Assembly (NCBI RefSeq): GCF_011683955.1
Contig: NZ_JAAQPI010000001.1
Span: 310,001-374,000 of the forward strand
Length of the DNA stretch: 64,000 nt
Reading direction: 5' to 3'
From: Pseudomaricurvus alkylphenolicus
Lineage (GTDB): Bacteria > Pseudomonadota > Gammaproteobacteria > Pseudomonadales > Cellvibrionaceae
In this document: positions 1 to 64,000 of the stretch, one piece after another
Layout of the letters: every line of letters starts with the position of its first letter
Position numbering within the stretch: the stretch's first letter is position 1
Made by a program: the position numbers and the translations under genes
The notes under the pieces: model-generated
Told to the model about the DNA's origin: nothing
What the model saw: only the letters and a program-made list of their open reading frames with translations
Database searches by the model: none

Positions 1-58
1 ATACAGGCGGCAGCCGTCTGAAGCTGTCACGTATGGCATATGGCTTGTCTCCTGTATC

Positions 59-1927
59 TTACATCTCGAAGGCGTAATCGGCTCGATCGTCTTTAAACGC
101 ATCGTTTAAAGGAGTAGGAGCAGAACTTGAGCTGATGATCGGCAAGCTGATTCTAAAGGCGTCATCCCCTCCCAGTGACAAGGATACATTTGCAGAGGGA
201 TCATACGCAGGCATATCGTAGCTCTCCCTATCGGAGCAGGATAGCGTCATCCGAATTCGGTGACCGGCTTCTATTCGACGGCTGATGGCAAACATGTCCA
301 GCTCCACTTTCATCTCTTCCCCTGGCTTAACAGGCAGGCTATCAACCTTGTTTTCGGAGTGCCAGTGGGTTTCAATATTCGGCCATGCTGGCTTGCTCAC
401 TTTACGGTGTTTTAGATTCAGTAAACCCTCAGTCAAATAGTGTGCTTTTCCGGCCGAATCGATCTCTTCCAGAGTGACGATAATCGCCAGATCCGTTTGA
501 TCACAACTTAGTCGAAGCTCGACAGATGGCACTCCCGTTATGTCAACTGCTTCCTTCATCGCTTCACTGGTAAAACTCAAGGCTTGTTCCGCACGCTCAT
601 CCAGGTGTGGATAGTTCAGACGCATGGCATGGAACATATAAGGCGTTCTGGTTGCCAATCCGTTACTGAGAACATGATTGACCTTATGGTCCCGTCGGCT
701 GGGCTCAGGACACTGCGGTGTCAAGGTTCCGTCCGGCTGTGCAAACAGCAGCATGTCCTCTGTGTCTACCAGCGGCCATGATGATGCCTTATGCCATTCT
801 TTGTAGCCGTCGGAAGCGTCGGTACTGTAATGAATGGGAGATTCATCCATGATGCCATTGTCAATACCCTTCAACCAATAGTCGAACCATCGCAGCGGTT
901 CAAAGCCAAATTCGAACTGGCTATGTGTCCAGGGGCCAATCAGGATCTTCTTGGGCACCTTCAGCGCTTGATAAAGACTCCATTGGTCGTTAACAAACGT
1001 CATATCCCACCATCCACCCACAATGTAAATGGGGCAACCTGCCGCATTGACCTGGTCAATCTTTTGCCAGTGGCTTTGCAATTCTCCACAAGTCGAGTCG
1101 ATCAGATGAGGAAACGACTTCTTCAAATTCTCTATGTCTTCATCCAGAAACTCAGAAAGTGATGGAGCGCCATCTTCACTGACTTCATCATCCGGATAGT
1201 ATTCTGCCGCTTCGGCCCGCGCCTGGTCTCGCAGCAGCTCGCCATCGGGACCATCGACGGGCGAGGCGGGTTCGGATCGATCCTGTCCCTGGCGCATCAA
1301 GCTCCAACCCTTGAGAAAGCCAGAGAGTCTGACACCATTGTAGAACTGAGCATTTCTGGAGGTTGTCAACGCCATGGGCATCAAGCAAGCTGGAGGCACC
1401 GTGTTGGACTCAGCGGCAGCTGCCGCAGTCTCAATCTGTACAAATGCCTCCCACGATCGCCCCCACATACCCACCTTATCAGTCGACCATGGTTGTTTGC
1501 TGATCCAGTCGATCACGTCTGCCAGGTCCCGGCCCATTTCGACGCCGGTATTCTTGCCGAAAGATGCCCCTGTACCACGAAAATCAACGGATACGAAGTT
1601 GTAACCATGATCGACAAGAATCTTGGCGTTGGGGGCAAGTTCATAGGGTGTTATGATCGATCCGACTTCGTATCTTTCCAGGATCTTCAAGCGTCCGACA
1701 TCATAGAAGTTGGATTCTCCTTTTTTGAAAGAACGCCGATATCCGGTGCCTCGAACCACAGTTGGCCGCGCTCCGCCCAAAGCCTTTCCATCCCTGGCGG
1801 GATGAAGGATGTCCACGGCGATACGCGTGCCATCGCGCACGCTTACGTACTCCGAGGTACGTACATAGCCATTTGTCTCGATATTGCTGTAGCCTGAATA
1901 AGTGCCGATAAGAGAACTCTTGCTCAT
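59..1927 (-). CDS. CocE/NonD (S15) family serine hydrolase
   Basis: Predicted acyl-ester or amide hydrolase of the CocE/X-prolyl dipeptidyl peptidase S15 family, about 622 residues. The alpha/beta-hydrolase core carries the nucleophile in GRSWE near residue 158 (the family usually has GxSYxG), an Asp in GGWWD near 308 and a His in GPWTH near 335. A C-terminal jelly-roll region ends in the typical RISL strand. No signal peptide is seen, so it is probably cytoplasmic. The ATG at 1927 has an AGG about 8 bases upstream and is preferred over an in-frame TTG at 1933. It sits 43 bp downstream of another esterase, so the two may be co-transcribed. Family assignment is firm; the substrate is unknown. 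Confidence 0.88.
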   Translation of the reverse strand: MSKSSLIGTYSGYSNIETNGYVRTSEYVSVRDGTRIAVDILHPARDGKALGGARPTVVRGTGYRRSFKKGESNFYDVGRLKILERYEVGSIITPYELAPNAKILVDHGYNFVSVDFRGTGASFGKNTGVEMGRDLADVIDWISKQPWSTDKVGMWGRSWEAFVQIETAAAAAESNTVPPACLMPMALTTSRNAQFYNGVRLSGFLKGWSLMRQGQDRSEPASPVDGPDGELLRDQARAEAAEYYPDDEVSEDGAPSLSEFLDEDIENLKKSFPHLIDSTCGELQSHWQKIDQVNAAGCPIYIVGGWWDMTFVNDQWSLYQALKVPKKILIGPWTHSQFEFGFEPLRWFDYWLKGIDNGIMDESPIHYSTDASDGYKEWHKASSWPLVDTEDMLLFAQPDGTLTPQCPEPSRRDHKVNHVLSNGLATRTPYMFHAMRLNYPHLDERAEQALSFTSEAMKEAVDITGVPSVELRLSCDQTDLAIIVTLEEIDSAGKAHYLTEGLLNLKHRKVSKPAWPNIETHWHSENKVDSLPVKPGEEMKVELDMFAISRRIEAGHRIRMTLSCSDRESYDMPAYDPSANVSLSLGGDDAFRISLPIISSSSAPTPLNDAFKDDRADYAFEM

Positions 1928-1970
1928 ATACAAACCTGATCTTGTTCAAAAGTGATAATAATTTTCGACC

Positions 1971-2987
1971 TCACGGTCTTTTTTTCTCTTGACCTAATCT
2001 TGCTGCCATTTCTTCATGAGATTCCATCGGATGAACCCCGGGACGGAGCCGGAATACCGAACGCAGCCCGGCACTGATGGCACGCGATAATATAGACCCA
2101 TGGTCTTCGTTATTCATGATTTCCCAATGCACGTTCGCGCTGGGATAGCCTCGCACAGAAAACTGCTCCGCTACCCAAGTGACGCCGCTGCCAAAATTAA
2201 TCAATCCCATCAGAGGGTCTTTCCCCACTTCCTGGTCACCACAGCAAATAAAGAGATCGACTTCCATATCCTTGTGCCTGGCGGCATAGGCCTCATCCAA
2301 CATGCGAATGGCGCCCCGGGCAGAACTGAAACCAGGGCTGATGCAGACATAACGCGAAAACAGTGATTGATCGTCGTACAGATCACGCAGTACGTAGTGA
2401 CCACCAGAGGAGTCCCCAATAAGGGTGTGGCGAGCTCCGAGATCGATAGGATAACTCGCAGCCAAATGCGGCAACAGCTCTTCACGCAAAAATGCTGAGA
2501 ACCTCGGTGCACCGCCGGCAGACATTTGCATGTCCGGTTTACCCTCTGCCTGTTTTATTCCATTAAAGATCTTATGCAGTGATTGACCCAGAGGATCTTG
2601 CATATCCCACTCACCATGAAAGTCAAAATTGCGTCGGGCGTAAAAAGATGCGTAGCCCTCATCGGCAGGGTAGCCTACTCCAACAATGATTACTTCAGGC
2701 ATAAGAGGAATAAGGGCTGCGCTGCCGCTATGGAGTTCTACCGCCACCCTGTCAAACAGCAGATTACCGTCGGTGGTCAGCACTACCGGATAATTCTGAT
2801 TACTGAGTTCATAGCCCTGTGGCAGTGAAATATCGATTGTATAACGCCCTAATCCATCAGCCATCACCTCAAAATGGTGATGGCGTTTGTTGACTGGTGC
2901 CAAGGGTTCAGTTTGTGCAGGATTGACTCGTTTCATATTTTCAGATATCCCAAATGGGTATTCATTAGATTGTTCAGACGTCAGCAA
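1971..2987 (-). CDS. alpha/beta-hydrolase, Fes/IroE-like esterase
   Basis: Predicted carboxyl-ester hydrolase of the esterase D/enterochelin-esterase-like group, up to 338 residues. A GDSSGG nucleophile elbow places the Ser near residue 193, and a His in EDHGS near 296 fits the catalytic base. The Asp of CCGDQ near 251 fits the acid. No signal sequence is seen. The stop codon of the upstream SRPBCC gene is directly followed by a TTG start (TGATTG), indicating tight coupling; an internal ATG at 2936 is the alternative start. Siderophore genes are absent, so a role on an ester of the local catabolic substrate is more likely than siderophore hydrolysis (inference). Confidence 0.78.
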   Translation of the reverse strand: MLTSEQSNEYPFGISENMKRVNPAQTEPLAPVNKRHHHFEVMADGLGRYTIDISLPQGYELSNQNYPVVLTTDGNLLFDRVAVELHSGSAALIPLMPEVIIVGVGYPADEGYASFYARRNFDFHGEWDMQDPLGQSLHKIFNGIKQAEGKPDMQMSAGGAPRFSAFLREELLPHLAASYPIDLGARHTLIGDSSGGHYVLRDLYDDQSLFSRYVCISPGFSSARGAIRMLDEAYAARHKDMEVDLFICCGDQEVGKDPLMGLINFGSGVTWVAEQFSVRGYPSANVHWEIMNNEDHGSILSRAISAGLRSVFRLRPGVHPMESHEEMAARLGQEKKRP

Positions 2988-3548
2988 TCAGCTTTGCTGA
3001 TAATTGTGCTCGATAACAGATTTCAGGCCTGCCAATTCGTCCCTGAAACGCCTATTGTTCTCTTCAGAGAACTGTCGCTGCATTTCGATCTTTTGGTGTT
3101 GATTCATTTGATCCCATTCCGATTTTACTACTCCATGCTCACTATAGACGTGGTACTCTAGAAGTGTACCACCATCCTTTTCATACAACATCCACGATGA
3201 ATGACCCGACAGCGACCAGTCCTCAGGACAGTATATTTTGATGCTTCGCGTTGAATTGGGTACAACCTCGACAGTTTCAACATAGAGCTTTGGCAAGTCA
3301 TCCTCCGCCGATAGCAAGGCCGCAAAGATCTCACCTGCTTCGTTCTTGTTACCGGCACGGTGATAAAGTTTCAGTCCATGTTTCCAGGAATTGGGGCTCA
3401 TGATATAAGGCCACACTTCTTCCACAGGACAGTTGATCCAGACACTGTTGTGCCCAATCAGATTCAATACGTTGCGTTCAATGATTTGATGGCAATCATG
3501 CATCGATGCGCTAGAAGAATGCGCAGTACCCAAGGCACTCGTTTTCAC
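2988..3548 (-). CDS. SRPBCC (START-like) domain protein
   Basis: A 186-residue soluble protein with the SRPBCC/polyketide-cyclase pattern: a first strand around INCPVEEVW, then helices and beta strands, and a long C-terminal helix. Such folds bind hydrophobic ligands or catalyse aromatic or acyl chemistry. No catalytic residues can be assigned from sequence alone. It is the first gene of a minus-strand trio with two hydrolases and is divergent from the AraC-type gene on the plus strand, so the 3549-3819 interval probably holds both promoters. Function is unknown; ligand handling for the adjacent esterases is a guess. Confidence 0.65.
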   Translation of the reverse strand: MKTSALGTAHSSSASMHDCHQIIERNVLNLIGHNSVWINCPVEEVWPYIMSPNSWKHGLKLYHRAGNKNEAGEIFAALLSAEDDLPKLYVETVEVVPNSTRSIKIYCPEDWSLSGHSSWMLYEKDGGTLLEYHVYSEHGVVKSEWDQMNQHQKIEMQRQFSEENNRRFRDELAGLKSVIEHNYQQS

Positions 3549-3819
3549 CTCTGCTCTCCTCTGGGGTTTTTCGTCAGCATGTTCGATTAGAACCCTGCCT
3601 GTCGGTGCAGCTGTTATTTATCAGCAAGTTTCATTGTATCGAGGAGAATCAGCCAGCGTGTTCGGCGAAGGTCACAATCCCTTTGTCAGCGGTCGTAATT
3701 GACCAGCAATGTCGAATTCAGTTAACGTTGCTGGAAAAGGCGAGCCGACCCCGAGACGTTATTCCCGAGAAGACTAACGGAATTACTCCTAATAAGATTT
3801 TGATATTTTGCGTGACCCC

Positions 3820-4881
3820 ATGATAAATGCAGACACAAGCTCACACATCCCAACGGCTTTGGAGATTTTCCAGGGTAAACCTTTTGTCGCCGGTTCAGGT
3901 CTGGATGGCAGCAGTGCCAAGATCACTCACTTGCAAGAGGATACCCAACACTGTCAGTTCAGCTGCGGAGGTAACCTCGTCAAACTTAGCCCCACCCCGA
4001 ATGATCAACATAGCTATATTGAGGCATTTCGCATATCCCCCTACGCCAGCTGCTCAATTATCAAGCTCTCCGCACACTCCGATTTCAAAATGTGCTTTGA
4101 TGGCAATAACCTGATGAGCTTTTCGGTTTCTATCAGCGGACGGGGGATTTTTCCTTCGATAGGGCCAGTCTCCCTTGAAGACCGCAGTCCTTTTGGGTCT
4201 TTGACCTACGCACCGCCAGAGGCCCTGGTCACCATCGAATCAACCGAAAAAGTCGACTATCAGTCGGTGTCAATTTTGTTTAATCGCGACCTGATAGAAC
4301 AATCCCTGGGCATGAGCAAGCAAGAGCTGCCAGAGCAGCTGCTCGATTTCTGGTCCAGTGCGCACAAAGACTGTATGTTGCGGCCTTTGAATCTTCCCTA
4401 TCGCTGTATTGATCTTGCCAGTGACATGTTGAATTCCCAAGAGCACAGCAACTTCCGTTACATTCAGCTGTTGTCGCTGGCCAACACCATGATGTTTGAG
4501 TTCCTGCAGTCACTGGATCGCAAAGATACTAATCCCCCGAGTAAAGATGGCAGACTACTGGCTAGAGCAAAGAATTTTCTGGACCAGAACCTGGCAGCGC
4601 AATATTCGCTGAGTGATCTGGCCAGGGAGGTTGGGCTATGCAGAACAAGGCTTATCGCCGGTTTTAAGGAGCAATACGGCACCACCGTTACGGACTACCA
4701 CAGGGAAGTCAGGCTACAGGAAGCCTACCGCCTCATCACCCAAACTGCTGCTACCGTCGCCAGTGTTGCAGAGGAAACCGGATTTTCCAGCTCTAACCAC
4801 TTTGCCACTGCCTTTAAGAAGCGGTGGCATAAGTCGCCGTCCGAGGTGAGGAAATCGAAAATAGAACTGTGGAGCTATTAA
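3820..4881 (+). CDS. AraC-family transcriptional regulator, copy 1
   Basis: Transcription factor of about 353 residues with an N-terminal effector domain resembling AraC_binding_2 and two C-terminal helix-turn-helix motifs. HTH 1 includes LSDLAREVGL and HTH 2 includes VASVAEETGFSS. It is a clear paralog of the regulator at 24375-25415, sharing among others the strings LAREVG, AEETGFSS and TAFKK. ATG 3820 is chosen over an in-frame TTG at 3808; neither has a strong Shine-Dalgarno. A TGGCG direct repeat with 21-bp period lies 8 bp after its stop codon. It probably controls the surrounding acyl-CoA catabolic genes, by analogy with AraC regulators of lipid and terpenoid pathways. Confidence 0.85.
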   Translation: MINADTSSHIPTALEIFQGKPFVAGSGLDGSSAKITHLQEDTQHCQFSCGGNLVKLSPTPNDQHSYIEAFRISPYASCSIIKLSAHSDFKMCFDGNNLMSFSVSISGRGIFPSIGPVSLEDRSPFGSLTYAPPEALVTIESTEKVDYQSVSILFNRDLIEQSLGMSKQELPEQLLDFWSSAHKDCMLRPLNLPYRCIDLASDMLNSQEHSNFRYIQLLSLANTMMFEFLQSLDRKDTNPPSKDGRLLARAKNFLDQNLAAQYSLSDLAREVGLCRTRLIAGFKEQYGTTVTDYHREVRLQEAYRLITQTAATVASVAEETGFSSSNHFATAFKKRWHKSPSEVRKSKIELWSY

Positions 4882-4888
4882 CTCCTTG

Positions 4889-4930
4889 TTGGCGTAAATT
4901 CTTGACTCGTTGGCGTGACTCCAAGCGTTG
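4889..4930 (+). promoter_or_regulatory. AraC-type operator candidate, site 1
   Basis: Two TTGGCGT half-sites begin at 4889 and 4910, exactly 21 bp apart, followed by GACTCCAAGCGTTGA. Direct half-sites two helical turns apart are typical of AraC-family binding. Matching sites occur at 6459-6503 and 25504-25550, and one in reverse at 6376-6408. It precedes the decayed Crp-like remnant. Confidence 0.6.
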
Positions 4931-4960
4931 ATTCATTATCATTCCATTAACATAGTGACA

Positions 4961-5101
4961 GTGAATCGGTCTCAAGCGTTAACCATTGAAGAAACCGCTC
5001 TGCAAGGCAGACAGCGGCGCTACGATCAACTGACATCTTGCCCGCAGGGGATTGGGATTCTGTATTGTGTTCTGTTTCAGAGTACCGCCATCTCCAAAAT
5101 C
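4961..5101 (+). pseudogene. 5' remnant of a Crp-like regulator gene
   Basis: The DNA matches the start of the intact Crp-like gene at 25628. Both have TGACAGTGA around the GTG start, an identical 21-base block encoding IEETALQ, and then a similar run through the DWD codons. Relative to the intact copy, one base is missing in the CCGCAGG(A)GGATTGGGA stretch, which shifts the frame. Homology fades around 5100, where the 3' end of the convergent alcohol dehydrogenase gene (stop at 5077) overlaps it. The remnant therefore carries a frameshift and a truncation and cannot encode a regulator. It shows that AraC copy 1 once had the same neighbour as AraC copy 2. Confidence 0.75.
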
Positions 5102-6240
5102 TCACGGCTTTGATCAAGGGTAATGGTTTGCTTCTCGCCCAGTCTTACCAAGCTGTGGGCTTCAAGTTGGCCGAGTATATCGTCAATCGCCCGCTCCTTA
5201 CCCTCCGTATGTTCGGTCAGCTTGGTAGCCACACCCAGGCTCTGGTAGAAGGCTTCAATTTTATCCACCGTACGCTCCGCCAGCGCATCCTCTCCATCCA
5301 GGCCAAATACATTCCTGCCCATCTGTTCGAGCTTGGCGCGTTTATCCGCCATTTGATGGCGCAGCAGCGAGGGTTGGATAATGGCCAGTGAACGACCGTG
5401 ATCTACGCCATAGAGTGTGGTGACTTCATGGCCGATCATATGGGTAGCCCAGTCCTGGGGTACACCGGCGCCGATCAAACCATTGAGGGCCTGGTTGGCG
5501 CTCCACATCAGGTTGGCTCGCCATTGATCACCCGATTGTTCAGTGGTATCACGCTCATGAAATTGCTGACCGAGCGTAAGAAGGGTTTTCAGCAACGCTT
5601 CAGCGTAACCGTCCTGCACCATCGCCCCGGTAGGCGTATTGATGTACTGCTCACAAACATGCACCCAGGCGTCCACAACGCCATTAATCAGTTGATGCTC
5701 GGGGAGGCTTTTCATCACATCCGGATCCAGTACGGCAAACTGCGGACGCACAAGCGGAGACTTGAACGATTTCTTGTGATGGGTTTCGGCGCGGGTGATT
5801 ACGGAAATGGGATTGGATTCGGAACCTGTGGCGGCCAAGGTGAGCACTGCGCCAATGGGGAGTGCCTTATCTACCGGTTGACTGCCTGAGAGAATATCCC
5901 AACCCGGGCCGTCATAGCAGGCTGCTGCTGCGACATATTTGGAGCCGTCTATCACCGAACCGCCGCCAACCGCGAGGATAAAGTCAACTTGCTCAGCCTT
6001 GGCAATGGCCACCGCTTTGTCCATGGTTTCCAGGGTAGGATTGGGTTCCACACCGCTGAATTCCAGCCAGCTATGCTCTTTCAGGGCCTGTGCAACCTGA
6101 TTGTAAACGCCATTGCGTTTGATGGAGCCCCCACCGTAAATCACCAACACCTTTCGACGGGTGGGAATATGCTTGCTGACTGAGGCTATTTGCCCCTTGC
6201 CAAAGTGAATTTCGGTCGGATTTACATAAGAAAATTGCAT
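5077..6240 (-). CDS. iron-containing alcohol dehydrogenase (YqhD/BDH-like)
   Basis: Predicted NAD(P)-dependent metal alcohol dehydrogenase or aldehyde reductase, 387 residues from the ATG at 6240. The N-terminus (NPTEIHFGKG) and GGGSVIDG near 92-99 are typical of the YqhD/butanol dehydrogenase group. Metal ligands appear as D190 and H194 (VVDAWVH), H271 (GHE) and H281 (VDHG). ATG 6240 has GGAGAG about 11 bases upstream; the longer TTG start at 6264 would contain that site and is disfavoured. The gene is flanked on both sides by TGGCG operator-like repeats. It probably interconverts an alcohol and an aldehyde linked to the aldehyde dehydrogenase at 9273. Confidence 0.9.
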   Translation of the reverse strand: MQFSYVNPTEIHFGKGQIASVSKHIPTRRKVLVIYGGGSIKRNGVYNQVAQALKEHSWLEFSGVEPNPTLETMDKAVAIAKAEQVDFILAVGGGSVIDGSKYVAAAACYDGPGWDILSGSQPVDKALPIGAVLTLAATGSESNPISVITRAETHHKKSFKSPLVRPQFAVLDPDVMKSLPEHQLINGVVDAWVHVCEQYINTPTGAMVQDGYAEALLKTLLTLGQQFHERDTTEQSGDQWRANLMWSANQALNGLIGAGVPQDWATHMIGHEVTTLYGVDHGRSLAIIQPSLLRHQMADKRAKLEQMGRNVFGLDGEDALAERTVDKIEAFYQSLGVATKLTEHTEGKERAIDDILGQLEAHSLVRLGEKQTITLDQSREILEMAVL

Positions 6241-6375
6241 GGAATCACCGTCTCTCCGGGTCAATGGATATTAGCCCGCCCAATAAGGTGTCAGAACAAC
6301 TATGCATTCCGAGGCTTATATTGGGCTGATTCCGGATTGAGTATAAGAGAAAGCGGTTTTTGCCAGCTTCAGTTT

Positions 6376-6408
6376 TCACGCCAAAACCATAAGAAAAGCC
6401 GCCTGAAG
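6376..6408 (-). promoter_or_regulatory. AraC-type operator candidate, reverse-oriented site
   Basis: On the minus strand this reads GGCG...TCTTA...TGGCGTGA, with half-sites 21 bp apart (CGCCT at 6400 and CGCCA at 6379 on the plus strand). It keeps the TCTTA spacer core and TGGCGTGA of the 6459 copy. It faces the alcohol dehydrogenase start at 6240, about 135 bp away. It is weaker than the other three copies because its first half-site is AGGCGG. Confidence 0.45.
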
Positions 6409-6458
6409 AGGAGTTGCTTCGGACTTTTCCTGGCCGCTGTATTGGAACAACAAAGTTG

Positions 6459-6503
6459 TTGGCGCGAAATCTTAATTCAATGGCGTGACTTCAAACGTTG
6501 AAT
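6459..6503 (+). promoter_or_regulatory. AraC-type operator candidate, site 2
   Basis: TTGGCGCGAAATCTTAATTC followed by ATGGCGTGACTTCAAACG: TGGCG half-sites at 6460 and 6481, again 21 bp apart, with the same CAAaCGTTGA tail as site 1. No plus-strand gene follows; the next gene is read from the other strand and ends at 6515. It is either an orphaned promoter fragment from a rearrangement or a second binding site for the alcohol dehydrogenase promoter. Confidence 0.55.
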
Positions 6504-6514
6504 CTCCCTAAAAT

Positions 6515-7534
6515 TCAGCTAAAAGCATCTTTCATAAATTCCGCGACCTTTTCTAGCTCTTTCTTAAGATCTTCGTTCAGATGTGCCATCGCAGTGAATG
6601 CGTGCATCATTCCCTTTCCTTCGTAATAAACTGTTGGAACCCCGGCGTGCTTTAGGCCTTCGGCGTAACGTTTCATACCCTCAGTGCAAACGTCAAACTC
6701 GGCGGCTACACATATCGCCGGGCATAGATCTTGCAGACTTTCAGGAAATAGATCATACCGTTTAGGTATTTGGACATTGCCATCCGAGTCCACGATATCA
6801 AGATCTGTCGACCAATTTTTACTGCATTCCAGTTCCGGATTGTCAGGATTCCATGCACCGAGATATCGACCAACCATTGAACACGCGCTATCAATAGTCA
6901 GCATTGGATCAAGCATCTTCCCATCGGAGGAAATTTCAGTGAACTTTCCATCACCAGCAACAATAGGAGCATGAAAACAAAGCTTGGGATGTCCATTTTC
7001 TCTTGCCCTTACCGCCATTCCAATAGTCAGTGAACCTCCAGCACTGTCGCCTGCTATAGCAATCCGTTCTCTATCGCCTCCCAATTGCTTTGCATGCTCA
7101 TATACCCAGTTTAGCGTCGCCCAACAATCATCGTGAGCCGCCGGGTAGAGATGTTCCGGAGCTAGCCGGTAATCAGGAGAGATGACGATACAGTCTACCA
7201 AATTACAAAGAAGTCGATTCGACCCGTCATGAGTATCCGAGCTGCCAAAATGAAATCCGCCTCCGTGAAAATACAGCAAGATCGGTAAGGGATCATCAGA
7301 GTTGGACTTTGGTCTGTATATTCGAACTGGAATCTTGGACTCTGGCCCATCGATCTCTATATTTTCAACACGGCCAACTTCGATGTGCGGTGCTGGCGGT
7401 TGTAGTAACTCGTAGTTTTTCCGAGCCTCCAGGATTTCTTCGGTATTTCTATCTCGAAAAGGCGGCAAATCCTGACTCTCCATGATTTCAGAGATCCTTT
7501 TCGTCATCGCTTCGAAAAAAGGATGTAATGGCAT
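6515..7534 (-). CDS. HSL-family alpha/beta-hydrolase (esterase)
   Basis: Predicted carboxylesterase of the hormone-sensitive-lipase family (bacterial family IV), 339 residues. The oxyanion-hole motif HGGGF is at 90-94, followed by DYRLAPEH, and the nucleophile is S164 in GDSAGG. An Asp in AAEFDV and a His in MMHAF complete a triad. No signal peptide, so it is expected to be cytoplasmic. It is the last gene of the minus-strand acyl-CoA cluster, 87 bp after the racemase-like gene. It could release an acid or alcohol from an ester substrate before CoA activation (inference). Confidence 0.88.
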   Translation of the reverse strand: MPLHPFFEAMTKRISEIMESQDLPPFRDRNTEEILEARKNYELLQPPAPHIEVGRVENIEIDGPESKIPVRIYRPKSNSDDPLPILLYFHGGGFHFGSSDTHDGSNRLLCNLVDCIVISPDYRLAPEHLYPAAHDDCWATLNWVYEHAKQLGGDRERIAIAGDSAGGSLTIGMAVRARENGHPKLCFHAPIVAGDGKFTEISSDGKMLDPMLTIDSACSMVGRYLGAWNPDNPELECSKNWSTDLDIVDSDGNVQIPKRYDLFPESLQDLCPAICVAAEFDVCTEGMKRYAEGLKHAGVPTVYYEGKGMMHAFTAMAHLNEDLKKELEKVAEFMKDAFS

Positions 7535-7621
7535 AACAAGTCACTCCACGTTCAACAGTTTACAATATCGTTCCAGATTGGCGGTCGTTTGGATTGCTCG
7601 GTCACATAAGCGGATAGCCTT

Positions 7622-8773
7622 CTATATTTCCCCTTTTTCCTGTAACGCCAGAACGTCGCTTTGATTTACTCCAATACGTCGCAGAATTTCTTCGGTGTGT
7701 TCTGCATTTTTTGGCGGGACGCCGATCGATCCCGGTGTCAGGCTCAAATTGGGTGCTGGCGCCGGTTGAATTGCGCCGTTTATATCAACGAAAGTCTCTC
7801 TTGCCCTATTGTGCGGATGCCGGGGGGCCTCCTCAAAATTCAATACTGCGCCGAAGCAAACATCCGTACCCTCAAGCAGACGACTCCACTCATCTCTGGA
7901 TCGTTGCATGAACAGCTTTCTTAATTTCTTCTTTCCTTCCGGCCACTGAGACTTGTCCCACTGATCCGCAAAAGAAGGATCGTCTGTGAGTTCCAGGAGC
8001 GTTATCAGCTCCTTGTAGAATTGAGCTTCAAGCGCGCAGACGGTAATAAAGTTTCCGTCTGCACATTCGTAGGTATCATTCCAGGGGGATCCCCGGTCCT
8101 GCCAATTGGACCCAAGATTGCCCTCGAGCTTTCCATTGTTAAAGCTTGACCAAAGCAGTGTTGACAAATAGGCCGACCCGTCCGTGATCGCCGCATCAAC
8201 CACCTGTCCTTTGCCAGTGTGTCGGGCATGAAGAAGTGAACACATGATTCCCCATAACATCACCATGGTGCCTCCACCAAGATCCCCCACCAGTGTTACG
8301 GGAGAGCTCGGTGCCTGATTTTGTCCGCCGCCGTACCACAACGCTCCAGAGAGCGCGATGTAGTTCGGGTCATGACCCGCAGCCTGTGCCAGGGGGCCTG
8401 TTTGCCCCCAACCTGTCATACGGCCGTATATCAGTGCAGGATTACGCTCCAGGCAGATCTCTGGCCCTAGTCCGAGACGCTCCATCACTCCGGGCCTGAA
8501 TCCTTCAATCACAACATCCGCGTCACCGATCAGCTCAAGAGCCAACTCAATACTTTTCGCCTTCTTCAGATTCAGCGCAATGGACTTTTTTCCGCGATTA
8601 AAGATTTGGCCTTTTTCGCCGTTATTGGAACCGTTATTGCTGCTTGAAGCTGCTTTGCGTTCAATCAGAATGACTTCCGCGCCCATATCTGCCAGCATCA
8701 TGCCTGCACAAGGGGCGGGCCCCAAGCCAGCTATTTCGACCACTTTAATACCGGCTAACGGCCCATTGTTCAT
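7622..8773 (-). CDS. alpha-methylacyl-CoA racemase-like CaiB/BaiF protein
   Basis: A 383-residue family III CoA-transferase-fold protein with hallmarks of alpha-methylacyl-CoA racemase rather than transferase. AGHDPNY gives H134 and GDLGGGTM gives D164, matching the acid/base pair of the racemase, and EAQFY gives E249. NRGKKSIALNLK is the typical CoA-binding segment. The racemase interconverts (2R)- and (2S)-2-methylacyl-CoA so that dehydrogenases specific for the S form can act. In this cluster of ligases, dehydrogenases, MaoC pair and SCPx thiolase that points to 2-methyl-branched acyl chains. A transferase activity cannot be excluded without assay. Confidence 0.82.
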   Translation of the reverse strand: MNNGPLAGIKVVEIAGLGPAPCAGMMLADMGAEVILIERKAASSSNNGSNNGEKGQIFNRGKKSIALNLKKAKSIELALELIGDADVVIEGFRPGVMERLGLGPEICLERNPALIYGRMTGWGQTGPLAQAAGHDPNYIALSGALWYGGGQNQAPSSPVTLVGDLGGGTMVMLWGIMCSLLHARHTGKGQVVDAAITDGSAYLSTLLWSSFNNGKLEGNLGSNWQDRGSPWNDTYECADGNFITVCALEAQFYKELITLLELTDDPSFADQWDKSQWPEGKKKLRKLFMQRSRDEWSRLLEGTDVCFGAVLNFEEAPRHPHNRARETFVDINGAIQPAPAPNLSLTPGSIGVPPKNAEHTEEILRRIGVNQSDVLALQEKGEI

Positions 8774-8815
8774 TTCAAAGTCACCTTGCTGCTATTGGGT
8801 CAAACATTGACAACG

Positions 8816-9190
8816 CTACTTGGGCGCATCGGTCTTGGCGTAGGTTTTCTTGGACACCAATTTGCCATCCTTCCAGTGCAACAGATCAAGGCCAGTGACC
8901 TTTTTCTCTGCCCCTTGGACACTCATGGTCAGGTTCCAGGCAGTGGTTACCTTTCCGGTTTCTGCATCTGCAAAAACGTCGGTTTCCTCGAAATGCGTTT
9001 TCGCGAGCTTTTTGTCCAGCATTACCTTGAAACACTCTCGAATGGCGTCCTTACCTTGGTGTGCGCTGCCATCCCAATGATAGAATACGCCGTCGTCTGC
9101 AAAGAGCCCCAATACCTTTTCCATATCCTGCTCGTTGAACGCTTCAACGAATTCGTTACTTAAACCGAGCAGTTCTTCTCGTGTAGTCAT
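8816..9190 (-). CDS. NTF2-like (SnoaL-type) small protein
   Basis: A 124-residue single-domain protein with the cystatin-like NTF2 fold pattern: helix with FVEAFNEQDMEKVL, then FADDGVFYHW, and strands ending in LLHWKDGKLVSKK. Relatives act as isomerases, cyclases or hydratases, or have no known activity. The Asp/Tyr pattern of true ketosteroid isomerases cannot be confirmed here. It lies between the aldehyde dehydrogenase and the racemase-like gene in the same orientation. A perfect 21-bp palindrome lies about 38 bp upstream of its ATG. Precise role unknown. Confidence 0.72.
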   Translation of the reverse strand: MTTREELLGLSNEFVEAFNEQDMEKVLGLFADDGVFYHWDGSAHQGKDAIRECFKVMLDKKLAKTHFEETDVFADAETGKVTTAWNLTMSVQGAEKKVTGLDLLHWKDGKLVSKKTYAKTDAPK

Positions 9191-9227
9191 ATCCAGATCT
9201 CCTAAATAAGATTTTTGACCTTGCTGT

Positions 9228-9248
9228 ATTTTCAGACTGTCTGAAAAT
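9228..9248. promoter_or_regulatory. perfect 21-bp palindrome upstream of the NTF2-like gene
   Basis: ATTTTCAGAC, a single T, and GTCTGAAAAT form a perfect 10-1-10 inverted repeat in the 82-bp gap between the aldehyde dehydrogenase stop and the NTF2-like start. It lacks a T-tract on the minus strand, so an operator for a dimeric regulator is more likely than a terminator. The cognate regulator is not identified. Confidence 0.5.
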
Positions 9249-9272
9249 TGTGTTTGTGATTTAGAGATAGAG

Positions 9273-10676
9273 TCAAAGCGCTACATTGATGATTTTTGAC
9301 TGTGTGTATTCAAATAGTCCATCATCACCCAGTTCGCATCCTAACCCTGACATCTTGGCGCCACCAAAAGGAATATGCGGAAGGATTTCTGTGTGTTTAT
9401 TAACCCAGACTGTGCCGGACTCCATTTTAACGGCCAATGCCGAAGCTGCAGCTATATCCGATGACCATATTGATCCGCCCAAACCGTTACTTGATGCGTT
9501 GGCTTGTTTGATGGCTTCCTGTACATCTGAAAACTTGATGATCGGGAGCACCGGCCCGAACTGCTCTTCGTCTACAACTCGGCTGCCAGGAGAAACATCA
9601 CGTACCAACGTTGGTCTAATAAAGAACCCGGGCTGATCTTCCATAGCACCACCACAAATAACATTTCCATCATGGCGTGCGGCGTCTATCAGGGATTTGA
9701 CCAAATCGTACTGCCGTTTGTTTTGCAGCGGTCCAAACTGTGTGTTTGGATCGAAGCCATCACCGACGATAGCCGACTCAGCCAGCTGTTCCAGCTGTTT
9801 GCAAACGTCGTCATAAATCGATTCATGGACGAATAATCGCTTGATAGCCGCGCAGATCTGTCCATTGTTATTAAACGCGGCATGAAACAATTTTGGTACA
9901 ATATCTTCCGGGATGACATCACCCAGTACAATGGCTGCGTCGTTCCCGCCCAACTCGAGGGTAATGCGCTTTATCTGTGCCGCAGCCGTCGCCATCACCT
10001 TAGAGCCAGTGGGGATTGATCCGGTGAAGGAAACTTTTCGCACATCTCGATGACCCACCAGCAAATGACCCAATTCATTGTCGTCGGCGATGACGTTCAG
10101 AACACCTGGAGGCAAAATATCCTGAGTCAATTGCGCAAACTTAAGCGTGGTCAATGGTGTCGTCGGGGCCGGCTTCAGAACAACGGTATTGCCAGCGATG
10201 AGTGCTGGTGCGATCTTGAACACCATTGTCGCCAAGGGAAAATTCCACGGAACGATGGCCCCAATCACACCCAAGGGAACTCTGTGGCGCTCAACCCGCC
10301 TGTCTTCACTGTCCTCCAACAACTCAACGGTCAATCGTTTGGCCGCATAAAAGCGGAAGAAAGCGGCCGTTATCTGAACTTCACGCGTCGCATCACTAAG
10401 GGGTTTACCCTGCTCCTCGGTCAGAAGATGTGCCAAACCCTCGACATTACTCTGCAGTGCGTCGGCGATTGCATTTAGAGCCTGAGCACGTTCATCAATA
10501 CTTTTCTCTGACCACATCTTGAAGGCCGCCAGAGCTGAGTCTACCGCTTGATCAAGTTGCTCCTCGGACGCCCTTGGACAAGATGCGATAACCTGTTCGG
10601 TTGACGGGTTTATGACGTCAGAATGACGATCACCTTCTACAAGCTCCCCGCCGATGAGTAAACGAAAATATTCCAT
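9273..10676 (-). CDS. NAD(P)-dependent aldehyde dehydrogenase
   Basis: Aldehyde dehydrogenase superfamily enzyme, 467 residues from ATG 10676, oxidising an aldehyde to the acid ahead of CoA activation. VPWNFPLA marks the cofactor-binding domain, E241 in LELGGND is the general base and C275 in GQICAA is the nucleophile; the C-terminal region has PFGGAKMSGLG. The ATG at 10676 is preceded by GGAGGT at an 8-base spacing, which decides against the longer start at 10697. It follows an acyl-CoA dehydrogenase gene and may work with the Fe-alcohol dehydrogenase at 5077. The substrate is not apparent. Confidence 0.92.
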   Translation of the reverse strand: MEYFRLLIGGELVEGDRHSDVINPSTEQVIASCPRASEEQLDQAVDSALAAFKMWSEKSIDERAQALNAIADALQSNVEGLAHLLTEEQGKPLSDATREVQITAAFFRFYAAKRLTVELLEDSEDRRVERHRVPLGVIGAIVPWNFPLATMVFKIAPALIAGNTVVLKPAPTTPLTTLKFAQLTQDILPPGVLNVIADDNELGHLLVGHRDVRKVSFTGSIPTGSKVMATAAAQIKRITLELGGNDAAIVLGDVIPEDIVPKLFHAAFNNNGQICAAIKRLFVHESIYDDVCKQLEQLAESAIVGDGFDPNTQFGPLQNKRQYDLVKSLIDAARHDGNVICGGAMEDQPGFFIRPTLVRDVSPGSRVVDEEQFGPVLPIIKFSDVQEAIKQANASSNGLGGSIWSSDIAAASALAVKMESGTVWVNKHTEILPHIPFGGAKMSGLGCELGDDGLFEYTQSKIINVAL

Positions 10677-10698
10677 AAAATGGACCTCCGATGACAAA

Positions 10699-11856
10699 TT
10701 AATTATCCAGACTCCGACCTATGATCTCTTTCATGATCTCCGAAGTCCCTCCCACGATCCGAGTTACCCTGACGTCTGTATACAATCTCGATATAGGGTA
10801 TTCGCTCATATACCCATAACCACCGTGCAATTGAAGGCACTTATCAACGATTTCTCCCTGTGTTTCAGTGGCCATCAGCTTGAGCATCGCTGCCATTACC
10901 GCATCCAATGTGCCATCGAGCATCTGCGTAATGCACTGATCCACAAATGCGCGAAGCGCCTCCATATTAGCCTTGCAGTCGGCCAGTACAAATCGGGTGT
11001 TTTGAAAATCCATCAGGCGTTTTCCAAAGACGTTTCTTTCCTTCACATACCTTGTAGTGTTTTCCATCGCGAACTCACAGTGGCCCAAGGCCTTGGCTCC
11101 AATCACTGTGCGCTCATAGGGCAGTTCCCTCATCAACTGATAAAAACCTTGCCCTTCCGACTCGCCCAGCAAGTTGTCACAGGGCACTCGCACATTGTCG
11201 AAGAAGAGCTCTGAGGTGTCCTGCCCCTTCATCCCTATCTTTTCCAGGTTTCGACCGCGTTTAAAGCCATCTGTTTCGGTATTATCCAACACGATCAGCG
11301 ATACACCTTTTGCACCTTTCTTCGCATCCGTTTTCGCTGCAATGACAATGAGATCGGCCAGTTGACCATTAGTGATAAAGGTTTTTGAACCATGGATTAG
11401 GTAATCATCGCCATCGCGAACGGCCGTCGTGCGCATACCCTGCAAGTCGGACCCCGCACCCGGTTCAGACATGGCGATGGCGCCTATGCACTGTCCAGAT
11501 ACCATCTCTGGCAGCCATTTTTTCTTCTGGTTTTCAGACCCAAAATTCAGTATATAGTGCGTGACAATATTGTGGACCTGGCCGCCCCAGCTGGTATCGG
11601 CAACACGCCCTTGTTCTTGAAAAATAATGATATCGTGACCGTGATCGCCTCCTGATCCACCGTACTGCACAGGGACAGAGGCACCGAGCAAGCCTAGCTC
11701 GCCAGCCTTTCGCCAAAACTTTCGATCGACGGCCCCTTTTTTGCACCAGGTTTCGATATTGGGGACCAACTCCTCTCCAAAGAAACGACGAGCCATGTCT
11801 TGAAGATGACGATATTCCTCTGTCATCCAATTGGGTACATCATCGAAGTTATTCAT
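10699..11856 (-). CDS. acyl-CoA dehydrogenase, paralog A
   Basis: FAD-dependent acyl-CoA dehydrogenase of 385 residues, introducing the alpha-beta double bond into an acyl-CoA. It has the substrate/FAD loop SEPGAGSD at about 130-137 and ITNG at 161-164. The MCAD-position Glu is Gly (VGGTSEI). The likely base is instead E248 in YERTVIG, as in isovaleryl-CoA and long-chain enzymes. It is strikingly similar to the dehydrogenase at 16085, sharing runs such as YGGSGGDHGHD and WCDQG/WCKKG contexts. It lies just upstream of the aldehyde dehydrogenase gene in transcription order. Electrons would go to ETF; ETF genes are not in the window. Confidence 0.92.
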   Translation of the reverse strand: MNNFDDVPNWMTEEYRHLQDMARRFFGEELVPNIETWCKKGAVDRKFWRKAGELGLLGASVPVQYGGSGGDHGHDIIIFQEQGRVADTSWGGQVHNIVTHYILNFGSENQKKKWLPEMVSGQCIGAIAMSEPGAGSDLQGMRTTAVRDGDDYLIHGSKTFITNGQLADLIVIAAKTDAKKGAKGVSLIVLDNTETDGFKRGRNLEKIGMKGQDTSELFFDNVRVPCDNLLGESEGQGFYQLMRELPYERTVIGAKALGHCEFAMENTTRYVKERNVFGKRLMDFQNTRFVLADCKANMEALRAFVDQCITQMLDGTLDAVMAAMLKLMATETQGEIVDKCLQLHGGYGYMSEYPISRLYTDVRVTRIVGGTSEIMKEIIGRSLDN

Positions 11857-11930
11857 TCAGAAAGTTCCTACCTGCGATACCTGTACGCTGCGATCAGAAA
11901 AGCATTTATCCAATATTTCACACGCTGAAC

Positions 11931-13556
11931 TTAGCCATTGGTGGGTAATCGATATATGCCGGCATCGATACCCTCTTTAAGTTTGAATTTTTGGATCTTC
12001 CCCGACGCCGTCATGGGCCATTCATCGACACTAATCCAATAACTGGGGGTCTTTTGCGGTGAAAGAATCTCGCGGGAGTAATCACGAAGCGCATCATCAT
12101 TTAGTTCTTTGCTTTCATCATCAAGCCGATAAAAACAACAGACCAATTCACCCCATTTTTCATCGGGAACACCAATGACCGCCACCTCAGCAATCGCCGG
12201 GTGAGTTACCAAGGCGTTTTCTATTTCAACAGGAAACAAATTCTCCCCGCCTCTGATGATCATCTCCTTAATGCGACCTGATATCTTCAGGAAACCTCGA
12301 CTGTCCAGGCTGCCTAAGTCGCCGCTGTGGAGCCAACCGTCTTCGTCGATCGTTTCGGCATTGGCTGTGGCGTTATTATTGTATTCCAGCATTCGGCTGT
12401 AGCCTCGCATGCACACCTCACCCACCGTATTCAACGGGAGAACGGCGTTGTCTGAGGGGTTTCGAACCGACACTTCTACGTGAGGTAGCGGTTGACCCAC
12501 GGTTGTCGTTTGATCTTGAATACAATCGTCTTTCCAGGCCATGGTCGCCACGGGTGAGAACTCGGTTTGTCCATAGACGATTTGAATGCGACATCCCCAT
12601 TGCTGCTCCACTTGAGTCATCAAGGTGGGTGATACCATCGCCCCGCCGCTGATAAGATTCTTGAGAGATTGCAGGTTTCGACGAGTACTCTGTGCTTCTT
12701 CCAACAACGCCAGCAGCATAGCCGGAACCGCGGCGAGTGAACTGACGTGTTCTTTTTCAATAATGTTATTGATGGTCGAAGGATCAAATATCGGCCCAAG
12801 AATCATACTGGCTCGTGCAGAAAGCGGACCGAGAACACCCTGGCCGCTACCGCCCGTGTGAAACAAGGGCATAAAATTAAAGTAAACATCCCTATCACCG
12901 ATTTCTGCCCGGTCAAAGATAAGACGGTTGGTATTGAGTAAAGAATGGTGGCTTAACTTGGCGCCCTTCGGAGAACCGGTGGTGCCTGATGTGTATTGAA
13001 TCTGAAACGGATCGTCGGGATACACGGATGGCAAGGCCACTTCTTTCTCGGCGCTCCCCCAAAAAACCTCAGGTTCCAACATGTTTACCAGTTCTTTAAG
13101 GCCTGAATTTTCCGCCATAACCTGATGGGCAATCTCACCAATGGGATTGCCTCGAAACTCGGGAACGTAATATAAGACAACCGAATCCGATTGTTGAACG
13201 ATATAATTCACTTCGGAACGCTGAAAAGAAGGGTTTATCGTCACCAACGTTAATCCCGCCAGTGCGGCGGCGTACTCAAGAAAGACCCATTCTGGAATAT
13301 TATGCGCGTAAACCGCAATACGCGTCTCTTTGGGGTATTTGGTGGCCAAAGCACGAGCCAATCGCAATGAAGCTTCATACAGTTCACCATAGGTCCACCG
13401 ACGACCGATCGAACCATCAAGGCACACTTCCGTGAGGGCGGCTTTGTCTGTCGAGTCCTTCGCGGCCTGTTCAAGAACTTCTCCGATCGTCGATCGCAAA
13501 AGCGCTGGCCCTGGCTGTGCGGGGCAATAAGACTGTGCTAAATCCAATGAGTACAT
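11931..13556 (-). CDS. acyl-CoA synthetase (AMP-forming), ligase A
   Basis: ANL-superfamily acid-CoA ligase, 541 residues, activating a carboxylic acid with ATP and CoA. The P-loop is YTSGTTGSPKGAK; YGQTEFSP is the adenine-binding motif and HSGDLG the ATP-ribose Asp. The hinge/C-terminal segment includes GRIKEMIIRGGEN, and the catalytic Lys is in ASGKIQK. No signal sequence. It precedes acyl-CoA dehydrogenase A by 74 bp, forming a ligase-dehydrogenase pair repeated in the cluster by 14466/16085. The acid it activates is not deducible from sequence. Confidence 0.9.
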   Translation of the reverse strand: MYSLDLAQSYCPAQPGPALLRSTIGEVLEQAAKDSTDKAALTEVCLDGSIGRRWTYGELYEASLRLARALATKYPKETRIAVYAHNIPEWVFLEYAAALAGLTLVTINPSFQRSEVNYIVQQSDSVVLYYVPEFRGNPIGEIAHQVMAENSGLKELVNMLEPEVFWGSAEKEVALPSVYPDDPFQIQYTSGTTGSPKGAKLSHHSLLNTNRLIFDRAEIGDRDVYFNFMPLFHTGGSGQGVLGPLSARASMILGPIFDPSTINNIIEKEHVSSLAAVPAMLLALLEEAQSTRRNLQSLKNLISGGAMVSPTLMTQVEQQWGCRIQIVYGQTEFSPVATMAWKDDCIQDQTTTVGQPLPHVEVSVRNPSDNAVLPLNTVGEVCMRGYSRMLEYNNNATANAETIDEDGWLHSGDLGSLDSRGFLKISGRIKEMIIRGGENLFPVEIENALVTHPAIAEVAVIGVPDEKWGELVCCFYRLDDESKELNDDALRDYSREILSPQKTPSYWISVDEWPMTASGKIQKFKLKEGIDAGIYRLPTNG

Positions 13557-13627
13557 GGGTTATTCTCTCCGAGAGACTTTGAATGCTATGGCCAGTCAAC
13601 CACAAGCAACAGACTCTTCCTTGTGTT

Positions 13628-14374
13628 TTATTTTTTGTTCAAAAACCGAGAACGAACCGCTATCGAATCCGGTGTCTGCAGCAGCTGGTTGAACACCTCA
13701 AACTCCTCCTCAATTCTGCGACGCACCGCGACTTTATCTGCCATTTTAAGCAGCTTCTTGGTCTCAATCAGCGCGGTAGACGCCTTGCTTGACAATAACA
13801 ACGCTTTTTGGGAGGCGTGTTCCATCGCTCTACCGTCCTCAACAACCCCATTGACCAAACCCAGTTCACGAGCATGGTCGGCGGAGAAGAATTCGCCCAG
13901 CAGCAGTACTTCTGCGGCCAGACGATGCCCGGCCACCAACGGTAATAACAAACTGGATCCGGCTTCGGGACACAACCCCAGGTTCGAAAAAGGCATACGA
14001 AACCGGGTTCCCCTTTCGGCATAGACCAGATCGCAGTGCAGCAGTATCGTCGTCCCGATACCCACCGCGAGTCCCGAAACCGCTGCTATAATAGGCTTTT
14101 TGATCTCCTGAAGCGCCAGCAGCAGTGGATAGAGAGGGGATGTTTCGCCGGGGTCTCGATTAAGCCCGCTGATATCCGTTCCCGCACAGAACACACCGTC
14201 TACACCATACAGAACAATGACCTTAATATCGTTGTTGCTGTCGGCTTCTACCAGCGCAATCTCAATGGCCTTATACATTTCGGGGGTTAGCGCATTTTTT
14301 TTCTCGGACCGATTTAAGCCAATATAAGCTACACTACGATCCGTTGAGGCAATAATATCTTTAAACGTCGACAT
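13628..14374 (-). CDS. enoyl-CoA hydratase/isomerase family protein
   Basis: Crotonase-fold protein of 248 residues. The oxyanion-hole segment CAGTDISGL and the second one around GLAVGIGTT are present. The hydratase Glu equivalent to rat Glu144 (QPE) is replaced here by MPF. A Glu equivalent to Glu164 remains in AAEVLLLGE, and LCPEAGSSLLLP resembles isomerase-type members. This pattern fits a delta3-delta2 enoyl-CoA isomerase or another crotonase activity better than a classical hydratase. The MaoC pair at 18094-18970 may be the real hydratase. It sits between the two ligase genes. Confidence in the family is high; the activity is uncertain. Confidence 0.85.
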   Translation of the reverse strand: MSTFKDIIASTDRSVAYIGLNRSEKKNALTPEMYKAIEIALVEADSNNDIKVIVLYGVDGVFCAGTDISGLNRDPGETSPLYPLLLALQEIKKPIIAAVSGLAVGIGTTILLHCDLVYAERGTRFRMPFSNLGLCPEAGSSLLLPLVAGHRLAAEVLLLGEFFSADHARELGLVNGVVEDGRAMEHASQKALLLSSKASTALIETKKLLKMADKVAVRRRIEEEFEVFNQLLQTPDSIAVRSRFLNKK

Positions 14375-14465
14375 CTACGGTATCACTCTCTCAATTACTT
14401 CCATACTCAAACATCATCAGTCATTGATTATCTGATCAGAATTTTCGAATAAATTTGTGGACCCG

Positions 14466-16025
14466 CTAATTTACGGATCGATCGACATCCCTCCAAAAGG
14501 GTTCTCGCAGTTCTACTTTGGAAACCTTACCGATACTGGTCAGCGGCAGGTTTTCTTCTCTGAAGGAAATATCTTTTGGACATTTGTAGTCGGCAATCCA
14601 TTCACGACAATGTTTTATCAAGTCATCTTTCGATACTGCTTCACCGTCTTTTACGACCACAATAGCGTGAACCGCCTCCCCCCACTTATCATCCGGGATA
14701 CCGATGACGGCGGCCTCCTTCACATTCGGATGTTTATTCAGTGCTTTTTCGACTTCGGCGGAGTAGATGTTCTCGCCTCCAGATACGATCATATCTTTAA
14801 CTCGATCGACAATATAAAGATAACCGAACTGATCGAAGTAGCCGGCATCCCCCGTCATCACCCATCCATCAATCAAGGTTTTCTCTGTGACTTCCGGCAG
14901 CTTCCAATAACCAGTCATGACGCCAGGTCCGCGAACCATGATTTCACCGACCTCGCCCACGGGGCGTTCAATGCGACTAGCATCCACCACCCTAACCTCT
15001 GCATGGGCGACTGTCTGGCCGGCTGAACGCAATCGCTCAGGATGCCTTCCGTCCAGGAGATGATCTTGCGGAGACAGCGTTGTTGCAAAGGGGCCCAGCT
15101 CTGTCTGCCCGTACGATTGAGAAAGGTTGGCCGTCGGTATGCGTTCGATGACAGAACGCAATAGCTTTTCAGATATGGCGGCCGCACCATACGACAACAT
15201 TTGAATGCAAGAGGTGTCTGTGCGATCAAACTCCGGATGCTCCAAAATCGATTGCAGCATGGTGGGCACAAAGAACATCTGTGTTACGCGGTATCGACCT
15301 ATGGTATGTAGAACGTCACCCGCTGAAAAATTCTTAAGCGCTATGTGTGTTGCCGCCACCAATGTACCGCTTATGAGCGATGTAAAGGCCGCCATATGAA
15401 ACATTGGCGCCGAGTGCAGTATGACTGACTCTCGATGAGTTCGCTTTTCCGAAAGATTGCTAATGGCGTTAATCCAGATCGCTTCGTGACTGATCATCAC
15501 ACCTTTGGGAAAGCCCGTGGTACCCCCAGTGTAGAATATACCGGCAATATCCCCGCCTGATCTTCTGGCGTCAACAATGGGTTCGTGACTCGATATCAAT
15601 TGCTCTGAAGATATCATCCCCGCAGGACAATCCCCATCGCCAACATAGATGACCTTTTCTATTGGTGATTTCGTCAATGTATCAGCTTGATCGATGTATC
15701 CATCGTCGACGAACAGAAAGCGAGGCGAAGAATCGTTCAGTGCATAGAGGTTTTCTTGCACAGACCAGCGATAATTGAGGGGAACGGCGACCCCACCGGA
15801 CCAGAACGCTGAAAAATAGAACTCCACAATTCGATCGCTGTTTTGCCCCAAATAGGCGACACGGTCATCGGCATTGAGACCTAGGCTCTTCAATGCCGCG
15901 GCCATCCGAGCCACTCTATCTACCAGCTCCATCCAACTTGTCCGGCGGCCCTCAAATATGGTCGCAGCGCGATTGGGTGAAACCTGAAGTGATCGATGTA
16001 ACGAATGTGTAATGCCAATATTCAT
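14466..16025 (-). CDS. acyl-CoA synthetase (AMP-forming), ligase B
   Basis: Second ANL-family acid-CoA ligase, 519 residues. P-loop YTGGTTGFPKGVM, adenine motif YGQTELGP, MTGDAGYFD, hinge DRVKDMIVSGGEN and catalytic Lys in TSIGKVSK are all in place. It is only distantly similar to ligase A, so it may activate a different intermediate, for example after a side chain or ring is shortened. It is transcribed directly after the paralogous dehydrogenase at 16085 (59-bp gap). Confidence 0.9.
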   Translation of the reverse strand: MNIGITHSLHRSLQVSPNRAATIFEGRRTSWMELVDRVARMAAALKSLGLNADDRVAYLGQNSDRIVEFYFSAFWSGGVAVPLNYRWSVQENLYALNDSSPRFLFVDDGYIDQADTLTKSPIEKVIYVGDGDCPAGMISSEQLISSHEPIVDARRSGGDIAGIFYTGGTTGFPKGVMISHEAIWINAISNLSEKRTHRESVILHSAPMFHMAAFTSLISGTLVAATHIALKNFSAGDVLHTIGRYRVTQMFFVPTMLQSILEHPEFDRTDTSCIQMLSYGAAAISEKLLRSVIERIPTANLSQSYGQTELGPFATTLSPQDHLLDGRHPERLRSAGQTVAHAEVRVVDASRIERPVGEVGEIMVRGPGVMTGYWKLPEVTEKTLIDGWVMTGDAGYFDQFGYLYIVDRVKDMIVSGGENIYSAEVEKALNKHPNVKEAAVIGIPDDKWGEAVHAIVVVKDGEAVSKDDLIKHCREWIADYKCPKDISFREENLPLTSIGKVSKVELREPFWRDVDRSVN

Positions 16026-16084
16026 GTATTAACCATCTTGAAAACATTCAGCAGGGACGTTCCCACTCATAATCTGAAAAAAAT

Positions 16085-17245
16085 CTATGAATTGTCCAAG
16101 CAACGGGCTATGATTTCCTTCTGAATCTCGGAAGTTCCTGCGTAAATTCTTGACACCCTGGCGTCGCAGTATAAACGTGCAATAGGGTACTCAGACATAA
16201 ATCCATAACCCCCGTGAAGCTGAAGGCACTCGTCCATTATCTTCCCCTGAATCTCGCTTCCCCATAGCTTCAGCATGGAAGCTGTTTCTCCTGACAGTTG
16301 CCCGGCCAGCATGTCGGTGATACAACGATCCACAAATGCTCTCAGTGCCTCCACTTTCGTTTTGCACTCTGCCAGCTTGAATCGCGTGTTTTGAAAGTCG
16401 AACAATCGTTGTCCAAAGGCGTTGCGCTCTTTGACATAACGAAGCGTCTCAGCAAGCGCAAAATCGCAATACCCCAACGCCTTTACCCCAATAAGGGAAC
16501 GCTCATAGGCCAGTTCCTTCATCAACTGGTAGAATCCCTGCCCTTCGCGATGGCCCAGGAGGTTTTCTTGGGGAATACGGACGTCCTCGAAGAAGAGCTC
16601 CGCAGTATCCAGTCCCTTTAATCCAATCTTTTCCAACTTTCTGCCACGTCGGAATCCCGTCGATTCTGTGTTGTCGAGTACGATTAGAGACACGCCTTTA
16701 GAGCCCAACGCCGGTTCAGTTTTAACGACAACGACAATAATATCCGCAACAACTCCATTCGTAATAAACGTCTTGGAACCATTGATAATGTAGTCACTGC
16801 CATCCTTAATGGCTGTTGTACGGATGCTTTGCAGGTCCGACCCAGCTCCGGGTTCGGTCATGGCGATGGCACCGACGTGTTCTCCAGATACCATTTTGGG
16901 GAGCCACTTTCTCTTTTGTTCAACCGAACCGAAATTAACAATGTAGTGAGTAACGATACTATGGATGCTGGCGCCCCAACTGGAGTCGGCGGCACGACCT
17001 TGTTCCAGGAAAATTACCGTGTCATGACCATGGTCTCCGCCAGAACCACCATATTCCACGGGTACAGAAGCCCCCAACAGACCCAACTCACCAGCTTTCA
17101 ACCAAAACGATCGATCAACGAACCCCTGATCACACCAATGATCAATGTTTGGTGTCAGCTCTTCGGCAAAGAAGCGCCGCGCCATGTCTTGAAGATGACA
17201 ATATTCTTCTGTCATCCAATTGGACACCTTCTCCGAACCCGTCAT
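16085..17245 (-). CDS. acyl-CoA dehydrogenase, paralog B
   Basis: A 386-residue FAD acyl-CoA dehydrogenase closely resembling the one at 10699. The shared features are TEEY.HLQDMARRFF near the N-terminus, TEPGAGSD, and ITNG. It also has the isovaleryl-type base in AYERSLIG and Gly at the MCAD Glu position (YAGTSEI). Two close paralogs in one cluster may form a heteromeric enzyme, as some steroid side-chain dehydrogenases do, or act on successive chain lengths. It begins 7 bp after the SDR gene ends, so it belongs to the same operon. Confidence 0.92.
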   Translation of the reverse strand: MTGSEKVSNWMTEEYCHLQDMARRFFAEELTPNIDHWCDQGFVDRSFWLKAGELGLLGASVPVEYGGSGGDHGHDTVIFLEQGRAADSSWGASIHSIVTHYIVNFGSVEQKRKWLPKMVSGEHVGAIAMTEPGAGSDLQSIRTTAIKDGSDYIINGSKTFITNGVVADIIVVVVKTEPALGSKGVSLIVLDNTESTGFRRGRKLEKIGLKGLDTAELFFEDVRIPQENLLGHREGQGFYQLMKELAYERSLIGVKALGYCDFALAETLRYVKERNAFGQRLFDFQNTRFKLAECKTKVEALRAFVDRCITDMLAGQLSGETASMLKLWGSEIQGKIMDECLQLHGGYGFMSEYPIARLYCDARVSRIYAGTSEIQKEIIARCLDNS

Positions 17246-17252
17246 TGCCTAT

Positions 17253-18077
17253 TTACTCCCGTCCACCACCACAAACGATGGTTTGGCCAGTGACATAGTT
17301 TCCTTCTTGCAGGCAGAACAAATAGACCGCACCCGCGGCCTCCTCTGGCGTACCGGGACGACCCATCGGAATCATGGCTTTTGCAGCTTCGACCTGCTTG
17401 GCGGGAATGCCCACTTTGACATCCCGATCACCCACCTTAACCTCGGGCTTGTCGCCTTCGACCGCCTGAGTTAGACGCGTGGCAATCATGCCATAGGCAA
17501 CGCAGTTGACGTTCACTTTATAGCGTCCCCATTCCTTGGCCAAGGTTTCAGTAATACCTATTACCGCCTTCTTCGCTGCTGAGTAGTTTACCTGGCCAGG
17601 ATTTCCTCGGGTTCCTGAAACCGATGAAATATTGACTACCTTACGGAATACCTCTGTGCCTTCTTCGGCCTCTTTTTTCGCTTGCGCTCGAAAGTACTCG
17701 GAGGCCGCCCGAAGAATACGAAATGGCGCAACCGTATGGATGTCGATCATTGCCTGAAACTGCTCATCGGACATCTTCTGAATCACCGAGTCCCAGGTAT
17801 AACCGGCGTTATTGACGACGATGTCCAAGCTGCCAAAGGTCTCAATGGCTGTGTTGACAAATCGCTGTCCGAAATCCGGTTCCGTGACGTCCCCGACACA
17901 AGCCGCGGCTTTACCACCCGCTGCTGAAATCTCACTCACCACTTCTTGAGCGGGCGCATCGTCGATATCGCTAATCACAACCGCTGCACCTTCTGATGCC
18001 AACTTCAGTGCAATTGCCCGTCCAATACCTCGTCCTGAACCGGATACTATTGCAACTTTACCTTCTAAAGTGCCCAT
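17253..18077 (-). CDS. SDR dehydrogenase, 3-hydroxyacyl-CoA type
   Basis: Classical short-chain dehydrogenase of 274 residues. The dinucleotide motif is SGSGRGIG at 12-19, NNAG lies at 89-92, and the catalytic set is Ser in NISSVSG, Y165 and K169 (YSAAKK). It is adjacent to a split MaoC hydratase and an SCPx thiolase. The most economical role is (3R)-3-hydroxyacyl-CoA dehydrogenase, like the N-terminal domain of peroxisomal MFE-2. An insertion around AKKEAEEGTEVF and another around EGDKPEVKVGDRD lengthen it slightly relative to the basic 250-residue SDR. Confidence 0.87.
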   Translation of the reverse strand: MGTLEGKVAIVSGSGRGIGRAIALKLASEGAAVVISDIDDAPAQEVVSEISAAGGKAAACVGDVTEPDFGQRFVNTAIETFGSLDIVVNNAGYTWDSVIQKMSDEQFQAMIDIHTVAPFRILRAASEYFRAQAKKEAEEGTEVFRKVVNISSVSGTRGNPGQVNYSAAKKAVIGITETLAKEWGRYKVNVNCVAYGMIATRLTQAVEGDKPEVKVGDRDVKVGIPAKQVEAAKAMIPMGRPGTPEEAAGAVYLFCLQEGNYVTGQTIVCGGGRE

Positions 18078-18093
18078 TACATCTTCCTCTACA

Positions 18094-18534
18094 TTATGCT
18101 GTTAAACAAATTACGGCTGTACCAGACAGGGTTTGTCGGCCATATTGAGTTTTTGTCATCACGTCCAACACAATTCTTTTCTCCCCGTCTTCCTCGTATT
18201 TTTCCGTCACTTCGCCAGAACCAGTTACCACATCATGAACCTGCGTGATGGACGTAAATCTGACGCCATATGTCCGTATTTGATCCTGTTCTACCCACCC
18301 GGTGAGCAAACGCCCTAACACGGCCATCGACAACATACCGTGTGCAAAGACGTCTTCAAACCCTGAGTTTTTGGCGAAGTCACTATCCACATGAATAGGA
18401 TTGTGGTCACCTGACCCTCCGCAATACAAGGCCAGCGTGTGTCTGTTTATGGGACCAAACTTCAATTTAGGTAAAGAGTCACCCACTTTTATAGCGTCAT
18501 AAGATAGGTGCGTTCTCTTTTCATCATCAACCAT
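18094..18534 (-). CDS. MaoC-like enoyl-CoA hydratase, catalytic half
   Basis: A 146-residue hot-dog domain with the complete hydratase-2 motif GSGDHNPIH, giving D43 and H48 as the catalytic pair. It would hydrate 2-enoyl-CoA to the (3R)-hydroxy form. Its start overlaps the 3' end of the preceding hot-dog gene by 8 bp, implying translational coupling and a heterodimer. Its product would be passed to the SDR at 17253, the next gene downstream. Confidence 0.88.
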   Translation of the reverse strand: MVDDEKRTHLSYDAIKVGDSLPKLKFGPINRHTLALYCGGSGDHNPIHVDSDFAKNSGFEDVFAHGMLSMAVLGRLLTGWVEQDQIRTYGVRFTSITQVHDVVTGSGEVTEKYEEDGEKRIVLDVMTKTQYGRQTLSGTAVICLTA

Positions 18535-18970
18535 TTCTCATCACCAGTGTATTGGTTTGCGTTTGGACCAGTTCCCCCGCCTCATTGAAGACTTTGGTTG
18601 TTCTGATCAAAAAGTCCAACGCCCCACCCTTTTTTTCATACATGTCCTCAACTTCGGTGGAGAACGTCAGTCGATCACCGGAATAAATCGGCAGGAAATA
18701 ATCGAACTTTTCTTCTGCGTGTAAAAGTCTACTAAAATCGATACCCAGGTCTTCATTACTGGGGTACTTCGCCGGCGCAAGACTCTTGAGGCAGAACCCG
18801 AATGTCAGGGGCGCTTTAACCCCGCGAAGTCCGGCCTTTTTTGCCGCAGATTCATCAAAATAGATGGGATTTGTTTCGCCTATCGCTTTTGAGAACAGCT
18901 TGATCTGACCAAGTTCAACATCAACGATCCTGTCTTCTGAAACAAGTCCCAGACACGCACGATTAAACAT
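18527..18970 (-). CDS. MaoC N-terminal-like hot-dog protein, non-catalytic half
   Basis: A 147-residue hot-dog domain of the FAS1-like/MaoC N-terminal type. At the hydratase-2 position it has GETNPIYFDE, so the catalytic Asp and His are replaced by Glu32 and Tyr37. It is probably the structural partner that widens the acyl pocket of the 18094 protein, as in two-gene MaoC heterodimers such as HadAB or ChsH1/ChsH2. It is translated from the same operon, 13 bp after the thiolase gene. Confidence 0.82.
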   Translation of the reverse strand: MFNRACLGLVSEDRIVDVELGQIKLFSKAIGETNPIYFDESAAKKAGLRGVKAPLTFGFCLKSLAPAKYPSNEDLGIDFSRLLHAEEKFDYFLPIYSGDRLTFSTEVEDMYEKKGGALDFLIRTTKVFNEAGELVQTQTNTLVMRNG

Positions 18971-18983
18971 CTCTCGCTCCCAT

Positions 18984-20171
18984 CTAATTCACTTGTCCAT
19001 ATAACGTAACCACGCAAGCGCCACCAAGACCCAGGTTATGAGCCAACGCGTGTTTTGCCCCCGCGACCTGACGCTGATCCGCCGTGCCGCGCAGTTGATT
19101 CGTCAGTTCATAACATTGAGCCAGTCCCGTCGCCCCTAACGGGTGGCCCTTGGACAGCAAACCGCCCGATGGATTGGTCACGACTTTGCCACCGTAGGTG
19201 TTGTCGCCATCGAGAATAAACTTCTCAGCCGTGCCTGCCGGCGTAAGCCGTAACGCTTCATAGGTCAACACTTCGTTTGCGGTAAAGCAATCATGAAGCT
19301 CGACGACATCCACATCCTCTGGACCAATTCCGGCTTTTTCATACACCTGATCGGCCGCACTCTGTGCCATGTCATAACCTATCAGCTTCATCATGCTTTT
19401 GTCTTTGAAGGTTGACTCAGTATCGGTCGTCATCACCTGAGCTTGAATGGCAACTGGAGACCGTACATTGTGTTTGCGAGCAAACTCTTCACTACAGATG
19501 ATCGCCGCAGCCGCACCGCAGGTTGGTGGACAACATTGAAACTTGGTTAACGGACCGAAAATAGGCGCCGACTCCATGATCTCTTCAACCGACAAGGGCG
19601 CTCTGAATAACGCCAGCGGGTTATTCGCCGCATGCTGACGAGCCTTGACCTGCACTTTAGCGAACGTCTCTGCTTTCATACCGTACTGTTCGGCGTACTC
19701 TTTGCCCGCCCCGCCAAAGAACTGAGGCGCCCGCGGCAGCGTCTCGTCATAGCCAACGATGTCATCCATCGCGTCCACGAATCGTGTCAATGCAATGGGG
19801 CGGTCCGTGAAATAAGTGGCCAGTGCGCCCGGTCGCATTTCTTCAAAACCCACCGCAATTGCACATTCAATTGCGCCACTTTCCACCGCCTGGCGGGCCA
19901 GGTACAGTGCCGTCGAACCCGTTGTGCAATTATTGTTGACGTTGACGATGGGTATCCCGCTCAGACCTACGCCATAGAGTGCTGCCTGCCCACAGGTAGA
20001 ATCACCATAAACGTAGCCGGCATAGGCTTGTTGTACATCTTTGTAGTCAACCCCGGAATCTTCCAGCGCCATACGGGCGGCTTTTTCGCCCATGACATTG
20101 TAAACTTCGCTCTGCCCTGGTTTGGCAAAAGGAATCATGCCGACACCGGCGACCAGTACTTTTCTATTCAA
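18984..20171 (-). CDS. SCPx-type thiolase / acetyl-CoA acetyltransferase
   Basis: Thiolase-superfamily enzyme of 395 residues in the SCPx/lipid-transfer group. The nucleophile is C82 in NNNCTTGST. HDCF is at 293-296, and GGLLSKGHPLGATGLAQC contains H343. This arrangement is characteristic of sterol-carrier-protein-x thiolase, which cleaves 3-keto-2-methylacyl-CoA (bile-acid and pristanic-type chains) in peroxisomes. The SCP2 lipid-transfer domain itself is absent. The gene leads the thiolase - hot-dog pair - SDR - dehydrogenase run. Confidence 0.9.
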   Translation of the reverse strand: MNRKVLVAGVGMIPFAKPGQSEVYNVMGEKAARMALEDSGVDYKDVQQAYAGYVYGDSTCGQAALYGVGLSGIPIVNVNNNCTTGSTALYLARQAVESGAIECAIAVGFEEMRPGALATYFTDRPIALTRFVDAMDDIVGYDETLPRAPQFFGGAGKEYAEQYGMKAETFAKVQVKARQHAANNPLALFRAPLSVEEIMESAPIFGPLTKFQCCPPTCGAAAAIICSEEFARKHNVRSPVAIQAQVMTTDTESTFKDKSMMKLIGYDMAQSAADQVYEKAGIGPEDVDVVELHDCFTANEVLTYEALRLTPAGTAEKFILDGDNTYGGKVVTNPSGGLLSKGHPLGATGLAQCYELTNQLRGTADQRQVAGAKHALAHNLGLGGACVVTLYGQVN

Positions 20172-20223
20172 AAGTAACGTCCTCTAAAATTGTTTCTGAA
20201 GTGATCGGTAGAAGTTCGTCAAA

Positions 20224-21531
20224 CTACAGCAGTGATTGGTATGCTCTTGCCTGAAATTGATCGTACAGATCAGCCAACGGATGGAACTGGTAACAGAATA
20301 CGTGGGTAAAGAATAGTCCGACAAGTTCTTCACTGGGATCCACGAAATAGCTCGTGCCTCCTGCACCGCCCCAGCCAAATTCCCCCACAGATCCCGGCAT
20401 ATGAACGCCTGCCAAAGTACGACGTACCCCAACGCCGAATCCAAACCCATAGCCAGGTACCTTGAATAGATCGACCTCACTATCAGGAATATGGTCCGTT
20501 GTCATGAGCTCTACCGTCTTTCTCCCTAGTAGTTGATTGCCTTTCCATATTCCATTATCCAACATCATCTGAGCATATCTTAGATAGTCACCCGGCGTAG
20601 AAATTATGCCTCCGAATAGCCCGTTCCCGGACATCAGCTTTCGATCAGGGTTAATCGATTTCTCTGAGGTTTCGGGGCGATCCCTGACTACCATATTTCC
20701 ATCCGTATCCCATCCATACTCAGTGGTTAATCGATCCAGCTTTTCCGGATGGCAGTAGAAATCACTGTCCAACATGCCCAGGGGCTCAAGCAATTCCTTT
20801 GAAATCAGTTCGTCAATTGGTGAACCCGTTGCCCGCTCAAGAAGCAGAGTTAGAACATCAAAATCAGCAGAATAGTGCCATCTTCTTCCTGGATGAGATG
20901 CCAAGGGAAGCTGTGAAACCGCTAATACCATTTCTTCATAACTGCGGTCAGGATTGTTTATGGAATCAGACAATAGGTCAGAAGGATGGAACCCCGTACC
21001 ACGCCAAACTTTCTCTAGTGTCGCCTGATGAGATGCGGCCACCATGGGAAAATGCGTGGAGAATCCACTTGACATTGTCAACAAATCTCGAATCGTGATG
21101 TCTCGACACGCGGGGGTTTCCAGCATCTGCGCATAACATCCACGAACATGGTCGGATGGTTCGCTATACTCAATGGAATTAACAATGAGGTTGGAGAATT
21201 CGGGCAAGAATTGTGTTATTGGCATATCCAATAAGATCAGTCCCTTCTCGTACAATCGCATTGTCAGCGCAGCCACAAGAGGTTTTGTTTGAGAGTACAT
21301 TCTAAAGAGACTGTCTAACGCAAGAGGTGACTTGGCTTCCATATCCTTATAGCCCTGTGCTTCTGCATGAACTATTTTCCCCTTGCGCGCGATAACCGTG
21401 ACCGCCCCAGGTATCATCTTGTCATCAATAGCCTTACTGATTAAATTTGAAATGCTACCAAGCTTTGCCGCTGAAATTCCTACTTCTTCCGGATCACAAT
21501 AGGGCAATGGCATATTTTTCATTGTAGTCAC
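20224..21531 (-). CDS. serine hydrolase, class C beta-lactamase fold (EstB-like)
   Basis: A 435-residue protein with the penicillin-binding/beta-lactamase fold. S80-Q-T-K83 is the SxxK nucleophile motif, Y220-S-A matches the YxN position, and GWGGAGGTSY replaces KTG. Loss of KTG and absence of a signal peptide favour an EstB-type esterase or transesterase over a beta-lactamase. The GTG at 21531 has GGAG 7 bases upstream and is preferred. It lies 52 bp upstream of the thiolase gene and downstream of the TonB receptor, suggesting it hydrolyses an imported ester. Confidence 0.83.
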   Translation of the reverse strand: MTTMKNMPLPYCDPEEVGISAAKLGSISNLISKAIDDKMIPGAVTVIARKGKIVHAEAQGYKDMEAKSPLALDSLFRMYSQTKPLVAALTMRLYEKGLILLDMPITQFLPEFSNLIVNSIEYSEPSDHVRGCYAQMLETPACRDITIRDLLTMSSGFSTHFPMVAASHQATLEKVWRGTGFHPSDLLSDSINNPDRSYEEMVLAVSQLPLASHPGRRWHYSADFDVLTLLLERATGSPIDELISKELLEPLGMLDSDFYCHPEKLDRLTTEYGWDTDGNMVVRDRPETSEKSINPDRKLMSGNGLFGGIISTPGDYLRYAQMMLDNGIWKGNQLLGRKTVELMTTDHIPDSEVDLFKVPGYGFGFGVGVRRTLAGVHMPGSVGEFGWGGAGGTSYFVDPSEELVGLFFTHVFCYQFHPLADLYDQFQARAYQSLL

Positions 21532-21553
21532 AATTAATCTCCAAACGTTTTCT

Positions 21554-21588
21554 GTTTATCAGCCGTACAGATTGGTGAAGTGATAAAC
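21554..21588. promoter_or_regulatory. inverted repeat upstream of the serine hydrolase
   Basis: GTTTATCA at 21554-21561 and TGATAAAC at 21581-21588 form a perfect 8-bp inverted repeat with a 19-bp spacer. It lies 23 bp upstream of the GTG start, where a regulator could act. The short arms make chance occurrence possible. Confidence 0.3.
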
Positions 21589-21683
21589 ACTGTAATTAAT
21601 TCAACGAACAGTTCAGTTCCAGTACCTAATCGCTATAAAGAGAGATTTTCCTGGTATCGGGATCTAAATGGCGTGTGGCGAAT

Positions 21684-23864
21684 TTAGTATCTGTACTTCA
21701 GATTTACACCGAAAGTTCTGGGTTTTACTCGGGGCCCAAGAACACTCGGATCAAGAGTTGATCCGACGGCACTTGTCAGACCATCTTCATTTAGCAGATT
21801 ATTTGAAAAAAGGAACAGACCCCATTGTTCCGCTTGAATGCCCAGACGTAAGTTTACACTTGTGGATGTATCGCTGTTGTAAACCTGACCTACAGAATAT
21901 ATTGGCTTTTCATCGGTCTGTTGAATTCCCAGATGCAGAACACCTTCCAATCCATCCCAACCAGAAAGCGACCGATTGTAATCGATTGAGGCATAAACAG
22001 AATACTCCGGGACTTGTGTAATCTGAGAGCCCGACTCGATGGTAGCGCCAGGCGATCCGAATGAATTTTTATATTCGGATTCATTCACATTACCCCCCAT
22101 TTGAATACGCAACCCTTCTAAGGGAACATAAACAATATTCAAGTCCATGCCATAAGATACTGCCTCTCCAACATTACGTCCTACCAGAAGCGGCGCCTGG
22201 AGACCCGGGACACCAGGGACCGGCGCAAAGATGGTTTCAAATGCCTGCGTATCCGACCAGTCATTGTAGTAAAGTGCGAGCTCTAAACTGAAACGATTAT
22301 CCTCAGATTGAAATTTACCGCCAACTTCATAAGTCCATAATTCGTCCGGTTTCGCGGCAGCTTCAACGTTTGTAGTACCAAATGCTGTAAGCTGAGACAA
22401 GAAAGCGTTGTGTGCCCCCGGCCTGAATCCCTTTGCAATGTTGAGATAAGTCATCGAGTTATCTGTCCACTGAGCGGTCAGATTAAAGCGGGGGGTTACA
22501 TCATCAGAGCTTGCCTCTCTGTATGTCGGAAGTCCGACCAAAGATCCAGCTAGTACATTGAGAGGTGTAACTTCGTTGGCTTCACGCTCGTCTTCAACAT
22601 AGCGAAGACCAATTGTCGCCTCCAGTTTGTCATCCCAGAATCTATAGTGTAGCTCTCCAAACAGTGCCCACTGTTCCGCTTTATACCTTTCACTCACAGC
22701 ACGAATGACAGGATCAGTTGGAGGAAATTGGGGGAGAAAAGTGAAATTCAGCCTTTCTTTGGACTCTTGATAAAAAGCACCCAGAGTCCATTGCCAGTTA
22801 CCTTCATGGGTAGAAGCCAGGCGAAGCTCTTGATTGAATGAACGATTGGATGTCTCATTCAAGAGATCATTTAGAGGTGCCGTAGTTGTTGTCACACTTT
22901 CTGATGAGAAATCAATGTAGCTGGAAGCAGAATACAATGTGGCACTGGTAAATGCATACTCGAATGTCAGGTTATAGAGAGTGTATTCATTGTTGTCGAT
23001 TGGATTTCGTAAAGATGGCATTATCGGGAATGCCAAGTTAGGAGATTCGTAAGCGTAGTCTTCATTTGTATAGATCGGGGCATTTTCAGTTTCTGAATCC
23101 CAGATAGAAGCTCTCACCTCCATGTTCTCTGCGGGTGTGTAGGTAACCTTTGCTCTAAGGTTTTTACGCTCTGCATCATTAAAGTTACTGTTTCCGCGCG
23201 CTGGATCAGAAATATAGCCGGAGTCATCCTGATAGCCTGCAGCGATGCGGATACCCAACACGTCCTCTACAACGGGTACATTTACAGCACCGGAAATCTC
23301 ATAATTATTTTCCGATCCTTCGGTGGTCGATACTGAAGTATCAACCTTGGCTTCAAATTCTGATGTATTCGCGTTAGTGGTATGAACGATAACCGCACCG
23401 CTGGACGACCCAGCGCCGTAAAGCGTGCCCTGAGGCCCTCTAAGAACCTCAATTTGCTTGAGATCGAATGCCCAGATAATTGGCACGAATGAAGTATTGA
23501 CTCGAGTGAAGGGGAGATCGTCAAGATAATACCCTACAGTCGCGTCACCAAAGTCCGACGAGATACCCCTTATCTGAATGCTCGCCGAATTGGCGTCAGC
23601 AGTTTGCGCAAGATTAAGACCAGGTGTCGATTCAAGCACGTCAGCAATTGAAGCGGCTCCGATTGCTTCAATACTGTCGCCAGTCATCGCACTGATACCT
23701 TGCCCAACTTCCATCAAGTTTCGACCTTCACCCCGTTTTTCGGCAGTAACTATAATCTCCTCTATCGTGAAGTCTCCACTGTCAGCACATACGCCGCTGT
23801 TTAGCAGTCCGATAGTAACTGCCAGTAGGCTCATTTTAGAGACCAGTGCATTGAATTCAGTCAT
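21684..23864 (-). CDS. TonB-dependent outer-membrane receptor 1
   Basis: Outer-membrane receptor of 726 residues. A signal peptide (about 1-27, ending GVCA) is followed by EEIIVTAEKRGEG. The plug domain contains VLESTPG, IQIRGI and VLRGPQGTLYG. A beta-barrel with many aromatic strands ends in FGVNLKYRY with a terminal aromatic residue. GAGGAG is 7 bases before the ATG. It resembles the receptors often found beside sterol and hydrocarbon catabolic genes more than siderophore receptors, and its position above the esterase and beta-oxidation genes suggests uptake of the hydrophobic substrate of island 1 (inference). Confidence 0.92.
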   Translation of the reverse strand: MTEFNALVSKMSLLAVTIGLLNSGVCADSGDFTIEEIIVTAEKRGEGRNLMEVGQGISAMTGDSIEAIGAASIADVLESTPGLNLAQTADANSASIQIRGISSDFGDATVGYYLDDLPFTRVNTSFVPIIWAFDLKQIEVLRGPQGTLYGAGSSSGAVIVHTTNANTSEFEAKVDTSVSTTEGSENNYEISGAVNVPVVEDVLGIRIAAGYQDDSGYISDPARGNSNFNDAERKNLRAKVTYTPAENMEVRASIWDSETENAPIYTNEDYAYESPNLAFPIMPSLRNPIDNNEYTLYNLTFEYAFTSATLYSASSYIDFSSESVTTTTAPLNDLLNETSNRSFNQELRLASTHEGNWQWTLGAFYQESKERLNFTFLPQFPPTDPVIRAVSERYKAEQWALFGELHYRFWDDKLEATIGLRYVEDEREANEVTPLNVLAGSLVGLPTYREASSDDVTPRFNLTAQWTDNSMTYLNIAKGFRPGAHNAFLSQLTAFGTTNVEAAAKPDELWTYEVGGKFQSEDNRFSLELALYYNDWSDTQAFETIFAPVPGVPGLQAPLLVGRNVGEAVSYGMDLNIVYVPLEGLRIQMGGNVNESEYKNSFGSPGATIESGSQITQVPEYSVYASIDYNRSLSGWDGLEGVLHLGIQQTDEKPIYSVGQVYNSDTSTSVNLRLGIQAEQWGLFLFSNNLLNEDGLTSAVGSTLDPSVLGPRVKPRTFGVNLKYRY

Positions 23865-24374
23865 TACTTACTCTCTCCTCGTATATTGCTTTCAGTTATT
23901 ATCTGCTGGTTTAAAGACTGCAAATAACCAATCAGGTACACGAGAAATATACTTCACAGTGAGAACTCAAACATTTAGATTTGGCCAGATAATCTCTATT
24001 TTAGGTCGGGGAAGATTTGACGAGTAGCTCCCTAAACCTGGACAGGAGATGACAGCAATACCGGTTGATTTGCAGAATTTGGGAACCACCGATCAAAGAT
24101 GCATTTCTCAATTAATAGCCTTAGCAAGTTCAAAAAACTGTTGGGAAACATGCATTGGACATCCCATATCGGTACTTCTAGCAAGCGATCGATCGCCGAA
24201 AGAGTGTTTAGATAGGCATGATCGGAACCAACTCTGGGAATCTACATACGAGTTTGCAGCGCTTGAATAACGCGATAACCAATTTATAATCTAGTCGAGC
24301 GGTTTGGACCTTCGTTTATAACGAAGAGCAATCCACAGCAGATATTTATAACCAAATGAAATAAGAGTGCTGTA
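23865..24374. other. 510-bp divergent intergenic region
   Basis: Lies between the TonB receptor (minus) and AraC copy 2 (plus) and should hold both promoters. A 73-codon plus-strand frame at 24049-24270 has no recognisable relative or convincing ribosome site. No TGGCG operator pair or long inverted repeat was found here. A small 5-bp stem (TTCGT/ACGAA) lies near 24332. The length could reflect decay of a former gene. Confidence 0.4.
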
Positions 24375-25415
24375 ATGCGCCCTATTATTCGCGAACAATC
24401 GACCAGCCTCTTTGGAGGCGATTTAGTTGATGTCAGTGCCCTTACTCCTGAATCCGAGTCGATAGGGATCGACAAAGGGAACATTCGTGATCACGTCCAA
24501 TTAAGCTGTGGAAATAACCTTCTTCGAATCACACCGACACCATCAGACAGATTCAATTATTACGAAACCTGTACAATATCCAATGGCCTTTATCTCACTG
24601 TATTAAATATGGATCAAGAGGCCCGCTTTGCGCTCAGTTTGGATTGCAGTAATCTTATGGGATTTTGCATAACATTCAGCGCCATGGGAGAGACGCCTGC
24701 GGGTATCATTGAAACTAAGATCAATACCCCTCTTATATCCATGTTTTATGCCCCCGACGGAACCACCACCAATATAAGTCCTATTAAGTTTAGTAAGAGC
24801 CAGGGAGTAATTATTTATTTTCATAAGGATAGAATCGAATCCGCCCTGGGGATTAGCAAAACCGATTTGCCGAAAGAGCTGATGAGATTTTACAACAGCG
24901 CAAGAAGCTCCTTCCTGCTTCAGCCTGTAGAGCTTCCCCATTCTGCGATCGCTGCTGCTCATGAGGCTCTGGATGCTCCTGTACAATCGCATTTACGATA
25001 TCGAGAGCTGGTAACTTCGGCAAATAATATCTTACTTGATTTTATCAGAGCACTGGATGCCGGAAGGAAACCAGTGGACATCTATGCTGACCGACTGCAA
25101 CACGCACGACGGCTGCTTACTGAAAACCTGACTTCTCGATACACACTCGAAAGCCTTGCAAGAGAAGTAGGTATTGGCAGGACGAAATTAATCGAAGAAT
25201 TCAAACAACACTTTGGCATAACGATTAATGAATACCAAAGAGACGTAAGACTCAATGAGTCGTACAGGCTTTTGAGTCAAACCAATCATGGCATCGCATT
25301 TATTGCTGAAGAGACGGGATTCAGCAGCCCCAACAACTTTACTACCGCATTTAAAAAGAAATTTGGAGTAACGCCTCGAGAACTGAGAAAACAGAAATTG
25401 GAGGTGATCCTGTAA
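24375..25415 (+). CDS. AraC-family transcriptional regulator, copy 2
   Basis: A 346-residue regulator with an AraC_binding_2-like N-terminal sensor and a double HTH. LESLAREVGIGRTKL forms the first HTH and IAFIAEETGFSSPNNF the second. It is paralogous to the 3820 gene over its whole length. It is divergent from TonB receptor 1 and followed by an operator-like repeat and the Crp-like gene. It is a good candidate to control the TonB receptor and beta-oxidation genes. Its Shine-Dalgarno is weak (AAGAG). Confidence 0.87.
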   Translation: MRPIIREQSTSLFGGDLVDVSALTPESESIGIDKGNIRDHVQLSCGNNLLRITPTPSDRFNYYETCTISNGLYLTVLNMDQEARFALSLDCSNLMGFCITFSAMGETPAGIIETKINTPLISMFYAPDGTTTNISPIKFSKSQGVIIYFHKDRIESALGISKTDLPKELMRFYNSARSSFLLQPVELPHSAIAAAHEALDAPVQSHLRYRELVTSANNILLDFIRALDAGRKPVDIYADRLQHARRLLTENLTSRYTLESLAREVGIGRTKLIEEFKQHFGITINEYQRDVRLNESYRLLSQTNHGIAFIAEETGFSSPNNFTTAFKKKFGVTPRELRKQKLEVIL

Positions 25416-25503
25416 ACATAACAACGACGAGACACGGCCCAATCCAGTTACGCCTTAAGACAAACCAGTATTGACTAATTCACACCGTACAACTGCAATT
25501 TTA

Positions 25504-25550
25504 CGCCAGCTGGCGTATATTCTTAAGTCTATGGCGCAATTTCAAACACG
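25504..25550 (+). promoter_or_regulatory. AraC-type operator candidate, site 3
   Basis: TGGCG half-sites at 25511 and 25532 are 21 bp apart, with TATTCTTAAGTCTA between them and CAATTTCAAACACGAATTC after. This matches sites 1 and 2 including the spacer core. An additional inverted half creates the perfect 16-bp palindrome TACGCCAGCTGGCGTA at 25502-25517. It stands about 95 bp before the GTG of the Crp-like gene. Confidence 0.6.
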
Positions 25551-25627
25551 AATTCTTGGTCAGCCCATTAAACTGGACACAATCTTTTTGCATAGAGCGT
25601 ATCGTAAGGGGCCTCCGTAATCTGACA

Positions 25628-26248
25628 GTGACACACAGCATTGAAGAAACCGCTCTGCAAGCAATGCAGCAGCGCTACCATGAGCTTGTATCCTTTCCGC
25701 AGGAGGATTGGGACAGACTTCGGCCCTATCTCTCGGTGAAGGTGGTAGACGAGAAACATTGCCTGCAAGCCATTGGCAAGAAATCCAGCAAACTCTACTT
25801 TCTCGTCGATGGCATGGTTCGCTTTTACTACATAACCCCGGAGGGCAAGGAGTACAACAAGGGTTTTTACGGGAAAAACAACACCATATTCTGCCTAAGC
25901 TCCTTTATTCTCGATGAGCCCAGCGGGTTTGGTATCGAAACACTCGAGCCCTCCGTTATCGTGGAAGCCAGCCTGGCAAAGGTCCGGGCCCATATTTTCC
26001 ATTGCCCGGCCTGGCAGAGGCTCCATTTATACTGCTGCGAAAAGATGCTGGTTCATCACGAAAGGCGTGAAACCGAGCTTCTCACCATGTCCGCTCAACA
26101 GCGCTTTCAGCGTTTTGTCCGCAATTTCCCTGGGTATCTTGACCGCATTCCCCAATACCATATCGCCTCCTATTTGGGCATTACACCTGTGGCTCTGTCA
26201 AAATTCAAGCATCAATGGATGGAGGGAAAATCAACGTCATTAAACTAG
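25628..26248 (+). CDS. Crp/Fnr-family regulator, intact copy
   Basis: A 206-residue Crp/Fnr-like protein. The N-terminal cyclic-nucleotide-binding beta-roll includes KLYFLVDGMVRFYY and is linked to a C-terminal winged helix with IPQYHIASYLGITPVALSKFK. The GTG at 25628 is chosen because the DNA around it (TGACAGTGA) is conserved in the decayed copy at 4961; an in-frame ATG at 25556 would add 24 residues lying within operator-like DNA. No Fnr-type Cys cluster is evident. It resembles cytoplasmic Crp-like regulators of the YeiL/CooA-remote group of unknown ligand. It is upstream of the acyl-CoA dehydrogenase at 26334. Confidence 0.8.
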   Translation: MTHSIEETALQAMQQRYHELVSFPQEDWDRLRPYLSVKVVDEKHCLQAIGKKSSKLYFLVDGMVRFYYITPEGKEYNKGFYGKNNTIFCLSSFILDEPSGFGIETLEPSVIVEASLAKVRAHIFHCPAWQRLHLYCCEKMLVHHERRETELLTMSAQQRFQRFVRNFPGYLDRIPQYHIASYLGITPVALSKFKHQWMEGKSTSLN

Positions 26249-26333
26249 TTTAATGTGCAGCATTGAGTGGATTCCTATCCTGTCTCTCATGTAACCGCAA
26301 TTCTGCGTAGTTTATCCGAAGGAGACACCCTCA

Positions 26334-27488
26334 ATGCAATTTACCGAAGAACACAATGCGATTCGCCAGACCGTCGCGAGTTTTGTAGATAAGGAGATCA
26401 ACCCCTATTGCGATGAGTGGGAAAAAGAAGGCATTTTCCCTGCCCATATGTTGTTCAAGAAATTGGGGGATCTGGGACTTTTGGGAATTCACAAACCCGC
26501 AGAGTACGGCGGCATGGGGCTCGACTACAGCTACCAGACGGTCTTTTTGGAAGAGCTGGGCCGCATCCACAGCGGTGGTGTCTCCATGGGCATTGGGGTA
26601 CAAACCGATATGTCTACACCTGCCCTGGCCCGTTATGGCAGTGATGAGCTCAAACGAGACTTTCTTGCTCCCGCTATCGCTGGCGACGTGGTGACATCCA
26701 TTGCCGTCAGCGAACCTCATGCCGGTTCCGATGTAGCGGCGATCAAAACCAACGCGAAGAAAGACGGTGACGACTACATCATCAATGGCTCCAAGATGTG
26801 GATTACCAATTCAACCCAGGCTGATTTTCTTTGCCTGCTGGCGAACACCAGTGACGGTAGCGTTCATAGCAACAAGTCTCTGATTATCGTTCCCACCAAC
26901 TCCCCTGGCATCTCTTTTTCCGAACGACTGGATAAGCTGGGCATGCGCTCTTCGGATACGGCGCAGATATTCTTCGATAACGTGCGCGTACCGCAACGTA
27001 ACCGCATTGGTGAAGAAGGGATGGGCTTTACCTACCAGATGATCCAATTCCAGGAAGAGCGTATTTATGCCGCCGCCAACGTGCTGAAAGTCATGGAGCA
27101 CTGCATTGGTTCCACCATCGAGTACACCAGGGAAAGACATGTCTATGGCAAACCTCTGTTGGAGCAGCAGGTGATCCACTTCCGTCTGGCTGAATTGCAG
27201 ACCGAGGTAGAGGCACTGCGAGCGCTGACCTACGACGCAGTAGAAGGTTATGTCAACGGCATTGATGTCACTCTGAAGGCCTCCATGGCCAAGCTCAAGT
27301 GCGGCCGACTGGTGCGGGAGGTGGCCGATTCCTGCCTGCAGTACTGGGGCGGTATGGGTTTTATGTGGGACAACCCTGTATCTCGTGCCTATCGTGACCA
27401 GCGAATTATGTCAATTGGCGGCGGCGCCGATGAGGTTATGCTGGGCATTATCGCCAAAAAAATGGGGATTTTGCCTAAACGCAGATAG
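26334..27488 (+). CDS. acyl-CoA dehydrogenase, AtuD/citronellyl-CoA dehydrogenase-like
   Basis: A 384-residue acyl-CoA dehydrogenase different from the 10699/16085 pair. Features include SEPHAGSD, ITNS, a likely catalytic Glu at E242 in QEERIYAA, and Gly at the MCAD position (IGGGADEV). Segments such as GLLGIHKPAEYGGMGLDYSY and MGIGVQTDM recall citronellyl-CoA dehydrogenase AtuD of acyclic-terpene catabolism, from memory of that family. GAAGGAGA precedes the ATG at a good distance. Dehydrogenation of an isoprenoid acyl-CoA would fit the branched-chain theme of island 1. Confidence 0.85.
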   Translation: MQFTEEHNAIRQTVASFVDKEINPYCDEWEKEGIFPAHMLFKKLGDLGLLGIHKPAEYGGMGLDYSYQTVFLEELGRIHSGGVSMGIGVQTDMSTPALARYGSDELKRDFLAPAIAGDVVTSIAVSEPHAGSDVAAIKTNAKKDGDDYIINGSKMWITNSTQADFLCLLANTSDGSVHSNKSLIIVPTNSPGISFSERLDKLGMRSSDTAQIFFDNVRVPQRNRIGEEGMGFTYQMIQFQEERIYAAANVLKVMEHCIGSTIEYTRERHVYGKPLLEQQVIHFRLAELQTEVEALRALTYDAVEGYVNGIDVTLKASMAKLKCGRLVREVADSCLQYWGGMGFMWDNPVSRAYRDQRIMSIGGGADEVMLGIIAKKMGILPKRR

Positions 27489-27536
27489 ATATCGACAGAG
27501 TTGGCTTTGATAGTCTGGAAAATAAAAGCAGGCTCT

Positions 27537-29855
27537 TTACGACGTCTTATAACCCCCAAGCATCTGCCGCAATTGATTTGCCAGAACCGACAATTCAGTA
27601 CTGCCACCGGCAATCATTTCCGCATTGTCGTTGGTCTTGGCCGAAACACTGGAAATCGCCACCACATTGTTGCTGATTTCGCTGGTGGTTGCACTTTGCT
27701 GTTCGGCTGCGCTGGCGATCTGCGCGCTCATGTCGTTTATCGCATTGATGGAGGAAACTATTTGATCAAACGCCGCTTTAGCCATCATGGCCTTGTCCAC
27801 GCTGGAGCGTGAACCTACCCGACTGTTGGAGATAACCGAGACGGCACTCTTGGCACTGGTCTGCAATTGCTCAATGATGGCATGGATCTGGTGGGTCGAA
27901 TCCTGGGTTCGTTGCGCCAGGCCACGTACTTCGTCTGCAACCACGGCAAAGCCGCGACCGGAATCCCCTGCCCGAGCGGCTTCAATAGCGGCATTGAGTG
28001 CCAGCAGATTAGTCTGCTCGGCAATACTTTCGATCACTTCCAGTACACTGCCAATTTTCTCGCTTTCGGCGTGCAGTTCCTCAATCACCGTGGAGGCACT
28101 TTCAATTTCCGTCGCAATGACTTCAATGGCGTTGCGGCAGTCCTCGATCACAACCTGACCTTCGCCGGTATTGGCGTGAGCCTTGCGTGCCGCCTCAGCG
28201 GCATTGCTGGCCCCCCGGGCCACCTCATCCACCGACACCGACATCTGGGTCAGTGCAGTAGCCACCTGCTGGGTTTGCTGATGCTGATTTTCAATGTCCT
28301 GTTTGGTTTCTCTGGAGACGGCTGAGAATTGCTCGGAGGAGGACGCCAGATGCGCCACCGAATCGTTCAGTTCAGAGACCATATTCAACAATTTGCCGAC
28401 AAATACGTTAAACCAGTGCGCCATCTCAGACAGTTCATCCTTACCGCTGGCGTCAAGCCGCTGGGTCAGATCCCCCTCGCCTTCGGCAATATCTTTGACC
28501 ATGGCGACGGTCTGATTAATGGGTTTAACGATCTGGCGGGAAAACAGCCAACCGGCGACTCCGGCAGCGAACAAGGTTATCAGTCCGGAAAATAGCCCTT
28601 TGCTGATAATGTCGTTACGCAAATCCACCACAGGCAACAGAGCCTCTTCGGCATCGATCTCGCTCATAATGGCCCAGTTCAAACCCTCAATACGCAGGAG
28701 CTTATAGGCGGACATCACTTCGACACCACGATAGTCCCTGAACCGGGCAAATCCCTCATCGCCAGACAAGGCCGCCCGGGTTCCTTCGGTATCCACCCTT
28801 TGCAAACCAATGCTGGTACCCTTGGCAGCCAACTCGTTCACCTGCGCCGTGGAAAGACCCACCTCTTCCATAGTACGAAGATAGCCATCCGGGTCCTCCT
28901 GCAGGAACCGACTCTGGCTGCGCATCGTCATATCCTGCCCCACCAGGTAGGTCTCGCCGGAGGCGCCCAGGCCAGTTTTCATCCAGTTACCCTGGTGCGT
29001 CATGACCGCATTGATCCGGTCGATGGGCATCTGGAAGATCAGCACTGCCACCTTTTCATCACCATCGTAAACAGGTGAGGCGATAAATGACGCCGGCGAC
29101 TCGTAGGACGGCGTGTAGGGAGAAAAGTCCGTCAGCACCACTGAATCCCTGTCCGCTCGATTGGCTCTGCGAAAAGCCTCACCGAGGGTGCTGTTGGCAA
29201 ACGACCCGCTGATCAGGGAGGTCGCATAGTCGACCTCTTTAAACACACTGTATACGATGTTGCCACTGTGGGGCTCGACAATGAAGATGTCGTAATAACC
29301 GAAGCGTTCGAGAAAATCGCGAATGTGAGGATGAAAACGCTGATGGGCCCGACTGTAGTCACTGCCGTCTTCGGCGGCAGCGAGCAAATGTTTTTCACCC
29401 AGTGGATGGGGATTGGCCTGGATATACTGATATTGGAGTTCCAGTGCGCGAGGTTCCAACTGATCAAGCATAGACTGCACTGGAGGACGGTTTCCGCCAT
29501 TTTGCTCGCGGTACTGTCGAGCAAAATTCTGGATATAGTAGTTCTCCAGTTGTTCCCGTTTTGTCTCAGTATCACTCAGTGGCAGCTCTCTGTAGGCCTG
29601 GGAAAACTCCCGGGCCGCATCCATGATCATGCGATTATTGGAAAGCGTTAGAACCTGATTGCGGATGGTGTCAAAATAGCTGGTGATATTGGCGGCGGTG
29701 GTATCCCGGATGGAGACCAACTGACGTTGCGCCTGCTGCTCCAGTGTGTTTCTGCCTGATTCGATAGCGCCGAGCCCGACGACGAAACAACCGACCGCAA
29801 CGGGTACAAGCGCCAAAAGTAAAGCGCCCAGCGTTAACTTGGTACGGATCTTCAT
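27537..29855 (-). CDS. methyl-accepting chemotaxis protein, dCache type
   Basis: Transmembrane chemoreceptor of 772 residues. An N-terminal membrane segment (about 9-30) is followed by a large periplasmic double-Cache-like sensor to about 370, a second membrane segment ([15 protein letters not shown]) and a HAMP domain ([25 protein letters not shown]). The signalling tip has the canonical hairpin [32 protein letters not shown] (written here only as a landmark: [12 protein letters not shown]). The ATG at 29855 has GGGAGAGG 7-8 bases upstream and gives a proper membrane N-terminus. No C-terminal CheR-tether pentapeptide. It is convergent with the acyl-CoA dehydrogenase; the ligand may be a local substrate. 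Confidence 0.93.
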
Positions 29856-30032
29856 GTGCCACCTCTCCCTGAGTCCCTGTAGCTGTCTCCATAGGCCGTT
29901 GTATGGAGTCTCTATAGCTTGGACGAACTTTGGCGCGCGCACCACAACTGATTTATCTATCAGCGTAAATAAAGTTTATTTATCAGGCCGCCGAGATCAT
30001 ATCTGACACAGTTGTTCCGTTCTTATAAATGG

Positions 30033-30069
30033 AAGAGGCTACCGAATGAGTAACTCGGTAGCCTCTTTT
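30033..30069. terminator. hairpin terminator downstream of the desaturase fusion
   Basis: AAGAGGCTACCGA and TCGGTAGCCTCTT are perfectly complementary 13-base arms with a 9-base loop, followed by TT on the plus strand; on the minus strand the T-tract is short. It lies 35 bp after the desaturase-fusion stop codon and probably ends that operon's transcript. Confidence 0.65.
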
Positions 30070-30103
30070 ACGCTTTGATCGGTTACTTCCTGATAGTTAG
30101 CGG

Positions 30104-32356
30104 TCAGAACTCATCATAAGCAATCTGCCCTTCCGGCACTGCCAATTCCTCCAACATACCACGGGTTGCCTGCATCATCGCGGGCGGTCCGCACAGGTAG
30201 TACTCCACCGCTTTCGGGTCCGGGTGTGTGTCCAGTATCTGCTCGCGTACCATGTTGTGAATGAACCCTTCAAACGGCGCAGGCTCCTCCCCGTCCAGGG
30301 GCTCAGAGAACGCGTAGTGAAAGCTGAAGTTGGGGTATTTCTTTTCCAGCTCCAAGAAATAGTCCAGATAGAACATCTCCTTGCGTGAACGTGCACCATA
30401 CCAGAAGCTGATCTTGCGATTGCTGCCCTGGGACTCTAGCAGGTTAGAAATGTGTGATCTCATCGGGGCCATACCGGCACCACCGCCTACGTAGATCATC
30501 TCCCGGTCGCTGTCCTTGATGCGGAAGTCACCAAAGGGCCCCCTAGCCGTTACCCTGTCACCAGGTTTAAGACCAAACACATAGGAGGAACCCGCCCCCG
30601 CTTTGCACAATTGTCCCTGCGGCGGCAATGCGATGCGAACGTTGAAACGCAATTGACGGTCACTATCCGGGTTGCTGGCCAGGGAATAGTTACGACGACT
30701 GGCCGCAGCATTGGAGGCTTCTAAACCGAACAGATGGCCTTCTTTCCAGGCATCACTATATTCCTCCCCAACCTCAATATCACCCAGGGTTTTGTCCCGG
30801 TATTCAGGAATGTCCAATTGAATATAGTCGCCGGGCTGGAATTCAAATCCAGGAGAAATCCGTTCGGGCTCCAATACCAGTTCTTTGATAAAAGTCGCCA
30901 CATTATCATTGCTCACCACACGGAAGGCGTGTTCGGTCGAATCGTCCTCTTGACCCGCAGTAGAGATGTCCATATAGAGCACTCCATCGCGCCGCTCAAC
31001 CGCATAGCTGTGCAGATTGACACACACCGGTGCGCGCTGAACCGAGCCGTCGCGTACATCGAAGCGACCGTTATGCTTGGAACATTCGATCAGGTTGCCC
31101 TTGACCAGTCCATCAACCAGATGGGTATTACCGTGGGTACAGATGCCGTCTGTGGCGTAGTAGTTTCCGTCTTCGGTGCAATAAACCGCGAACGTCAATT
31201 CGCCGTGATCGAAACGAATCACATCCTCACGTTGCAGCACGTCAGCATCACAGACTTTGATCCAGCCCTCGGCATCGGCTTGGCCGGAAGACTTGAACAC
31301 ATAGCTGTGTCGCGGCGGTTCGGGCTGTTTGCCCGGCAGCTCCCGCTCTACAAAATAGGTGGGGTCGTCAGACTGACGAATCACCGCCGGAATGATTTCC
31401 TTCCAGGCTTCGGCCAAACCCTTGTAGGGTTTTGGGCAATCGTGCTTCATCAACTCATGCAGGCGCGGCAACGCGTGGTAAGGCACCAGCGGGAACATAT
31501 GGTGTTCAATATGGTAATTCATGTTCCAGTAGAGGTAGCGATTGATTGGGTTCATGTAAATGGTGCGGCTGTTTAGACGGTGATCCGTGACGTCTTCCGC
31601 CAATCCGGCGTGCTGACTCATACCGTAAATAATGCCCAGCCAGGAGCCATACAGCGACGGCAAACCGATATACATCAGTGGCAACCAGCTTTCTGCCGCC
31701 ACCGCCGTCACCACAACAGCCCCGTATATGGCCAGATAGATTCGCGCTTTAAAAAATATCTTTGGCCATTCACTGTCCGGCACAAAGGCCGCTGCGCGCT
31801 CGGATTTTTTGCCCAGCGCGTGCACAATCATGCGCTGGATTTCCGCCCACATGGCTTCTACCTTAAAAAATGCCAGCACCACACTGCGCAAGTTAGCCGG
31901 ACGAGGGACAGCAATTTCCGAGTCCCGCCCGACAATACTGGTATCCGTGTGATGGCGGGTATGGCTCCAGCGCCAGGTGGTGGACTCCCGGAAGATCATA
32001 AAAGAGGCGATTTCATAGAGGACGTTGTTCATCCAGTCGGTCTTAAACGCCGTACCGTGACTGGTTTCATGCCAGCGCGAATCCGACGAGGACGCATAGA
32101 TAACGCCATACAACATAAATGGCAACACGGCCCAGACAGTGCCCCACAATACATAACCTGCCCAGCCCGAGCCCAGCAGCAAAGCAAACCAGATCAGCGT
32201 GTCTCGTATCGCGGGGCCGTCCTTGCGTTCCAGCAGTTTACGCATTTCATCCTTGGCGATGGGTGTCGCATACCAAACCGCATCCGCGAGCCCGTTTTCC
32301 AGTGCCTGCTTACTGGACTCTCCAGTCAGGCTGTAGTCCACCATTGGACGTTCCAT
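30104..32356 (-). CDS. desaturase-Rieske-NAD(P)H reductase fusion (MocDEF-like)
   Basis: A self-contained monooxygenase chain of 750 residues. Residues 1-330 form a membrane fatty-acid-desaturase domain with HETSH (96-100), HTRHH (132-136) and HIEHH (282-286) as diiron ligands. Residues 365-465 are a Rieske ferredoxin domain with C406/H408 and C425/H428. Residues 470-750 are an FNR/NqrF-like reductase with RNYS (555-558), GGGAGMAP (624-631) and CGPPAMM (722-728). In rhizopine catabolism these modules occur as separate MocD, MocE and MocF proteins that oxidatively demethylate a methoxy-inosamine. Here it is last in an operon with a LacI regulator, aldo/keto reductase and esterase. Hydroxylation or O-/N-demethylation of a sugar-like ligand is inferred; lipid desaturation is the alternative. 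Confidence 0.88.
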   Translation of the reverse strand: MERPMVDYSLTGESSKQALENGLADAVWYATPIAKDEMRKLLERKDGPAIRDTLIWFALLLGSGWAGYVLWGTVWAVLPFMLYGVIYASSSDSRWHETSHGTAFKTDWMNNVLYEIASFMIFRESTTWRWSHTRHHTDTSIVGRDSEIAVPRPANLRSVVLAFFKVEAMWAEIQRMIVHALGKKSERAAAFVPDSEWPKIFFKARIYLAIYGAVVVTAVAAESWLPLMYIGLPSLYGSWLGIIYGMSQHAGLAEDVTDHRLNSRTIYMNPINRYLYWNMNYHIEHHMFPLVPYHALPRLHELMKHDCPKPYKGLAEAWKEIIPAVIRQSDDPTYFVERELPGKQPEPPRHSYVFKSSGQADAEGWIKVCDADVLQREDVIRFDHGELTFAVYCTEDGNYYATDGICTHGNTHLVDGLVKGNLIECSKHNGRFDVRDGSVQRAPVCVNLHSYAVERRDGVLYMDISTAGQEDDSTEHAFRVVSNDNVATFIKELVLEPERISPGFEFQPGDYIQLDIPEYRDKTLGDIEVGEEYSDAWKEGHLFGLEASNAAASRRNYSLASNPDSDRQLRFNVRIALPPQGQLCKAGAGSSYVFGLKPGDRVTARGPFGDFRIKDSDREMIYVGGGAGMAPMRSHISNLLESQGSNRKISFWYGARSRKEMFYLDYFLELEKKYPNFSFHYAFSEPLDGEEPAPFEGFIHNMVREQILDTHPDPKAVEYYLCGPPAMMQATRGMLEELAVPEGQIAYDEF

Positions 32357-32368
32357 AGGTTTTCTCCC

Positions 32369-33376
32369 CTAAGATGTTTGACGCTTGCGCCAGTGTTTAT
32401 GCAAAAATTCAATACCGTCGCGCAGCGCGACCCGCCCCATGTCCACCTGCCCGGCCATAGCCACAAAGGCGTGTACCATGCCGTTGTACCTCACTACCCG
32501 GGTGTCGATGTTTTGGTTGTGCAAGGCAAGACCAAAGTGTTCACCCTCGTCACGCAGAATGTCGAACTCCGCGGTCTGGATCAGTGCGGGGGGTAACCCG
32601 GACAAATCGGCACACAACAGCGGTGCGACCAGTGGCTGTGTTCTGTCCTCGACCTCGCCCAGATAATGTTCCCGTGCCCAGACGTAAAACTCCGTTTCAA
32701 AAAAGTAATCGCGGGCGAAGCGGCGATGGCTGTCGGTGGAAAGTTCGCCGGGATTGGTAATGGGGTACATCAACCACTGGGCTGCGATAAGCGGGCCTGG
32801 TTCGTGGCCATGGCGCTGACGACAAAGTAATGTCAGCGCCGCAGCCAGGTTACCCCCGGCGCTGTCGCCGCCCACCGCCAGCCGTGAACCGTCGCCACCG
32901 TAGCGGCCAATGTTTTCCCTCACCCAACTAGTCGCTGCATAGGCGTCTTCGAGCGCGGCCGGAAACGGGTGTTCCGGTGCCAGGCGATAATCCACCGACA
33001 CCACCACACAGTGGCCGTGGCGGGCAATATAGCGACAAAGACTGTCGTGGCTGTCGATGCTGCAAAACACCCAGCAACCGCCGTGCAGGAACAACAGCAC
33101 CGGCAAAGTGGCTTCACTATCGGGTTGATAGATGCGTAAGCGCAGAAGGTCAGCGTCCGGCCCTTTGATATGAACATCCGTGACCTCCTCCAGCGGCTCG
33201 GCCGGGGGATAAAACGGTTGCAAAGCATCGGGGGCGCTGCGCACTGAAGCGGGCGTTTTTTCGGGTGGTGGTTGATCGCTTTGCTGCGCGCTGGATGCCA
33301 CCTGGGCCAGTACCTCTTTGACCTGGTGATCAAGTTCACCGGCCCAGCCCTTTTGTTCCACATTGAATCGGCTCAT
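32369..33376 (-). CDS. HSL-family alpha/beta-hydrolase 2
   Basis: Carboxylesterase of about 335 residues from ATG 33376. HGGCWVF is the oxyanion motif (a Cys replaces one Gly of HGGGW), VDYRLAPEHPFPA follows, and the nucleophile is in GDSAGGN. FDILRDEGE and GMVHAF supply Asp and His. The upstream in-frame extension to 33490 lies inside the aldo/keto reductase gene and is rejected. The start codon is 13 bp after that gene's stop, and the desaturase fusion begins 12 bp after this gene, so all three are co-transcribed. It may deacylate the substrate of the monooxygenase. Confidence 0.88.
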   Translation of the reverse strand: MSRFNVEQKGWAGELDHQVKEVLAQVASSAQQSDQPPPEKTPASVRSAPDALQPFYPPAEPLEEVTDVHIKGPDADLLRLRIYQPDSEATLPVLLFLHGGCWVFCSIDSHDSLCRYIARHGHCVVVSVDYRLAPEHPFPAALEDAYAATSWVRENIGRYGGDGSRLAVGGDSAGGNLAAALTLLCRQRHGHEPGPLIAAQWLMYPITNPGELSTDSHRRFARDYFFETEFYVWAREHYLGEVEDRTQPLVAPLLCADLSGLPPALIQTAEFDILRDEGEHFGLALHNQNIDTRVVRYNGMVHAFVAMAGQVDMGRVALRDGIEFLHKHWRKRQTS

Positions 33377-33389
33377 AGCGTTGGCTGCC

Positions 33390-34376
33390 TCAGCGAGGGA
33401 AGTACTTGCGCTCGTAGAGGTTAAGCAACCAACGATGGTGACGGCGAATGTCATCAAACACCTGCTGCGGCAAGGCACCCTTGTCGGCAATGGCGATGTT
33501 CTCCATCGCCTGTTCGGTCACGTGCATACTGATGGTGGCAGTGGTGACCCCCGGGTGACTCAGGACATAGCGAATCGCCAGTTCGGTCAAGGATTCGGCG
33601 TACTCAGGGATATAAGCACGCAAGGCCTCGACGCGACGCAAATATTCAGGCAGGGGTCCGGAGGAAAAATAGCCATCACGAAAATCACTTGATTCAAATT
33701 GGGTATCCGGGGTCAGCAATCCAGTCAATCCGCCTTCATCCAATACACAACGGGCGATCACCGCGACACCCTGCTGCCGGCAAATGGGAATCAAACTGTC
33801 AAACGCCAGCGGATCGAAGATATTGATAATGGTTTGCACGCTGTCTACCAGACCGGAACGCACAATAGCGATGGCCTGATCATGGCGATGGTCCGGAATG
33901 GAAACACCGATATGACGGATTTTCCCCTGTTTTTTCAGGGTTAGCAGCTCTTCCAGCCAGTATTCGTTTTCATACTGAGCCCAATACTGATGCAGTTGCA
34001 TCAGGTCGATGCAATCGATATCCAGCGCTTGCAATGAGGCTTCGACACTCTGAGTGACACTGCCCTTTGGATAGGCGATCTCCATGGGATTGGGAATGCC
34101 CCAGCCGCTGTTGGGACCGGATTCATCAGGACTGACCTTGGTGGCGATGAAGGGGCGCTCCCCCTGCCACTGTTTCAAAAAGCGCCCCACAATACGTTCG
34201 GAGTCACCATAAATACGAGCGGTGTCGATCATATTGATGCCACGGTCAGCACATTGGTTCATGCCGTCGATCAAGGTATTTTCATCAAAACTGCCAAAGG
34301 CGAAGTTAAGCCCCATAGCGCCAAAACAGAGTCGGGAAACCTGTCTTCCCGTGGATCCAAAATTCGTGGTTTGCAT
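33390..34376 (-). CDS. aldo/keto reductase
   Basis: NAD(P)-dependent aldo/keto reductase of 328 residues from ATG 34376. The catalytic Asp and Tyr are in MIDTARIYG; the strand with IDLMQLHQY carries the usual His. The C-terminal cofactor region has GVTTATISM. GGGAGAG lies 5-6 bases before the ATG at 34376, which decides the start. It belongs to the DUF4432-LacI-AKR-hydrolase-fusion operon and probably reduces or oxidises a sugar or polyol carbonyl of the same pathway. Confidence 0.9.
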   Translation of the reverse strand: MQTTNFGSTGRQVSRLCFGAMGLNFAFGSFDENTLIDGMNQCADRGINMIDTARIYGDSERIVGRFLKQWQGERPFIATKVSPDESGPNSGWGIPNPMEIAYPKGSVTQSVEASLQALDIDCIDLMQLHQYWAQYENEYWLEELLTLKKQGKIRHIGVSIPDHRHDQAIAIVRSGLVDSVQTIINIFDPLAFDSLIPICRQQGVAVIARCVLDEGGLTGLLTPDTQFESSDFRDGYFSSGPLPEYLRRVEALRAYIPEYAESLTELAIRYVLSHPGVTTATISMHVTEQAMENIAIADKGALPQQVFDDIRRHHRWLLNLYERKYFPR

Positions 34377-34394
34377 GGTTTTCTCTCCCAAGAA

Positions 34395-35417
34395 CTAATA
34401 CGTATTTTCAGACATAAAGATTTCCACCTTGGGCATCTGGATGCCCTGATTCACGGGCCGACCCTCGTTGTGGTTCAGCAACATTTCCACGACGGCGTAG
34501 ATTTCCTGGCGAATATCCTGATTGATAATGGCGTCCACCCAGCCCTCCAGCATCAGTTTGCGGGTGGAGGCGTTGAGTTCGTGCGCAATAAACACCACTT
34601 TTTTTCCGCCCTCCTTTTCCTGCAACGCGCGGGAGATACCGGAGGTGCCACCACCGATGTTGTAAATGCCCAACAGATGCGGGTGAGCACTCAGCAATTC
34701 TGAAGCAATAAGGTAGCTGCGCTCGTCGTCATCGAGCACTTCGGGGCGTTCCACAATCGTCAGTTGCCCGAAGCGTTCGCGAATCATGCTTTTGAAACCC
34801 GCCTCCCGTTCTTCGTGGCCACGGTAACGATGGCTGCCCAAAAACACCGCAACTTCGCCGTGCTCGGGGCGACCAAGAAAACGGCCAGTCAGCAGGCCGG
34901 CGGTGCGGCCGGCCGCTCGATTGTCGATGCCCACATAGGCCAGTCGCTCGGAGTAGGAGACGTCCGAGATCAGGCTGATGACGCCCAGGTCGCGTGCGCG
35001 CAGTGTTTTTACCGCCGCCCGCACCAGAGGGTGATCGAGCGCAACAAAAGCGATGCCATCGCTCTCCTCCCCTACCTCGATCAGCTTGTCCGCCAGCGCC
35101 TGAGGGTCGAAGCCCGGTACCGTATGCACGTGCACATCCGCTTGCATCAGGGCAAAGATGTTTTCGGATGTTTGAATTTCCTTTGAAAAGTATTCGAAAT
35201 AACGGGTGCGGGCGATTGGTAACACAAAGTCAAAACGGTAGCTGTTTCCCTGGCCCTGTTGGCTGGATACCTCATTCAGGTTTCGGGTACTGCGCATGGC
35301 GCCGAGTACTCGTTCGACGGTTTCGCCGCGCACACGCCCGCGCTGGTTAATGACCCGATCTACGGTGGCGCGACTGACACCGGCCTTGCGCGCGACTTCG
35401 TCAATAGTGACTTTCAT
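34395..35417 (-). CDS. LacI-family regulator 1
   Basis: A 340-residue LacI/GalR regulator with an N-terminal HTH (IDEVARKAGVSRATVDRVIN) and a periplasmic-binding-protein-like sensor with GVISLISDVSYSERLAYVGIDN and GRTAG. The HTH has TVDRVINQRG rather than the common TVSRVLN, as in LacI 2 at 36814, its clear paralog. AGAGAGGTAA precedes the ATG. It is embedded as the second gene of the operon that starts at 36658; the TGATGyATT palindromes at that promoter and at 49.9-50.6 kb are its best candidate operators (inference). Confidence 0.9.
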   Translation of the reverse strand: MKVTIDEVARKAGVSRATVDRVINQRGRVRGETVERVLGAMRSTRNLNEVSSQQGQGNSYRFDFVLPIARTRYFEYFSKEIQTSENIFALMQADVHVHTVPGFDPQALADKLIEVGEESDGIAFVALDHPLVRAAVKTLRARDLGVISLISDVSYSERLAYVGIDNRAAGRTAGLLTGRFLGRPEHGEVAVFLGSHRYRGHEEREAGFKSMIRERFGQLTIVERPEVLDDDERSYLIASELLSAHPHLLGIYNIGGGTSGISRALQEKEGGKKVVFIAHELNASTRKLMLEGWVDAIINQDIRQEIYAVVEMLLNHNEGRPVNQGIQMPKVEIFMSENTY

Positions 35418-35464
35418 GGTTACCTCTCTCAGTCAACAATAAGTCGCCAATGGGCGGGGACAGA

Positions 35465-36658
35465 TCAGCGCCAGCGGCCGCTTGGCGTGACAAATTCACT
35501 GGCCAGTGGCTTGGCAATATTCTCCACCTGCTGCTCGAATACCTTTATCTCGTTGCTGCCATCCAGCACCGAAAAACGGGTTTCGTAGTCCCGCCTGTCA
35601 CCATGTTCCAACCACTGCAGTTGTTGCCGCTCTCTGGCAAACTGGCGACCCAGCACGTGATTGGTGCTGGGCTCTATACCAAAGGCGTATAACCCCGACT
35701 GCAGGCATTGCCACTGGTAGAGGCTGGGGAACATGTCGTGCTGATACTCCACCGCAAAACCCAGACCCGGATCACCGCCGCGCCCGCTATCGAAACCATC
35801 GTTAACCAGCGCCACCGGTACACGCCCCTGGGCGTCAGCGGCTACTTGATGCTCATAAACCTGTTCTTCGAACGGGTGTTGAGGCGCCGCCTGTGTGCGA
35901 TAGCCCACCCGTTGCGCTGTTGGTTCGTGAGCGGTCCAAAGGCAATCCGTCACCGGCGCCAGATAGCGACTGCCTTCGTCCAGCACCGGGTACCCGAGGT
36001 TGATGTGGTACATAAACATATGAGGCGTGGGGGAAAAGCCGAGGTTGTCGACCCGATCGTGGAGGGTAAACGAACTCTCACCCACCCGGGCTTCAATACG
36101 TCTCACCAAACGCAGATTTTCGCCAAACACTGCGGCCTGCCGAACCTCGCCTTGGCACCAGAGAATCAGCTCGTCTTCGCCATCCGGCCCCTTGCGTTCC
36201 TCCAGGCCAAAACCACCAAGCGTGGCCGGTATAAAACCAGCACGCCCATGTAGCGGCATGTTTATGCGGTCGCGGTGGGGGTAGTTGAAATGCCGGGCAT
36301 CTTCATCACCGGCCCCCAGAATATGATCCAGGCCGCAGGTCATCAGCAAGCCGGAGAAAGAGCGCATCACACCGAAGCCATTTTCGGATTCCGGCTCGTT
36401 AAAACTCGGATGCCGAAAACCGGTTGGCGAATGCCAGCCCAGGGAAGCGCCGCGATGGTTGGCGTCACCGATATCCATGCCTCGGTCCAACAGCACCGTA
36501 AAACTGAAACCGGTGCCGGTGCGAAACTCCAGGCAGCGCACTCCTTGTTCAGCGCCTGCCTCAAGGGTAAAGGGCCGAACACCGGCAAACTGGGCGAGAC
36601 TGCCGGTACGAGCCCGCAGCTGCTTTAGAGAAAGGTCTTTACCGTAGAGCTGAACCAC
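35465..36658 (-). CDS. DUF4432 aldose-1-epimerase-like protein
   Basis: A 397-residue galactose-mutarotase-like beta-sandwich protein of the DUF4432 type. Features are a conserved FTVLLDRGMDIGDA segment near the N-terminus, LHGRAGFIPA near the middle and MYHINLGYPVLD with a candidate His. Members are thought to mutarotate or epimerise sugars or sugar acids. The start is GTG at 36658 with only a weak ribosome site. It is first in the operon that ends with the desaturase fusion; 47 bp separate it from LacI 1. The exact sugar is unknown. Confidence 0.8.
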   Translation of the reverse strand: MVQLYGKDLSLKQLRARTGSLAQFAGVRPFTLEAGAEQGVRCLEFRTGTGFSFTVLLDRGMDIGDANHRGASLGWHSPTGFRHPSFNEPESENGFGVMRSFSGLLMTCGLDHILGAGDEDARHFNYPHRDRINMPLHGRAGFIPATLGGFGLEERKGPDGEDELILWCQGEVRQAAVFGENLRLVRRIEARVGESSFTLHDRVDNLGFSPTPHMFMYHINLGYPVLDEGSRYLAPVTDCLWTAHEPTAQRVGYRTQAAPQHPFEEQVYEHQVAADAQGRVPVALVNDGFDSGRGGDPGLGFAVEYQHDMFPSLYQWQCLQSGLYAFGIEPSTNHVLGRQFARERQQLQWLEHGDRRDYETRFSVLDGSNEIKVFEQQVENIAKPLASEFVTPSGRWR

Positions 36659-36702
36659 AACTGCATCTCAACTTAACATCATTCATAGAGCCATGATGCA
36701 GC

Positions 36703-36748
36703 AAAATGATGTATTTATCAATATTAAACATCATTAATACATCATTTT
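36703..36748. promoter_or_regulatory. operator candidate of the DUF4432/LacI 1 operon
   Basis: AAAATGATGTATT at 36703-36715 and AATACATCATTTT at 36736-36748 are perfect 13-bp inverted repeats with a 20-bp spacer. They lie 45-90 bp upstream of the GTG at 36658. The string TACATCATTTTGAGTCA at 36738-36754 recurs almost exactly at 50543-50559. Confidence 0.65.
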
Positions 36749-36763
36749 GAGTCATTTTGAGGC

Positions 36764-36806
36764 AAAAAAAAGGCGCGCCCCGCTCAGAGCCCGCCCCCTT
36801 TCCACT
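36764..36806 (-). terminator. candidate terminator of LacI 2
   Basis: On the minus strand a GC-rich segment with a short GCTC-T-GAGC stem and GGCGCGCC is followed by eight T residues (A-run 36764-36771 on the plus strand), just after the LacI 2 stop. The hairpin is imperfect by eye. Confidence 0.45.
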
Positions 36807-36813
36807 ATGATTG

Positions 36814-37836
36814 CTAATAGATGTTCTCAGACAGGTATATCTCAACCTTGGGCTGTTGCACCCCCAGCATCAGCTCATCGCCAAGTTTGTAGTTCAGCAG
36901 AATATCCACGGCGCTGTACACTTCCTGCTTGATGTCCTGGTTGATCACGGCATCCAGAGTGCCGTTGACCAGCAGGCGGCGGGTGGCGTCATTGAGCTCA
37001 TGGGCGACAAAGACGATATCGTCCTGATGACCACTCTCCTCCAGCGCCTGGGCGATACCCAAGGTGCCGCCGCCAACGTTGTAGATGCAGGCCAGATCCT
37101 TTTCTTCCGCCAACAGTTCCCGTGCATGCTCCAGGCTCTTGGCGTCATCATCCAGCACTTCGGGCATTTCCAGCACCCGAAAACGGGGAAAGCGCTCGCG
37201 AATCATGCTCTTAAAGCCGGCTTCCCGTTCCTCGTGGCCGCGGTAGCTGTGGCTGCCCACAAACACGGCGACCTTTTTGCGCTCAGAAGCGGTAAGAAAA
37301 CGCCCCATCAACAATCCGGCGGTGCGCCCGGCGGAGCGATTATCGATACCGACATAGGCCAGGCGCTCCTGAGAGGAGATATCCGATACCAGACTGATGA
37401 CGCCGATGCCCTGGTCACTGAGGTTGCGGACGGCATCCCGGACAATCGGGTGATCCAGGGCCACAAACGCAATGCCGTCGGTGTTTTCGCCCACCTCCAG
37501 CAGTTTGTCGGCCAGTACCTGCGGATCAAAACCCACCACTGTGTGCACGCGTACTTCGGCCTTCATGCTGGCGAAAATCTTGCCGAAGTTCTTGATCTCT
37601 TCGGCAAAGGTTTCAAAGTACTTGGTTTTGGCGACCGGGAAGACAAAATCGAAGATGTAGCTGCTGGGGGGCTTTTCGGTGTCTTCCGGCTCGATCAGGT
37701 AGCGGGTGCTGTAAAGCGCGCGAAAGACTCGATCAACCGTGGCTTCCTTGACGTTGCCCCGCTTGTTCAGCACCCGGTCTACGGTGGCACGGCTGACGCC
37801 CGCTTCCTTGGCTACATCGTCTAAAGTGATCTTCAT
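36814..37836 (-). CDS. LacI-family regulator 2
   Basis: A 340-residue LacI/GalR regulator, paralogous to the one at 34395. HTH LDDVAKEAGVSRATVDRVLN at residues 4-23 and effector domain with RLAYVGIDNRSAGRTAG. ATG 37836 gives the canonical MKITLDDV start; the upstream extension to 37878 is rejected. It follows the MocA pair in transcription order with a 54-bp gap containing TGAGGC-TTT-GCCTCA. The same palindrome type stands before the second MocA pair at 55077, so this protein probably represses both dehydrogenase pairs and itself (inference). Confidence 0.9.
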   Translation of the reverse strand: MKITLDDVAKEAGVSRATVDRVLNKRGNVKEATVDRVFRALYSTRYLIEPEDTEKPPSSYIFDFVFPVAKTKYFETFAEEIKNFGKIFASMKAEVRVHTVVGFDPQVLADKLLEVGENTDGIAFVALDHPIVRDAVRNLSDQGIGVISLVSDISSQERLAYVGIDNRSAGRTAGLLMGRFLTASERKKVAVFVGSHSYRGHEEREAGFKSMIRERFPRFRVLEMPEVLDDDAKSLEHARELLAEEKDLACIYNVGGGTLGIAQALEESGHQDDIVFVAHELNDATRRLLVNGTLDAVINQDIKQEVYSAVDILLNYKLGDELMLGVQQPKVEIYLSENIY

Positions 37837-37878
37837 ATTTTCGCCCGGCTGATGATGTCCTTGCCGGAATTCTAGCAT

Positions 37879-37893
37879 TGAGGCTTTGCCTCA
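37879..37893. promoter_or_regulatory. TGAGGC/GCCTCA palindrome, LacI 2 operator candidate
   Basis: TGAGGC-TTT-GCCTCA, a 15-bp palindrome overlapping the stop codon of the MocA-type gene and 43 bp upstream of the LacI 2 ATG. A 17-bp version, TGAGGTAATTTGCCTCA, occurs at 54924-54940. Confidence 0.55.
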
Positions 37894-39012
37894 GTCACCC
37901 GCTCCATTATGAGGCACAAAACGGGTACTCACCTCAGCGGGATCAACTGGTCGGCCGGTGGCCGCGGATTCCAGGGCGGCAAAGCACAGTGCCAGGCCCT
38001 TTAGACTGGATTCGGCGCTTGCCAGCGGCGCGCGCTGATCTTCGATGGCACACAGCAGGTCGGCCATACTGCCCTTCAACGCGCCGGGAAACCAGTCGGA
38101 ATCCACCGCGACCGAACCGGTGCCCTGATCATTAACCACCTCTACCCGCTCGCCACCCAGTGAGGTTCCCGCAAAATGGATGCGCCCCCGGGAGCCGACA
38201 ACCTCAAAGCCACTGGTATCGGTGTAGCGGCTGCTGGCACGCAGGTTAATGGTGGCCTGCACCGAGCCGAAGTCAATCAGCACCGACACCAGCGTCGGCG
38301 CCTTAACCAGCTGACCGTCCCGCGAGCCGGTGATGGCGTATACGCTGCGAACCTTGCGATCGGCAAACAGGAAGGCGATCAGATCAAACCAGTGGATGGC
38401 GAAATCATAGAGAATCAGGTCGGGGTCCTGCCCCAGGACATGATCGCAGAAGATTTCGTCATGCCCCCAGTAGACGGTAAAGTCGGCCGCGCAGAGCTCA
38501 CCAATCTGATCCTGCGACACCAGTTTACGCAGCGCCCGAAAGTGACCGGCCCAACGCCCATTCTGGTTAACCGCCAGAGTAACACCCTGCTGCTCGGCCA
38601 GACGCGCCAACTCGACACCCTGCTCCAGGTTTTCCACAAAGGGTTTTTGGCTGAGCACATGTTTGCCCGCCAACAGTGCCCGCCGCACATAATCCGGTCG
38701 AATATTCAGGTGCAGGGCGAGGTCCACGACGGTCACTTTTGGATCCTTCAACACACTGTCATAGTCAGTGGTAACAGCAGCCTGGGGAAAAAATTCATCC
38801 CGCGCCGCCTCGGCAGAGGCCAGCGTGGCACTGCACAACACCACCACATTCCAACCAGCGTCGCGATAGGCCTGCAGTTGGGTTTTTCCGATCGCACCAC
38901 AGCCCACCAACGCAATACGGTGATCTTGTGAACGCGGCATAGGCAAAGGTTCAACCCGTAAATCCAGAAGCTTGCCTTCACTCTTGGACTGCTCACCATA
39001 GGGGTTGCTCAT
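37891..39012 (-). CDS. Gfo/Idh/MocA dehydrogenase, pair A gene 2
   Basis: NAD(P)-dependent sugar or polyol dehydrogenase of 373 residues. The Rossmann motif is VGCGAIGKTQ near residue 36, the catalytic Lys lies in SQKPF (Gln in place of the usual Glu of EKP), and the C-terminal alpha/beta domain contains DFAIHWFDL with the typical His. It overlaps the upstream dehydrogenase gene by 4 bp (ATGA), so the two are translationally coupled. A close homolog is at 56175. In the 3-keto-glycoside context it could oxidise or reduce a C3 position of a sugar; direct inositol-type oxidation is the alternative. Confidence 0.9.
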   Translation of the reverse strand: MSNPYGEQSKSEGKLLDLRVEPLPMPRSQDHRIALVGCGAIGKTQLQAYRDAGWNVVVLCSATLASAEAARDEFFPQAAVTTDYDSVLKDPKVTVVDLALHLNIRPDYVRRALLAGKHVLSQKPFVENLEQGVELARLAEQQGVTLAVNQNGRWAGHFRALRKLVSQDQIGELCAADFTVYWGHDEIFCDHVLGQDPDLILYDFAIHWFDLIAFLFADRKVRSVYAITGSRDGQLVKAPTLVSVLIDFGSVQATINLRASSRYTDTSGFEVVGSRGRIHFAGTSLGGERVEVVNDQGTGSVAVDSDWFPGALKGSMADLLCAIEDQRAPLASAESSLKGLALCFAALESAATGRPVDPAEVSTRFVPHNGAGD

Positions 39013-40097
39013 GATGGATCTCCCTCATTATTTGCAACAGCAATCGGTCGCCGCTCTCTGGCGCTGTGGGCGGCGGCATCAACAATGCGCTGCCCTCCCA
39101 GGGAAATATTCGATCCGCAGGGTCCCTGCAGATCACCGCCCTCTGCCAGTACCTGTTCCAGCAGGGCAAAGACATCTTCACAGTGGCTGAAATCATCTAC
39201 AGGAACATCCCGTACTTCTGGCTGTTCACGGGTCTGCAGGCTGACGCTCTGCGCATAGTCACGGCTGCAGATGGTGCCCTCGGTGCCCACAATCACAAAT
39301 CCACAAAACGGCTGCGGCTGGGTCACCCAGGGATCGGTGAAGGTTCCCCAGCGGGTTTGCAGCGTAGAGAGGCCGCTGTGATAGCGGGCCACGACCACGC
39401 TTTGCAGATCCACCTCAAAGCCGTCGGGCACATGAGATACCGCCTGCACTTCAGTGGGCAGTTCACCATCACGAAACCAGGTCGCCAGGGTGGCGCCGTA
39501 ACCCAGGTAGTCAAGCAACGAACCGCCGCCGGCGTCGGCCTTGAACCACCAGCTGTCCTGGATATTCACTGGCTCTTCCACTTCTTTTTTGGCGTGAAGG
39601 TGGTATTGAGGACCGCGATTGCCATCGTAGTAATGCACCTCGATCACCTCGCCGATGGCGCCGTCATCAATCAGCCGTTTGCTGGTGCGATGGGAAGCGT
39701 ACCAGGCCAGAGGCCAATTAATGGCCAACTGTACCCCGCCAGCACGTGCCGCTTCGATGGCTCGCTCAGCATCGGTGGTGGAAACCGCAAAGGGTTTCTC
39801 CAGCAGAATATGTACACCCCGCTCCGCCAGACGTTCACTCCAGAGGGCGTGCTCAGCGGTGGGAGAACAGACGATGGCCAGGTCCGGCTGTGTGTCTTCC
39901 AGCAGCGTGCTCCAGTCATCGTATCGCAGGGCGGGGTCAACACCGATATCGTCACACACCTCGTTCATGCGCTCGACCCGGGTGTCGTACACCCCCACCA
40001 CTTGGTAGGCCGGCGACTTCATGGCCAACGCCAACTGATCGCCAATGTGCATATGATCGAAGCAGAGCCCAACCACTTTCAGTCTGGATGTATTCAT
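39009..40097 (-). CDS. Gfo/Idh/MocA-like dehydrogenase, pair A gene 1
   Basis: A 362-residue member of the family. LLEKPFAV carries the EKP Lys and AGGGSLLDYLGYG the C-terminal domain motif with WFRDG. The N-terminal nucleotide loop is unusual: GLCFDHMHIGD replaces GxGxxG, and the same string is kept in the homolog at 55077. Strong conservation of FDHMH suggests a functional reason, such as metal or substrate binding or altered cofactor handling. Genes 1 and 2 always occur together in this window, so their products may form a heteromer or act in sequence. Confidence 0.87.
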   Translation of the reverse strand: MNTSRLKVVGLCFDHMHIGDQLALAMKSPAYQVVGVYDTRVERMNEVCDDIGVDPALRYDDWSTLLEDTQPDLAIVCSPTAEHALWSERLAERGVHILLEKPFAVSTTDAERAIEAARAGGVQLAINWPLAWYASHRTSKRLIDDGAIGEVIEVHYYDGNRGPQYHLHAKKEVEEPVNIQDSWWFKADAGGGSLLDYLGYGATLATWFRDGELPTEVQAVSHVPDGFEVDLQSVVVARYHSGLSTLQTRWGTFTDPWVTQPQPFCGFVIVGTEGTICSRDYAQSVSLQTREQPEVRDVPVDDFSHCEDVFALLEQVLAEGGDLQGPCGSNISLGGQRIVDAAAHSARERRPIAVANNEGDPS

Positions 40098-40109
40098 TAA
40101 CGCCTACCC

Positions 40110-40811
40110 TTAAAGTTCGCGAATTCGGATATTGCGATACCACACGGGATCGCCATGATTTTGCAATACGATATGCCCCTCGGGCTGGCGGCCAAAGCCG
40201 GGCAGTTTGTTGAATTTACTGCGTTCCAGACGTTGACGCCAGTCAGCAGAGTCCAGGTTATAGGCGACAATGCGGTGACCGTTAAGCCAGTGTTCCACAC
40301 GATTACCGAGAACGACAATGCGAGTGCTGTTGTACTCCCCCGCGGCTTTTACCACCGCTGTATTGGGTGCATAGAGATCGAATACCGAACCTGCCAGCCA
40401 GTGGGGCTTGTCCGCGGCACGGGGATAGTTGGCATCATCCAGCAATTGATACTCCATGCCGGTTTTCCAGGCCAAATCGCGATCGTCGGCTACCCGATAG
40501 AGGATCCCACTGTTGCCACCTTTGTCGAGCTTCCATTCCAGGTAGAGCTCAAAGTCGGTGTATTTCTGCTCGGTCATGATGTCGCCCGCGCTGCGCTGGT
40601 CAGTCACCAGCGCCAGCGTACCGTCTTGCGCCGCCCACACATTTTTCAGCGACTTGCCTTCCATGGCCTGCCAGCCATTGAGGGTGCGACCGTCAAACAA
40701 TGGCTGCCATTTGCTGCTGACAGGGTTTTGAGCGGATGAGAGACAGGCACTTAACAGCCCGCTCATAATGACCAATAAAAGGATTTTCAGACGTTTGCTT
40801 GTTAACAACAT
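40110..40811 (-). CDS. DUF1080 (3-keto-disaccharide hydrolase) lipoprotein
   Basis: A 233-residue predicted lipoprotein. The signal ends with the lipobox LSAC, Cys at 23, followed by one DUF1080 domain. Typical motifs are LFDGRTLNGW, GNSGILYR, EYQLLDD and the end block GHIVLQNHGDPVWYRNIRI. DUF1080 proteins are concanavalin-like folds; some cleave 3-keto-glycosides after C3 oxidation. It is placed directly between the GMC/subunit-3 oxidase genes and the MocA pair, as expected for a periplasmic 3-keto-glycoside lyase or hydrolase. The activity is inferred from family and context. Confidence 0.87.
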   Translation of the reverse strand: MLLTSKRLKILLLVIMSGLLSACLSSAQNPVSSKWQPLFDGRTLNGWQAMEGKSLKNVWAAQDGTLALVTDQRSAGDIMTEQKYTDFELYLEWKLDKGGNSGILYRVADDRDLAWKTGMEYQLLDDANYPRAADKPHWLAGSVFDLYAPNTAVVKAAGEYNSTRIVVLGNRVEHWLNGHRIVAYNLDSADWRQRLERSKFNKLPGFGRQPEGHIVLQNHGDPVWYRNIRIREL

Positions 40812-40817
40812 AAATCT

Positions 40818-41519
40818 TTACACCTGTTGCTGTGGCAGACCCATACCGGTCAGCACCTGGTTAATATGATCAAGCGCTTCGGGACTCGCGCCGGGATAAT
40901 CGCCGGCGATCGGCTGGTTGCCAACAAAGTTCAGATCCCGAATGCCCTCCTCGGTGGTATAGAAAGCCCCGAGCGCCAACCAACGCAGGCGGGCAAAGAA
41001 TCTGGTCTGGGGCTGCAACCTGTGCGCGACTTTATCGGCGTAGGCGATGGTGTCGAGAATAGACGCGGCCTCTCCCCTATCCAGATCAACAAAAGAGCGC
41101 TGAAATTGATCCAGCGCCTGCTGCTCCAGCCACAACAATCCCTCCAGTACAATTTCCCGGTCCTGTTGCTGCTGCGGATAAGGCGCACTGACCCACTCGT
41201 CAATAAAGTCGGGCACTCCCACGTCGCTGGCCGCCGGCGAGTGCTCGTCCCGGGGCAGAATCAGGTCGCATACCCTGGCAGTAATTTGCATCTGTGCCTT
41301 GCTCATCGTTTTTGACCAGGGCACCAGCGGGTGAATCATGCTGGCGTCCTGACCATAACCTCCGCCGCTGATCGCCTTGGCCACGCCCAGATCGGCGCGG
41401 CGTGATGTCGGTGTCACGGCCGGTGTACATCCATAGGTCATCAGAGATGCACCCATCACCGAGGCCATCCATTTTAACGTGGTGCGGCGATTTACCTTGG
41501 GCTGATACCTGTCGCTCAT
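40818..41519 (-). CDS. gluconate 2-dehydrogenase subunit 3-like, Tat-exported
   Basis: A 233-residue small subunit of a GMC-type dehydrogenase. The N-terminus has a twin-arginine motif NRRTTLKW followed by a hydrophobic stretch and TYGC, a weak lipobox. The body has ICDLILPRDEHSPAASDVGVPDFIDEW-type features (landmark LILPRDEHSPAA), characteristic of the subunit-3 family. It would carry the signal-less GMC partner across the membrane by the Tat pathway. The 4-bp overlap with the GMC gene supports a complex. The usual cytochrome c third subunit is not encoded nearby. Confidence 0.88.
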   Translation of the reverse strand: MSDRYQPKVNRRTTLKWMASVMGASLMTYGCTPAVTPTSRRADLGVAKAISGGGYGQDASMIHPLVPWSKTMSKAQMQITARVCDLILPRDEHSPAASDVGVPDFIDEWVSAPYPQQQQDREIVLEGLLWLEQQALDQFQRSFVDLDRGEAASILDTIAYADKVAHRLQPQTRFFARLRWLALGAFYTTEEGIRDLNFVGNQPIAGDYPGASPEALDHINQVLTGMGLPQQQV

Positions 41520-43204
41520 AGCTCCCCCTTGCTCAACTGCTGCGCGAGATACTCAGAGTTTCTCATGGCCAGCATCAGGATGGTCAGTGTCGGATTCTTG
41601 TGGGCCTCGGAGGCGAACACCGAACCGTCCATCAAAAACAGATTGTCCGCATCCCAACACTGACCGTACTGGTTAGTAACCGACAGCGTCGGGTCATCAC
41701 CCATGCGCGCCGTGCCCACTTCGTGAATGCAGGTACCGCCCGGCGACAGAAAATCGTCTTCTTCGGGCAGGGTTACGATTTGCCCCTGTAAACGCTCTAC
41801 CAGAGTGAGAATGGTCTGACGCATATGACGGGCCTGGCGTTGTTCCTGGTCCGACCACTTCCAGTGATACTTGAGTACCGGAATGCCCCACCGATCTTTG
41901 ACGTTGGGATCGATTTCGCAGTAGCAATCGTCCGAGGGAATCATCTCGCCTTGGGCGATAAACGTCATGGTACTGCCAAACTGCGAGCGCACTTGTTGCT
42001 TCAGGTCGCGACCGTAACCGTCGGCCAAATCCGCTACACCCCCCAACCCCATACCGGGAGGTTGACGACCTCCAAAAAAGATCAACTGGTACCCGCGTTG
42101 AAAATCCAGTTCGCCGCGAGCCTGCTCCTGATACAACCACCAGGGAATGTGTAAGTGAGCCGACGCCGCACCAAATTCGTCGTAGTTGGGGCGACCGTCC
42201 AGCGCCGGGAAATAGGCCACCACCGGTTTGGACTGAGGATTGTCGAGCAGGTTGCGTCCCACCTGCCCACTGGTGTTTGCCAGACCATCAGGGTGATTTT
42301 CAGAGGTGGAATTGAGCATCAGGCGCGCGGTTTCGCAGGCACTGGCTGCCAGCACCACCACACGCGCGTGCACCTGGTGATGTGTATTGGTGGCTTGATC
42401 AATAAACTCGACGCCGTTGGGCCTGCCGCTACTGTCGGTTAACACCTCGCGCACCATGGCGCCGGTTTTGATGTTCAGCTTGCCGGTTTTTTTCGCCATG
42501 GGCAGCAGTGACGTGGTGGTCTGAAAGGCAGCACCGATGGAACAACCGCGCATACAATGGGTGGCGTAAAAACAAGCGGCGCGATCATCCAGTGGGCGGG
42601 TCAATACAGCGCGATTAACCGGTACGCAGGGAATGCCCAGCTCGTCACAGGCCGCTTTCATAAACAACTCATAAGCCCGTGGCGCGGGTGCCGGCTGGAT
42701 GGCATCAGGGGCGGAATCCGGGTGATTTTCCAAGCCGTCGTTGCGACCGTAAACGCCGATCAGTCGCTCGGTTTTATCGTACCAGTCAGCGATGTCTTCG
42801 TAGGCAAAGGGCCAGTCCACCCCCAGGCCATCTCGGCTTTTGGGTTTGAAGTCGTAGGGCCCGTAGCGGGGAGACCAGCGCGCCCAATGATTGGTGCGGC
42901 CTCCCAGCATGCGGGTACGAAACCAGTTGAATTGCTCGCCGTCGGCGTGAGTATAGGGCTGGCCCTCGATCTCCCAACCGCCGTTGTGAGTGGCCATATA
43001 GTAGCCCTTGGGGCGATCCGGCGTTGCGGCGCCACGCAGGGGGGCGTCGCGTTCCATCTGGAACATGGGGGTTTCACTGGCGGGATCGTAGTCGCGCCCC
43101 GCCTCCAGCATCAACACCCGGTAGCCGGCGTGGGTGAGCATATAGGCGCTCATGGCACCGCCGGCGCCCGAACCCACAACAATCACATCGTAGTTACTCT
43201 TCAT
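41516..43204 (-). CDS. GMC-family oxidoreductase (sugar/glycoside dehydrogenase)
   Basis: FAD-dependent GMC oxidoreductase of 562 residues. The dinucleotide motif is VGSGAGGAMSAYML at 11-24, the acidic E36 follows in LMLEAGRD, and the substrate domain contains the NHWARW flavin-contact region. The C-terminal block has GTARMGDD and a final NPTLTILMLAMRNSEY segment (landmark PTLTILMLAMR). It lacks its own signal peptide. With the Tat-bearing subunit 3 it resembles glucoside 3-dehydrogenase and related membrane or periplasmic sugar dehydrogenases, which oxidise a ring hydroxyl to a ketone. Co-location with DUF1080 fits a 3-keto-glycoside route. Confidence 0.9.
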   Translation of the reverse strand: MKSNYDVIVVGSGAGGAMSAYMLTHAGYRVLMLEAGRDYDPASETPMFQMERDAPLRGAATPDRPKGYYMATHNGGWEIEGQPYTHADGEQFNWFRTRMLGGRTNHWARWSPRYGPYDFKPKSRDGLGVDWPFAYEDIADWYDKTERLIGVYGRNDGLENHPDSAPDAIQPAPAPRAYELFMKAACDELGIPCVPVNRAVLTRPLDDRAACFYATHCMRGCSIGAAFQTTTSLLPMAKKTGKLNIKTGAMVREVLTDSSGRPNGVEFIDQATNTHHQVHARVVVLAASACETARLMLNSTSENHPDGLANTSGQVGRNLLDNPQSKPVVAYFPALDGRPNYDEFGAASAHLHIPWWLYQEQARGELDFQRGYQLIFFGGRQPPGMGLGGVADLADGYGRDLKQQVRSQFGSTMTFIAQGEMIPSDDCYCEIDPNVKDRWGIPVLKYHWKWSDQEQRQARHMRQTILTLVERLQGQIVTLPEEDDFLSPGGTCIHEVGTARMGDDPTLSVTNQYGQCWDADNLFLMDGSVFASEAHKNPTLTILMLAMRNSEYLAQQLSKGEL

Positions 43205-43300
43205 GCATTATATCCCGGGGATTTTGTCCCCCTGTTGTTATCAATATAGTCCTTGTCCGTTGTTCAATTGTTGCTATTCGCGTGTTAGTCGAGCCTAGCG

Positions 43301-43426
43301 TCGGATTACGGCTTCGCCTAATCCGACCTACGTAAAAATCGGCTCTTGGGGATTCCGAATACCGGTTACGTGAAGATCGGCTTCCGAAGACCCGTAGGTT
43401 GGATTAGGCGAAGCCGTAATCCGACA
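43301..43426. repeat. REP/MITE-like inverted-repeat element
   Basis: Two 33-base arms at 43301-43333 and 43394-43426 are inverted copies with one mismatch. Each arm is itself a hairpin (GTCGGATTA ... TAATCCGAC around GGCTTCGCC). The core GTCGGATTACGGCTTCGCC is a widespread bacterial extragenic repeat type. The 60-bp centre includes imperfect GGCTCTTGG/CCGAATACCGG-like sequence. It lies between the TRAP permease stop and the GMC start, so a folded transcript could attenuate read-through. Confidence 0.85.
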
Positions 43427-43434
43427 ATCAGCAA

Positions 43435-44709
43435 CTACAGATTCACTAACGACATCGAGATCGCCGGTATAAAGGTGATCAGCAATAACGCCACCAGCAT
43501 GGCGCCGATCCAACCGACCACCGCGCGCGACAGTTGCTCTACTCTGACGCCACCCACCTGCGCGGCCATAAACAGATTGGCACCCAGTGGTGGCGTGACA
43601 AAGCCAATCGCCAGGTTAACGATCATGACAATACCGAAGTGCACCGGACTCAGACCCAGGGCAGTGGCGATGGGTAGCAGAATCGGCGTCAGAATAACCA
43701 CCGCCGCCAGGGTTTCCATAAAGGTGCCCACGATCAACAACAACACATTGATCGCCAGCAGGATCAACACGGCATTTTCCGTCAGCCCCAGAATAAACTG
43801 GGCAATTTGCGTGGGTATCTGCTCCAGGGTCAGTATCCGTCCAAACGCAACGGAGGAGCCCACAATCACCAGCACCGTACCGGCCAGCAGTGACGACTCC
43901 AGAATGATGTCGAAGACTTTGCCGGGCGTCAGTTCCCGGTACACGTGCAGACCGAAAAACAGCGCATAGGCCACGCCAATGGCAGCCGATTCGGTGGGGG
44001 TGAAAATCCCGGAGTAGATGCCACCGAGAATAATCACCGGCACCACCAGTGCCCAACCGGCATCGCGGATAGCCTGCCAGCGCTCGGCGGCGGTATATCG
44101 ACGTTCATCACCAGCGTAGCCGCGACGACGGGATTGCAGATAGCAATAGCCGATCAGCACCAACCCCACCACAATCCCCGGCACCACACCGGCAAGAAAC
44201 ATATCCGTGACCGAAACTTCGGCAGTGATGGCGTACACAATCATCACCACACTGGGCGGGATAATAATGCCGATACCACCGGAGGTGGCCACAACCGCCG
44301 CGGCGAAATTGCGGTCGTAGCCACGGCGGGCCATACTCGGAATCATGGTCAGACCAATCGCCGCCACAGTGGCGGAACCGGTGCCGGAAACGGCGGCAAA
44401 AAACATGCAGGCGACAATGGTGACAATCCCCAGACCACCGGTATAACGCCCCAGAAACACTTCCGCCAGGTGCAGCAACCGTCGCGACACCCCGCCCTGA
44501 CTCATCAGATTTCCCGCCAGTGTAAACAGCACCACCGCCAGCAAGGGAAAAGAATCCAGACCCGACACCAGTCCCTGTACCAGAAACTCCAGGTTCAGGA
44601 ACGGCAGCTGAGTAATGGCCAGCATGCCCGCCACCCCCAGTGCGATGCCGACTGGCACGCTCAATAACAACAGAACAAAAAAACTGCCAAACAGAATACC
44701 GGCGGTCAT
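43435..44709 (-). CDS. TRAP transporter large permease (DctM-type)
   Basis: Integral membrane protein of 424 residues with about 12 hydrophobic helices, the transport subunit of a sodium-coupled TRAP system. GLGIVTIVACMFFAAVSGTGSATVAAIG and IGIIIPPSVVMIVYA are characteristic (landmarks AAVSGTGSAT and GIIIPPS). The start overlaps the small-permease stop by 4 bp. TRAP systems import organic acids, sugar acids and other small carboxylates with a periplasmic binding protein. The ligand here is unknown; the adjacent HpaI-type aldolase suggests an aldonate or keto-acid. Confidence 0.95.
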   Translation of the reverse strand: MTAGILFGSFFVLLLLSVPVGIALGVAGMLAITQLPFLNLEFLVQGLVSGLDSFPLLAVVLFTLAGNLMSQGGVSRRLLHLAEVFLGRYTGGLGIVTIVACMFFAAVSGTGSATVAAIGLTMIPSMARRGYDRNFAAAVVATSGGIGIIIPPSVVMIVYAITAEVSVTDMFLAGVVPGIVVGLVLIGYCYLQSRRRGYAGDERRYTAAERWQAIRDAGWALVVPVIILGGIYSGIFTPTESAAIGVAYALFFGLHVYRELTPGKVFDIILESSLLAGTVLVIVGSSVAFGRILTLEQIPTQIAQFILGLTENAVLILLAINVLLLIVGTFMETLAAVVILTPILLPIATALGLSPVHFGIVMIVNLAIGFVTPPLGANLFMAAQVGGVRVEQLSRAVVGWIGAMLVALLLITFIPAISMSLVNL

Positions 44710-45209
44710 GCTTCCACCCCTTCAATACAGCGGTTATTGTCGATCGTGCGGATGCGTTCACGCAACCGCACGATCAGGCGCACCACACCCAGCACGGAAC
44801 AGACCACCACCGAACTGTAGAGAACGGCCACCGGCACTTCGGTGGCCGGTGCAATCTGCCCCAGTTCCAGACTGCGCTCAATCACTCCGCGACCGACATA
44901 AACAATGGTGACGAAATACCCCAGGAAAATCAGATCGGCACAGTTAAAAGCCAGCATGCGCAGATTTTCGGGCAGGTGGTCCACCAAAAACAGAATGCGG
45001 ATATGACGTTCGTCGCGAATGGCGTAACTGATGCACAGATACATGGCCCACACAAACAGGTATCGGGCAATTTCCTCGGCCTGGGGCATAGACGCATCGA
45101 ACAACCGCAACAGAATCTGCAGGCAAATCAGTGTCGTCATGGCGGAAATCAGTACCACGATCAGAGTCGGTTCAAACCTTGCTTCCAGGGACCAGAATAA
45201 TCGTTTCAT
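44706..45209 (-). CDS. TRAP transporter small permease (DctQ-type)
   Basis: A 167-residue membrane protein with four hydrophobic helices, pairing with the DctM-type permease. RFEPTLIVVLISAMTTLICLQ starts helix 1 (landmark TLIVVLISAMTTL), and EEIARYLFVWAMYL and the charged ERHIRI loop are typical of DctQ. The ATG at 45209 is preceded by AGGAGGTAACC, an excellent ribosome site, and is preferred to a longer start at 45272 inside the DctP gene. Confidence 0.92.
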   Translation of the reverse strand: MKRLFWSLEARFEPTLIVVLISAMTTLICLQILLRLFDASMPQAEEIARYLFVWAMYLCISYAIRDERHIRILFLVDHLPENLRMLAFNCADLIFLGYFVTIVYVGRGVIERSLELGQIAPATEVPVAVLYSSVVVCSVLGVVRLIVRLRERIRTIDNNRCIEGVEA

Positions 45210-45225
45210 GGTTACCTCCTGCTCC

Positions 45226-46245
45226 CTAGAGAGCGTTGATGTTTGCCACAATGTCATCGAACAGTTCAGCACCGGTGCGCTCGCGCAGCATGGCGAAGAC
45301 GGCGCCGTTCATGGCTTCTTTCATCTGTGCGCGAACCGGGGCGGCCACTACGTTGACACTCATGCCCTGACGTTGCAGTTCCTCCACAATCGAACGGTTC
45401 TGGTCGCCGGCCAGTTGCCGCTGGTAATCGATAGTCTTGCGGGCGGCCTCACTCACCAGCTGCTGATGCGCGGCGCTGAGCCCGTCCCAGAACACCTTGT
45501 TGGCAAACCAGGTGTAGTTGGTATAGGTGTGTTCGGACAGCGACAAATATCGTTGCGCCTCGTAAAAACGCTCTGCGAAAATGGAATAGGTGGAGCATTC
45601 CTGAGAGTTGATCAATCCTTGCTGCAGTGAAGTAAAGATCTCTCCCCAGGACAGTGGCGTCGGCAGGGTATTCACCGCTTCCCACGCCTGTATCTGGGCC
45701 GGATTGCTGTTGGCTCGAATTTTCAAGCCCTGCAGGTCTTCAAATTGCTGAACCGGCCGCTCGTTGCTGGTCAGACTGCGAAAGCCCACTTCCATAAACC
45801 CCAGACCGTGAAAACCCTTGTCTTCCATGGCCTGCAACAGCACCTGACCCACATCTTCATGGTCCAATGCCCGGTGTGCATGCTCCAGATCCCGGAATAA
45901 ATAAAAGAGATCCAGAACATTGAATTCCGGCACGATGGAGGTGAGCAATACCGAAGCTCCGAAGGTCATCTGCAGGTTACCCTGCTGTACCATTTCGGTG
46001 GTTTCGCGCACGTCGCCCAACTGTCTGGCGGGATAAATCTGGACTTGCACCTTGCCGTCAGAGTTGGCTTCCACCTCTTGCTCAAACAACAACATCGCCT
46101 GATGCACCGGCGAACTTTCTTTACTGTCGTGACCGATGCGAATAATGACCCGATCCTGGTCTACGGCGTTGCTGAGTTGCAAAAAGCCGGTCAGGGCGCA
46201 GGTGCACAACAACACGGCCAACAGCAGATTTTGAATTCCGCTCAT
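45226..46245 (-). CDS. TRAP transporter substrate-binding protein (DctP-type)
   Basis: Periplasmic solute receptor of 339 residues. The signal peptide is about 1-27; the mature protein begins with IRIGHDSKESSPVHQAM. The conserved Arg for the ligand carboxylate is in LKIRANSNPAQ, and LQQGLINSQE is a family landmark. It is first of the three TRAP genes, 6 bp after the HpaI-type aldolase gene, so import and cleavage are co-expressed. The ligand is expected to carry a carboxylate. Confidence 0.94.
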   Translation of the reverse strand: MSGIQNLLLAVLLCTCALTGFLQLSNAVDQDRVIIRIGHDSKESSPVHQAMLLFEQEVEANSDGKVQVQIYPARQLGDVRETTEMVQQGNLQMTFGASVLLTSIVPEFNVLDLFYLFRDLEHAHRALDHEDVGQVLLQAMEDKGFHGLGFMEVGFRSLTSNERPVQQFEDLQGLKIRANSNPAQIQAWEAVNTLPTPLSWGEIFTSLQQGLINSQECSTYSIFAERFYEAQRYLSLSEHTYTNYTWFANKVFWDGLSAAHQQLVSEAARKTIDYQRQLAGDQNRSIVEELQRQGMSVNVVAAPVRAQMKEAMNGAVFAMLRERTGAELFDDIVANINAL

Positions 46246-46251
46246 AAGCTT

Positions 46252-47046
46252 TTACCGTGCTCCGTACAGCTGATGAAATCTGGCCATCACCTCGGCCCCC
46301 ATGGCGGCCAGGGCGGTGGTATCCTGCATCAACACCAACCATTGGTAACCCCGCTGATAGAGCCGCTCGGCCTGTTCCCAATGGCTGGTGACTGTGCCAA
46401 GAAATTTGTCTGACGCCAGCACTGCCGCTTCAATACATTCAATGGCCTGCTTGACTTCCGGTCGGCCCGGCTCACCGGGGAAACCCATACTGGTGGCCAG
46501 ATCCATGGGACCAATAAAAATGCCGTCTAGATCCGGAACCTCGACGATGGCATCAATATTGTCCACCGCTTCGGGGGTTTCCACCGCCACCACTACGGCG
46601 ATATCGTCGTTGGCCTGTGCCAGATACTGCTGCACATTTTGCCCGTAACCAGCAGCGCGGGGGCTGCCTGCGGCGCCGCGAATCCCCAGCGGCGGATACT
46701 TACAGGCGGCCACGGCGTGCTCGGCTTCGGCGCGATTATTCACGTGGGGAATCAACACACCTTGTGTGCCGGTATCGAGTATTTTTTTGATCGCCACCGC
46801 ATCGTTGGCGGCGGCACGTACAAACGGAATCACACCGGTGCCCTGCATGGCCTGTTGCTGCAGCAGCAAATTGGCGTAGTCACCGGGGGCGTGTTCCATA
46901 TCAATCATCAACCAGTCGAAGCCGGCCCGAGCCATGATTTCGGCGGAAATATTACTGGTCAGTTGCAAAAACGCGCCGGCGGTTTTGTCGCCCCTCTTCA
47001 GCCGCGTTTTTACCGTATTTATAGACCCAACCGTATTTAAAGACAT
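46252..47046 (-). CDS. HpcH/HpaI-family 2-keto-acid aldolase
   Basis: Class II metal-dependent aldolase of the HpaI family, 264 residues, cleaving a 2-keto-3-deoxy or 4-hydroxy-2-keto acid to pyruvate (or a close analog) and an aldehyde. MIDMEHAPGD holds the catalytic His and the EHA motif, PFVRAA the pyruvate-binding Arg, VVAVETPEAVDNID the metal Glu, and GIFIGPMDLATSMG the metal Asp. ATG 47046 has AGGTGG about 8 bases upstream; an in-frame GTG 12 bases earlier is the alternative. Leads the TRAP operon. Confidence 0.9.
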   Translation of the reverse strand: MSLNTVGSINTVKTRLKRGDKTAGAFLQLTSNISAEIMARAGFDWLMIDMEHAPGDYANLLLQQQAMQGTGVIPFVRAAANDAVAIKKILDTGTQGVLIPHVNNRAEAEHAVAACKYPPLGIRGAAGSPRAAGYGQNVQQYLAQANDDIAVVVAVETPEAVDNIDAIVEVPDLDGIFIGPMDLATSMGFPGEPGRPEVKQAIECIEAAVLASDKFLGTVTSHWEQAERLYQRGYQWLVLMQDTTALAAMGAEVMARFHQLYGAR

Positions 47047-47087
47047 AGTCACGGCCACCTTGTCAGTGTGAAAATTGAAAACAATTC

Positions 47088-47121
47088 GGAAAAAGTGGCT
47101 GCCGCCGATCGGACGGCAGCC
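47088..47121 (-). terminator. rho-independent terminator of TonB receptor 2
   Basis: On the minus strand GGCTGCCG, a 9-base loop and CGGCAGCC form an 8-bp GC stem followed by CACTTTTTCC, 22 bp after the receptor stop codon. It separates the receptor transcript from the HpaI-TRAP operon. Confidence 0.8.
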
Positions 47122-47142
47122 AAAGGGCGATAACTGACCGAA

Positions 47143-49722
47143 TCAGAAATCGTAACTGATGGAGGCCATCCAGGTGGCACCGGCGATGGGTCGCGCAAAA
47201 CCATAGGCCAGGGCGTTTTCGGTGCTGGTGGCGCGAGGGTTACCCTCGTTATAGCAGACCTCGTTGGTGATGTTCTTACCTTTGATCTGCAGTGTCAGAG
47301 CATCGCTGATCAGGAAGGAACCCCCCACGTCCAGGGAGCCACAGGCGTCAAACTCGACGATATTGTCGTTGGCCCCGTAGCGTTTGCCCAGGTAGTGGTA
47401 GGTCATAAACACATCCAGTTCGTCGGTGACGTGGAACGTGGGTGACACGCGAACCTGGGTGTCCGGTGTACGTGCCGGGGTGTTGCCCTTCCAGCTCTGG
47501 ATCGACGGGTTGGAGATGGCACCCAGCTCAGCGCTCTGGAAGACACCTTGCGCTTCAAGAGTAATCCAATCGGTGGGGCTCCAGCCCAGGTCAAATTCAA
47601 CACCGGTCACTTCCAGCTCCGCGGTGAACAAGCGCTGGGAACCGGAGGCGTCAAAGCCCAGTCCGCCGGTCAGCAGGTTGTCAAAGTTGGTCTGGAACAA
47701 GGTTGCCGAGGTGTTGATTACATCCCCCTGGTAGCGGATACCCAGCTCCACAAAACTCAGTTCACTGACCGGCGTATCCAGGCCGTTATTGCGAATGTCA
47801 CCCAGGCGATCGGCACGAGGGGTTTGGAAGCCCTCGGCGTAACGACCGTATACTGCCAAGCCTTCGTTGATCACATAGTTAAAACCCAGGGTCCAGGCCA
47901 GTTCGGAGTAGTCCGACGAATGCGTGTCAGTAACACCACTACCGAACTGGCGGGTGGCGTAGTTGTTGGCAAGAATGTTGTCCACATCATTGCCATTGGC
48001 ATCAAAGGCGCCGGCTACCGCATAGCGATTACCCAGGCCGGTCAAACCAATCCCCTTGTACTCGGCGTTTTCATAGCGCAGACCGGCATCCAAACGCAGA
48101 TCATCATTGACCTGATATTCGTCGTTGACGTAAAACGAGTAGGACGTCAGCTGCATGTCATCGTTGCCGCGCCAGTGACCATGCTTGACCACACCGCCAT
48201 CGCTCAAATAAGCCTGCACGTTGCCATTGCCATCCACCGCAACGATATCCAGTACATCGGCGTCACTGTCACTCACTTCGCTCAGGAAAAAGCTGGTTTG
48301 CAACGCTCGCTTGTGACGGATATCCGCGTACAACAATCCGAACGACAGGCTGTTGTTGTCGGTGGTAAAGGTAAAGCGGGTATCGCTCATGATCTGCTTG
48401 CGCTCGATGGGCTCGTTCAGCGCGTTGAGAATCTGCACCAGACCATTACCGCCGATAGTGTCCATGGCCGCATCGCCCTCACAGACAAGCTGCTTGGAAG
48501 ACACATACTGGAAACAGCGCTGGGTGCCGGCATTGGCGGCATAAAAGTCACCCACACTGCCGTATCCGGCACCAAAATCCATACCATCTGCCAAGTAGTT
48601 CTCAGCGTCCATCAGGCTGTTGGCACCGGCGGAACCGGTCCAGATACCGTTGAAACTGCGGTTCAGGTCGGTCACGCGGCTGGCGTGACGGAACGACCAG
48701 TTTTCATCCAGCTCCAGATCGAGACTGACGGTCAACACATCGGCTTCGGTGTCGGCACCATCCTGGGCGTTGGCTTCCACGCTGGAACCATCGGCAAACA
48801 GGATACGGGTACGGCTGTTCTCGAAGCTGGTGGTATTACCGTGGTTGAGATCAAATCCGGGAATTTCTTTCAGGTCACCACTTTGATCACGATACAGCGG
48901 CAGCGGCAGCACAAAGGAGTTGCTCTCCGAGATATGTTTGTACGACAGGTTAAGCTCACCGTTCTCCAGTTCGCGGGTTAGGTTCAAGCGAATCTGACCA
49001 CCGCGCTCGGCGGTAAAGCCGGTATCGCGAGGCGTGCCACCGGCCTGCCAGTAACCACTCACGGCCAGCTTCCAGTCTTCGGCCAGAGGGCCGCCCCAGA
49101 AGAAGTCAGCGCGGACGTTTTCATAGTCAGTGGCGGTCAGCTTGAGGGTACCTTCGGGATCATCGGTGCCCTTTTTGGTGATGTAATTAATGATGGCACC
49201 AGCGCCGTTCGGAGCCAATACGCCGGAAGTCCCGCCCCGGGTGGCCTCAAAACGCTCGATGCCAATATCGTAGCGTTGCACGGCATCAACAGTGTAGCGG
49301 TCGTAGGAAACCGGAAGGCCATCTTCCTGGACGCTAATAAATTCAAAGTGCTGGCTGGCGGGCAAGCCGCGTACACCAACACTGTTGGACGTCTGGCCAC
49401 CGGAGTCCTGGGCGTAGAGACCGGGCACGGATTTTACGGAATCCGCCAGACCGAAGGGGGCCTGACGAGCCAGATCCTCGGCACTGACCTGGGTTACGGC
49501 CACGGACGACTCCAGTACGGTAATACCACGCCCGGTGGTACCAGTAACGATCACCTCTTCCAGCGCGGTTGAGACATCGTCCAGTTCTTTCATGAGCTCA
49601 GCTTGGCTGTCAGCTGCAATGGCGGCAGACAGCGGGGACAGTGCAAATATCGCGGCCGCACCCAATGACAGTTTGCGGATCAGGGCGCTGGCAGGCACTG
49701 CATTTTGATTATTGTTAGACAT
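47143..49722 (-). CDS. TonB-dependent outer-membrane receptor 2
   Basis: Outer-membrane receptor of 859 residues. The signal peptide spans about 1-37 (FALSPLSAAIAA) and the TonB-box-like EEVIVTGTTGRG follows. The plug contains VKSVPGLYA and VGVRGLPAS, and the barrel ends with SISYDF, a proper terminal Phe. ATG 49722 is preceded by GGAGGAG at 8 bases; the upstream in-frame start is rejected. Its promoter region contains TGCATCATTTTG, matching operators of the sugar operons. It is likely the outer-membrane port for the island 2 substrate, a glycan fragment or glycoside. Confidence 0.93.
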   Translation of the reverse strand: MSNNNQNAVPASALIRKLSLGAAAIFALSPLSAAIAADSQAELMKELDDVSTALEEVIVTGTTGRGITVLESSVAVTQVSAEDLARQAPFGLADSVKSVPGLYAQDSGGQTSNSVGVRGLPASQHFEFISVQEDGLPVSYDRYTVDAVQRYDIGIERFEATRGGTSGVLAPNGAGAIINYITKKGTDDPEGTLKLTATDYENVRADFFWGGPLAEDWKLAVSGYWQAGGTPRDTGFTAERGGQIRLNLTRELENGELNLSYKHISESNSFVLPLPLYRDQSGDLKEIPGFDLNHGNTTSFENSRTRILFADGSSVEANAQDGADTEADVLTVSLDLELDENWSFRHASRVTDLNRSFNGIWTGSAGANSLMDAENYLADGMDFGAGYGSVGDFYAANAGTQRCFQYVSSKQLVCEGDAAMDTIGGNGLVQILNALNEPIERKQIMSDTRFTFTTDNNSLSFGLLYADIRHKRALQTSFFLSEVSDSDADVLDIVAVDGNGNVQAYLSDGGVVKHGHWRGNDDMQLTSYSFYVNDEYQVNDDLRLDAGLRYENAEYKGIGLTGLGNRYAVAGAFDANGNDVDNILANNYATRQFGSGVTDTHSSDYSELAWTLGFNYVINEGLAVYGRYAEGFQTPRADRLGDIRNNGLDTPVSELSFVELGIRYQGDVINTSATLFQTNFDNLLTGGLGFDASGSQRLFTAELEVTGVEFDLGWSPTDWITLEAQGVFQSAELGAISNPSIQSWKGNTPARTPDTQVRVSPTFHVTDELDVFMTYHYLGKRYGANDNIVEFDACGSLDVGGSFLISDALTLQIKGKNITNEVCYNEGNPRATSTENALAYGFARPIAGATWMASISYDF

Positions 49723-49905
49723 CTTTGACTCCTCCAACAGAGACACAAATATTCGAGTAAATCACTTTGTGAATTTCGTTATTTTCAGCATCTACTTTGT
49801 GTTCGCTTTGGTTATGTCAGCACCTCCTGCGCAACGCGGCTGTTTGGCGGCAGCCCCGCGAACCATTGCTAAGATGGCTCTATGGGTAAAAGCCTACGCC
49901 ATGAT

Positions 49906-49938
49906 TTATTTTGAGTCAATATGCATCATTTTGGGATA
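49906..49938. promoter_or_regulatory. operator/promoter candidate of TonB receptor 2
   Basis: Contains TTTTGAGTCA and TGCATCATTTTGGGATA, close to the repeated strings at 36738 and 50543. On the minus strand TTGACT at 49914-49919 could be a -35 box overlapped by the TGATGCAT half-site. The -10 match 17 bp away (TAGGCT) is poor. Confidence 0.45.
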
Positions 49939-49958
49939 GGCGAAACGCCAATCCTCAA

Positions 49959-50366
49959 TCACTGACCATCATTAAACTGAAGTTCCACGCACACCTGATC
50001 CGGACCAACAGCGAACAGCTGTTGTATGGCAGTACCGGGAACATCCACCTTTTTGAACTTGATGTCGCCCTCGTTAAAACGCCGTTCATAGTCGGCAATA
50101 CCGCTGGCGGAAAGCGCAAAGTGATGGATGCGGCCTGTGGCCTCCCGCTGGTCACCCTGGCGCTCCACCAGATGCACCACCGGCTTGTCGTGGGCGTACA
50201 ACCAGGCACCTACGGAATCAAATGGGGGCCTCCACCCCTCCACCAAACCCAGCACATCTCTATAGAAGGTGATGCTTTGCTGCAGGTTTTCGGTTTCGAT
50301 ATTGATGTGATCCAAGCCACCGATCATGTGTTCTGCCCCTGTGATATCCGCTGGCGACGTTGCCAT
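49959..50366 (-). CDS. VOC-family (glyoxalase-like) protein
   Basis: A vicinal-oxygen-chelate protein of about 135 residues with two beta-alpha-beta-beta-beta repeats. The first is GLDHINIET...SITFYRDVLGL and supplies a His metal ligand; the second is RIHHFALS...VDVPGTAIQQLFAVGP with a final Glu in CVELQF. Metal ligands H, H and E are plausible. The start is uncertain: ATG 50366, or ATG 50327, which begins directly before the domain. Divergent from the MFS operon and preceded by an operator-like palindrome. It may be a sugar epimerase, lyase or dioxygenase; function unknown. Confidence 0.8.
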   Translation of the reverse strand: MATSPADITGAEHMIGGLDHINIETENLQQSITFYRDVLGLVEGWRPPFDSVGAWLYAHDKPVVHLVERQGDQREATGRIHHFALSASGIADYERRFNEGDIKFKKVDVPGTAIQQLFAVGPDQVCVELQFNDGQ

Positions 50367-50382
50367 ACCCTCATAATGCCAC

Positions 50383-50407
50383 AAAATGATTTATTTGGAA
50401 TCATTTT
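50383..50407. promoter_or_regulatory. palindromic operator candidate upstream of the VOC gene
   Basis: AAAATGATT and AATCATTTT are perfect 9-bp inverted repeats separated by 7 bp, directly in front of the VOC start. The AAAATGAT arm is shared with the operator at 36703. TTGATGTAAAAG at 50419 adds another half-site-like string. Confidence 0.5.
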
Positions 50408-50510
50408 TTGATCTTTTTTGATGTAAAAGTTGTTTTCCGGATAAATTTAGAGAGAAACCAACCATTTAACCACCCCTTGGCCACCCCCAATAGAAGCGCA
50501 TAAAGATTAT

Positions 50511-50559
50511 TTGATTCTTTTTGATGCATTAACTATCATTATTACATCATTTTGAATCA
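50511..50559 (+). promoter_or_regulatory. promoter and operator of the MFS-HisD-SDR operon
   Basis: A good sigma-70 promoter: TTGATT at 50511, a 17-bp spacer, and TATCAT at 50534. TGATGCATTAA (50522-50532) and TTATTACATCA (50539-50549) are inverted with 9 of 11 matches and straddle the -10 box, fitting a LacI-type repressor site. TACATCATTTTGAATCA recurs from the 36.7-kb operator. Confidence 0.6.
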
Positions 50560-50594
50560 GCAATGAATCAGACCTAGCCAATCAGGAGAGCCCT

Positions 50595-51821
50595 ATGAGC
50601 CCCCTCCATATCCGACTTTCCGGCATGATGTTTCTTCAGTTTTTTATTTGGGGGGCTTGGTTTGTCACACTTGGCTCTTTTCTAGGCCGTGGCCTGGGTG
50701 TCGGCGGCACAGAGATAGGGATGGCCTATGGCACCACCGCCATTGCCGCCATGGTGTCGCCTCTATTGGTGGGTGCGCTGGGGGATCGCTGGCTGCCCCC
50801 GGCCCGACTGCTGGCTATCCTGCATCTGCTCGGCGCGGTGCTGCTCTGGTACCTGGCGCAAACCCGCAGCTTCGACACCCTCTATATGCTGCTGATGGCC
50901 TATGCGCTGCTCTATATGCCGACGCTGGCACTGGCCAATACCGTCTGCTTCCAGGGGCTGGCCGACGGGGAGCGGGAATTCCCCAAGATTCGGGTGTTTG
51001 GCACCCTCGGCTGGATCGCCGCCGGTATCCTGGTGGGGTTTCTCGCCATAGAAGAAACCGCGACACCCTTTGTCCTGGCCGCGGTCAGCTCCCTGATCCT
51101 GGGGATTTACTGCTTTACCTTGCCCGATCAGGTGCGTACCTCTGCTGACACCCCTGCCGCCAATTGGCGTCAACTGCTGGGGCTCGACGCGCTGGCGCTG
51201 CTCAATGATCGTTCGCTGCTGCTGGTGTTTGTGTGCTCGCTGTTGATCTGTATCCCCCTGGCGTTCTACTACAACTTCACCAATCTGTATCTCAACGATC
51301 TGGGTATCGAAAACGCCGCCGGCAAAATGACCCTGGGCCAGGTGTCCGAGGTGCTGTTTATGCTGCTGATGCCGCTGATGTTCCGACGCCTGGGCATCAA
51401 GGCCATGTTGATGATCGGCATGGGCGCCTGGGTGATTCGTTACGGCTTGTTTGCCTATGGTTTTTCCGGTGAGGGCGTCAATTGGTCCATCTACCTCGGT
51501 ATCCTCTTGCACGGAATCTGCTACGACTTCTTTTTTGTCAGCGGGCAAATCTACACCGACCGGGTGGCACCTCGGCAATTACGCGGTTCTGCCCAGGCCT
51601 TGCTGACGTTTTGCACCTACGGTGTCGGTATGTTTATCGGCGCCTATGCGTCCGGCTGGATCGTCAGCAGCTTCACCACAGAACAGCGACTCTGGGAGCA
51701 GATCTGGCTGGCACCGGCCGTGATGGCGCTGCTGGTGCTCTGCGTTTTCGCATTGCTGTTTAAGGATTCAACCACAGAGACAGAACAACAAGGCCTCAGG
51801 CCGGCAGGCGAACAGACCTGA
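50595..51821 (+). CDS. MFS transporter, nucleoside:H+ symporter-like
   Basis: Inner-membrane carrier of 408 residues with 12 predicted helices. It starts RLSGMMFLQFFIWGAWFVTLG (landmark MMFLQFFIWGAWF), the characteristic opening of the nucleoside-H+ symporter family (NupG/XapB-like). RVFGTLGWI in the middle is another family mark. Members near Gfo/Idh/MocA genes often appear to carry sugars, so a sugar or glycoside is as likely as a nucleoside. GGAGAG precedes the ATG. It is followed at 43 bp by the HisD-like gene. Confidence 0.9.
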   Translation: MSPLHIRLSGMMFLQFFIWGAWFVTLGSFLGRGLGVGGTEIGMAYGTTAIAAMVSPLLVGALGDRWLPPARLLAILHLLGAVLLWYLAQTRSFDTLYMLLMAYALLYMPTLALANTVCFQGLADGEREFPKIRVFGTLGWIAAGILVGFLAIEETATPFVLAAVSSLILGIYCFTLPDQVRTSADTPAANWRQLLGLDALALLNDRSLLLVFVCSLLICIPLAFYYNFTNLYLNDLGIENAAGKMTLGQVSEVLFMLLMPLMFRRLGIKAMLMIGMGAWVIRYGLFAYGFSGEGVNWSIYLGILLHGICYDFFFVSGQIYTDRVAPRQLRGSAQALLTFCTYGVGMFIGAYASGWIVSSFTTEQRLWEQIWLAPAVMALLVLCVFALLFKDSTTETEQQGLRPAGEQT

Positions 51822-51864
51822 TCCAATTCAATTGTGTTTTATTTTTCAGTGAGGGAGAAAATCA

Positions 51865-53142
51865 GTGGCAACTATTGTTAAACCCGGAATTTCCGTGGAA
51901 ACCAGCCGACAGAACAACGCGCAGGTGCGAGAAACTGTCGAGGGCATACTCAGTCGAATTGAAACCGAAGGCGACGCCGCGGTGCGGGACCTGTCGCAGC
52001 AATTTGATGGCTGGAACCCCGAGTCTTTCCGCCTGACGAAAGAACAGATCGACGCCTGCGTGGCGCGGCTCAGTGAACGCGAACTGGAAGACATCCGCTT
52101 CGCCCAGGCACAAGTCAGACGTTTTGCCGAAGCCCAGAAAAACGCCCTGCAAAACATAGAAGTGGAAACCCTGCCCGGTGTGTTCCTCGGCCACAAAAAT
52201 ATTCCCGTGGACTCTGTTGCTTGTTATGTGCCCGGCGGCAAGTACCCCCTGGTGGCTTCGGCCCATATGGGCGTGGTCACCGCCAAGGTCGCCGGCGTAC
52301 CCAGGGTGATCGCCTGTTCGCCGCCGTTTGATGGTGAACCCAACGCCGCAGTGGTGGCAGCCATGCATCTGGCCGGCGCGGATGAGATCTACTGCTTTGG
52401 CGGTGTGCAGGCCATCGGCGCGGTTGCCATCGGCACCGAAAGTATCGCTCCGGTGAATATGATTGTGGGTCCTGGTAATGCGTTTGTCGCAGAAGCCAAG
52501 CGCCAACTGTTCGGCCGTGTCGGAATCGATCTGTTTGCCGGCCCTACCGAAACCGTGGTGGTCGCCGATGAAACCTGTGATGTGGAAATGGCAGCGACGG
52601 ATCTGTTGGGACAGGCGGAACACGGATACAACTCTCCCTCGGTATTGGTAACAACCTGCGCAGAACTGGCGGAAGCATTGCCGACGGAAATCGAACGCCA
52701 ATTGCAGACTCTGGCCACCGCGGAAATCGCCGGTAAATCCTGGCAGGATTATGGGCAGATCATTCTCTGCGACAGCGACGAAGAAATGTTGCAGGTCACC
52801 AACGACATGGCCTTTGAACATGTGGAGATCATTACCAAAGATCCACGCTATTTTCTCGACAATATGCGCAACTACGGCGCCTTGTTCCTGGGCCCGGAAA
52901 CCAACGTCGCCTATGGCGACAAAGTCATCGGCACCAATCACACCTTGCCCACGGGCAAGGCAGCGCGCTATACCGGCGGGCTCTGGGTCGGCAAATTCAT
53001 CAAGACCTGCACCTACCAGCGCGTTTCTGAAGAGGCCACCGTGGAAATTGGCGAATACTGCTCCCGTCTGTGTGCGCTGGAAGGCTTTGCCGGCCATGGA
53101 GCCCAGGCGGATCTGCGAGTCAAACGCTACCGTAAGGATTGA
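51865..53142 (+). CDS. histidinol-dehydrogenase-family polyol dehydrogenase
   Basis: A 425-residue NAD- and zinc-dependent dehydrogenase of the HisD fold. Landmarks are [30 protein letters not shown] (histidine HisD has GPSE), LLGQAEHG and the active-site block [17 protein letters not shown] with its His. No other histidine-biosynthesis gene is near. Family members such as sulfopropanediol 3-dehydrogenase (HpsN) oxidise non-histidine alcohols to acids in two steps. Here a C3-C6 polyol or sugar alcohol is likely. Start is GTG with GAGGGAG upstream. Overlaps the following SDR reading frame closely. Confidence 0.85.
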
Positions 53143-53147
53143 TTGAT

Positions 53148-53897
53148 ATGGCCCTGTCATTACAAGGTAAGGTCGCGCTGGTGACCGGTGCGGCCGGAGG
53201 CATAGGCGACGCCATTTGCCAGGCTCTGGCGGCCCGGGGCGTTCGCATTATTGCGGGGTACAACAGCAGTAGCGAACGGGCTCGTCATTTGTGTGAACAG
53301 CTGCCGGGCCAGGGACATATTGCCATGCACGCCCCGGTATTGGACAGCGCCGCGCTGAAAACACTGTCAGACAACCTGAGTCGCGACATCGGGCATCTGG
53401 ACATACTGGTGAACAACGCCGGCATGACTCAAGTGGTTGCCCACGACGATCTCGACGGATTGGGTGACGACGTTATCGATCAGATTTTTGCGACCAATGT
53501 GCGCGGAGCTTTTGCCTGCGTGCGCGCATTCAGACCGCTACTGCAAGAGAGCGGCGACGGATTGGTGGTGAACATTTCCTCCATTGCCGGCACTACGGCA
53601 GTGGGCAGCAATGTCGCTTACTGCGCCTCCAAGGCGGCGGTCAATTCCATGACCATGTCGCTGGCGCGGGCACTGGCCCCAGACATTCGAGTAGTGGCAG
53701 TGGCACCTGGTTGGGTGGATGGCGACTATGCCCGGCGCGCCGACCCGGTGTATCTGCAACAGCAGATAGATCACACGCCGTTAAAGCGCATTGCCCAAGC
53801 GCAGGATGTCGCCGATGCCGTGGTGGCACTGGCCTCAACCATGACTTTTAACACCGGCTGTGTAATTCCCGTTGATGGGGGACGGCCACTGATGTAA
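53148..53897 (+). CDS. SDR-family oxidoreductase
   Basis: Classical short-chain dehydrogenase of 249 residues. TGAAGGIG is the nucleotide motif, NNAG follows, and the catalytic Ser (NISSIAG), Tyr and Lys (YCASKAA) are in order, with GWVDGDYAR as the specificity loop. AAGGA lies 9 bases before the ATG at 53148; a start 9 bases earlier would overlap the previous gene. It is 5 bp after the HisD-like gene, so the pair may successively oxidise two hydroxyls of one polyol. Confidence 0.9.
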   Translation: MALSLQGKVALVTGAAGGIGDAICQALAARGVRIIAGYNSSSERARHLCEQLPGQGHIAMHAPVLDSAALKTLSDNLSRDIGHLDILVNNAGMTQVVAHDDLDGLGDDVIDQIFATNVRGAFACVRAFRPLLQESGDGLVVNISSIAGTTAVGSNVAYCASKAAVNSMTMSLARALAPDIRVVAVAPGWVDGDYARRADPVYLQQQIDHTPLKRIAQAQDVADAVVALASTMTFNTGCVIPVDGGRPLM

Positions 53898-53932
53898 CAA
53901 AGGTGTTAATCCCGATGCGGTACTGACAGGTC

Positions 53933-53950
53933 GGCCCACTTTCGTGGGCC
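53933..53950 (+). terminator. hairpin after the SDR gene
   Basis: GGCCCAC-TTTC-GTGGGCC is a perfect 7-bp stem, 36 bp after the SDR stop and 19 bp before the next ATG. No T-run follows, so it is a weak terminator or a processing/attenuation stem. Confidence 0.45.
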
Positions 53951-53968
53951 CGCCACTTGAGGTGAAAA

Positions 53969-54862
53969 ATGAAGATCACTGCAAGGAGGTTTGTCTCATT
54001 TGGATACCGATATCGCAGGTTTTTTTGTGCGATGTTAGGCTGCTGTTGCCTGTGGCAGGAAGTCGCTCTTGCATCTTCGGTAACCATCACCTATGCAGAC
54101 CTGGAAGGTCGAAACGAAGAATCTCAGTTTGCCTACGCCGTCCTGGAGTTGGTTCTGCAACGGTCCGGCGGGGCCTTCAAGTTGCAGAAATCGAAAACCG
54201 AAATGACGGATTCCCGTGCCCGACAACAGTTGGTCAGCGGAAAAATTGATGTTTCCTGGCTGGGCATCAGCGACGTCATGCCCAAGGAAATCACCCTGAT
54301 TCCCATACCACTGACCCGCGGCATCTTAGGGAAGCGGGTACTGGTCATCCGCGGTCACGATCGGCAAAAATTCAAACACATTCACAGTATCTCGGACCTG
54401 CAACCATTAACGGCGGGGCTTGGCCTCGGTTGGCCGATAACCACCATCCTAGCGAGTAACGGCCTGCCGGTAACATCTGTCAGCAATATAAATTCCATCT
54501 TCAAAATGTTGGCCTCCGGCCGCATCGACTACATTCCACTCGGTGCCAACGAAGCTCGATCATTTGTATCAATGTACCAGGCACATTTTGAAGACATCGA
54601 CCTCGTTAGCGATTTTTATCTGGACATACCCAGGTACGACTTTTTCTTTTTTGTACACCGAGACAACCTCAAACTGCACGAACTTCTCCTTGCCGGCTTC
54701 GCCAGTGCCTATGAGGACGGCAGTTACATGACATTGTATCAATCCCATCCCCAACACTTTCCATTGAAAGAACTGGCGTTGGAGCAGCGCCGCGCCATCC
54801 TGTTTGAAAATCCCCTGATGACCCGGGAAATACAGCATATCGACACCCGCTACTGGCAGTAA
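53969..54862 (+). CDS. orphan periplasmic solute-binding-like protein
   Basis: A 297-residue exported protein with a signal peptide to about residue 36 (VALAS) and a bilobal SBP_bac_3-like body. The first lobe begins with VTITYADLEGRNEE and SGKIDVSWLGISD; hinge-return segments are LGLGWPITTILASNG and IFKMLASGRIDYIPLG. No permease or ATPase gene is adjacent. It could be the receptor of a distant transporter, a sensor accessory, or a tethered signalling protein. It resembles the extracellular modules of sensor kinases. Function unknown. Confidence 0.7.
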   Translation: MKITARRFVSFGYRYRRFFCAMLGCCCLWQEVALASSVTITYADLEGRNEESQFAYAVLELVLQRSGGAFKLQKSKTEMTDSRARQQLVSGKIDVSWLGISDVMPKEITLIPIPLTRGILGKRVLVIRGHDRQKFKHIHSISDLQPLTAGLGLGWPITTILASNGLPVTSVSNINSIFKMLASGRIDYIPLGANEARSFVSMYQAHFEDIDLVSDFYLDIPRYDFFFFVHRDNLKLHELLLAGFASAYEDGSYMTLYQSHPQHFPLKELALEQRRAILFENPLMTREIQHIDTRYWQ

Positions 54863-54913
54863 TCCGCACTAAAAAACAGCCCGCTTATAGCCATTGGAAG
54901 CAAGACAATTTCG

Positions 54914-54974
54914 GCCTCATCAATGAGGTAATTTGCCTCATACAAAGTCAAAATCGATGCTCACTGAGGTAAAT
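54914..54974. promoter_or_regulatory. TGAGG operator cluster upstream of MocA pair B
   Basis: TGAGGTAATTTGCCTCA (54924-54940) is an imperfect 17-bp palindrome; CCTCATCAATGAGG overlaps its left side and TGAGGTAAAT (54965-54974) repeats the half-site. The same TGAGGyAA half-sites flank LacI 2 at 37879-37893 and 37909. Confidence 0.6.
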
Positions 54975-55076
54975 ATCGCATAGTTGTCACACCGAGAACT
55001 GTCTACCATTTCTTCAAATGGAAGGTTCCGAAACCTCCTCATTCAATTGCTAAACTGGATTAAAGGAGACTGTGTT

Positions 55077-56138
55077 ATGAGCAATAGTCCACGCCGAGTC
55101 GTCGGTATCTGTTTTGACCATATGCACATCGGTGACTTGCTCGGCAAGGCACAGGCATCCGATGTTTATGAAGTGGTAGGTGTTTATGACACCCAACCGG
55201 AACGTATGGCAGAGGTCTGTGACGATTTGGAAATCCTCCCGCAACTGCAATATACCGACTGGCAACAACTGTTGGATGCGACTCGACCCGATCTGGCGAT
55301 AGTCTGCTCCCCAACCGCGCAACACGCGGATTGGGCCGAACGCCTGGCGCAGCGTGGAATTCATATCCTGCTGGAGAAGCCCTTCGCGGTATCCGCAGAG
55401 GATGCGCAGCGCTGTATTGACGCCGCTGAGAACTACGGCGTGCAACTTGCCATCAATTGGCCTCTGGCCTGGTACCCGCCACATCGCACCAGCCGACGTA
55501 TGATTGCCGAAGGCCTGATTGGTGACGTGATCGAAGTCCATTACTACGACGGCAATCGTGGCCCCCAATACCACGTGCACGCTAAGAAGGAAGTGGAAAA
55601 CCCGGTTAATGTCGAAGACACCTGGTGGTTCAATCCCGATGCAGGGGGCGGTTCGATGCTCGACTACCTGGGATACGGCGTCACCCTCGCCACCTGGATG
55701 CGAGACGGTGAACTCCCCACAGAGGTCAGCGCCGTCACTCATGTTCCGACCCAATACCGGGTGGATATGCAAAGTGTTGTGGTGGCGAAATACGCCAGTG
55801 GGCTGTCCTGCTTTCAAACTCGCTGGGGCACATTTACCGACCCCTGGATAAACCAGCCACAACCCTTCTGTGGATTTGTGGTTGTGGGAACCGAGGGCAC
55901 CATCATGAGTCGTGACTATGCCGATACCGTGATGATTCAAACCCGAGCCAACCCGGAAGCAACCGCCATACCTGTCGACGAGTTTACCAAGAACGATATC
56001 TTCACTTATCTCCATGACAGCCTGGACCAAGGTCATCAGGTAGATGGCCCTTGCGGCCCGGAAATCTCCCTGGGTGCGCAACGTATTGCCGATGCGGCCG
56101 TCGCCAGTGTCAAAGAAGGTCGGCCGGTACGGCTTTGA
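55077..56138 (+). CDS. Gfo/Idh/MocA-like dehydrogenase, pair B gene 1
   Basis: A 353-residue homolog of the 39009 protein. About two thirds of positions look identical by eye, including the unusual FDHMHIGD loop, LLEKPFAV, YYDGNRGPQYH and RWGTFTDPW. ATG 55077 with AAAGGAGA upstream is chosen; the in-frame extension to 54984 has no ribosome site. It begins a plus-strand unit with its partner and an ABC importer. Probably the same reaction as pair A in a different substrate branch. Confidence 0.9.
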   Translation: MSNSPRRVVGICFDHMHIGDLLGKAQASDVYEVVGVYDTQPERMAEVCDDLEILPQLQYTDWQQLLDATRPDLAIVCSPTAQHADWAERLAQRGIHILLEKPFAVSAEDAQRCIDAAENYGVQLAINWPLAWYPPHRTSRRMIAEGLIGDVIEVHYYDGNRGPQYHVHAKKEVENPVNVEDTWWFNPDAGGGSMLDYLGYGVTLATWMRDGELPTEVSAVTHVPTQYRVDMQSVVVAKYASGLSCFQTRWGTFTDPWINQPQPFCGFVVVGTEGTIMSRDYADTVMIQTRANPEATAIPVDEFTKNDIFTYLHDSLDQGHQVDGPCGPEISLGAQRIADAAVASVKEGRPVRL

Positions 56139-56174
56139 ACAAACTGCTTACTCTCTATCACTACAGGTGAAGTT

Positions 56175-57284
56175 ATGACAAATCCTTACGACTCTGCAGC
56201 GGCGTCATCAAACGAGCAGAGCAACATGAATATTCTGGTGCCGCCAGTCCGTATGCCGGCATCTGATCAACACTGTATCGCACTGGTTGGCTGCGGTGCC
56301 ATTGGCAGAATCCAACTGTACTCCTACCGGCAAGCGGGTTGGAATGTTGCCCTGATCTGCGACAAGGACGAAGCGGCAGCCTGCAACGCCCGCGACGAAC
56401 ACTTTCCCAATGCGGATATCACCACAGATTTTCAAGAGGTACTCAAGCGCGATGATATCACCGTAGTGGACCTGGCGTTGCACCTGGATATTCGCCCGGA
56501 GTTTGTTCGCCAGGCGCTATTGGCGGGCAAGCATGTTCTTAGCCAAAAACCCTTTGTCGAGAAGCTCAGCGAGGGCGTTGAACTGGCGCAAGTGGCCGAG
56601 AGCCAGGGAGTCACTCTGGCGGTCAACCAAAATGGCCGCTGGGCGCCACACTTCCGTGCATTGCGGACAGTGATTGAAGGCGGTCATATTGGCGAGGTGG
56701 CCTCTGCGGATTTTTCTGCCTATTGGGCCCACGACGAATTGGTAGCAAACCATGTCTTGGGCAAAGACCCCAATCTCGTACTCTATGACTTCGCCATTCA
56801 TTGGTTCGATCTGATCGCCGGGTTGTTCCCCGAGCACGATGCCAAGAGCGTTTACGCCATTACCGGCAAGCGCGAAGGACAACTGGTAGAGGTACCAACC
56901 ATGGCATCAGTGATTATCGATTACGGATCTTTGCAGGTCACTGTCAATATGCGGGCCAGTGCGCGACAGGAGGACTCTGGCTACTTCCATGTCAACGGTT
57001 CCAGAGGCAAAGTGGAAATTGCCGGCCATTCCCTCGGCGGAGACAGCCTGCAAGTGGTGACCGAATCTGGCTCCACCGTCATTGAAGTGGAACGCGACTG
57101 GTTTCCCCATGCACTGATCGGCAGTATGGCGGATTTTCTGTGTGCCATCGAAAACGGTGAGCAACCTACCGCACACCCGCGGTCAAGCCTGGCCGGACTG
57201 TCGCTCTGTTTTGCCGCTATGGAGTCAGCGGCTACTGGAAAACCCGTCGACCCCGCCGGTGTCAGTACCCGTTACGGGCTCTGA
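56175..57284 (+). CDS. Gfo/Idh/MocA dehydrogenase, pair B gene 2
   Basis: A 369-residue homolog of the 37891 protein. It has VGCGAIGRIQ, SQKPFVE, NQNGRWAPHF and DFAIHWFDLIAG, and ends in a similar VSTR segment. It is 36 bp after gene 1. The common Gln in SQKPF and the same gene order as pair A show that both genes were duplicated as a unit. NAD(P)-linked oxidation or reduction of a sugar or keto-sugar is expected. Confidence 0.9.
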   Translation: MTNPYDSAAASSNEQSNMNILVPPVRMPASDQHCIALVGCGAIGRIQLYSYRQAGWNVALICDKDEAAACNARDEHFPNADITTDFQEVLKRDDITVVDLALHLDIRPEFVRQALLAGKHVLSQKPFVEKLSEGVELAQVAESQGVTLAVNQNGRWAPHFRALRTVIEGGHIGEVASADFSAYWAHDELVANHVLGKDPNLVLYDFAIHWFDLIAGLFPEHDAKSVYAITGKREGQLVEVPTMASVIIDYGSLQVTVNMRASARQEDSGYFHVNGSRGKVEIAGHSLGGDSLQVVTESGSTVIEVERDWFPHALIGSMADFLCAIENGEQPTAHPRSSLAGLSLCFAAMESAATGKPVDPAGVSTRYGL

Positions 57285-57471
57285 CCCAAGCCGTGCGCCT
57301 GCCGGCCGCGCAAGGTTACCAACCTGGCCGGTGGGGACGGTAGACAAAAGTGAATGACAAGATTGGAACATCAATGGTCAAGTTCTGCATAGTTTGCGAT
57401 TGGAAATCCCTCTACTCTGAACCTTGAGTATTCTGATAGCGAACCCCTTTGTAAGGGAGGTACTGATAACA

Positions 57472-58713
57472 ATGATAAAGTGGCATATCCCATTGCTGGT
57501 GGCCTGTTTGTTCGTCTTCGGAGGCAATGCCTTTGCAGACAAAACCCCTGTAGAAGTCTGGTACACCTACATTGCCGACTCCGAAGAAGAGCAATTGTTT
57601 TTCCGAGCCATAGAGGCTTTTGAGCAGAACAACCAAGACATCGACGTAAACCCTGTTCGCGTTCCCTACCTGCAAATGCTGCAGCAGTTTATTACTGCCT
57701 CCCAGGGAGGTGAGGCGCCGGACCTGGTACGCTTAAACAGCCGTGACCTGGGCAAAATCGGTCAGGTCAGAGTCAATGGTGCGCCACTGCTGGAAGATCT
57801 GCGTCCTCACCTGACACCGATGGAGCGCTCCCGCATCGACGTTCGCGCCATGAACGCCATGCGCTACAACCATGCTCTTTACAGCCTTCCTGTCAGCCAG
57901 GCCAGCCTCTCACTGATCTATAACAAAGATATTTTCGATGCTCACGGCCTTCCCTATCCGCAGGACGATTGGAGCATCGATGACATGTTAAAGGTGGCGC
58001 AATTACTGACGAAAGGCGAGGTCAGGGGCCTGGCGGTTCCCATCCGGGTTTACTACTGGTGGATCGCCTTCCAGACCGGGTTTGGCGGCTGGCTGTTTGA
58101 TGGCGATGGCAACCCTACGCTCAATTCAGTCGGCTCCGCCGAAGCTCTGCAATGGGTTCTGGATCTTGAACTCAAACACGGTGTGGTAGCGCCCGGCACC
58201 GGCTTTGACGTCGAAGCGGTAAAAACCCAATTCCAACAGGGCAAGGCCGCTATGACCATCGATGGCCCCTGGAACTGGAAATCCTATACCGACGCCGGCC
58301 TTAACCTCGGGCAGGCGCTACTGCCCACCGTACCTCAATCCGGCAAGCGCATGTCGCCATTGCTCGCCTATATCGGCTGGTCCATTTCAAAGCAGAGCCC
58401 CAACAAAGTTGCCACCGCCCGCCTTGCCAAGTGGTTGGCCTCAGATACAGTGCAACGTACCTTTGCACTGCAAACCTACACGCCCCCCACCAGCGTTAGT
58501 CTCAAGGACGACCCGGCCATTACCGGTGATCTGAATCTGAGTGGATTTATTCGCCAGACGGAAGTCGCCACACCGGCACCGACCACCCAAGCAATGTCCC
58601 TGGCCTATGAACCGTTGAACACAGCCATCGAACTGGTCTACACCGGCAAGATGAACCCTGCTGCCGCGTTGTCGGCAGCCAACGATAACCTTGCGTCCAA
58701 CCTGGAGAGATGA
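57472..58713 (+). CDS. ABC sugar-binding protein (MalE-type)
   Basis: Periplasmic extracellular solute-binding protein family 1, 413 residues from ATG 57472. Signal peptide to about residue 22 (FGGNAFA), then VEVWYTYIADSEEE. The core has APDLVRLNSRDLG, LYSLPVSQASLSLIYNKD and KAAMTIDGPWNW, typical of MalE-like oligosaccharide receptors. The GGGAGG site is about 11 bases before the ATG. It is followed by overlapping permease genes. Ligand probably a di- or oligosaccharide. Confidence 0.92.
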   Translation: MIKWHIPLLVACLFVFGGNAFADKTPVEVWYTYIADSEEEQLFFRAIEAFEQNNQDIDVNPVRVPYLQMLQQFITASQGGEAPDLVRLNSRDLGKIGQVRVNGAPLLEDLRPHLTPMERSRIDVRAMNAMRYNHALYSLPVSQASLSLIYNKDIFDAHGLPYPQDDWSIDDMLKVAQLLTKGEVRGLAVPIRVYYWWIAFQTGFGGWLFDGDGNPTLNSVGSAEALQWVLDLELKHGVVAPGTGFDVEAVKTQFQQGKAAMTIDGPWNWKSYTDAGLNLGQALLPTVPQSGKRMSPLLAYIGWSISKQSPNKVATARLAKWLASDTVQRTFALQTYTPPTSVSLKDDPAITGDLNLSGFIRQTEVATPAPTTQAMSLAYEPLNTAIELVYTGKMNPAAALSAANDNLASNLER

Positions 58714-60203
58714 CCGTGACTCGAATTGCTCCCCTGCCGCCGGTTATCGCAGGTCTGTTGTTTTTTCTGCTGTCTTTGAGCGTCAATGCCGGAACCTTGA
58801 CTGAGGTAAGAGTTGTCTCAGAAGCGCAGAAGTACCGAACCATTCAAATCGAGGTATCAGTCACAGACGCTCGCGATGTAGATCGATACGAGGTCTGGTT
58901 TTCTGAACAACCTTTTCGTACGTTAACAGACGCCTTGCTGCACTCCCAGGTACAGGTGGCGGACACCTCCAGGCTGGAGAGAGTACCCGAAGGAGCAGCC
59001 TACGAGGATTGCTGGGAGGACGGCTTGCCGACCCACCGGGATCCATTCGGCAGCCCCGTCATCAGTCCCGCCGCCAAACGCTGGTCATGCCAGCTGACCG
59101 GATTAATCCCTAATACTGACTATTGGATTGCCGTGGTTGCCGTTGACTACAGCGGACAGCTATTGAGCGGCCAAGACAGCCTGTCGCCAATCAAAACTCG
59201 CACCGACATACCGGACCAACTGCCAGCTCCTCCGGATACACGGCCTGTTCTGAGCATCCTGACCTCAATCGTTATTTGTCTGCTGGCACTGTTTATTTAT
59301 TTGCGCCGACAGGATATGCGCAGCGGAAAAGCCAGCGCCAACGTCGCCCACGCCTACGTGGCTCCAGCGTTGATCGCCCTGGCGGTATTAAGCTTTTACC
59401 CCATTGTTTACGGCATTTGGTTATCCTTTACCGATGCCCATCAGTCCCGGCTGGGACAAGAGAGCTTTATTGGTCTGACCAACTTCGTCGAAGTGTTTAC
59501 CAGCCCCGGATTTGGAAGAGTAACCCTGTTCACCATTATCTGGTCGGTTGCCAATGTGACGGCACATGTCGGGTTTGGATTGATGCTGGCACTGGTGTTG
59601 ACAAAAGCGCACCTGAAAGGAAAGCTGTTTTACCGGACCATTCTGCTCATGCCCTGGGCAATCCCCGCCTACATCTCCATTCTGGCCTGGAAGGGAATCC
59701 TGCAAACAGACGGCCTTTTTAATAACATTCTCGGAACCGAAATCGAGCTGTTGTCTCAGGTCACCTCCGCCCAAGTCCTGGTTATTCTGGTCAATATCTG
59801 GCTGGGCATTCCCTTTATGATGATGTCCCTCAGTGGTGCTCTGATGGCAATTCCCGGAGACATGTATGAGGCCGCGGACCTCGATGGCGTCAGTAAATGG
59901 GACCAGTTTATACACCTGACTCTGCCCAACCTGAAAAGCACCATAACCCCGTTGAGTCTGTTGGGCTTTATCTGGTCTTTCAATATGTTTACCGTGATTT
60001 ACCTGATCACACGTGGCAACCCGAGTGTGGACTTTGGCCAGCCGGGCGCCACCGATATTCTGATCACCTATGTCTATGACGTCGCCTTTGATTACGGTCG
60101 CTACGGTGTCGCCGCCGCCTGGTCAGTGATTATCTTCTTGATGCTGGTGGCCTTCTCCTGGGTCTATGTGAAGAAAACCAAAGCAACGGAGGCCGTGGCA
60201 TGA
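58710..60203 (+). CDS. ABC sugar permease (MalF-type) with N-terminal extracytoplasmic domain
   Basis: A 497-residue MalF-like permease, much longer than the usual 290-320. A signal-like segment (1-27, ending SVNA) is followed by a domain of about 140 residues with FN3-like strands (VDRYEVWF, LTGLIPNTDYWIAVVAVDYSG) and two Cys that could pair. A membrane helix near 172-192 leads into the permease with about six helices. The EAA loop is EAADLDGVSKWDQFIHLTLP. The start overlaps the MalE stop by 4 bp (ATGA). The exported domain may contact the binding protein. Confidence 0.88.
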   Translation: MTVTRIAPLPPVIAGLLFFLLSLSVNAGTLTEVRVVSEAQKYRTIQIEVSVTDARDVDRYEVWFSEQPFRTLTDALLHSQVQVADTSRLERVPEGAAYEDCWEDGLPTHRDPFGSPVISPAAKRWSCQLTGLIPNTDYWIAVVAVDYSGQLLSGQDSLSPIKTRTDIPDQLPAPPDTRPVLSILTSIVICLLALFIYLRRQDMRSGKASANVAHAYVAPALIALAVLSFYPIVYGIWLSFTDAHQSRLGQESFIGLTNFVEVFTSPGFGRVTLFTIIWSVANVTAHVGFGLMLALVLTKAHLKGKLFYRTILLMPWAIPAYISILAWKGILQTDGLFNNILGTEIELLSQVTSAQVLVILVNIWLGIPFMMMSLSGALMAIPGDMYEAADLDGVSKWDQFIHLTLPNLKSTITPLSLLGFIWSFNMFTVIYLITRGNPSVDFGQPGATDILITYVYDVAFDYGRYGVAAAWSVIIFLMLVAFSWVYVKKTKATEAVA

Positions 60204-61480
60204 ACAGCAGACTACTGACAAACGGAATGATTGACGTGAGCAACCCCAACATTGCGCAACAGTGGTATGTGCCGATTGAAATTCAGATGTTGCAACGCTG
60301 GCTGTTATGCGCTGTGTTGATGAATTTGATCGTTCTGGGCGGAGAATTATTGAGGAGTGACACGACCGGCATTTACCTTACCGGACTTGGCGTGGGGTCT
60401 CTGATGATCACCCGCCTGTTGCTCCCCGATGGTACTGCCAGTTGGCAGAGATGGGCGGCTCTGGGGTTTGCAGCCATTGGGTTGGTGCTGGGGCTCGTAT
60501 CCCTTTGGAACAGCGATCTTTCCGTCTACGACTACTGGTCTCGCGGCTGGCTGATTCTGCCCGCAGCTCTGACCGTCTCATGGCTGACCTCCGCTTCAAT
60601 CGCGGACTGGTGCTCCGGCATCTCGGCCGACCGAGCTGAGGCCGGGCTGGCCAGGAACAAGCGACTGGAAGTGACGTTGGAAGCGGTCGGCTCTCACACC
60701 TTATTGATTCACGCGGTAGCCTTGGTGATTATTCCACTGGTGTGGATTTTCGACGTGGCGGTGTCACCCGGCAACGTTCTCGGGGGTGAGATAGGAGACG
60801 CTTTTACCCTGGAGCACTTCGAAGTTATCCTGGGATCACCCACCTTTTGGGTGTGGACCAAGAACTCGTTGATCGTCAGTCTCGGTACCACATTGCTGGG
60901 TCTGAGTCTGGCGGTGCCGGCCGGCTACGCCTTTAGTCGCTTTGACTTCAGTGGCAAGAAACAGTCCATGTTTGCCTTTATGCTGATCCAGATGTTTCCC
61001 GGCATCATTATTCTGGTGCCCTATTTTATGGTGATGAAAACCCTGGGTCTGCTCAATACCAGTATCGGTCTGATTATCGCTTATTCAGTTACCACACTGC
61101 CGTTGTGTGTGTGGATGCTTAAGGGATTTTTCGACACGGTACCTCGGGAACTCGAAGAAGCTGCTATGCTGGACGGTTGCACACAGCTGCAGATCTTTTT
61201 CAAAATCGTGCTGCCGCTATCGTTGCCGGCAGTCGCGATTACCGCCCTGTTTTCGTTTCTCAGTGCCTGGAACGAATTCCTGTTGGCTCTGGTATTTAAT
61301 ACATCCAACGATCAATTTACTCTGCCCGTCGGCCTGGCCTCAATGATTCCGTCCACCGGCCAGCGCTGGGGCGACTTCGCAGCGGCCAGTATCCTGGTGA
61401 GCACGCCGGTCGTTATCCTGTTTATGTTATTTCAAAAATCACTGGTACAAGGCTTGAGTGCCGGTGCGGTAAAGGGCTGA
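60200..61480 (+). CDS. ABC sugar permease (MalG-type) with N-terminal extension
   Basis: A 426-residue MalG-like permease. About 150 residues with several hydrophobic helices (WLLCAVLMNLIVLGG, AALGFAAIGLVLGLVSLW, LILPAALTVSWLTSA) precede the standard portion. That begins with TLLIHAVALVIIPLVWIF and ends with QGLSAGAVKG. The EAA loop is ELEEAAMLDGCTQLQIFFKIVLP. Its ATG overlaps the MalF-like stop. The extension may pair with the extra domain of the MalF-like subunit. Confidence 0.9.
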   Translation: MNSRLLTNGMIDVSNPNIAQQWYVPIEIQMLQRWLLCAVLMNLIVLGGELLRSDTTGIYLTGLGVGSLMITRLLLPDGTASWQRWAALGFAAIGLVLGLVSLWNSDLSVYDYWSRGWLILPAALTVSWLTSASIADWCSGISADRAEAGLARNKRLEVTLEAVGSHTLLIHAVALVIIPLVWIFDVAVSPGNVLGGEIGDAFTLEHFEVILGSPTFWVWTKNSLIVSLGTTLLGLSLAVPAGYAFSRFDFSGKKQSMFAFMLIQMFPGIIILVPYFMVMKTLGLLNTSIGLIIAYSVTTLPLCVWMLKGFFDTVPRELEEAAMLDGCTQLQIFFKIVLPLSLPAVAITALFSFLSAWNEFLLALVFNTSNDQFTLPVGLASMIPSTGQRWGDFAAASILVSTPVVILFMLFQKSLVQGLSAGAVKG

Positions 61481-61484
61481 GACT

Positions 61485-62552
61485 ATGAGAGAAGTAGAAT
61501 TCAAAGCAGTCAACAAAACCTATCCCAATGGCTATGTAGCGGTTGAACGCCTGGACTTGCGAGTTGAAGAAGGTGAGTTTCTGGTACTGCTTGGTCCCTC
61601 CGGCTGCGGTAAATCAACCACGCTGCGCATGCTGGCTGGATTGGAGACCGTCAGCAACGGGGATATTCTGATCGGTGGTACCAAGGTGAATGACCTGCCT
61701 CCCGGCGCGCGGGAATTGGGTATGGTGTTTCAGTCCTATGCGCTCTACCCACACATGACGATTGAGGACAACCTCTCTTTTGGTTTGCGTATGGCAAAAC
61801 AGGGCGAGCGCCTGGACTCCAGGGAAATCGCCAATCGTGTGGGCGAAGCCGCAGAAATGCTGGACCTGACCCAACTGCTTGATCGCAAGCCCAAGGCTTT
61901 GTCCGGCGGACAACGGCAGCGGGTTGCCATCGGACGCGCCCTGGTACGTCGGCCCAAGGTGTTATTGATGGACGAACCACTATCCAATCTCGATGCCAAA
62001 CTGCGCAATCAAATGCGCATCGAACTGCGTCGCCTGCACGAGCTGCACGGCACCACCACCGTTTACGTCACCCACGACCAGGTGGAGGCCATGACCCTGG
62101 CCGACCGCATCGCCATTATGCACGGAGGTATACTTCAACAACACGCCCCCCCACTGGAGGCCTATCACAATCCCAACAACCCGTTTGTAGCGTCTTTTCT
62201 GGGAACTCCGGCTATGAATCTGATTCAAGGGAAAGTTGAGAACCAGAAGTTCAAGGCCGGTGATCTGTGCTTTGAGCTGCCGGATCACCTGAAAGACACC
62301 CAATGCGGAAACTATACCTTTGGCATTCGCCCGGAAAACGTCAATGTGGTCAGCCAGGGCGGCCTGCGTTGCGACGTCAGAGGCGTAGAGCGGCTTGGTG
62401 ATCAGACCATCTACCACTTAAACGCGGCGGGGCAGGAAGTGACCGCCTTACGCCATCAGCAGATTGACGAGGGGTTTACATCAACGACAGTGGATACATC
62501 TTATGTGCATATTTCACTGACGGAGCCTGCTACGGTGCTTTTCCCTCAATAA
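61485..62552 (+). CDS. ABC sugar importer ATPase (MalK/UgpC-type)
   Basis: ATP-hydrolysing subunit of 355 residues. Walker A GPSGCGKST at 38-46, Q-loop FQSYALYPH, signature LSGGQRQR, Walker B VLLMDEP and switch His in VTHDQ are intact. The C-terminal regulatory OB-fold/TOBE region has FGIRPENV. It starts 4 bp after the MalG-like stop. Members of this group energise carbohydrate uptake. Confidence 0.95.
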   Translation: MREVEFKAVNKTYPNGYVAVERLDLRVEEGEFLVLLGPSGCGKSTTLRMLAGLETVSNGDILIGGTKVNDLPPGARELGMVFQSYALYPHMTIEDNLSFGLRMAKQGERLDSREIANRVGEAAEMLDLTQLLDRKPKALSGGQRQRVAIGRALVRRPKVLLMDEPLSNLDAKLRNQMRIELRRLHELHGTTTVYVTHDQVEAMTLADRIAIMHGGILQQHAPPLEAYHNPNNPFVASFLGTPAMNLIQGKVENQKFKAGDLCFELPDHLKDTQCGNYTFGIRPENVNVVSQGGLRCDVRGVERLGDQTIYHLNAAGQEVTALRHQQIDEGFTSTTVDTSYVHISLTEPATVLFPQ

Positions 62553-62600
62553 TCCGGCGCGGCTACACCTGTAACAACACCTGCAACCACACCACCCAAA

Positions 62601-62637
62601 TGTAACGCAAAATTCCATTGATAAATTTTGCGTTACA
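62601..62637. promoter_or_regulatory. 14-bp perfect inverted repeat
   Basis: TGTAACGCAAAATT (62601-62614) and AATTTTGCGTTACA (62624-62637) are perfectly complementary with a 9-bp spacer, between the ATPase stop and the next gene. AT-rich ends and no T-tract make an operator more likely than a terminator. No other copy was found in the window. Confidence 0.5.
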
Positions 62638-62712
62638 AGAGCCAATATCGGAGAAGCTCATCACCGTATTGTCTCTTACCATGGTCACTCGTCAAAAGAG
62701 TTTAGAAAGACC

Positions 62713-64000
62713 ATGCCAAAATATCAGAAAAGTCACGACCTTCGCCTGCCCGACTGGGGGCCCTATTCCAAACACTACGCGGGAATCGCGCATATTGCAG
62801 ACGTTTGCTCCGGCCTGCGGTTCGACCTGTCGGTAATGCCGGGTCATTACCGCCGCCAGATGCTGGTACCCAATGAAAAGTGGGCGTCGGGTCATCACGC
62901 CTGGGAAGCGGCATCGGATTTAAGTTACTACAGTTATCGCTACGAGATCGAATGGAAAGACCAGGTCCTTTGTGATGTATCGTTTTCCGCCTTGAGTGAC
63001 AGCGCCCGACTGGTGCGCTGTGACTTCGTCAATAATACCGATACCCCGCAAGATCTGAAGTTGCATCTTGTCGCCAATATGAACTTCCCTACCCTGGGGG
63101 TGGAATCCGACGAACCCATTCGGTTGGCAAAGGTCGACCTGCCCGACGGCGGTGTCTGGATCGACGCGCTTGACTATGTGGACCTCGGATTTGCCACTCC
63201 TCGCCACGACGACGGGCTGGTAACCGACGGTCTGATGCGAGCGGAGATCCGTGACCACGGTTTGGTAAACGGCACCGGTATCGGCTGCGGTTTTGGTGGT
63301 GAGCCCGGCGACTGGGTCACTTTTTCATTCGAGCTGGAACATGGGCTTCAACACCCTGTAGTCACTCTTCGCTATGCACTGGACGGCTCTGGCCCGACAC
63401 GCTTGCTGCTGGAGGGTGCCGTACAAATGGAGCTTACGCTCGATGGTAACTCCCCCGATCAACGGGGACTCTGCCAATTACGCATACCGACCCATATGAT
63501 CCCCGCCGGAGAGCACAACCTGCGGATCACGGCGTTGACTGATGCGGCAATAAAACTGGACGGGTTTTCGTTGACGGAGAGTCATCAACGGGTGGAATTC
63601 GAAACCCACCAATGGTCCCCGGTACCACAAATACTTAGCGGCCCCCAACCCAACAGTCTGATATTGAAGTACGCGGATTCTGCCACAGTCTACGGGCTGG
63701 CCTGGCATCATCCGGACTTTTGGCTACGGCAGATTCTGAACCATGAACTCGACACCTGCATGAGACTTCTGGTTCCCAATAACTATACAGAAATCAAGGA
63801 CGGTCCCGGAGAAGGCCACTTCACCGATGTCTTTATTCGGCCCATATCAGCACCTCCCCAAAGCAGTAACACCCAGTTTGCCTTTGTCTGCTCAGGAACT
63901 CAGGAGCAGGTTGAAGAGCAATTGTCGGAGTTCTTCCAACGAACCAAACAGGAGCTTGACGCCGCCTGCGAAGCCGCTCGTCAAAGAGTCATTTCTCCCC
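62713..64000 (+). CDS. partial gene, possible (alpha/alpha)6 glycosidase, N-terminal part
   Basis: An open frame from ATG 62713 runs off the window end, at least 429 codons. The N-terminal beta-rich part (LPDWGPYSKHYAGIAHI, PGHYRRQMLVP, FVNNTDTPQDLKLHL) looks like the super-sandwich domain of clan-type glycosidases such as debranching-like or GH63/GH116-like enzymes. A helical segment begins near the end (VEEQLSEFFQRTKQELDAA), as where a catalytic helical barrel would start. No signal peptide. Position after an ABC sugar importer supports cytoplasmic cleavage of the imported saccharide. The family is not certain; catalytic residues would lie outside the window. Confidence 0.6.
   Translation, partial: MPKYQKSHDLRLPDWGPYSKHYAGIAHIADVCSGLRFDLSVMPGHYRRQMLVPNEKWASGHHAWEAASDLSYYSYRYEIEWKDQVLCDVSFSALSDSARLVRCDFVNNTDTPQDLKLHLVANMNFPTLGVESDEPIRLAKVDLPDGGVWIDALDYVDLGFATPRHDDGLVTDGLMRAEIRDHGLVNGTGIGCGFGGEPGDWVTFSFELEHGLQHPVVTLRYALDGSGPTRLLLEGAVQMELTLDGNSPDQRGLCQLRIPTHMIPAGEHNLRITALTDAAIKLDGFSLTESHQRVEFETHQWSPVPQILSGPQPNSLILKYADSATVYGLAWHHPDFWLRQILNHELDTCMRLLVPNNYTEIKDGPGEGHFTDVFIRPISAPPQSSNTQFAFVCSGTQEQVEEQLSEFFQRTKQELDAACEAARQRVISP

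Follow-up and report, generated by a model that had tools for sequence, protein, structure and literature searches.

A predicted single-chain MocD–MocE–NqrF-type monooxygenase, widespread among bacteria, that may O-demethylate a methylated sugar

INTRODUCTION

What does a protein that carries a membrane desaturase, a Rieske cluster and a flavin reductase in a single chain do among genes of sugar metabolism? We met this question in a 64,000-nt stretch of the Pseudomaricurvus alkylphenolicus genome (hereafter the window). Methylated sugars are present in algal, plant and microbial polysaccharides. The mocDEF genes are listed among the rhizopine catabolism genes in the accessible portions of PMC10107442, PMC5789663, PMC5132102, PMC3538637 and PMC6668481, none of which presents an assay of MocDEF or demonstrates the demethylation reaction there, and the accessible portion of PMC12857756 mentions neither rhizopine nor mocD. 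Among the papers listed by searches of the open-access literature, none described the fused form, and none of those listed for pinitol or methylated sugars dealt with their bacterial demethylation. Here, we analyzed the fused protein, its spread, its kinship and its gene neighbourhoods, and asked which substrate class fits them best.

RESULTS

Three domains in one chain

The sequence-only reading had described a membrane diiron desaturase, a Rieske cluster and an NAD(P)H-flavin reductase joined in one 750-residue chain, and the open reading frame, which starts with ATG on the minus strand, agrees in this with the Pfam and NCBIfam searches (Table 1). Pfam placed FA_desaturase at residues 75–312 (2.7e-37), Rieske at 365–451 (6.7e-16), FAD_binding_6 at 549–612 and NAD_binding_1 at 623–732; the MocE-family Rieske model TIGR02377 of NCBIfam matched at 124.1 bits, below its cut-off of 136.15. 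The desaturase domain carries the motifs HETSH, HTRHH and HIEHH.

We aligned 30 fusions, comprising 25 from the best 80 loci of the genome search described below, four relatives from the window's own family and the window protein. The histidines of all three motifs were invariant in 30/30, as were the ten diiron-type motif positions checked, H96, H100, H132, H135, H136, Q248, H249, H282, H285 and H286, the Rieske ligand positions C406, H408, C425 and H428, and G624–626 and C722 of the reductase part. From family knowledge, we take these conserved positions to be metal or NADH binders. The two interdomain linkers of the same 30 proteins held no invariant residue (0/21 and 0/12). The predicted structure of the fusion reached a mean pLDDT of 84.1 and a pTM of 0.61, and for this reason the arrangement of the domains was left out of the evidence. 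When the model was compared with the PDB by Foldseek, the best 50 matches listed were all reductase-type, so that this comparison is uninformative on the desaturase domain.

Table 1 Features of the fusion protein and its locus in the window
Feature	Position	Strand	Basis
Single-chain MocD–MocE–NqrF-type monooxygenase (predicted), 750 aa	30104..32356	-	ORF, domain searches, alignment
Membrane diiron desaturase-type (MocD) domain, Pfam residues 75–312	31421..32134	-	Pfam, tree, alignment
Rieske (MocE-like) domain, residues 365–451; C406, H408, C425, H428	31004..31264	-	Pfam, NCBIfam, alignment
NqrF-type FAD/NADH reductase, residues 478–750, without the NqrF N-terminal part	30107..30925	-	NCBIfam, PDB, Foldseek
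HSL-type esterase; stop 12 nt before fusion start	32369..33490	-	ORF, Pfam, NCBIfam
Aldo/keto reductase	33390..34391	-	ORF, Pfam
LacI regulator, Peripla_BP_4 ligand domain	34395..35417	-	Pfam
DUF4432 protein, first gene of the run ending in the fusion	35465..36658	-	ORF, Pfam, plasmid relatives
Inverted repeat upstream of DUF4432; 17-nt arms with 94% complementarity and a 14-nt spacer	36702..36749	.	Repeat search
Shared 21-mer, copy 1, upstream of DUF4432	36734..36754	+	Word comparison
Shared 21-mer, copy 2, upstream of MFS symporter gene (50595-51821 +)	50539..50559	+	Word comparison
Further LacI regulator, sharing 61% identity with the one at 34395..35417	36814..37878	-	Pfam, alignment
Gfo/Idh/MocA-type dehydrogenase	37891..39012	-	Pfam, NCBIfam
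Gfo/Idh/MocA-type dehydrogenase	39009..40097	-	Pfam, NCBIfam

The reductase part resembles NqrF

The N-terminal part of NqrF consists of an anchor and a 2Fe-2S ferredoxin. The NCBIfam model for NqrF (TIGR01941) matched residues 478–750 of the fusion at 302.9 bits against a cut-off of 295, along positions 132–403 of its 405; profile positions 1–131 were unmatched, so the N-terminal part of NqrF is absent from the fusion, and the Rieske domain stands where it would be. By sequence, the closest solved chains were NqrF (PDB 7qty, 1.8e-70), and the predicted model matched NqrF FAD domains with a TM score of up to 0.95 of the target. A separate relative, a 416-aa open frame with 48% identity over residues 479–750, lies on contig C66. 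The one rhizobial MocF that was scanned (L101) consists of Pyr_redox_2 and Reductase_C, a different reductase class. Judged by these matches, the reductase of the fusion corresponds to the FAD/NADH half of NqrF and not to MocF.

The fused form is found in eight phyla

A species-level genome collection was searched with residues 1–470 only, the reductase being left unselected. The search reported 365 relatives, and the loci of the best 80 were examined. An intact three-domain single open reading frame was found in 76 of these 80, intact meaning a match that runs from residue 20 or earlier to residue 745 or later (identity 53.3–61.1%, length 752–888 aa). The exceptions were L029 and L088, split over two open reading frames, and L020 and L089, with no visible reductase. 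The 76 intact fusions among the best 80 of 365 span eight phyla: Verrucomicrobiota (34), Acidobacteriota (15), Chloroflexota (10), Bacteroidota (7), Planctomycetota (6), and Pseudomonadota, Lentisphaerota and Kiritimatiellota with 1 each, plus 1 for which no phylum is given. Since the fusion recurs in 76/80 although the reductase was absent from the query, a chance fusion is ruled out. Among the 144 genomes of the family to which the window belongs, 7 gave matches, five of them at fused length (the window genome, G091, G096, G127 and G129), and the five other genomes assigned to the same genus as the window held no match to the fusion. We regard the fusion architecture as well established and its distribution as wide.

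The desaturase domain groups with rhizobial MocD, and the Rieske domain resembles MocE

A tblastn search of 72,556 plasmids with residues 1–470 matched 433 records, 270 of them with a single place covering at least 80% of the query; the commonest genera were Rhizobium (160) and Sinorhizobium (105). The best rhizobial matches showed 50–56% identity over 93–98% of the 470 residues, with further listed matches at 47% and lower. Where annotated, these best matches consist of a separate desaturase gene and an adjacent separate MocE-family gene, and the rhizobial relatives among the listed matches are annotated mostly as fatty acid desaturases. We opened eight of the plasmid loci: six annotated rhizobial loci, one rhizobial locus without annotation and one from a marine alphaproteobacterium. 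The fusion was 53–55% identical to six rhizobial MocD proteins and 52–55% identical to rhizobial MocE at the four loci with the open reading frame called. A separate reductase gene lies downstream of mocD/mocE in 6/6 annotated rhizobial loci, and the marine locus (36% identity) has Rieske and desaturase genes with no adjoining reductase of the mocDEF kind. The earlier equation of the three modules with MocD, MocE and MocF is therefore borne out by 50–56% identity for the first two, the second scoring below the cut-off of the MocE-family model, and falls for the third, the fused reductase being NqrF-type and rhizobial MocF being Pyr_redox_2/Reductase_C.

A maximum-likelihood tree was built from 73 desaturase domains: 31 from fusions, 6 from rhizobial MocD, 5 at about 40% identity and 31 others. 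These last are unnamed: a PF00487 search that covered 56 genomes of the class supplied 29 of them, and the window's own genome supplied 2; 22 of the 31 are the longest open reading frame over the middle of a locus, and several form long branches. As the proposed kinship with MocD would predict, the 31 fusions, the 6 rhizobial MocD proteins and L014 formed one group of 38 (support 98/89), and the 31 other, unnamed desaturase-family rows lay across a branch with 99/90. The nesting within acyl-lipid desaturases that the sequence-only reading had named as its refutation was not seen in this tree. The window protein clustered with four relatives from its family (97/93), and a single origin of the fusion appeared weakly supported (69/88).

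These data bear on the reading of the protein as an acyl-lipid desaturase that carries its own electron-transfer domains. Such an enzyme would account for the Pfam FA_desaturase match and the histidine boxes, invariant in 30/30, but it sits badly with a placement beside MocD and apart from the 31 unnamed desaturase-family rows, and with the LacI and sugar genes around the fusion. We regard it as highly improbable.

The window locus combines sugar genes with LacI regulators

The operon mates named by the sequence-only reading (a LacI regulator, an aldo/keto reductase, a DUF4432 protein and an esterase), together with nearby MocA-type dehydrogenases, were all recovered by Pfam. The DUF4432, LacI, aldo/keto reductase, esterase and fusion genes form a co-directional run; measured from mechanical starts, successive genes are 47 nt apart, 3 nt apart, overlapping and 12 nt apart. 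Plasmid relatives of the DUF4432 protein are annotated as aldose 1-epimerase family. Beyond the run lie the second LacI gene, two Gfo/Idh/MocA genes, and genes for a 3-keto-disaccharide hydrolase, a gluconate-2-dehydrogenase subunit 3, a GMC oxidoreductase, TRAP transporter parts, an HpcH/HpaI aldolase and a TonB receptor. The window proteins scanned, a subset of the window open reading frames, gave no match of the MocR or MocB type.

The inverted repeat upstream of the DUF4432 gene is a possible LacI operator, and copy 1 of the 21-mer overlaps it. The 21-mer occurs twice in the window, where shuffles expect 0.01, for a pattern composed after both sites were known. Exact copies of its 17-base core were limited to these two sites in the 8.88-Mb genome; with two mismatches allowed, one additional site appeared, and a reversed control pattern likewise gave one. 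These candidate sites suggest one LacI-type regulon across the locus.

In several rhizobia a LacI gene stands beside the MocD gene. Searched against the window genome, the LacI protein beside mocDEF in R. etli matched the two window LacI genes best (5e-49 and 1e-46), ahead of a third match at 3e-7, and mocDEF regulators are about 31–35% identical to the window LacI genes. In the reverse direction, the window LacI matched 868 plasmid records, and the 40 relatives listed were 40–43% identical to it; a DUF4432 match lay no more than 10 kb from 16 of the 40, and these 40 of the 868 matched included none of the mocDEF loci opened. A conserved regulator–enzyme pair of LacI and mocDEF was rejected on this unspecific reverse search.

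Aldose-epimerase-type genes recur beside the fusion

We compared two hand-picked sets of 99 genes each from around the fusion. The first, drawn from 197 same-strand neighbours, covers 68 loci and consists almost entirely of immediate neighbours; the second, drawn from 159 genes of either strand more than 4.5 kb away, covers 54 loci. The adjacent set held AP_endonuc_2 in 16, Aldose_epim in 15, URO-D in 6, Sugar_tr in 4, MFS_1 in 4 and RhaT in 3 genes. In the distant set, URO-D was found in 3 genes, and since the 25 families listed for it go down to one member, AP_endonuc_2 and Aldose_epim had at most 1 each. One-sided Fisher tests gave 7.7e-5 for AP_endonuc_2, 1.6e-4 for Aldose_epim and 0.25 for URO-D; these values are rough, as both sets come from related loci. 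Genes next to the fusion are thus enriched for xylose-isomerase-like barrels (AP_endonuc_2) and aldose epimerases.

By tblastn, relatives of an aldose epimerase were found in 20 of the best 80 of 365 loci (16 Verrucomicrobiota and 4 Acidobacteriota) and relatives of a TIM-barrel protein in 18 of the same 80 (9 Verrucomicrobiota and 9 Acidobacteriota); the matches being confined to two phyla, the sugar link obtained with these queries is carried by Verrucomicrobiota and Acidobacteriota. For the window's own DUF4432, esterase and LacI proteins, the 80 wider loci had relatives near the fusion in 0, 1 and 1 cases, respectively, so the window operon is not the common one.

An aldose-epimerase-type gene adjoins the fusion, on the opposite strand, in all four relatives within the family. 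Pfam assigned Aldose_epim in three of them; the fourth, L141, was scanned with NCBIfam only and gave galM models below their cut-offs, and its protein is 46% identical to that of L138. The sugar context claimed for the fusion was thus seen both around the window gene and around its relatives elsewhere.

In Gemmobacter, a DUF4432 gene overlaps the gene of a stand-alone MocD homologue that shares 52% identity with the window protein. This pairing occurred in 1/536 plasmid records and was dropped as a general rule; the test covered same-strand pairs at a distance of at most half the query length plus 500 bases, and because it sees close pairs only it may well miss even the window's 3.1-kb spacing. 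A phage search with the LacI–DUF4432 DNA found nothing.

Inositol, one-carbon, corrinoid and rhamnose genes

The main rival to sugar demethylation is that the enzyme acts on an O-methyl cyclitol such as rhizopine, pinitol or ononitol, as proposed for rhizobial MocDEF, and that the surrounding sugar genes are incidental. The close MocD/MocE kinship favours it, as does Rhizobium sp. Q54, where mocDEF lie near genes for a rhizopine-binding protein, inositol 2-dehydrogenase and 5-dehydro-2-deoxygluconokinase. The window Gfo/Idh genes match IolG, weakly and far below the cut-off, the two window LacI genes are the best matches of the R. etli mocDEF-side regulator, and the accessible portion of PMC3538637 ties this regulator group and its TIM-barrel partners to an inositol derivative. 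However, the whole window genome held no IolE above the cut-off (best match 28.7 bits against 290), the reverse LacI search was not specific for mocDEF regulators, at about 31–35% identity, and aldose-epimerase-type genes recur beside the fusion. Cyclitol demethylation therefore seems to us rather unlikely. Where the sequence-only reading had left the substrate as a sugar or an inositol derivative, the sugar side has held and the inositol side has weakened. Aldose-epimerase-type enzymes act on reducing sugars, and the recurrent mutarotase-type partner is one that a reducing sugar would fit better than inositol.

The removal of a methyl group would release a one-carbon unit. A formyltetrahydrofolate-deformylase-type gene is the second gene after mocDEF in Rhizobium indicum (L103), and a gene of this type adjoins the fusion in L062. 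A ketopantoate-hydroxymethyltransferase-type gene follows mocDEF in 5/6 annotated rhizobial loci, the exception being Rhizobium sp. Q54. The window genome encodes an S-formylglutathione hydrolase (430 bits against a cut-off of 281.7), and the window open reading frames scanned included no formaldehyde gene. Another reading is that the enzyme leaves O-methyl groups alone and oxidizes a different C–H bond of a sugar or sugar-like compound, by hydroxylation or ring oxidation. The chemistry of the desaturase superfamily is varied enough to allow this, as in the arginine hydroxylase GntB (a weak match at 29.6 bits, cut-off 380), but the kinship is to MocD, whose proposed target is a methyl ether, and a C1 gene accompanies mocDEF in one rhizobium and adjoins the fusion at one locus. 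Such oxidation is, in our estimate, improbable.

Corrinoid methyl transfer was considered as a companion of the fusion and rejected, URO-D being found in 6/99 adjacent and 3/99 distant genes. Of the best 80 of 365 loci, 13 had URO-D-like genes and 5 had corrinoid proteins.

Rhamnose was considered as the substrate. L138 carries genes for a rhamnulose-1-phosphate aldolase/dehydrogenase (1148 bits) and an L-rhamnose isomerase (718 bits, cut-off 646.75), together with an FGGY kinase, GH92 and GH38; L139 has an isomerase and an aldolase 94% identical to those of L138 and a kinase 80% identical. Rhamnose isomerase, aldolase and kinase were all absent from L140 and L141 within the 20 kb examined. 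Another contig of the window genome encodes a rhamnose isomerase (689.3 bits, cut-off 646.75). Rhamnose as the substrate was set aside, with its genes in 2/4 family relatives, the isomerase in 0/80 and an aldolase-type gene in 2/80 of the wider loci; it is a candidate among several.

DISCUSSION

From kinship and gene context together, we propose that the fusion is probably a self-sufficient, NADH- and O2-dependent membrane monooxygenase that O-demethylates a methylated reducing sugar, a function of the MocDEF kind. The O-demethylation step is carried over from the rhizopine model of MocDEF. The predicted order of electron flow, from NADH to FAD, the Rieske cluster, the diiron site and O2, follows from established domain chemistry. 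In the protein, which would lie in the membrane, NADH would reduce the FAD of the C-terminal NqrF-type domain, and electrons would pass by way of the central Rieske cluster to the diiron site of the N-terminal MocD-type domain, where O2 would be activated. The methyl group of an O-methylated reducing monosaccharide would then be hydroxylated, and the resulting hemiacetal would collapse to the free sugar and formaldehyde. The sugar might be processed by the aldo/keto reductase, the dehydrogenases and the mutarotase-type neighbour, which is DUF4432 in the window and aldose 1-epimerase at other loci, and formaldehyde might enter a glutathione route.

More tentatively, and with less confidence than we place in the function of the window protein, one-chain NADH-dependent diiron O-demethylases could form a widespread unnamed family through which Verrucomicrobiota, Acidobacteriota, Chloroflexota and others take O-methylated monosaccharides into aerobic metabolism. 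It might have arisen as a MocD–MocE pair gained the flavin half of NqrF and took the place of the NqrF ferredoxin. If the proposal is true, a function would be assigned to a family present in eight phyla. A 1998 model by Bahar reportedly proposed the chemistry of MocDEF, and a single gene with the whole electron chain, being directly expressible and assayable, would test it.

The only oxidative sugar O-demethylase that we found in the literature searched, as far as the accessible portions go, is a P450 system for one sugar, the 6-O-methyl-D-galactose demethylase of porphyran degraders, which oxidatively converts the sugar O-methyl group to formaldehyde (PMC10033563); in the accessible portion of that source, it does the job proposed here with an unrelated family and separate redox partners. 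MocD–MocE–MocF of Sinorhizobium meliloti L5-30 and Rhizobium leguminosarum is also among the closest known systems: rhizobial homologues of its MocD desaturase and MocE Rieske protein are about 50–56% identical to the fusion, whose Rieske domain scores below the MocE-family cut-off. It differs in being three proteins where the window protein is one chain, and in its MocF, which is Pyr_redox_2/Reductase_C (in the one rhizobial MocF scanned) where the window reductase is NqrF-type. Unlike the MocDEF rhizopine system, the window genome is without IolE above the cut-off, and the fusion has aldose-epimerase-type neighbours. NqrF, subunit F of the Na+-translocating NADH:quinone reductase, is like the fusion in its C-terminal 273 residues, and its N-terminal part is replaced in the fusion by the MocD and Rieske domains. 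Self-sufficient fused oxygenases such as AlkB–rubredoxin and P450–reductase also hold an oxygenase and its electron donors in one chain; both their oxygenase and their donor domains differ from those of the window protein.

C1-type genes beside mocDEF and the fusion

A gene of the ketopantoate-hydroxymethyltransferase type follows mocDEF in five of the six annotated rhizobial loci (L101, L102, L103, L104 and L107), an assignment checked against Pfam for the L101 gene only. Enzymes of this type use methylene-tetrahydrofolate, and the product encoded after mocDEF may therefore handle the released C1 unit. Genes of the formyltetrahydrofolate-deformylase type were also found adjoining the fusion (the single-chain MocD-MocE-NqrF-type protein) of one relative, L062, and in the mocDEF run of L103, and the two host bacteria are unrelated.

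Coordinates of features in the window and at other loci
Locus	Coordinates	Feature	Setting
L101	11670-12479	Ketopantoate-hydroxymethyltransferase-type gene	Follows mocDEF
L062	2437-3303	Formyltetrahydrofolate-deformylase-type gene	Adjoins fusion
L103	12593-13477	Formyltetrahydrofolate-deformylase-type gene	Within mocDEF run
L014	1474-2898	MocD-like + Rieske in one protein, 475 aa	
L089	5531-7756	MocD-MocE protein	
Window	5077-21531	Acyl-CoA dehydrogenases, AMP ligases, CoA transferase, thiolase, beta-lactamase-type genes	One block
Window	40110-43204	3-keto-disaccharide hydrolase, gluconate-2-dehydrogenase subunit 3, GMC oxidoreductase	Beside Gfo/Idh genes
Window	51865-53142	Histidinol-dehydrogenase-type gene	In sugar cluster

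The MocD-type proteins of L014 and L089 lacked the reductase. That of L014, a MocD-group member in the desaturase tree, is possibly an intermediate form. The L089 protein carries an N-terminal extension of ~270 aa, which matched no Pfam family and may be a start-site artefact.

Sugar-locus genes and their surroundings

The acyl-CoA block has a GC content of 46-52%, and after it the window climbs to 52-59% from ~26 kb. A 432-aa antisense ORF, which matched no Pfam family, covers the same stretch as the histidinol-dehydrogenase-type gene.

Two promoters, those of the DUF4432 gene and the MFS symporter gene, share a 21-base element (36734-36754 and 50539-50559), and exact copies of its 17-base core occur at these two sites only in the 8.88-Mb genome. 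A separate GTCGGATTA..GCC..TAATCC element, REP-like by eye, is present in two inverted copies at 43200-43440.

At four loci outside the window (L150, L151, L152 and L154), DUF4432 was clustered with an SDR in every case and with Gfo/Idh and sugar isomerase genes in three. CoA transferase genes (4/4) and enoyl-CoA hydratase genes (3/4) lay in or near these clusters, which represent a putative sugar pathway including CoA-type genes. In the window itself, the genes at 40110-43204 look like a glycoside 3-oxidation module.
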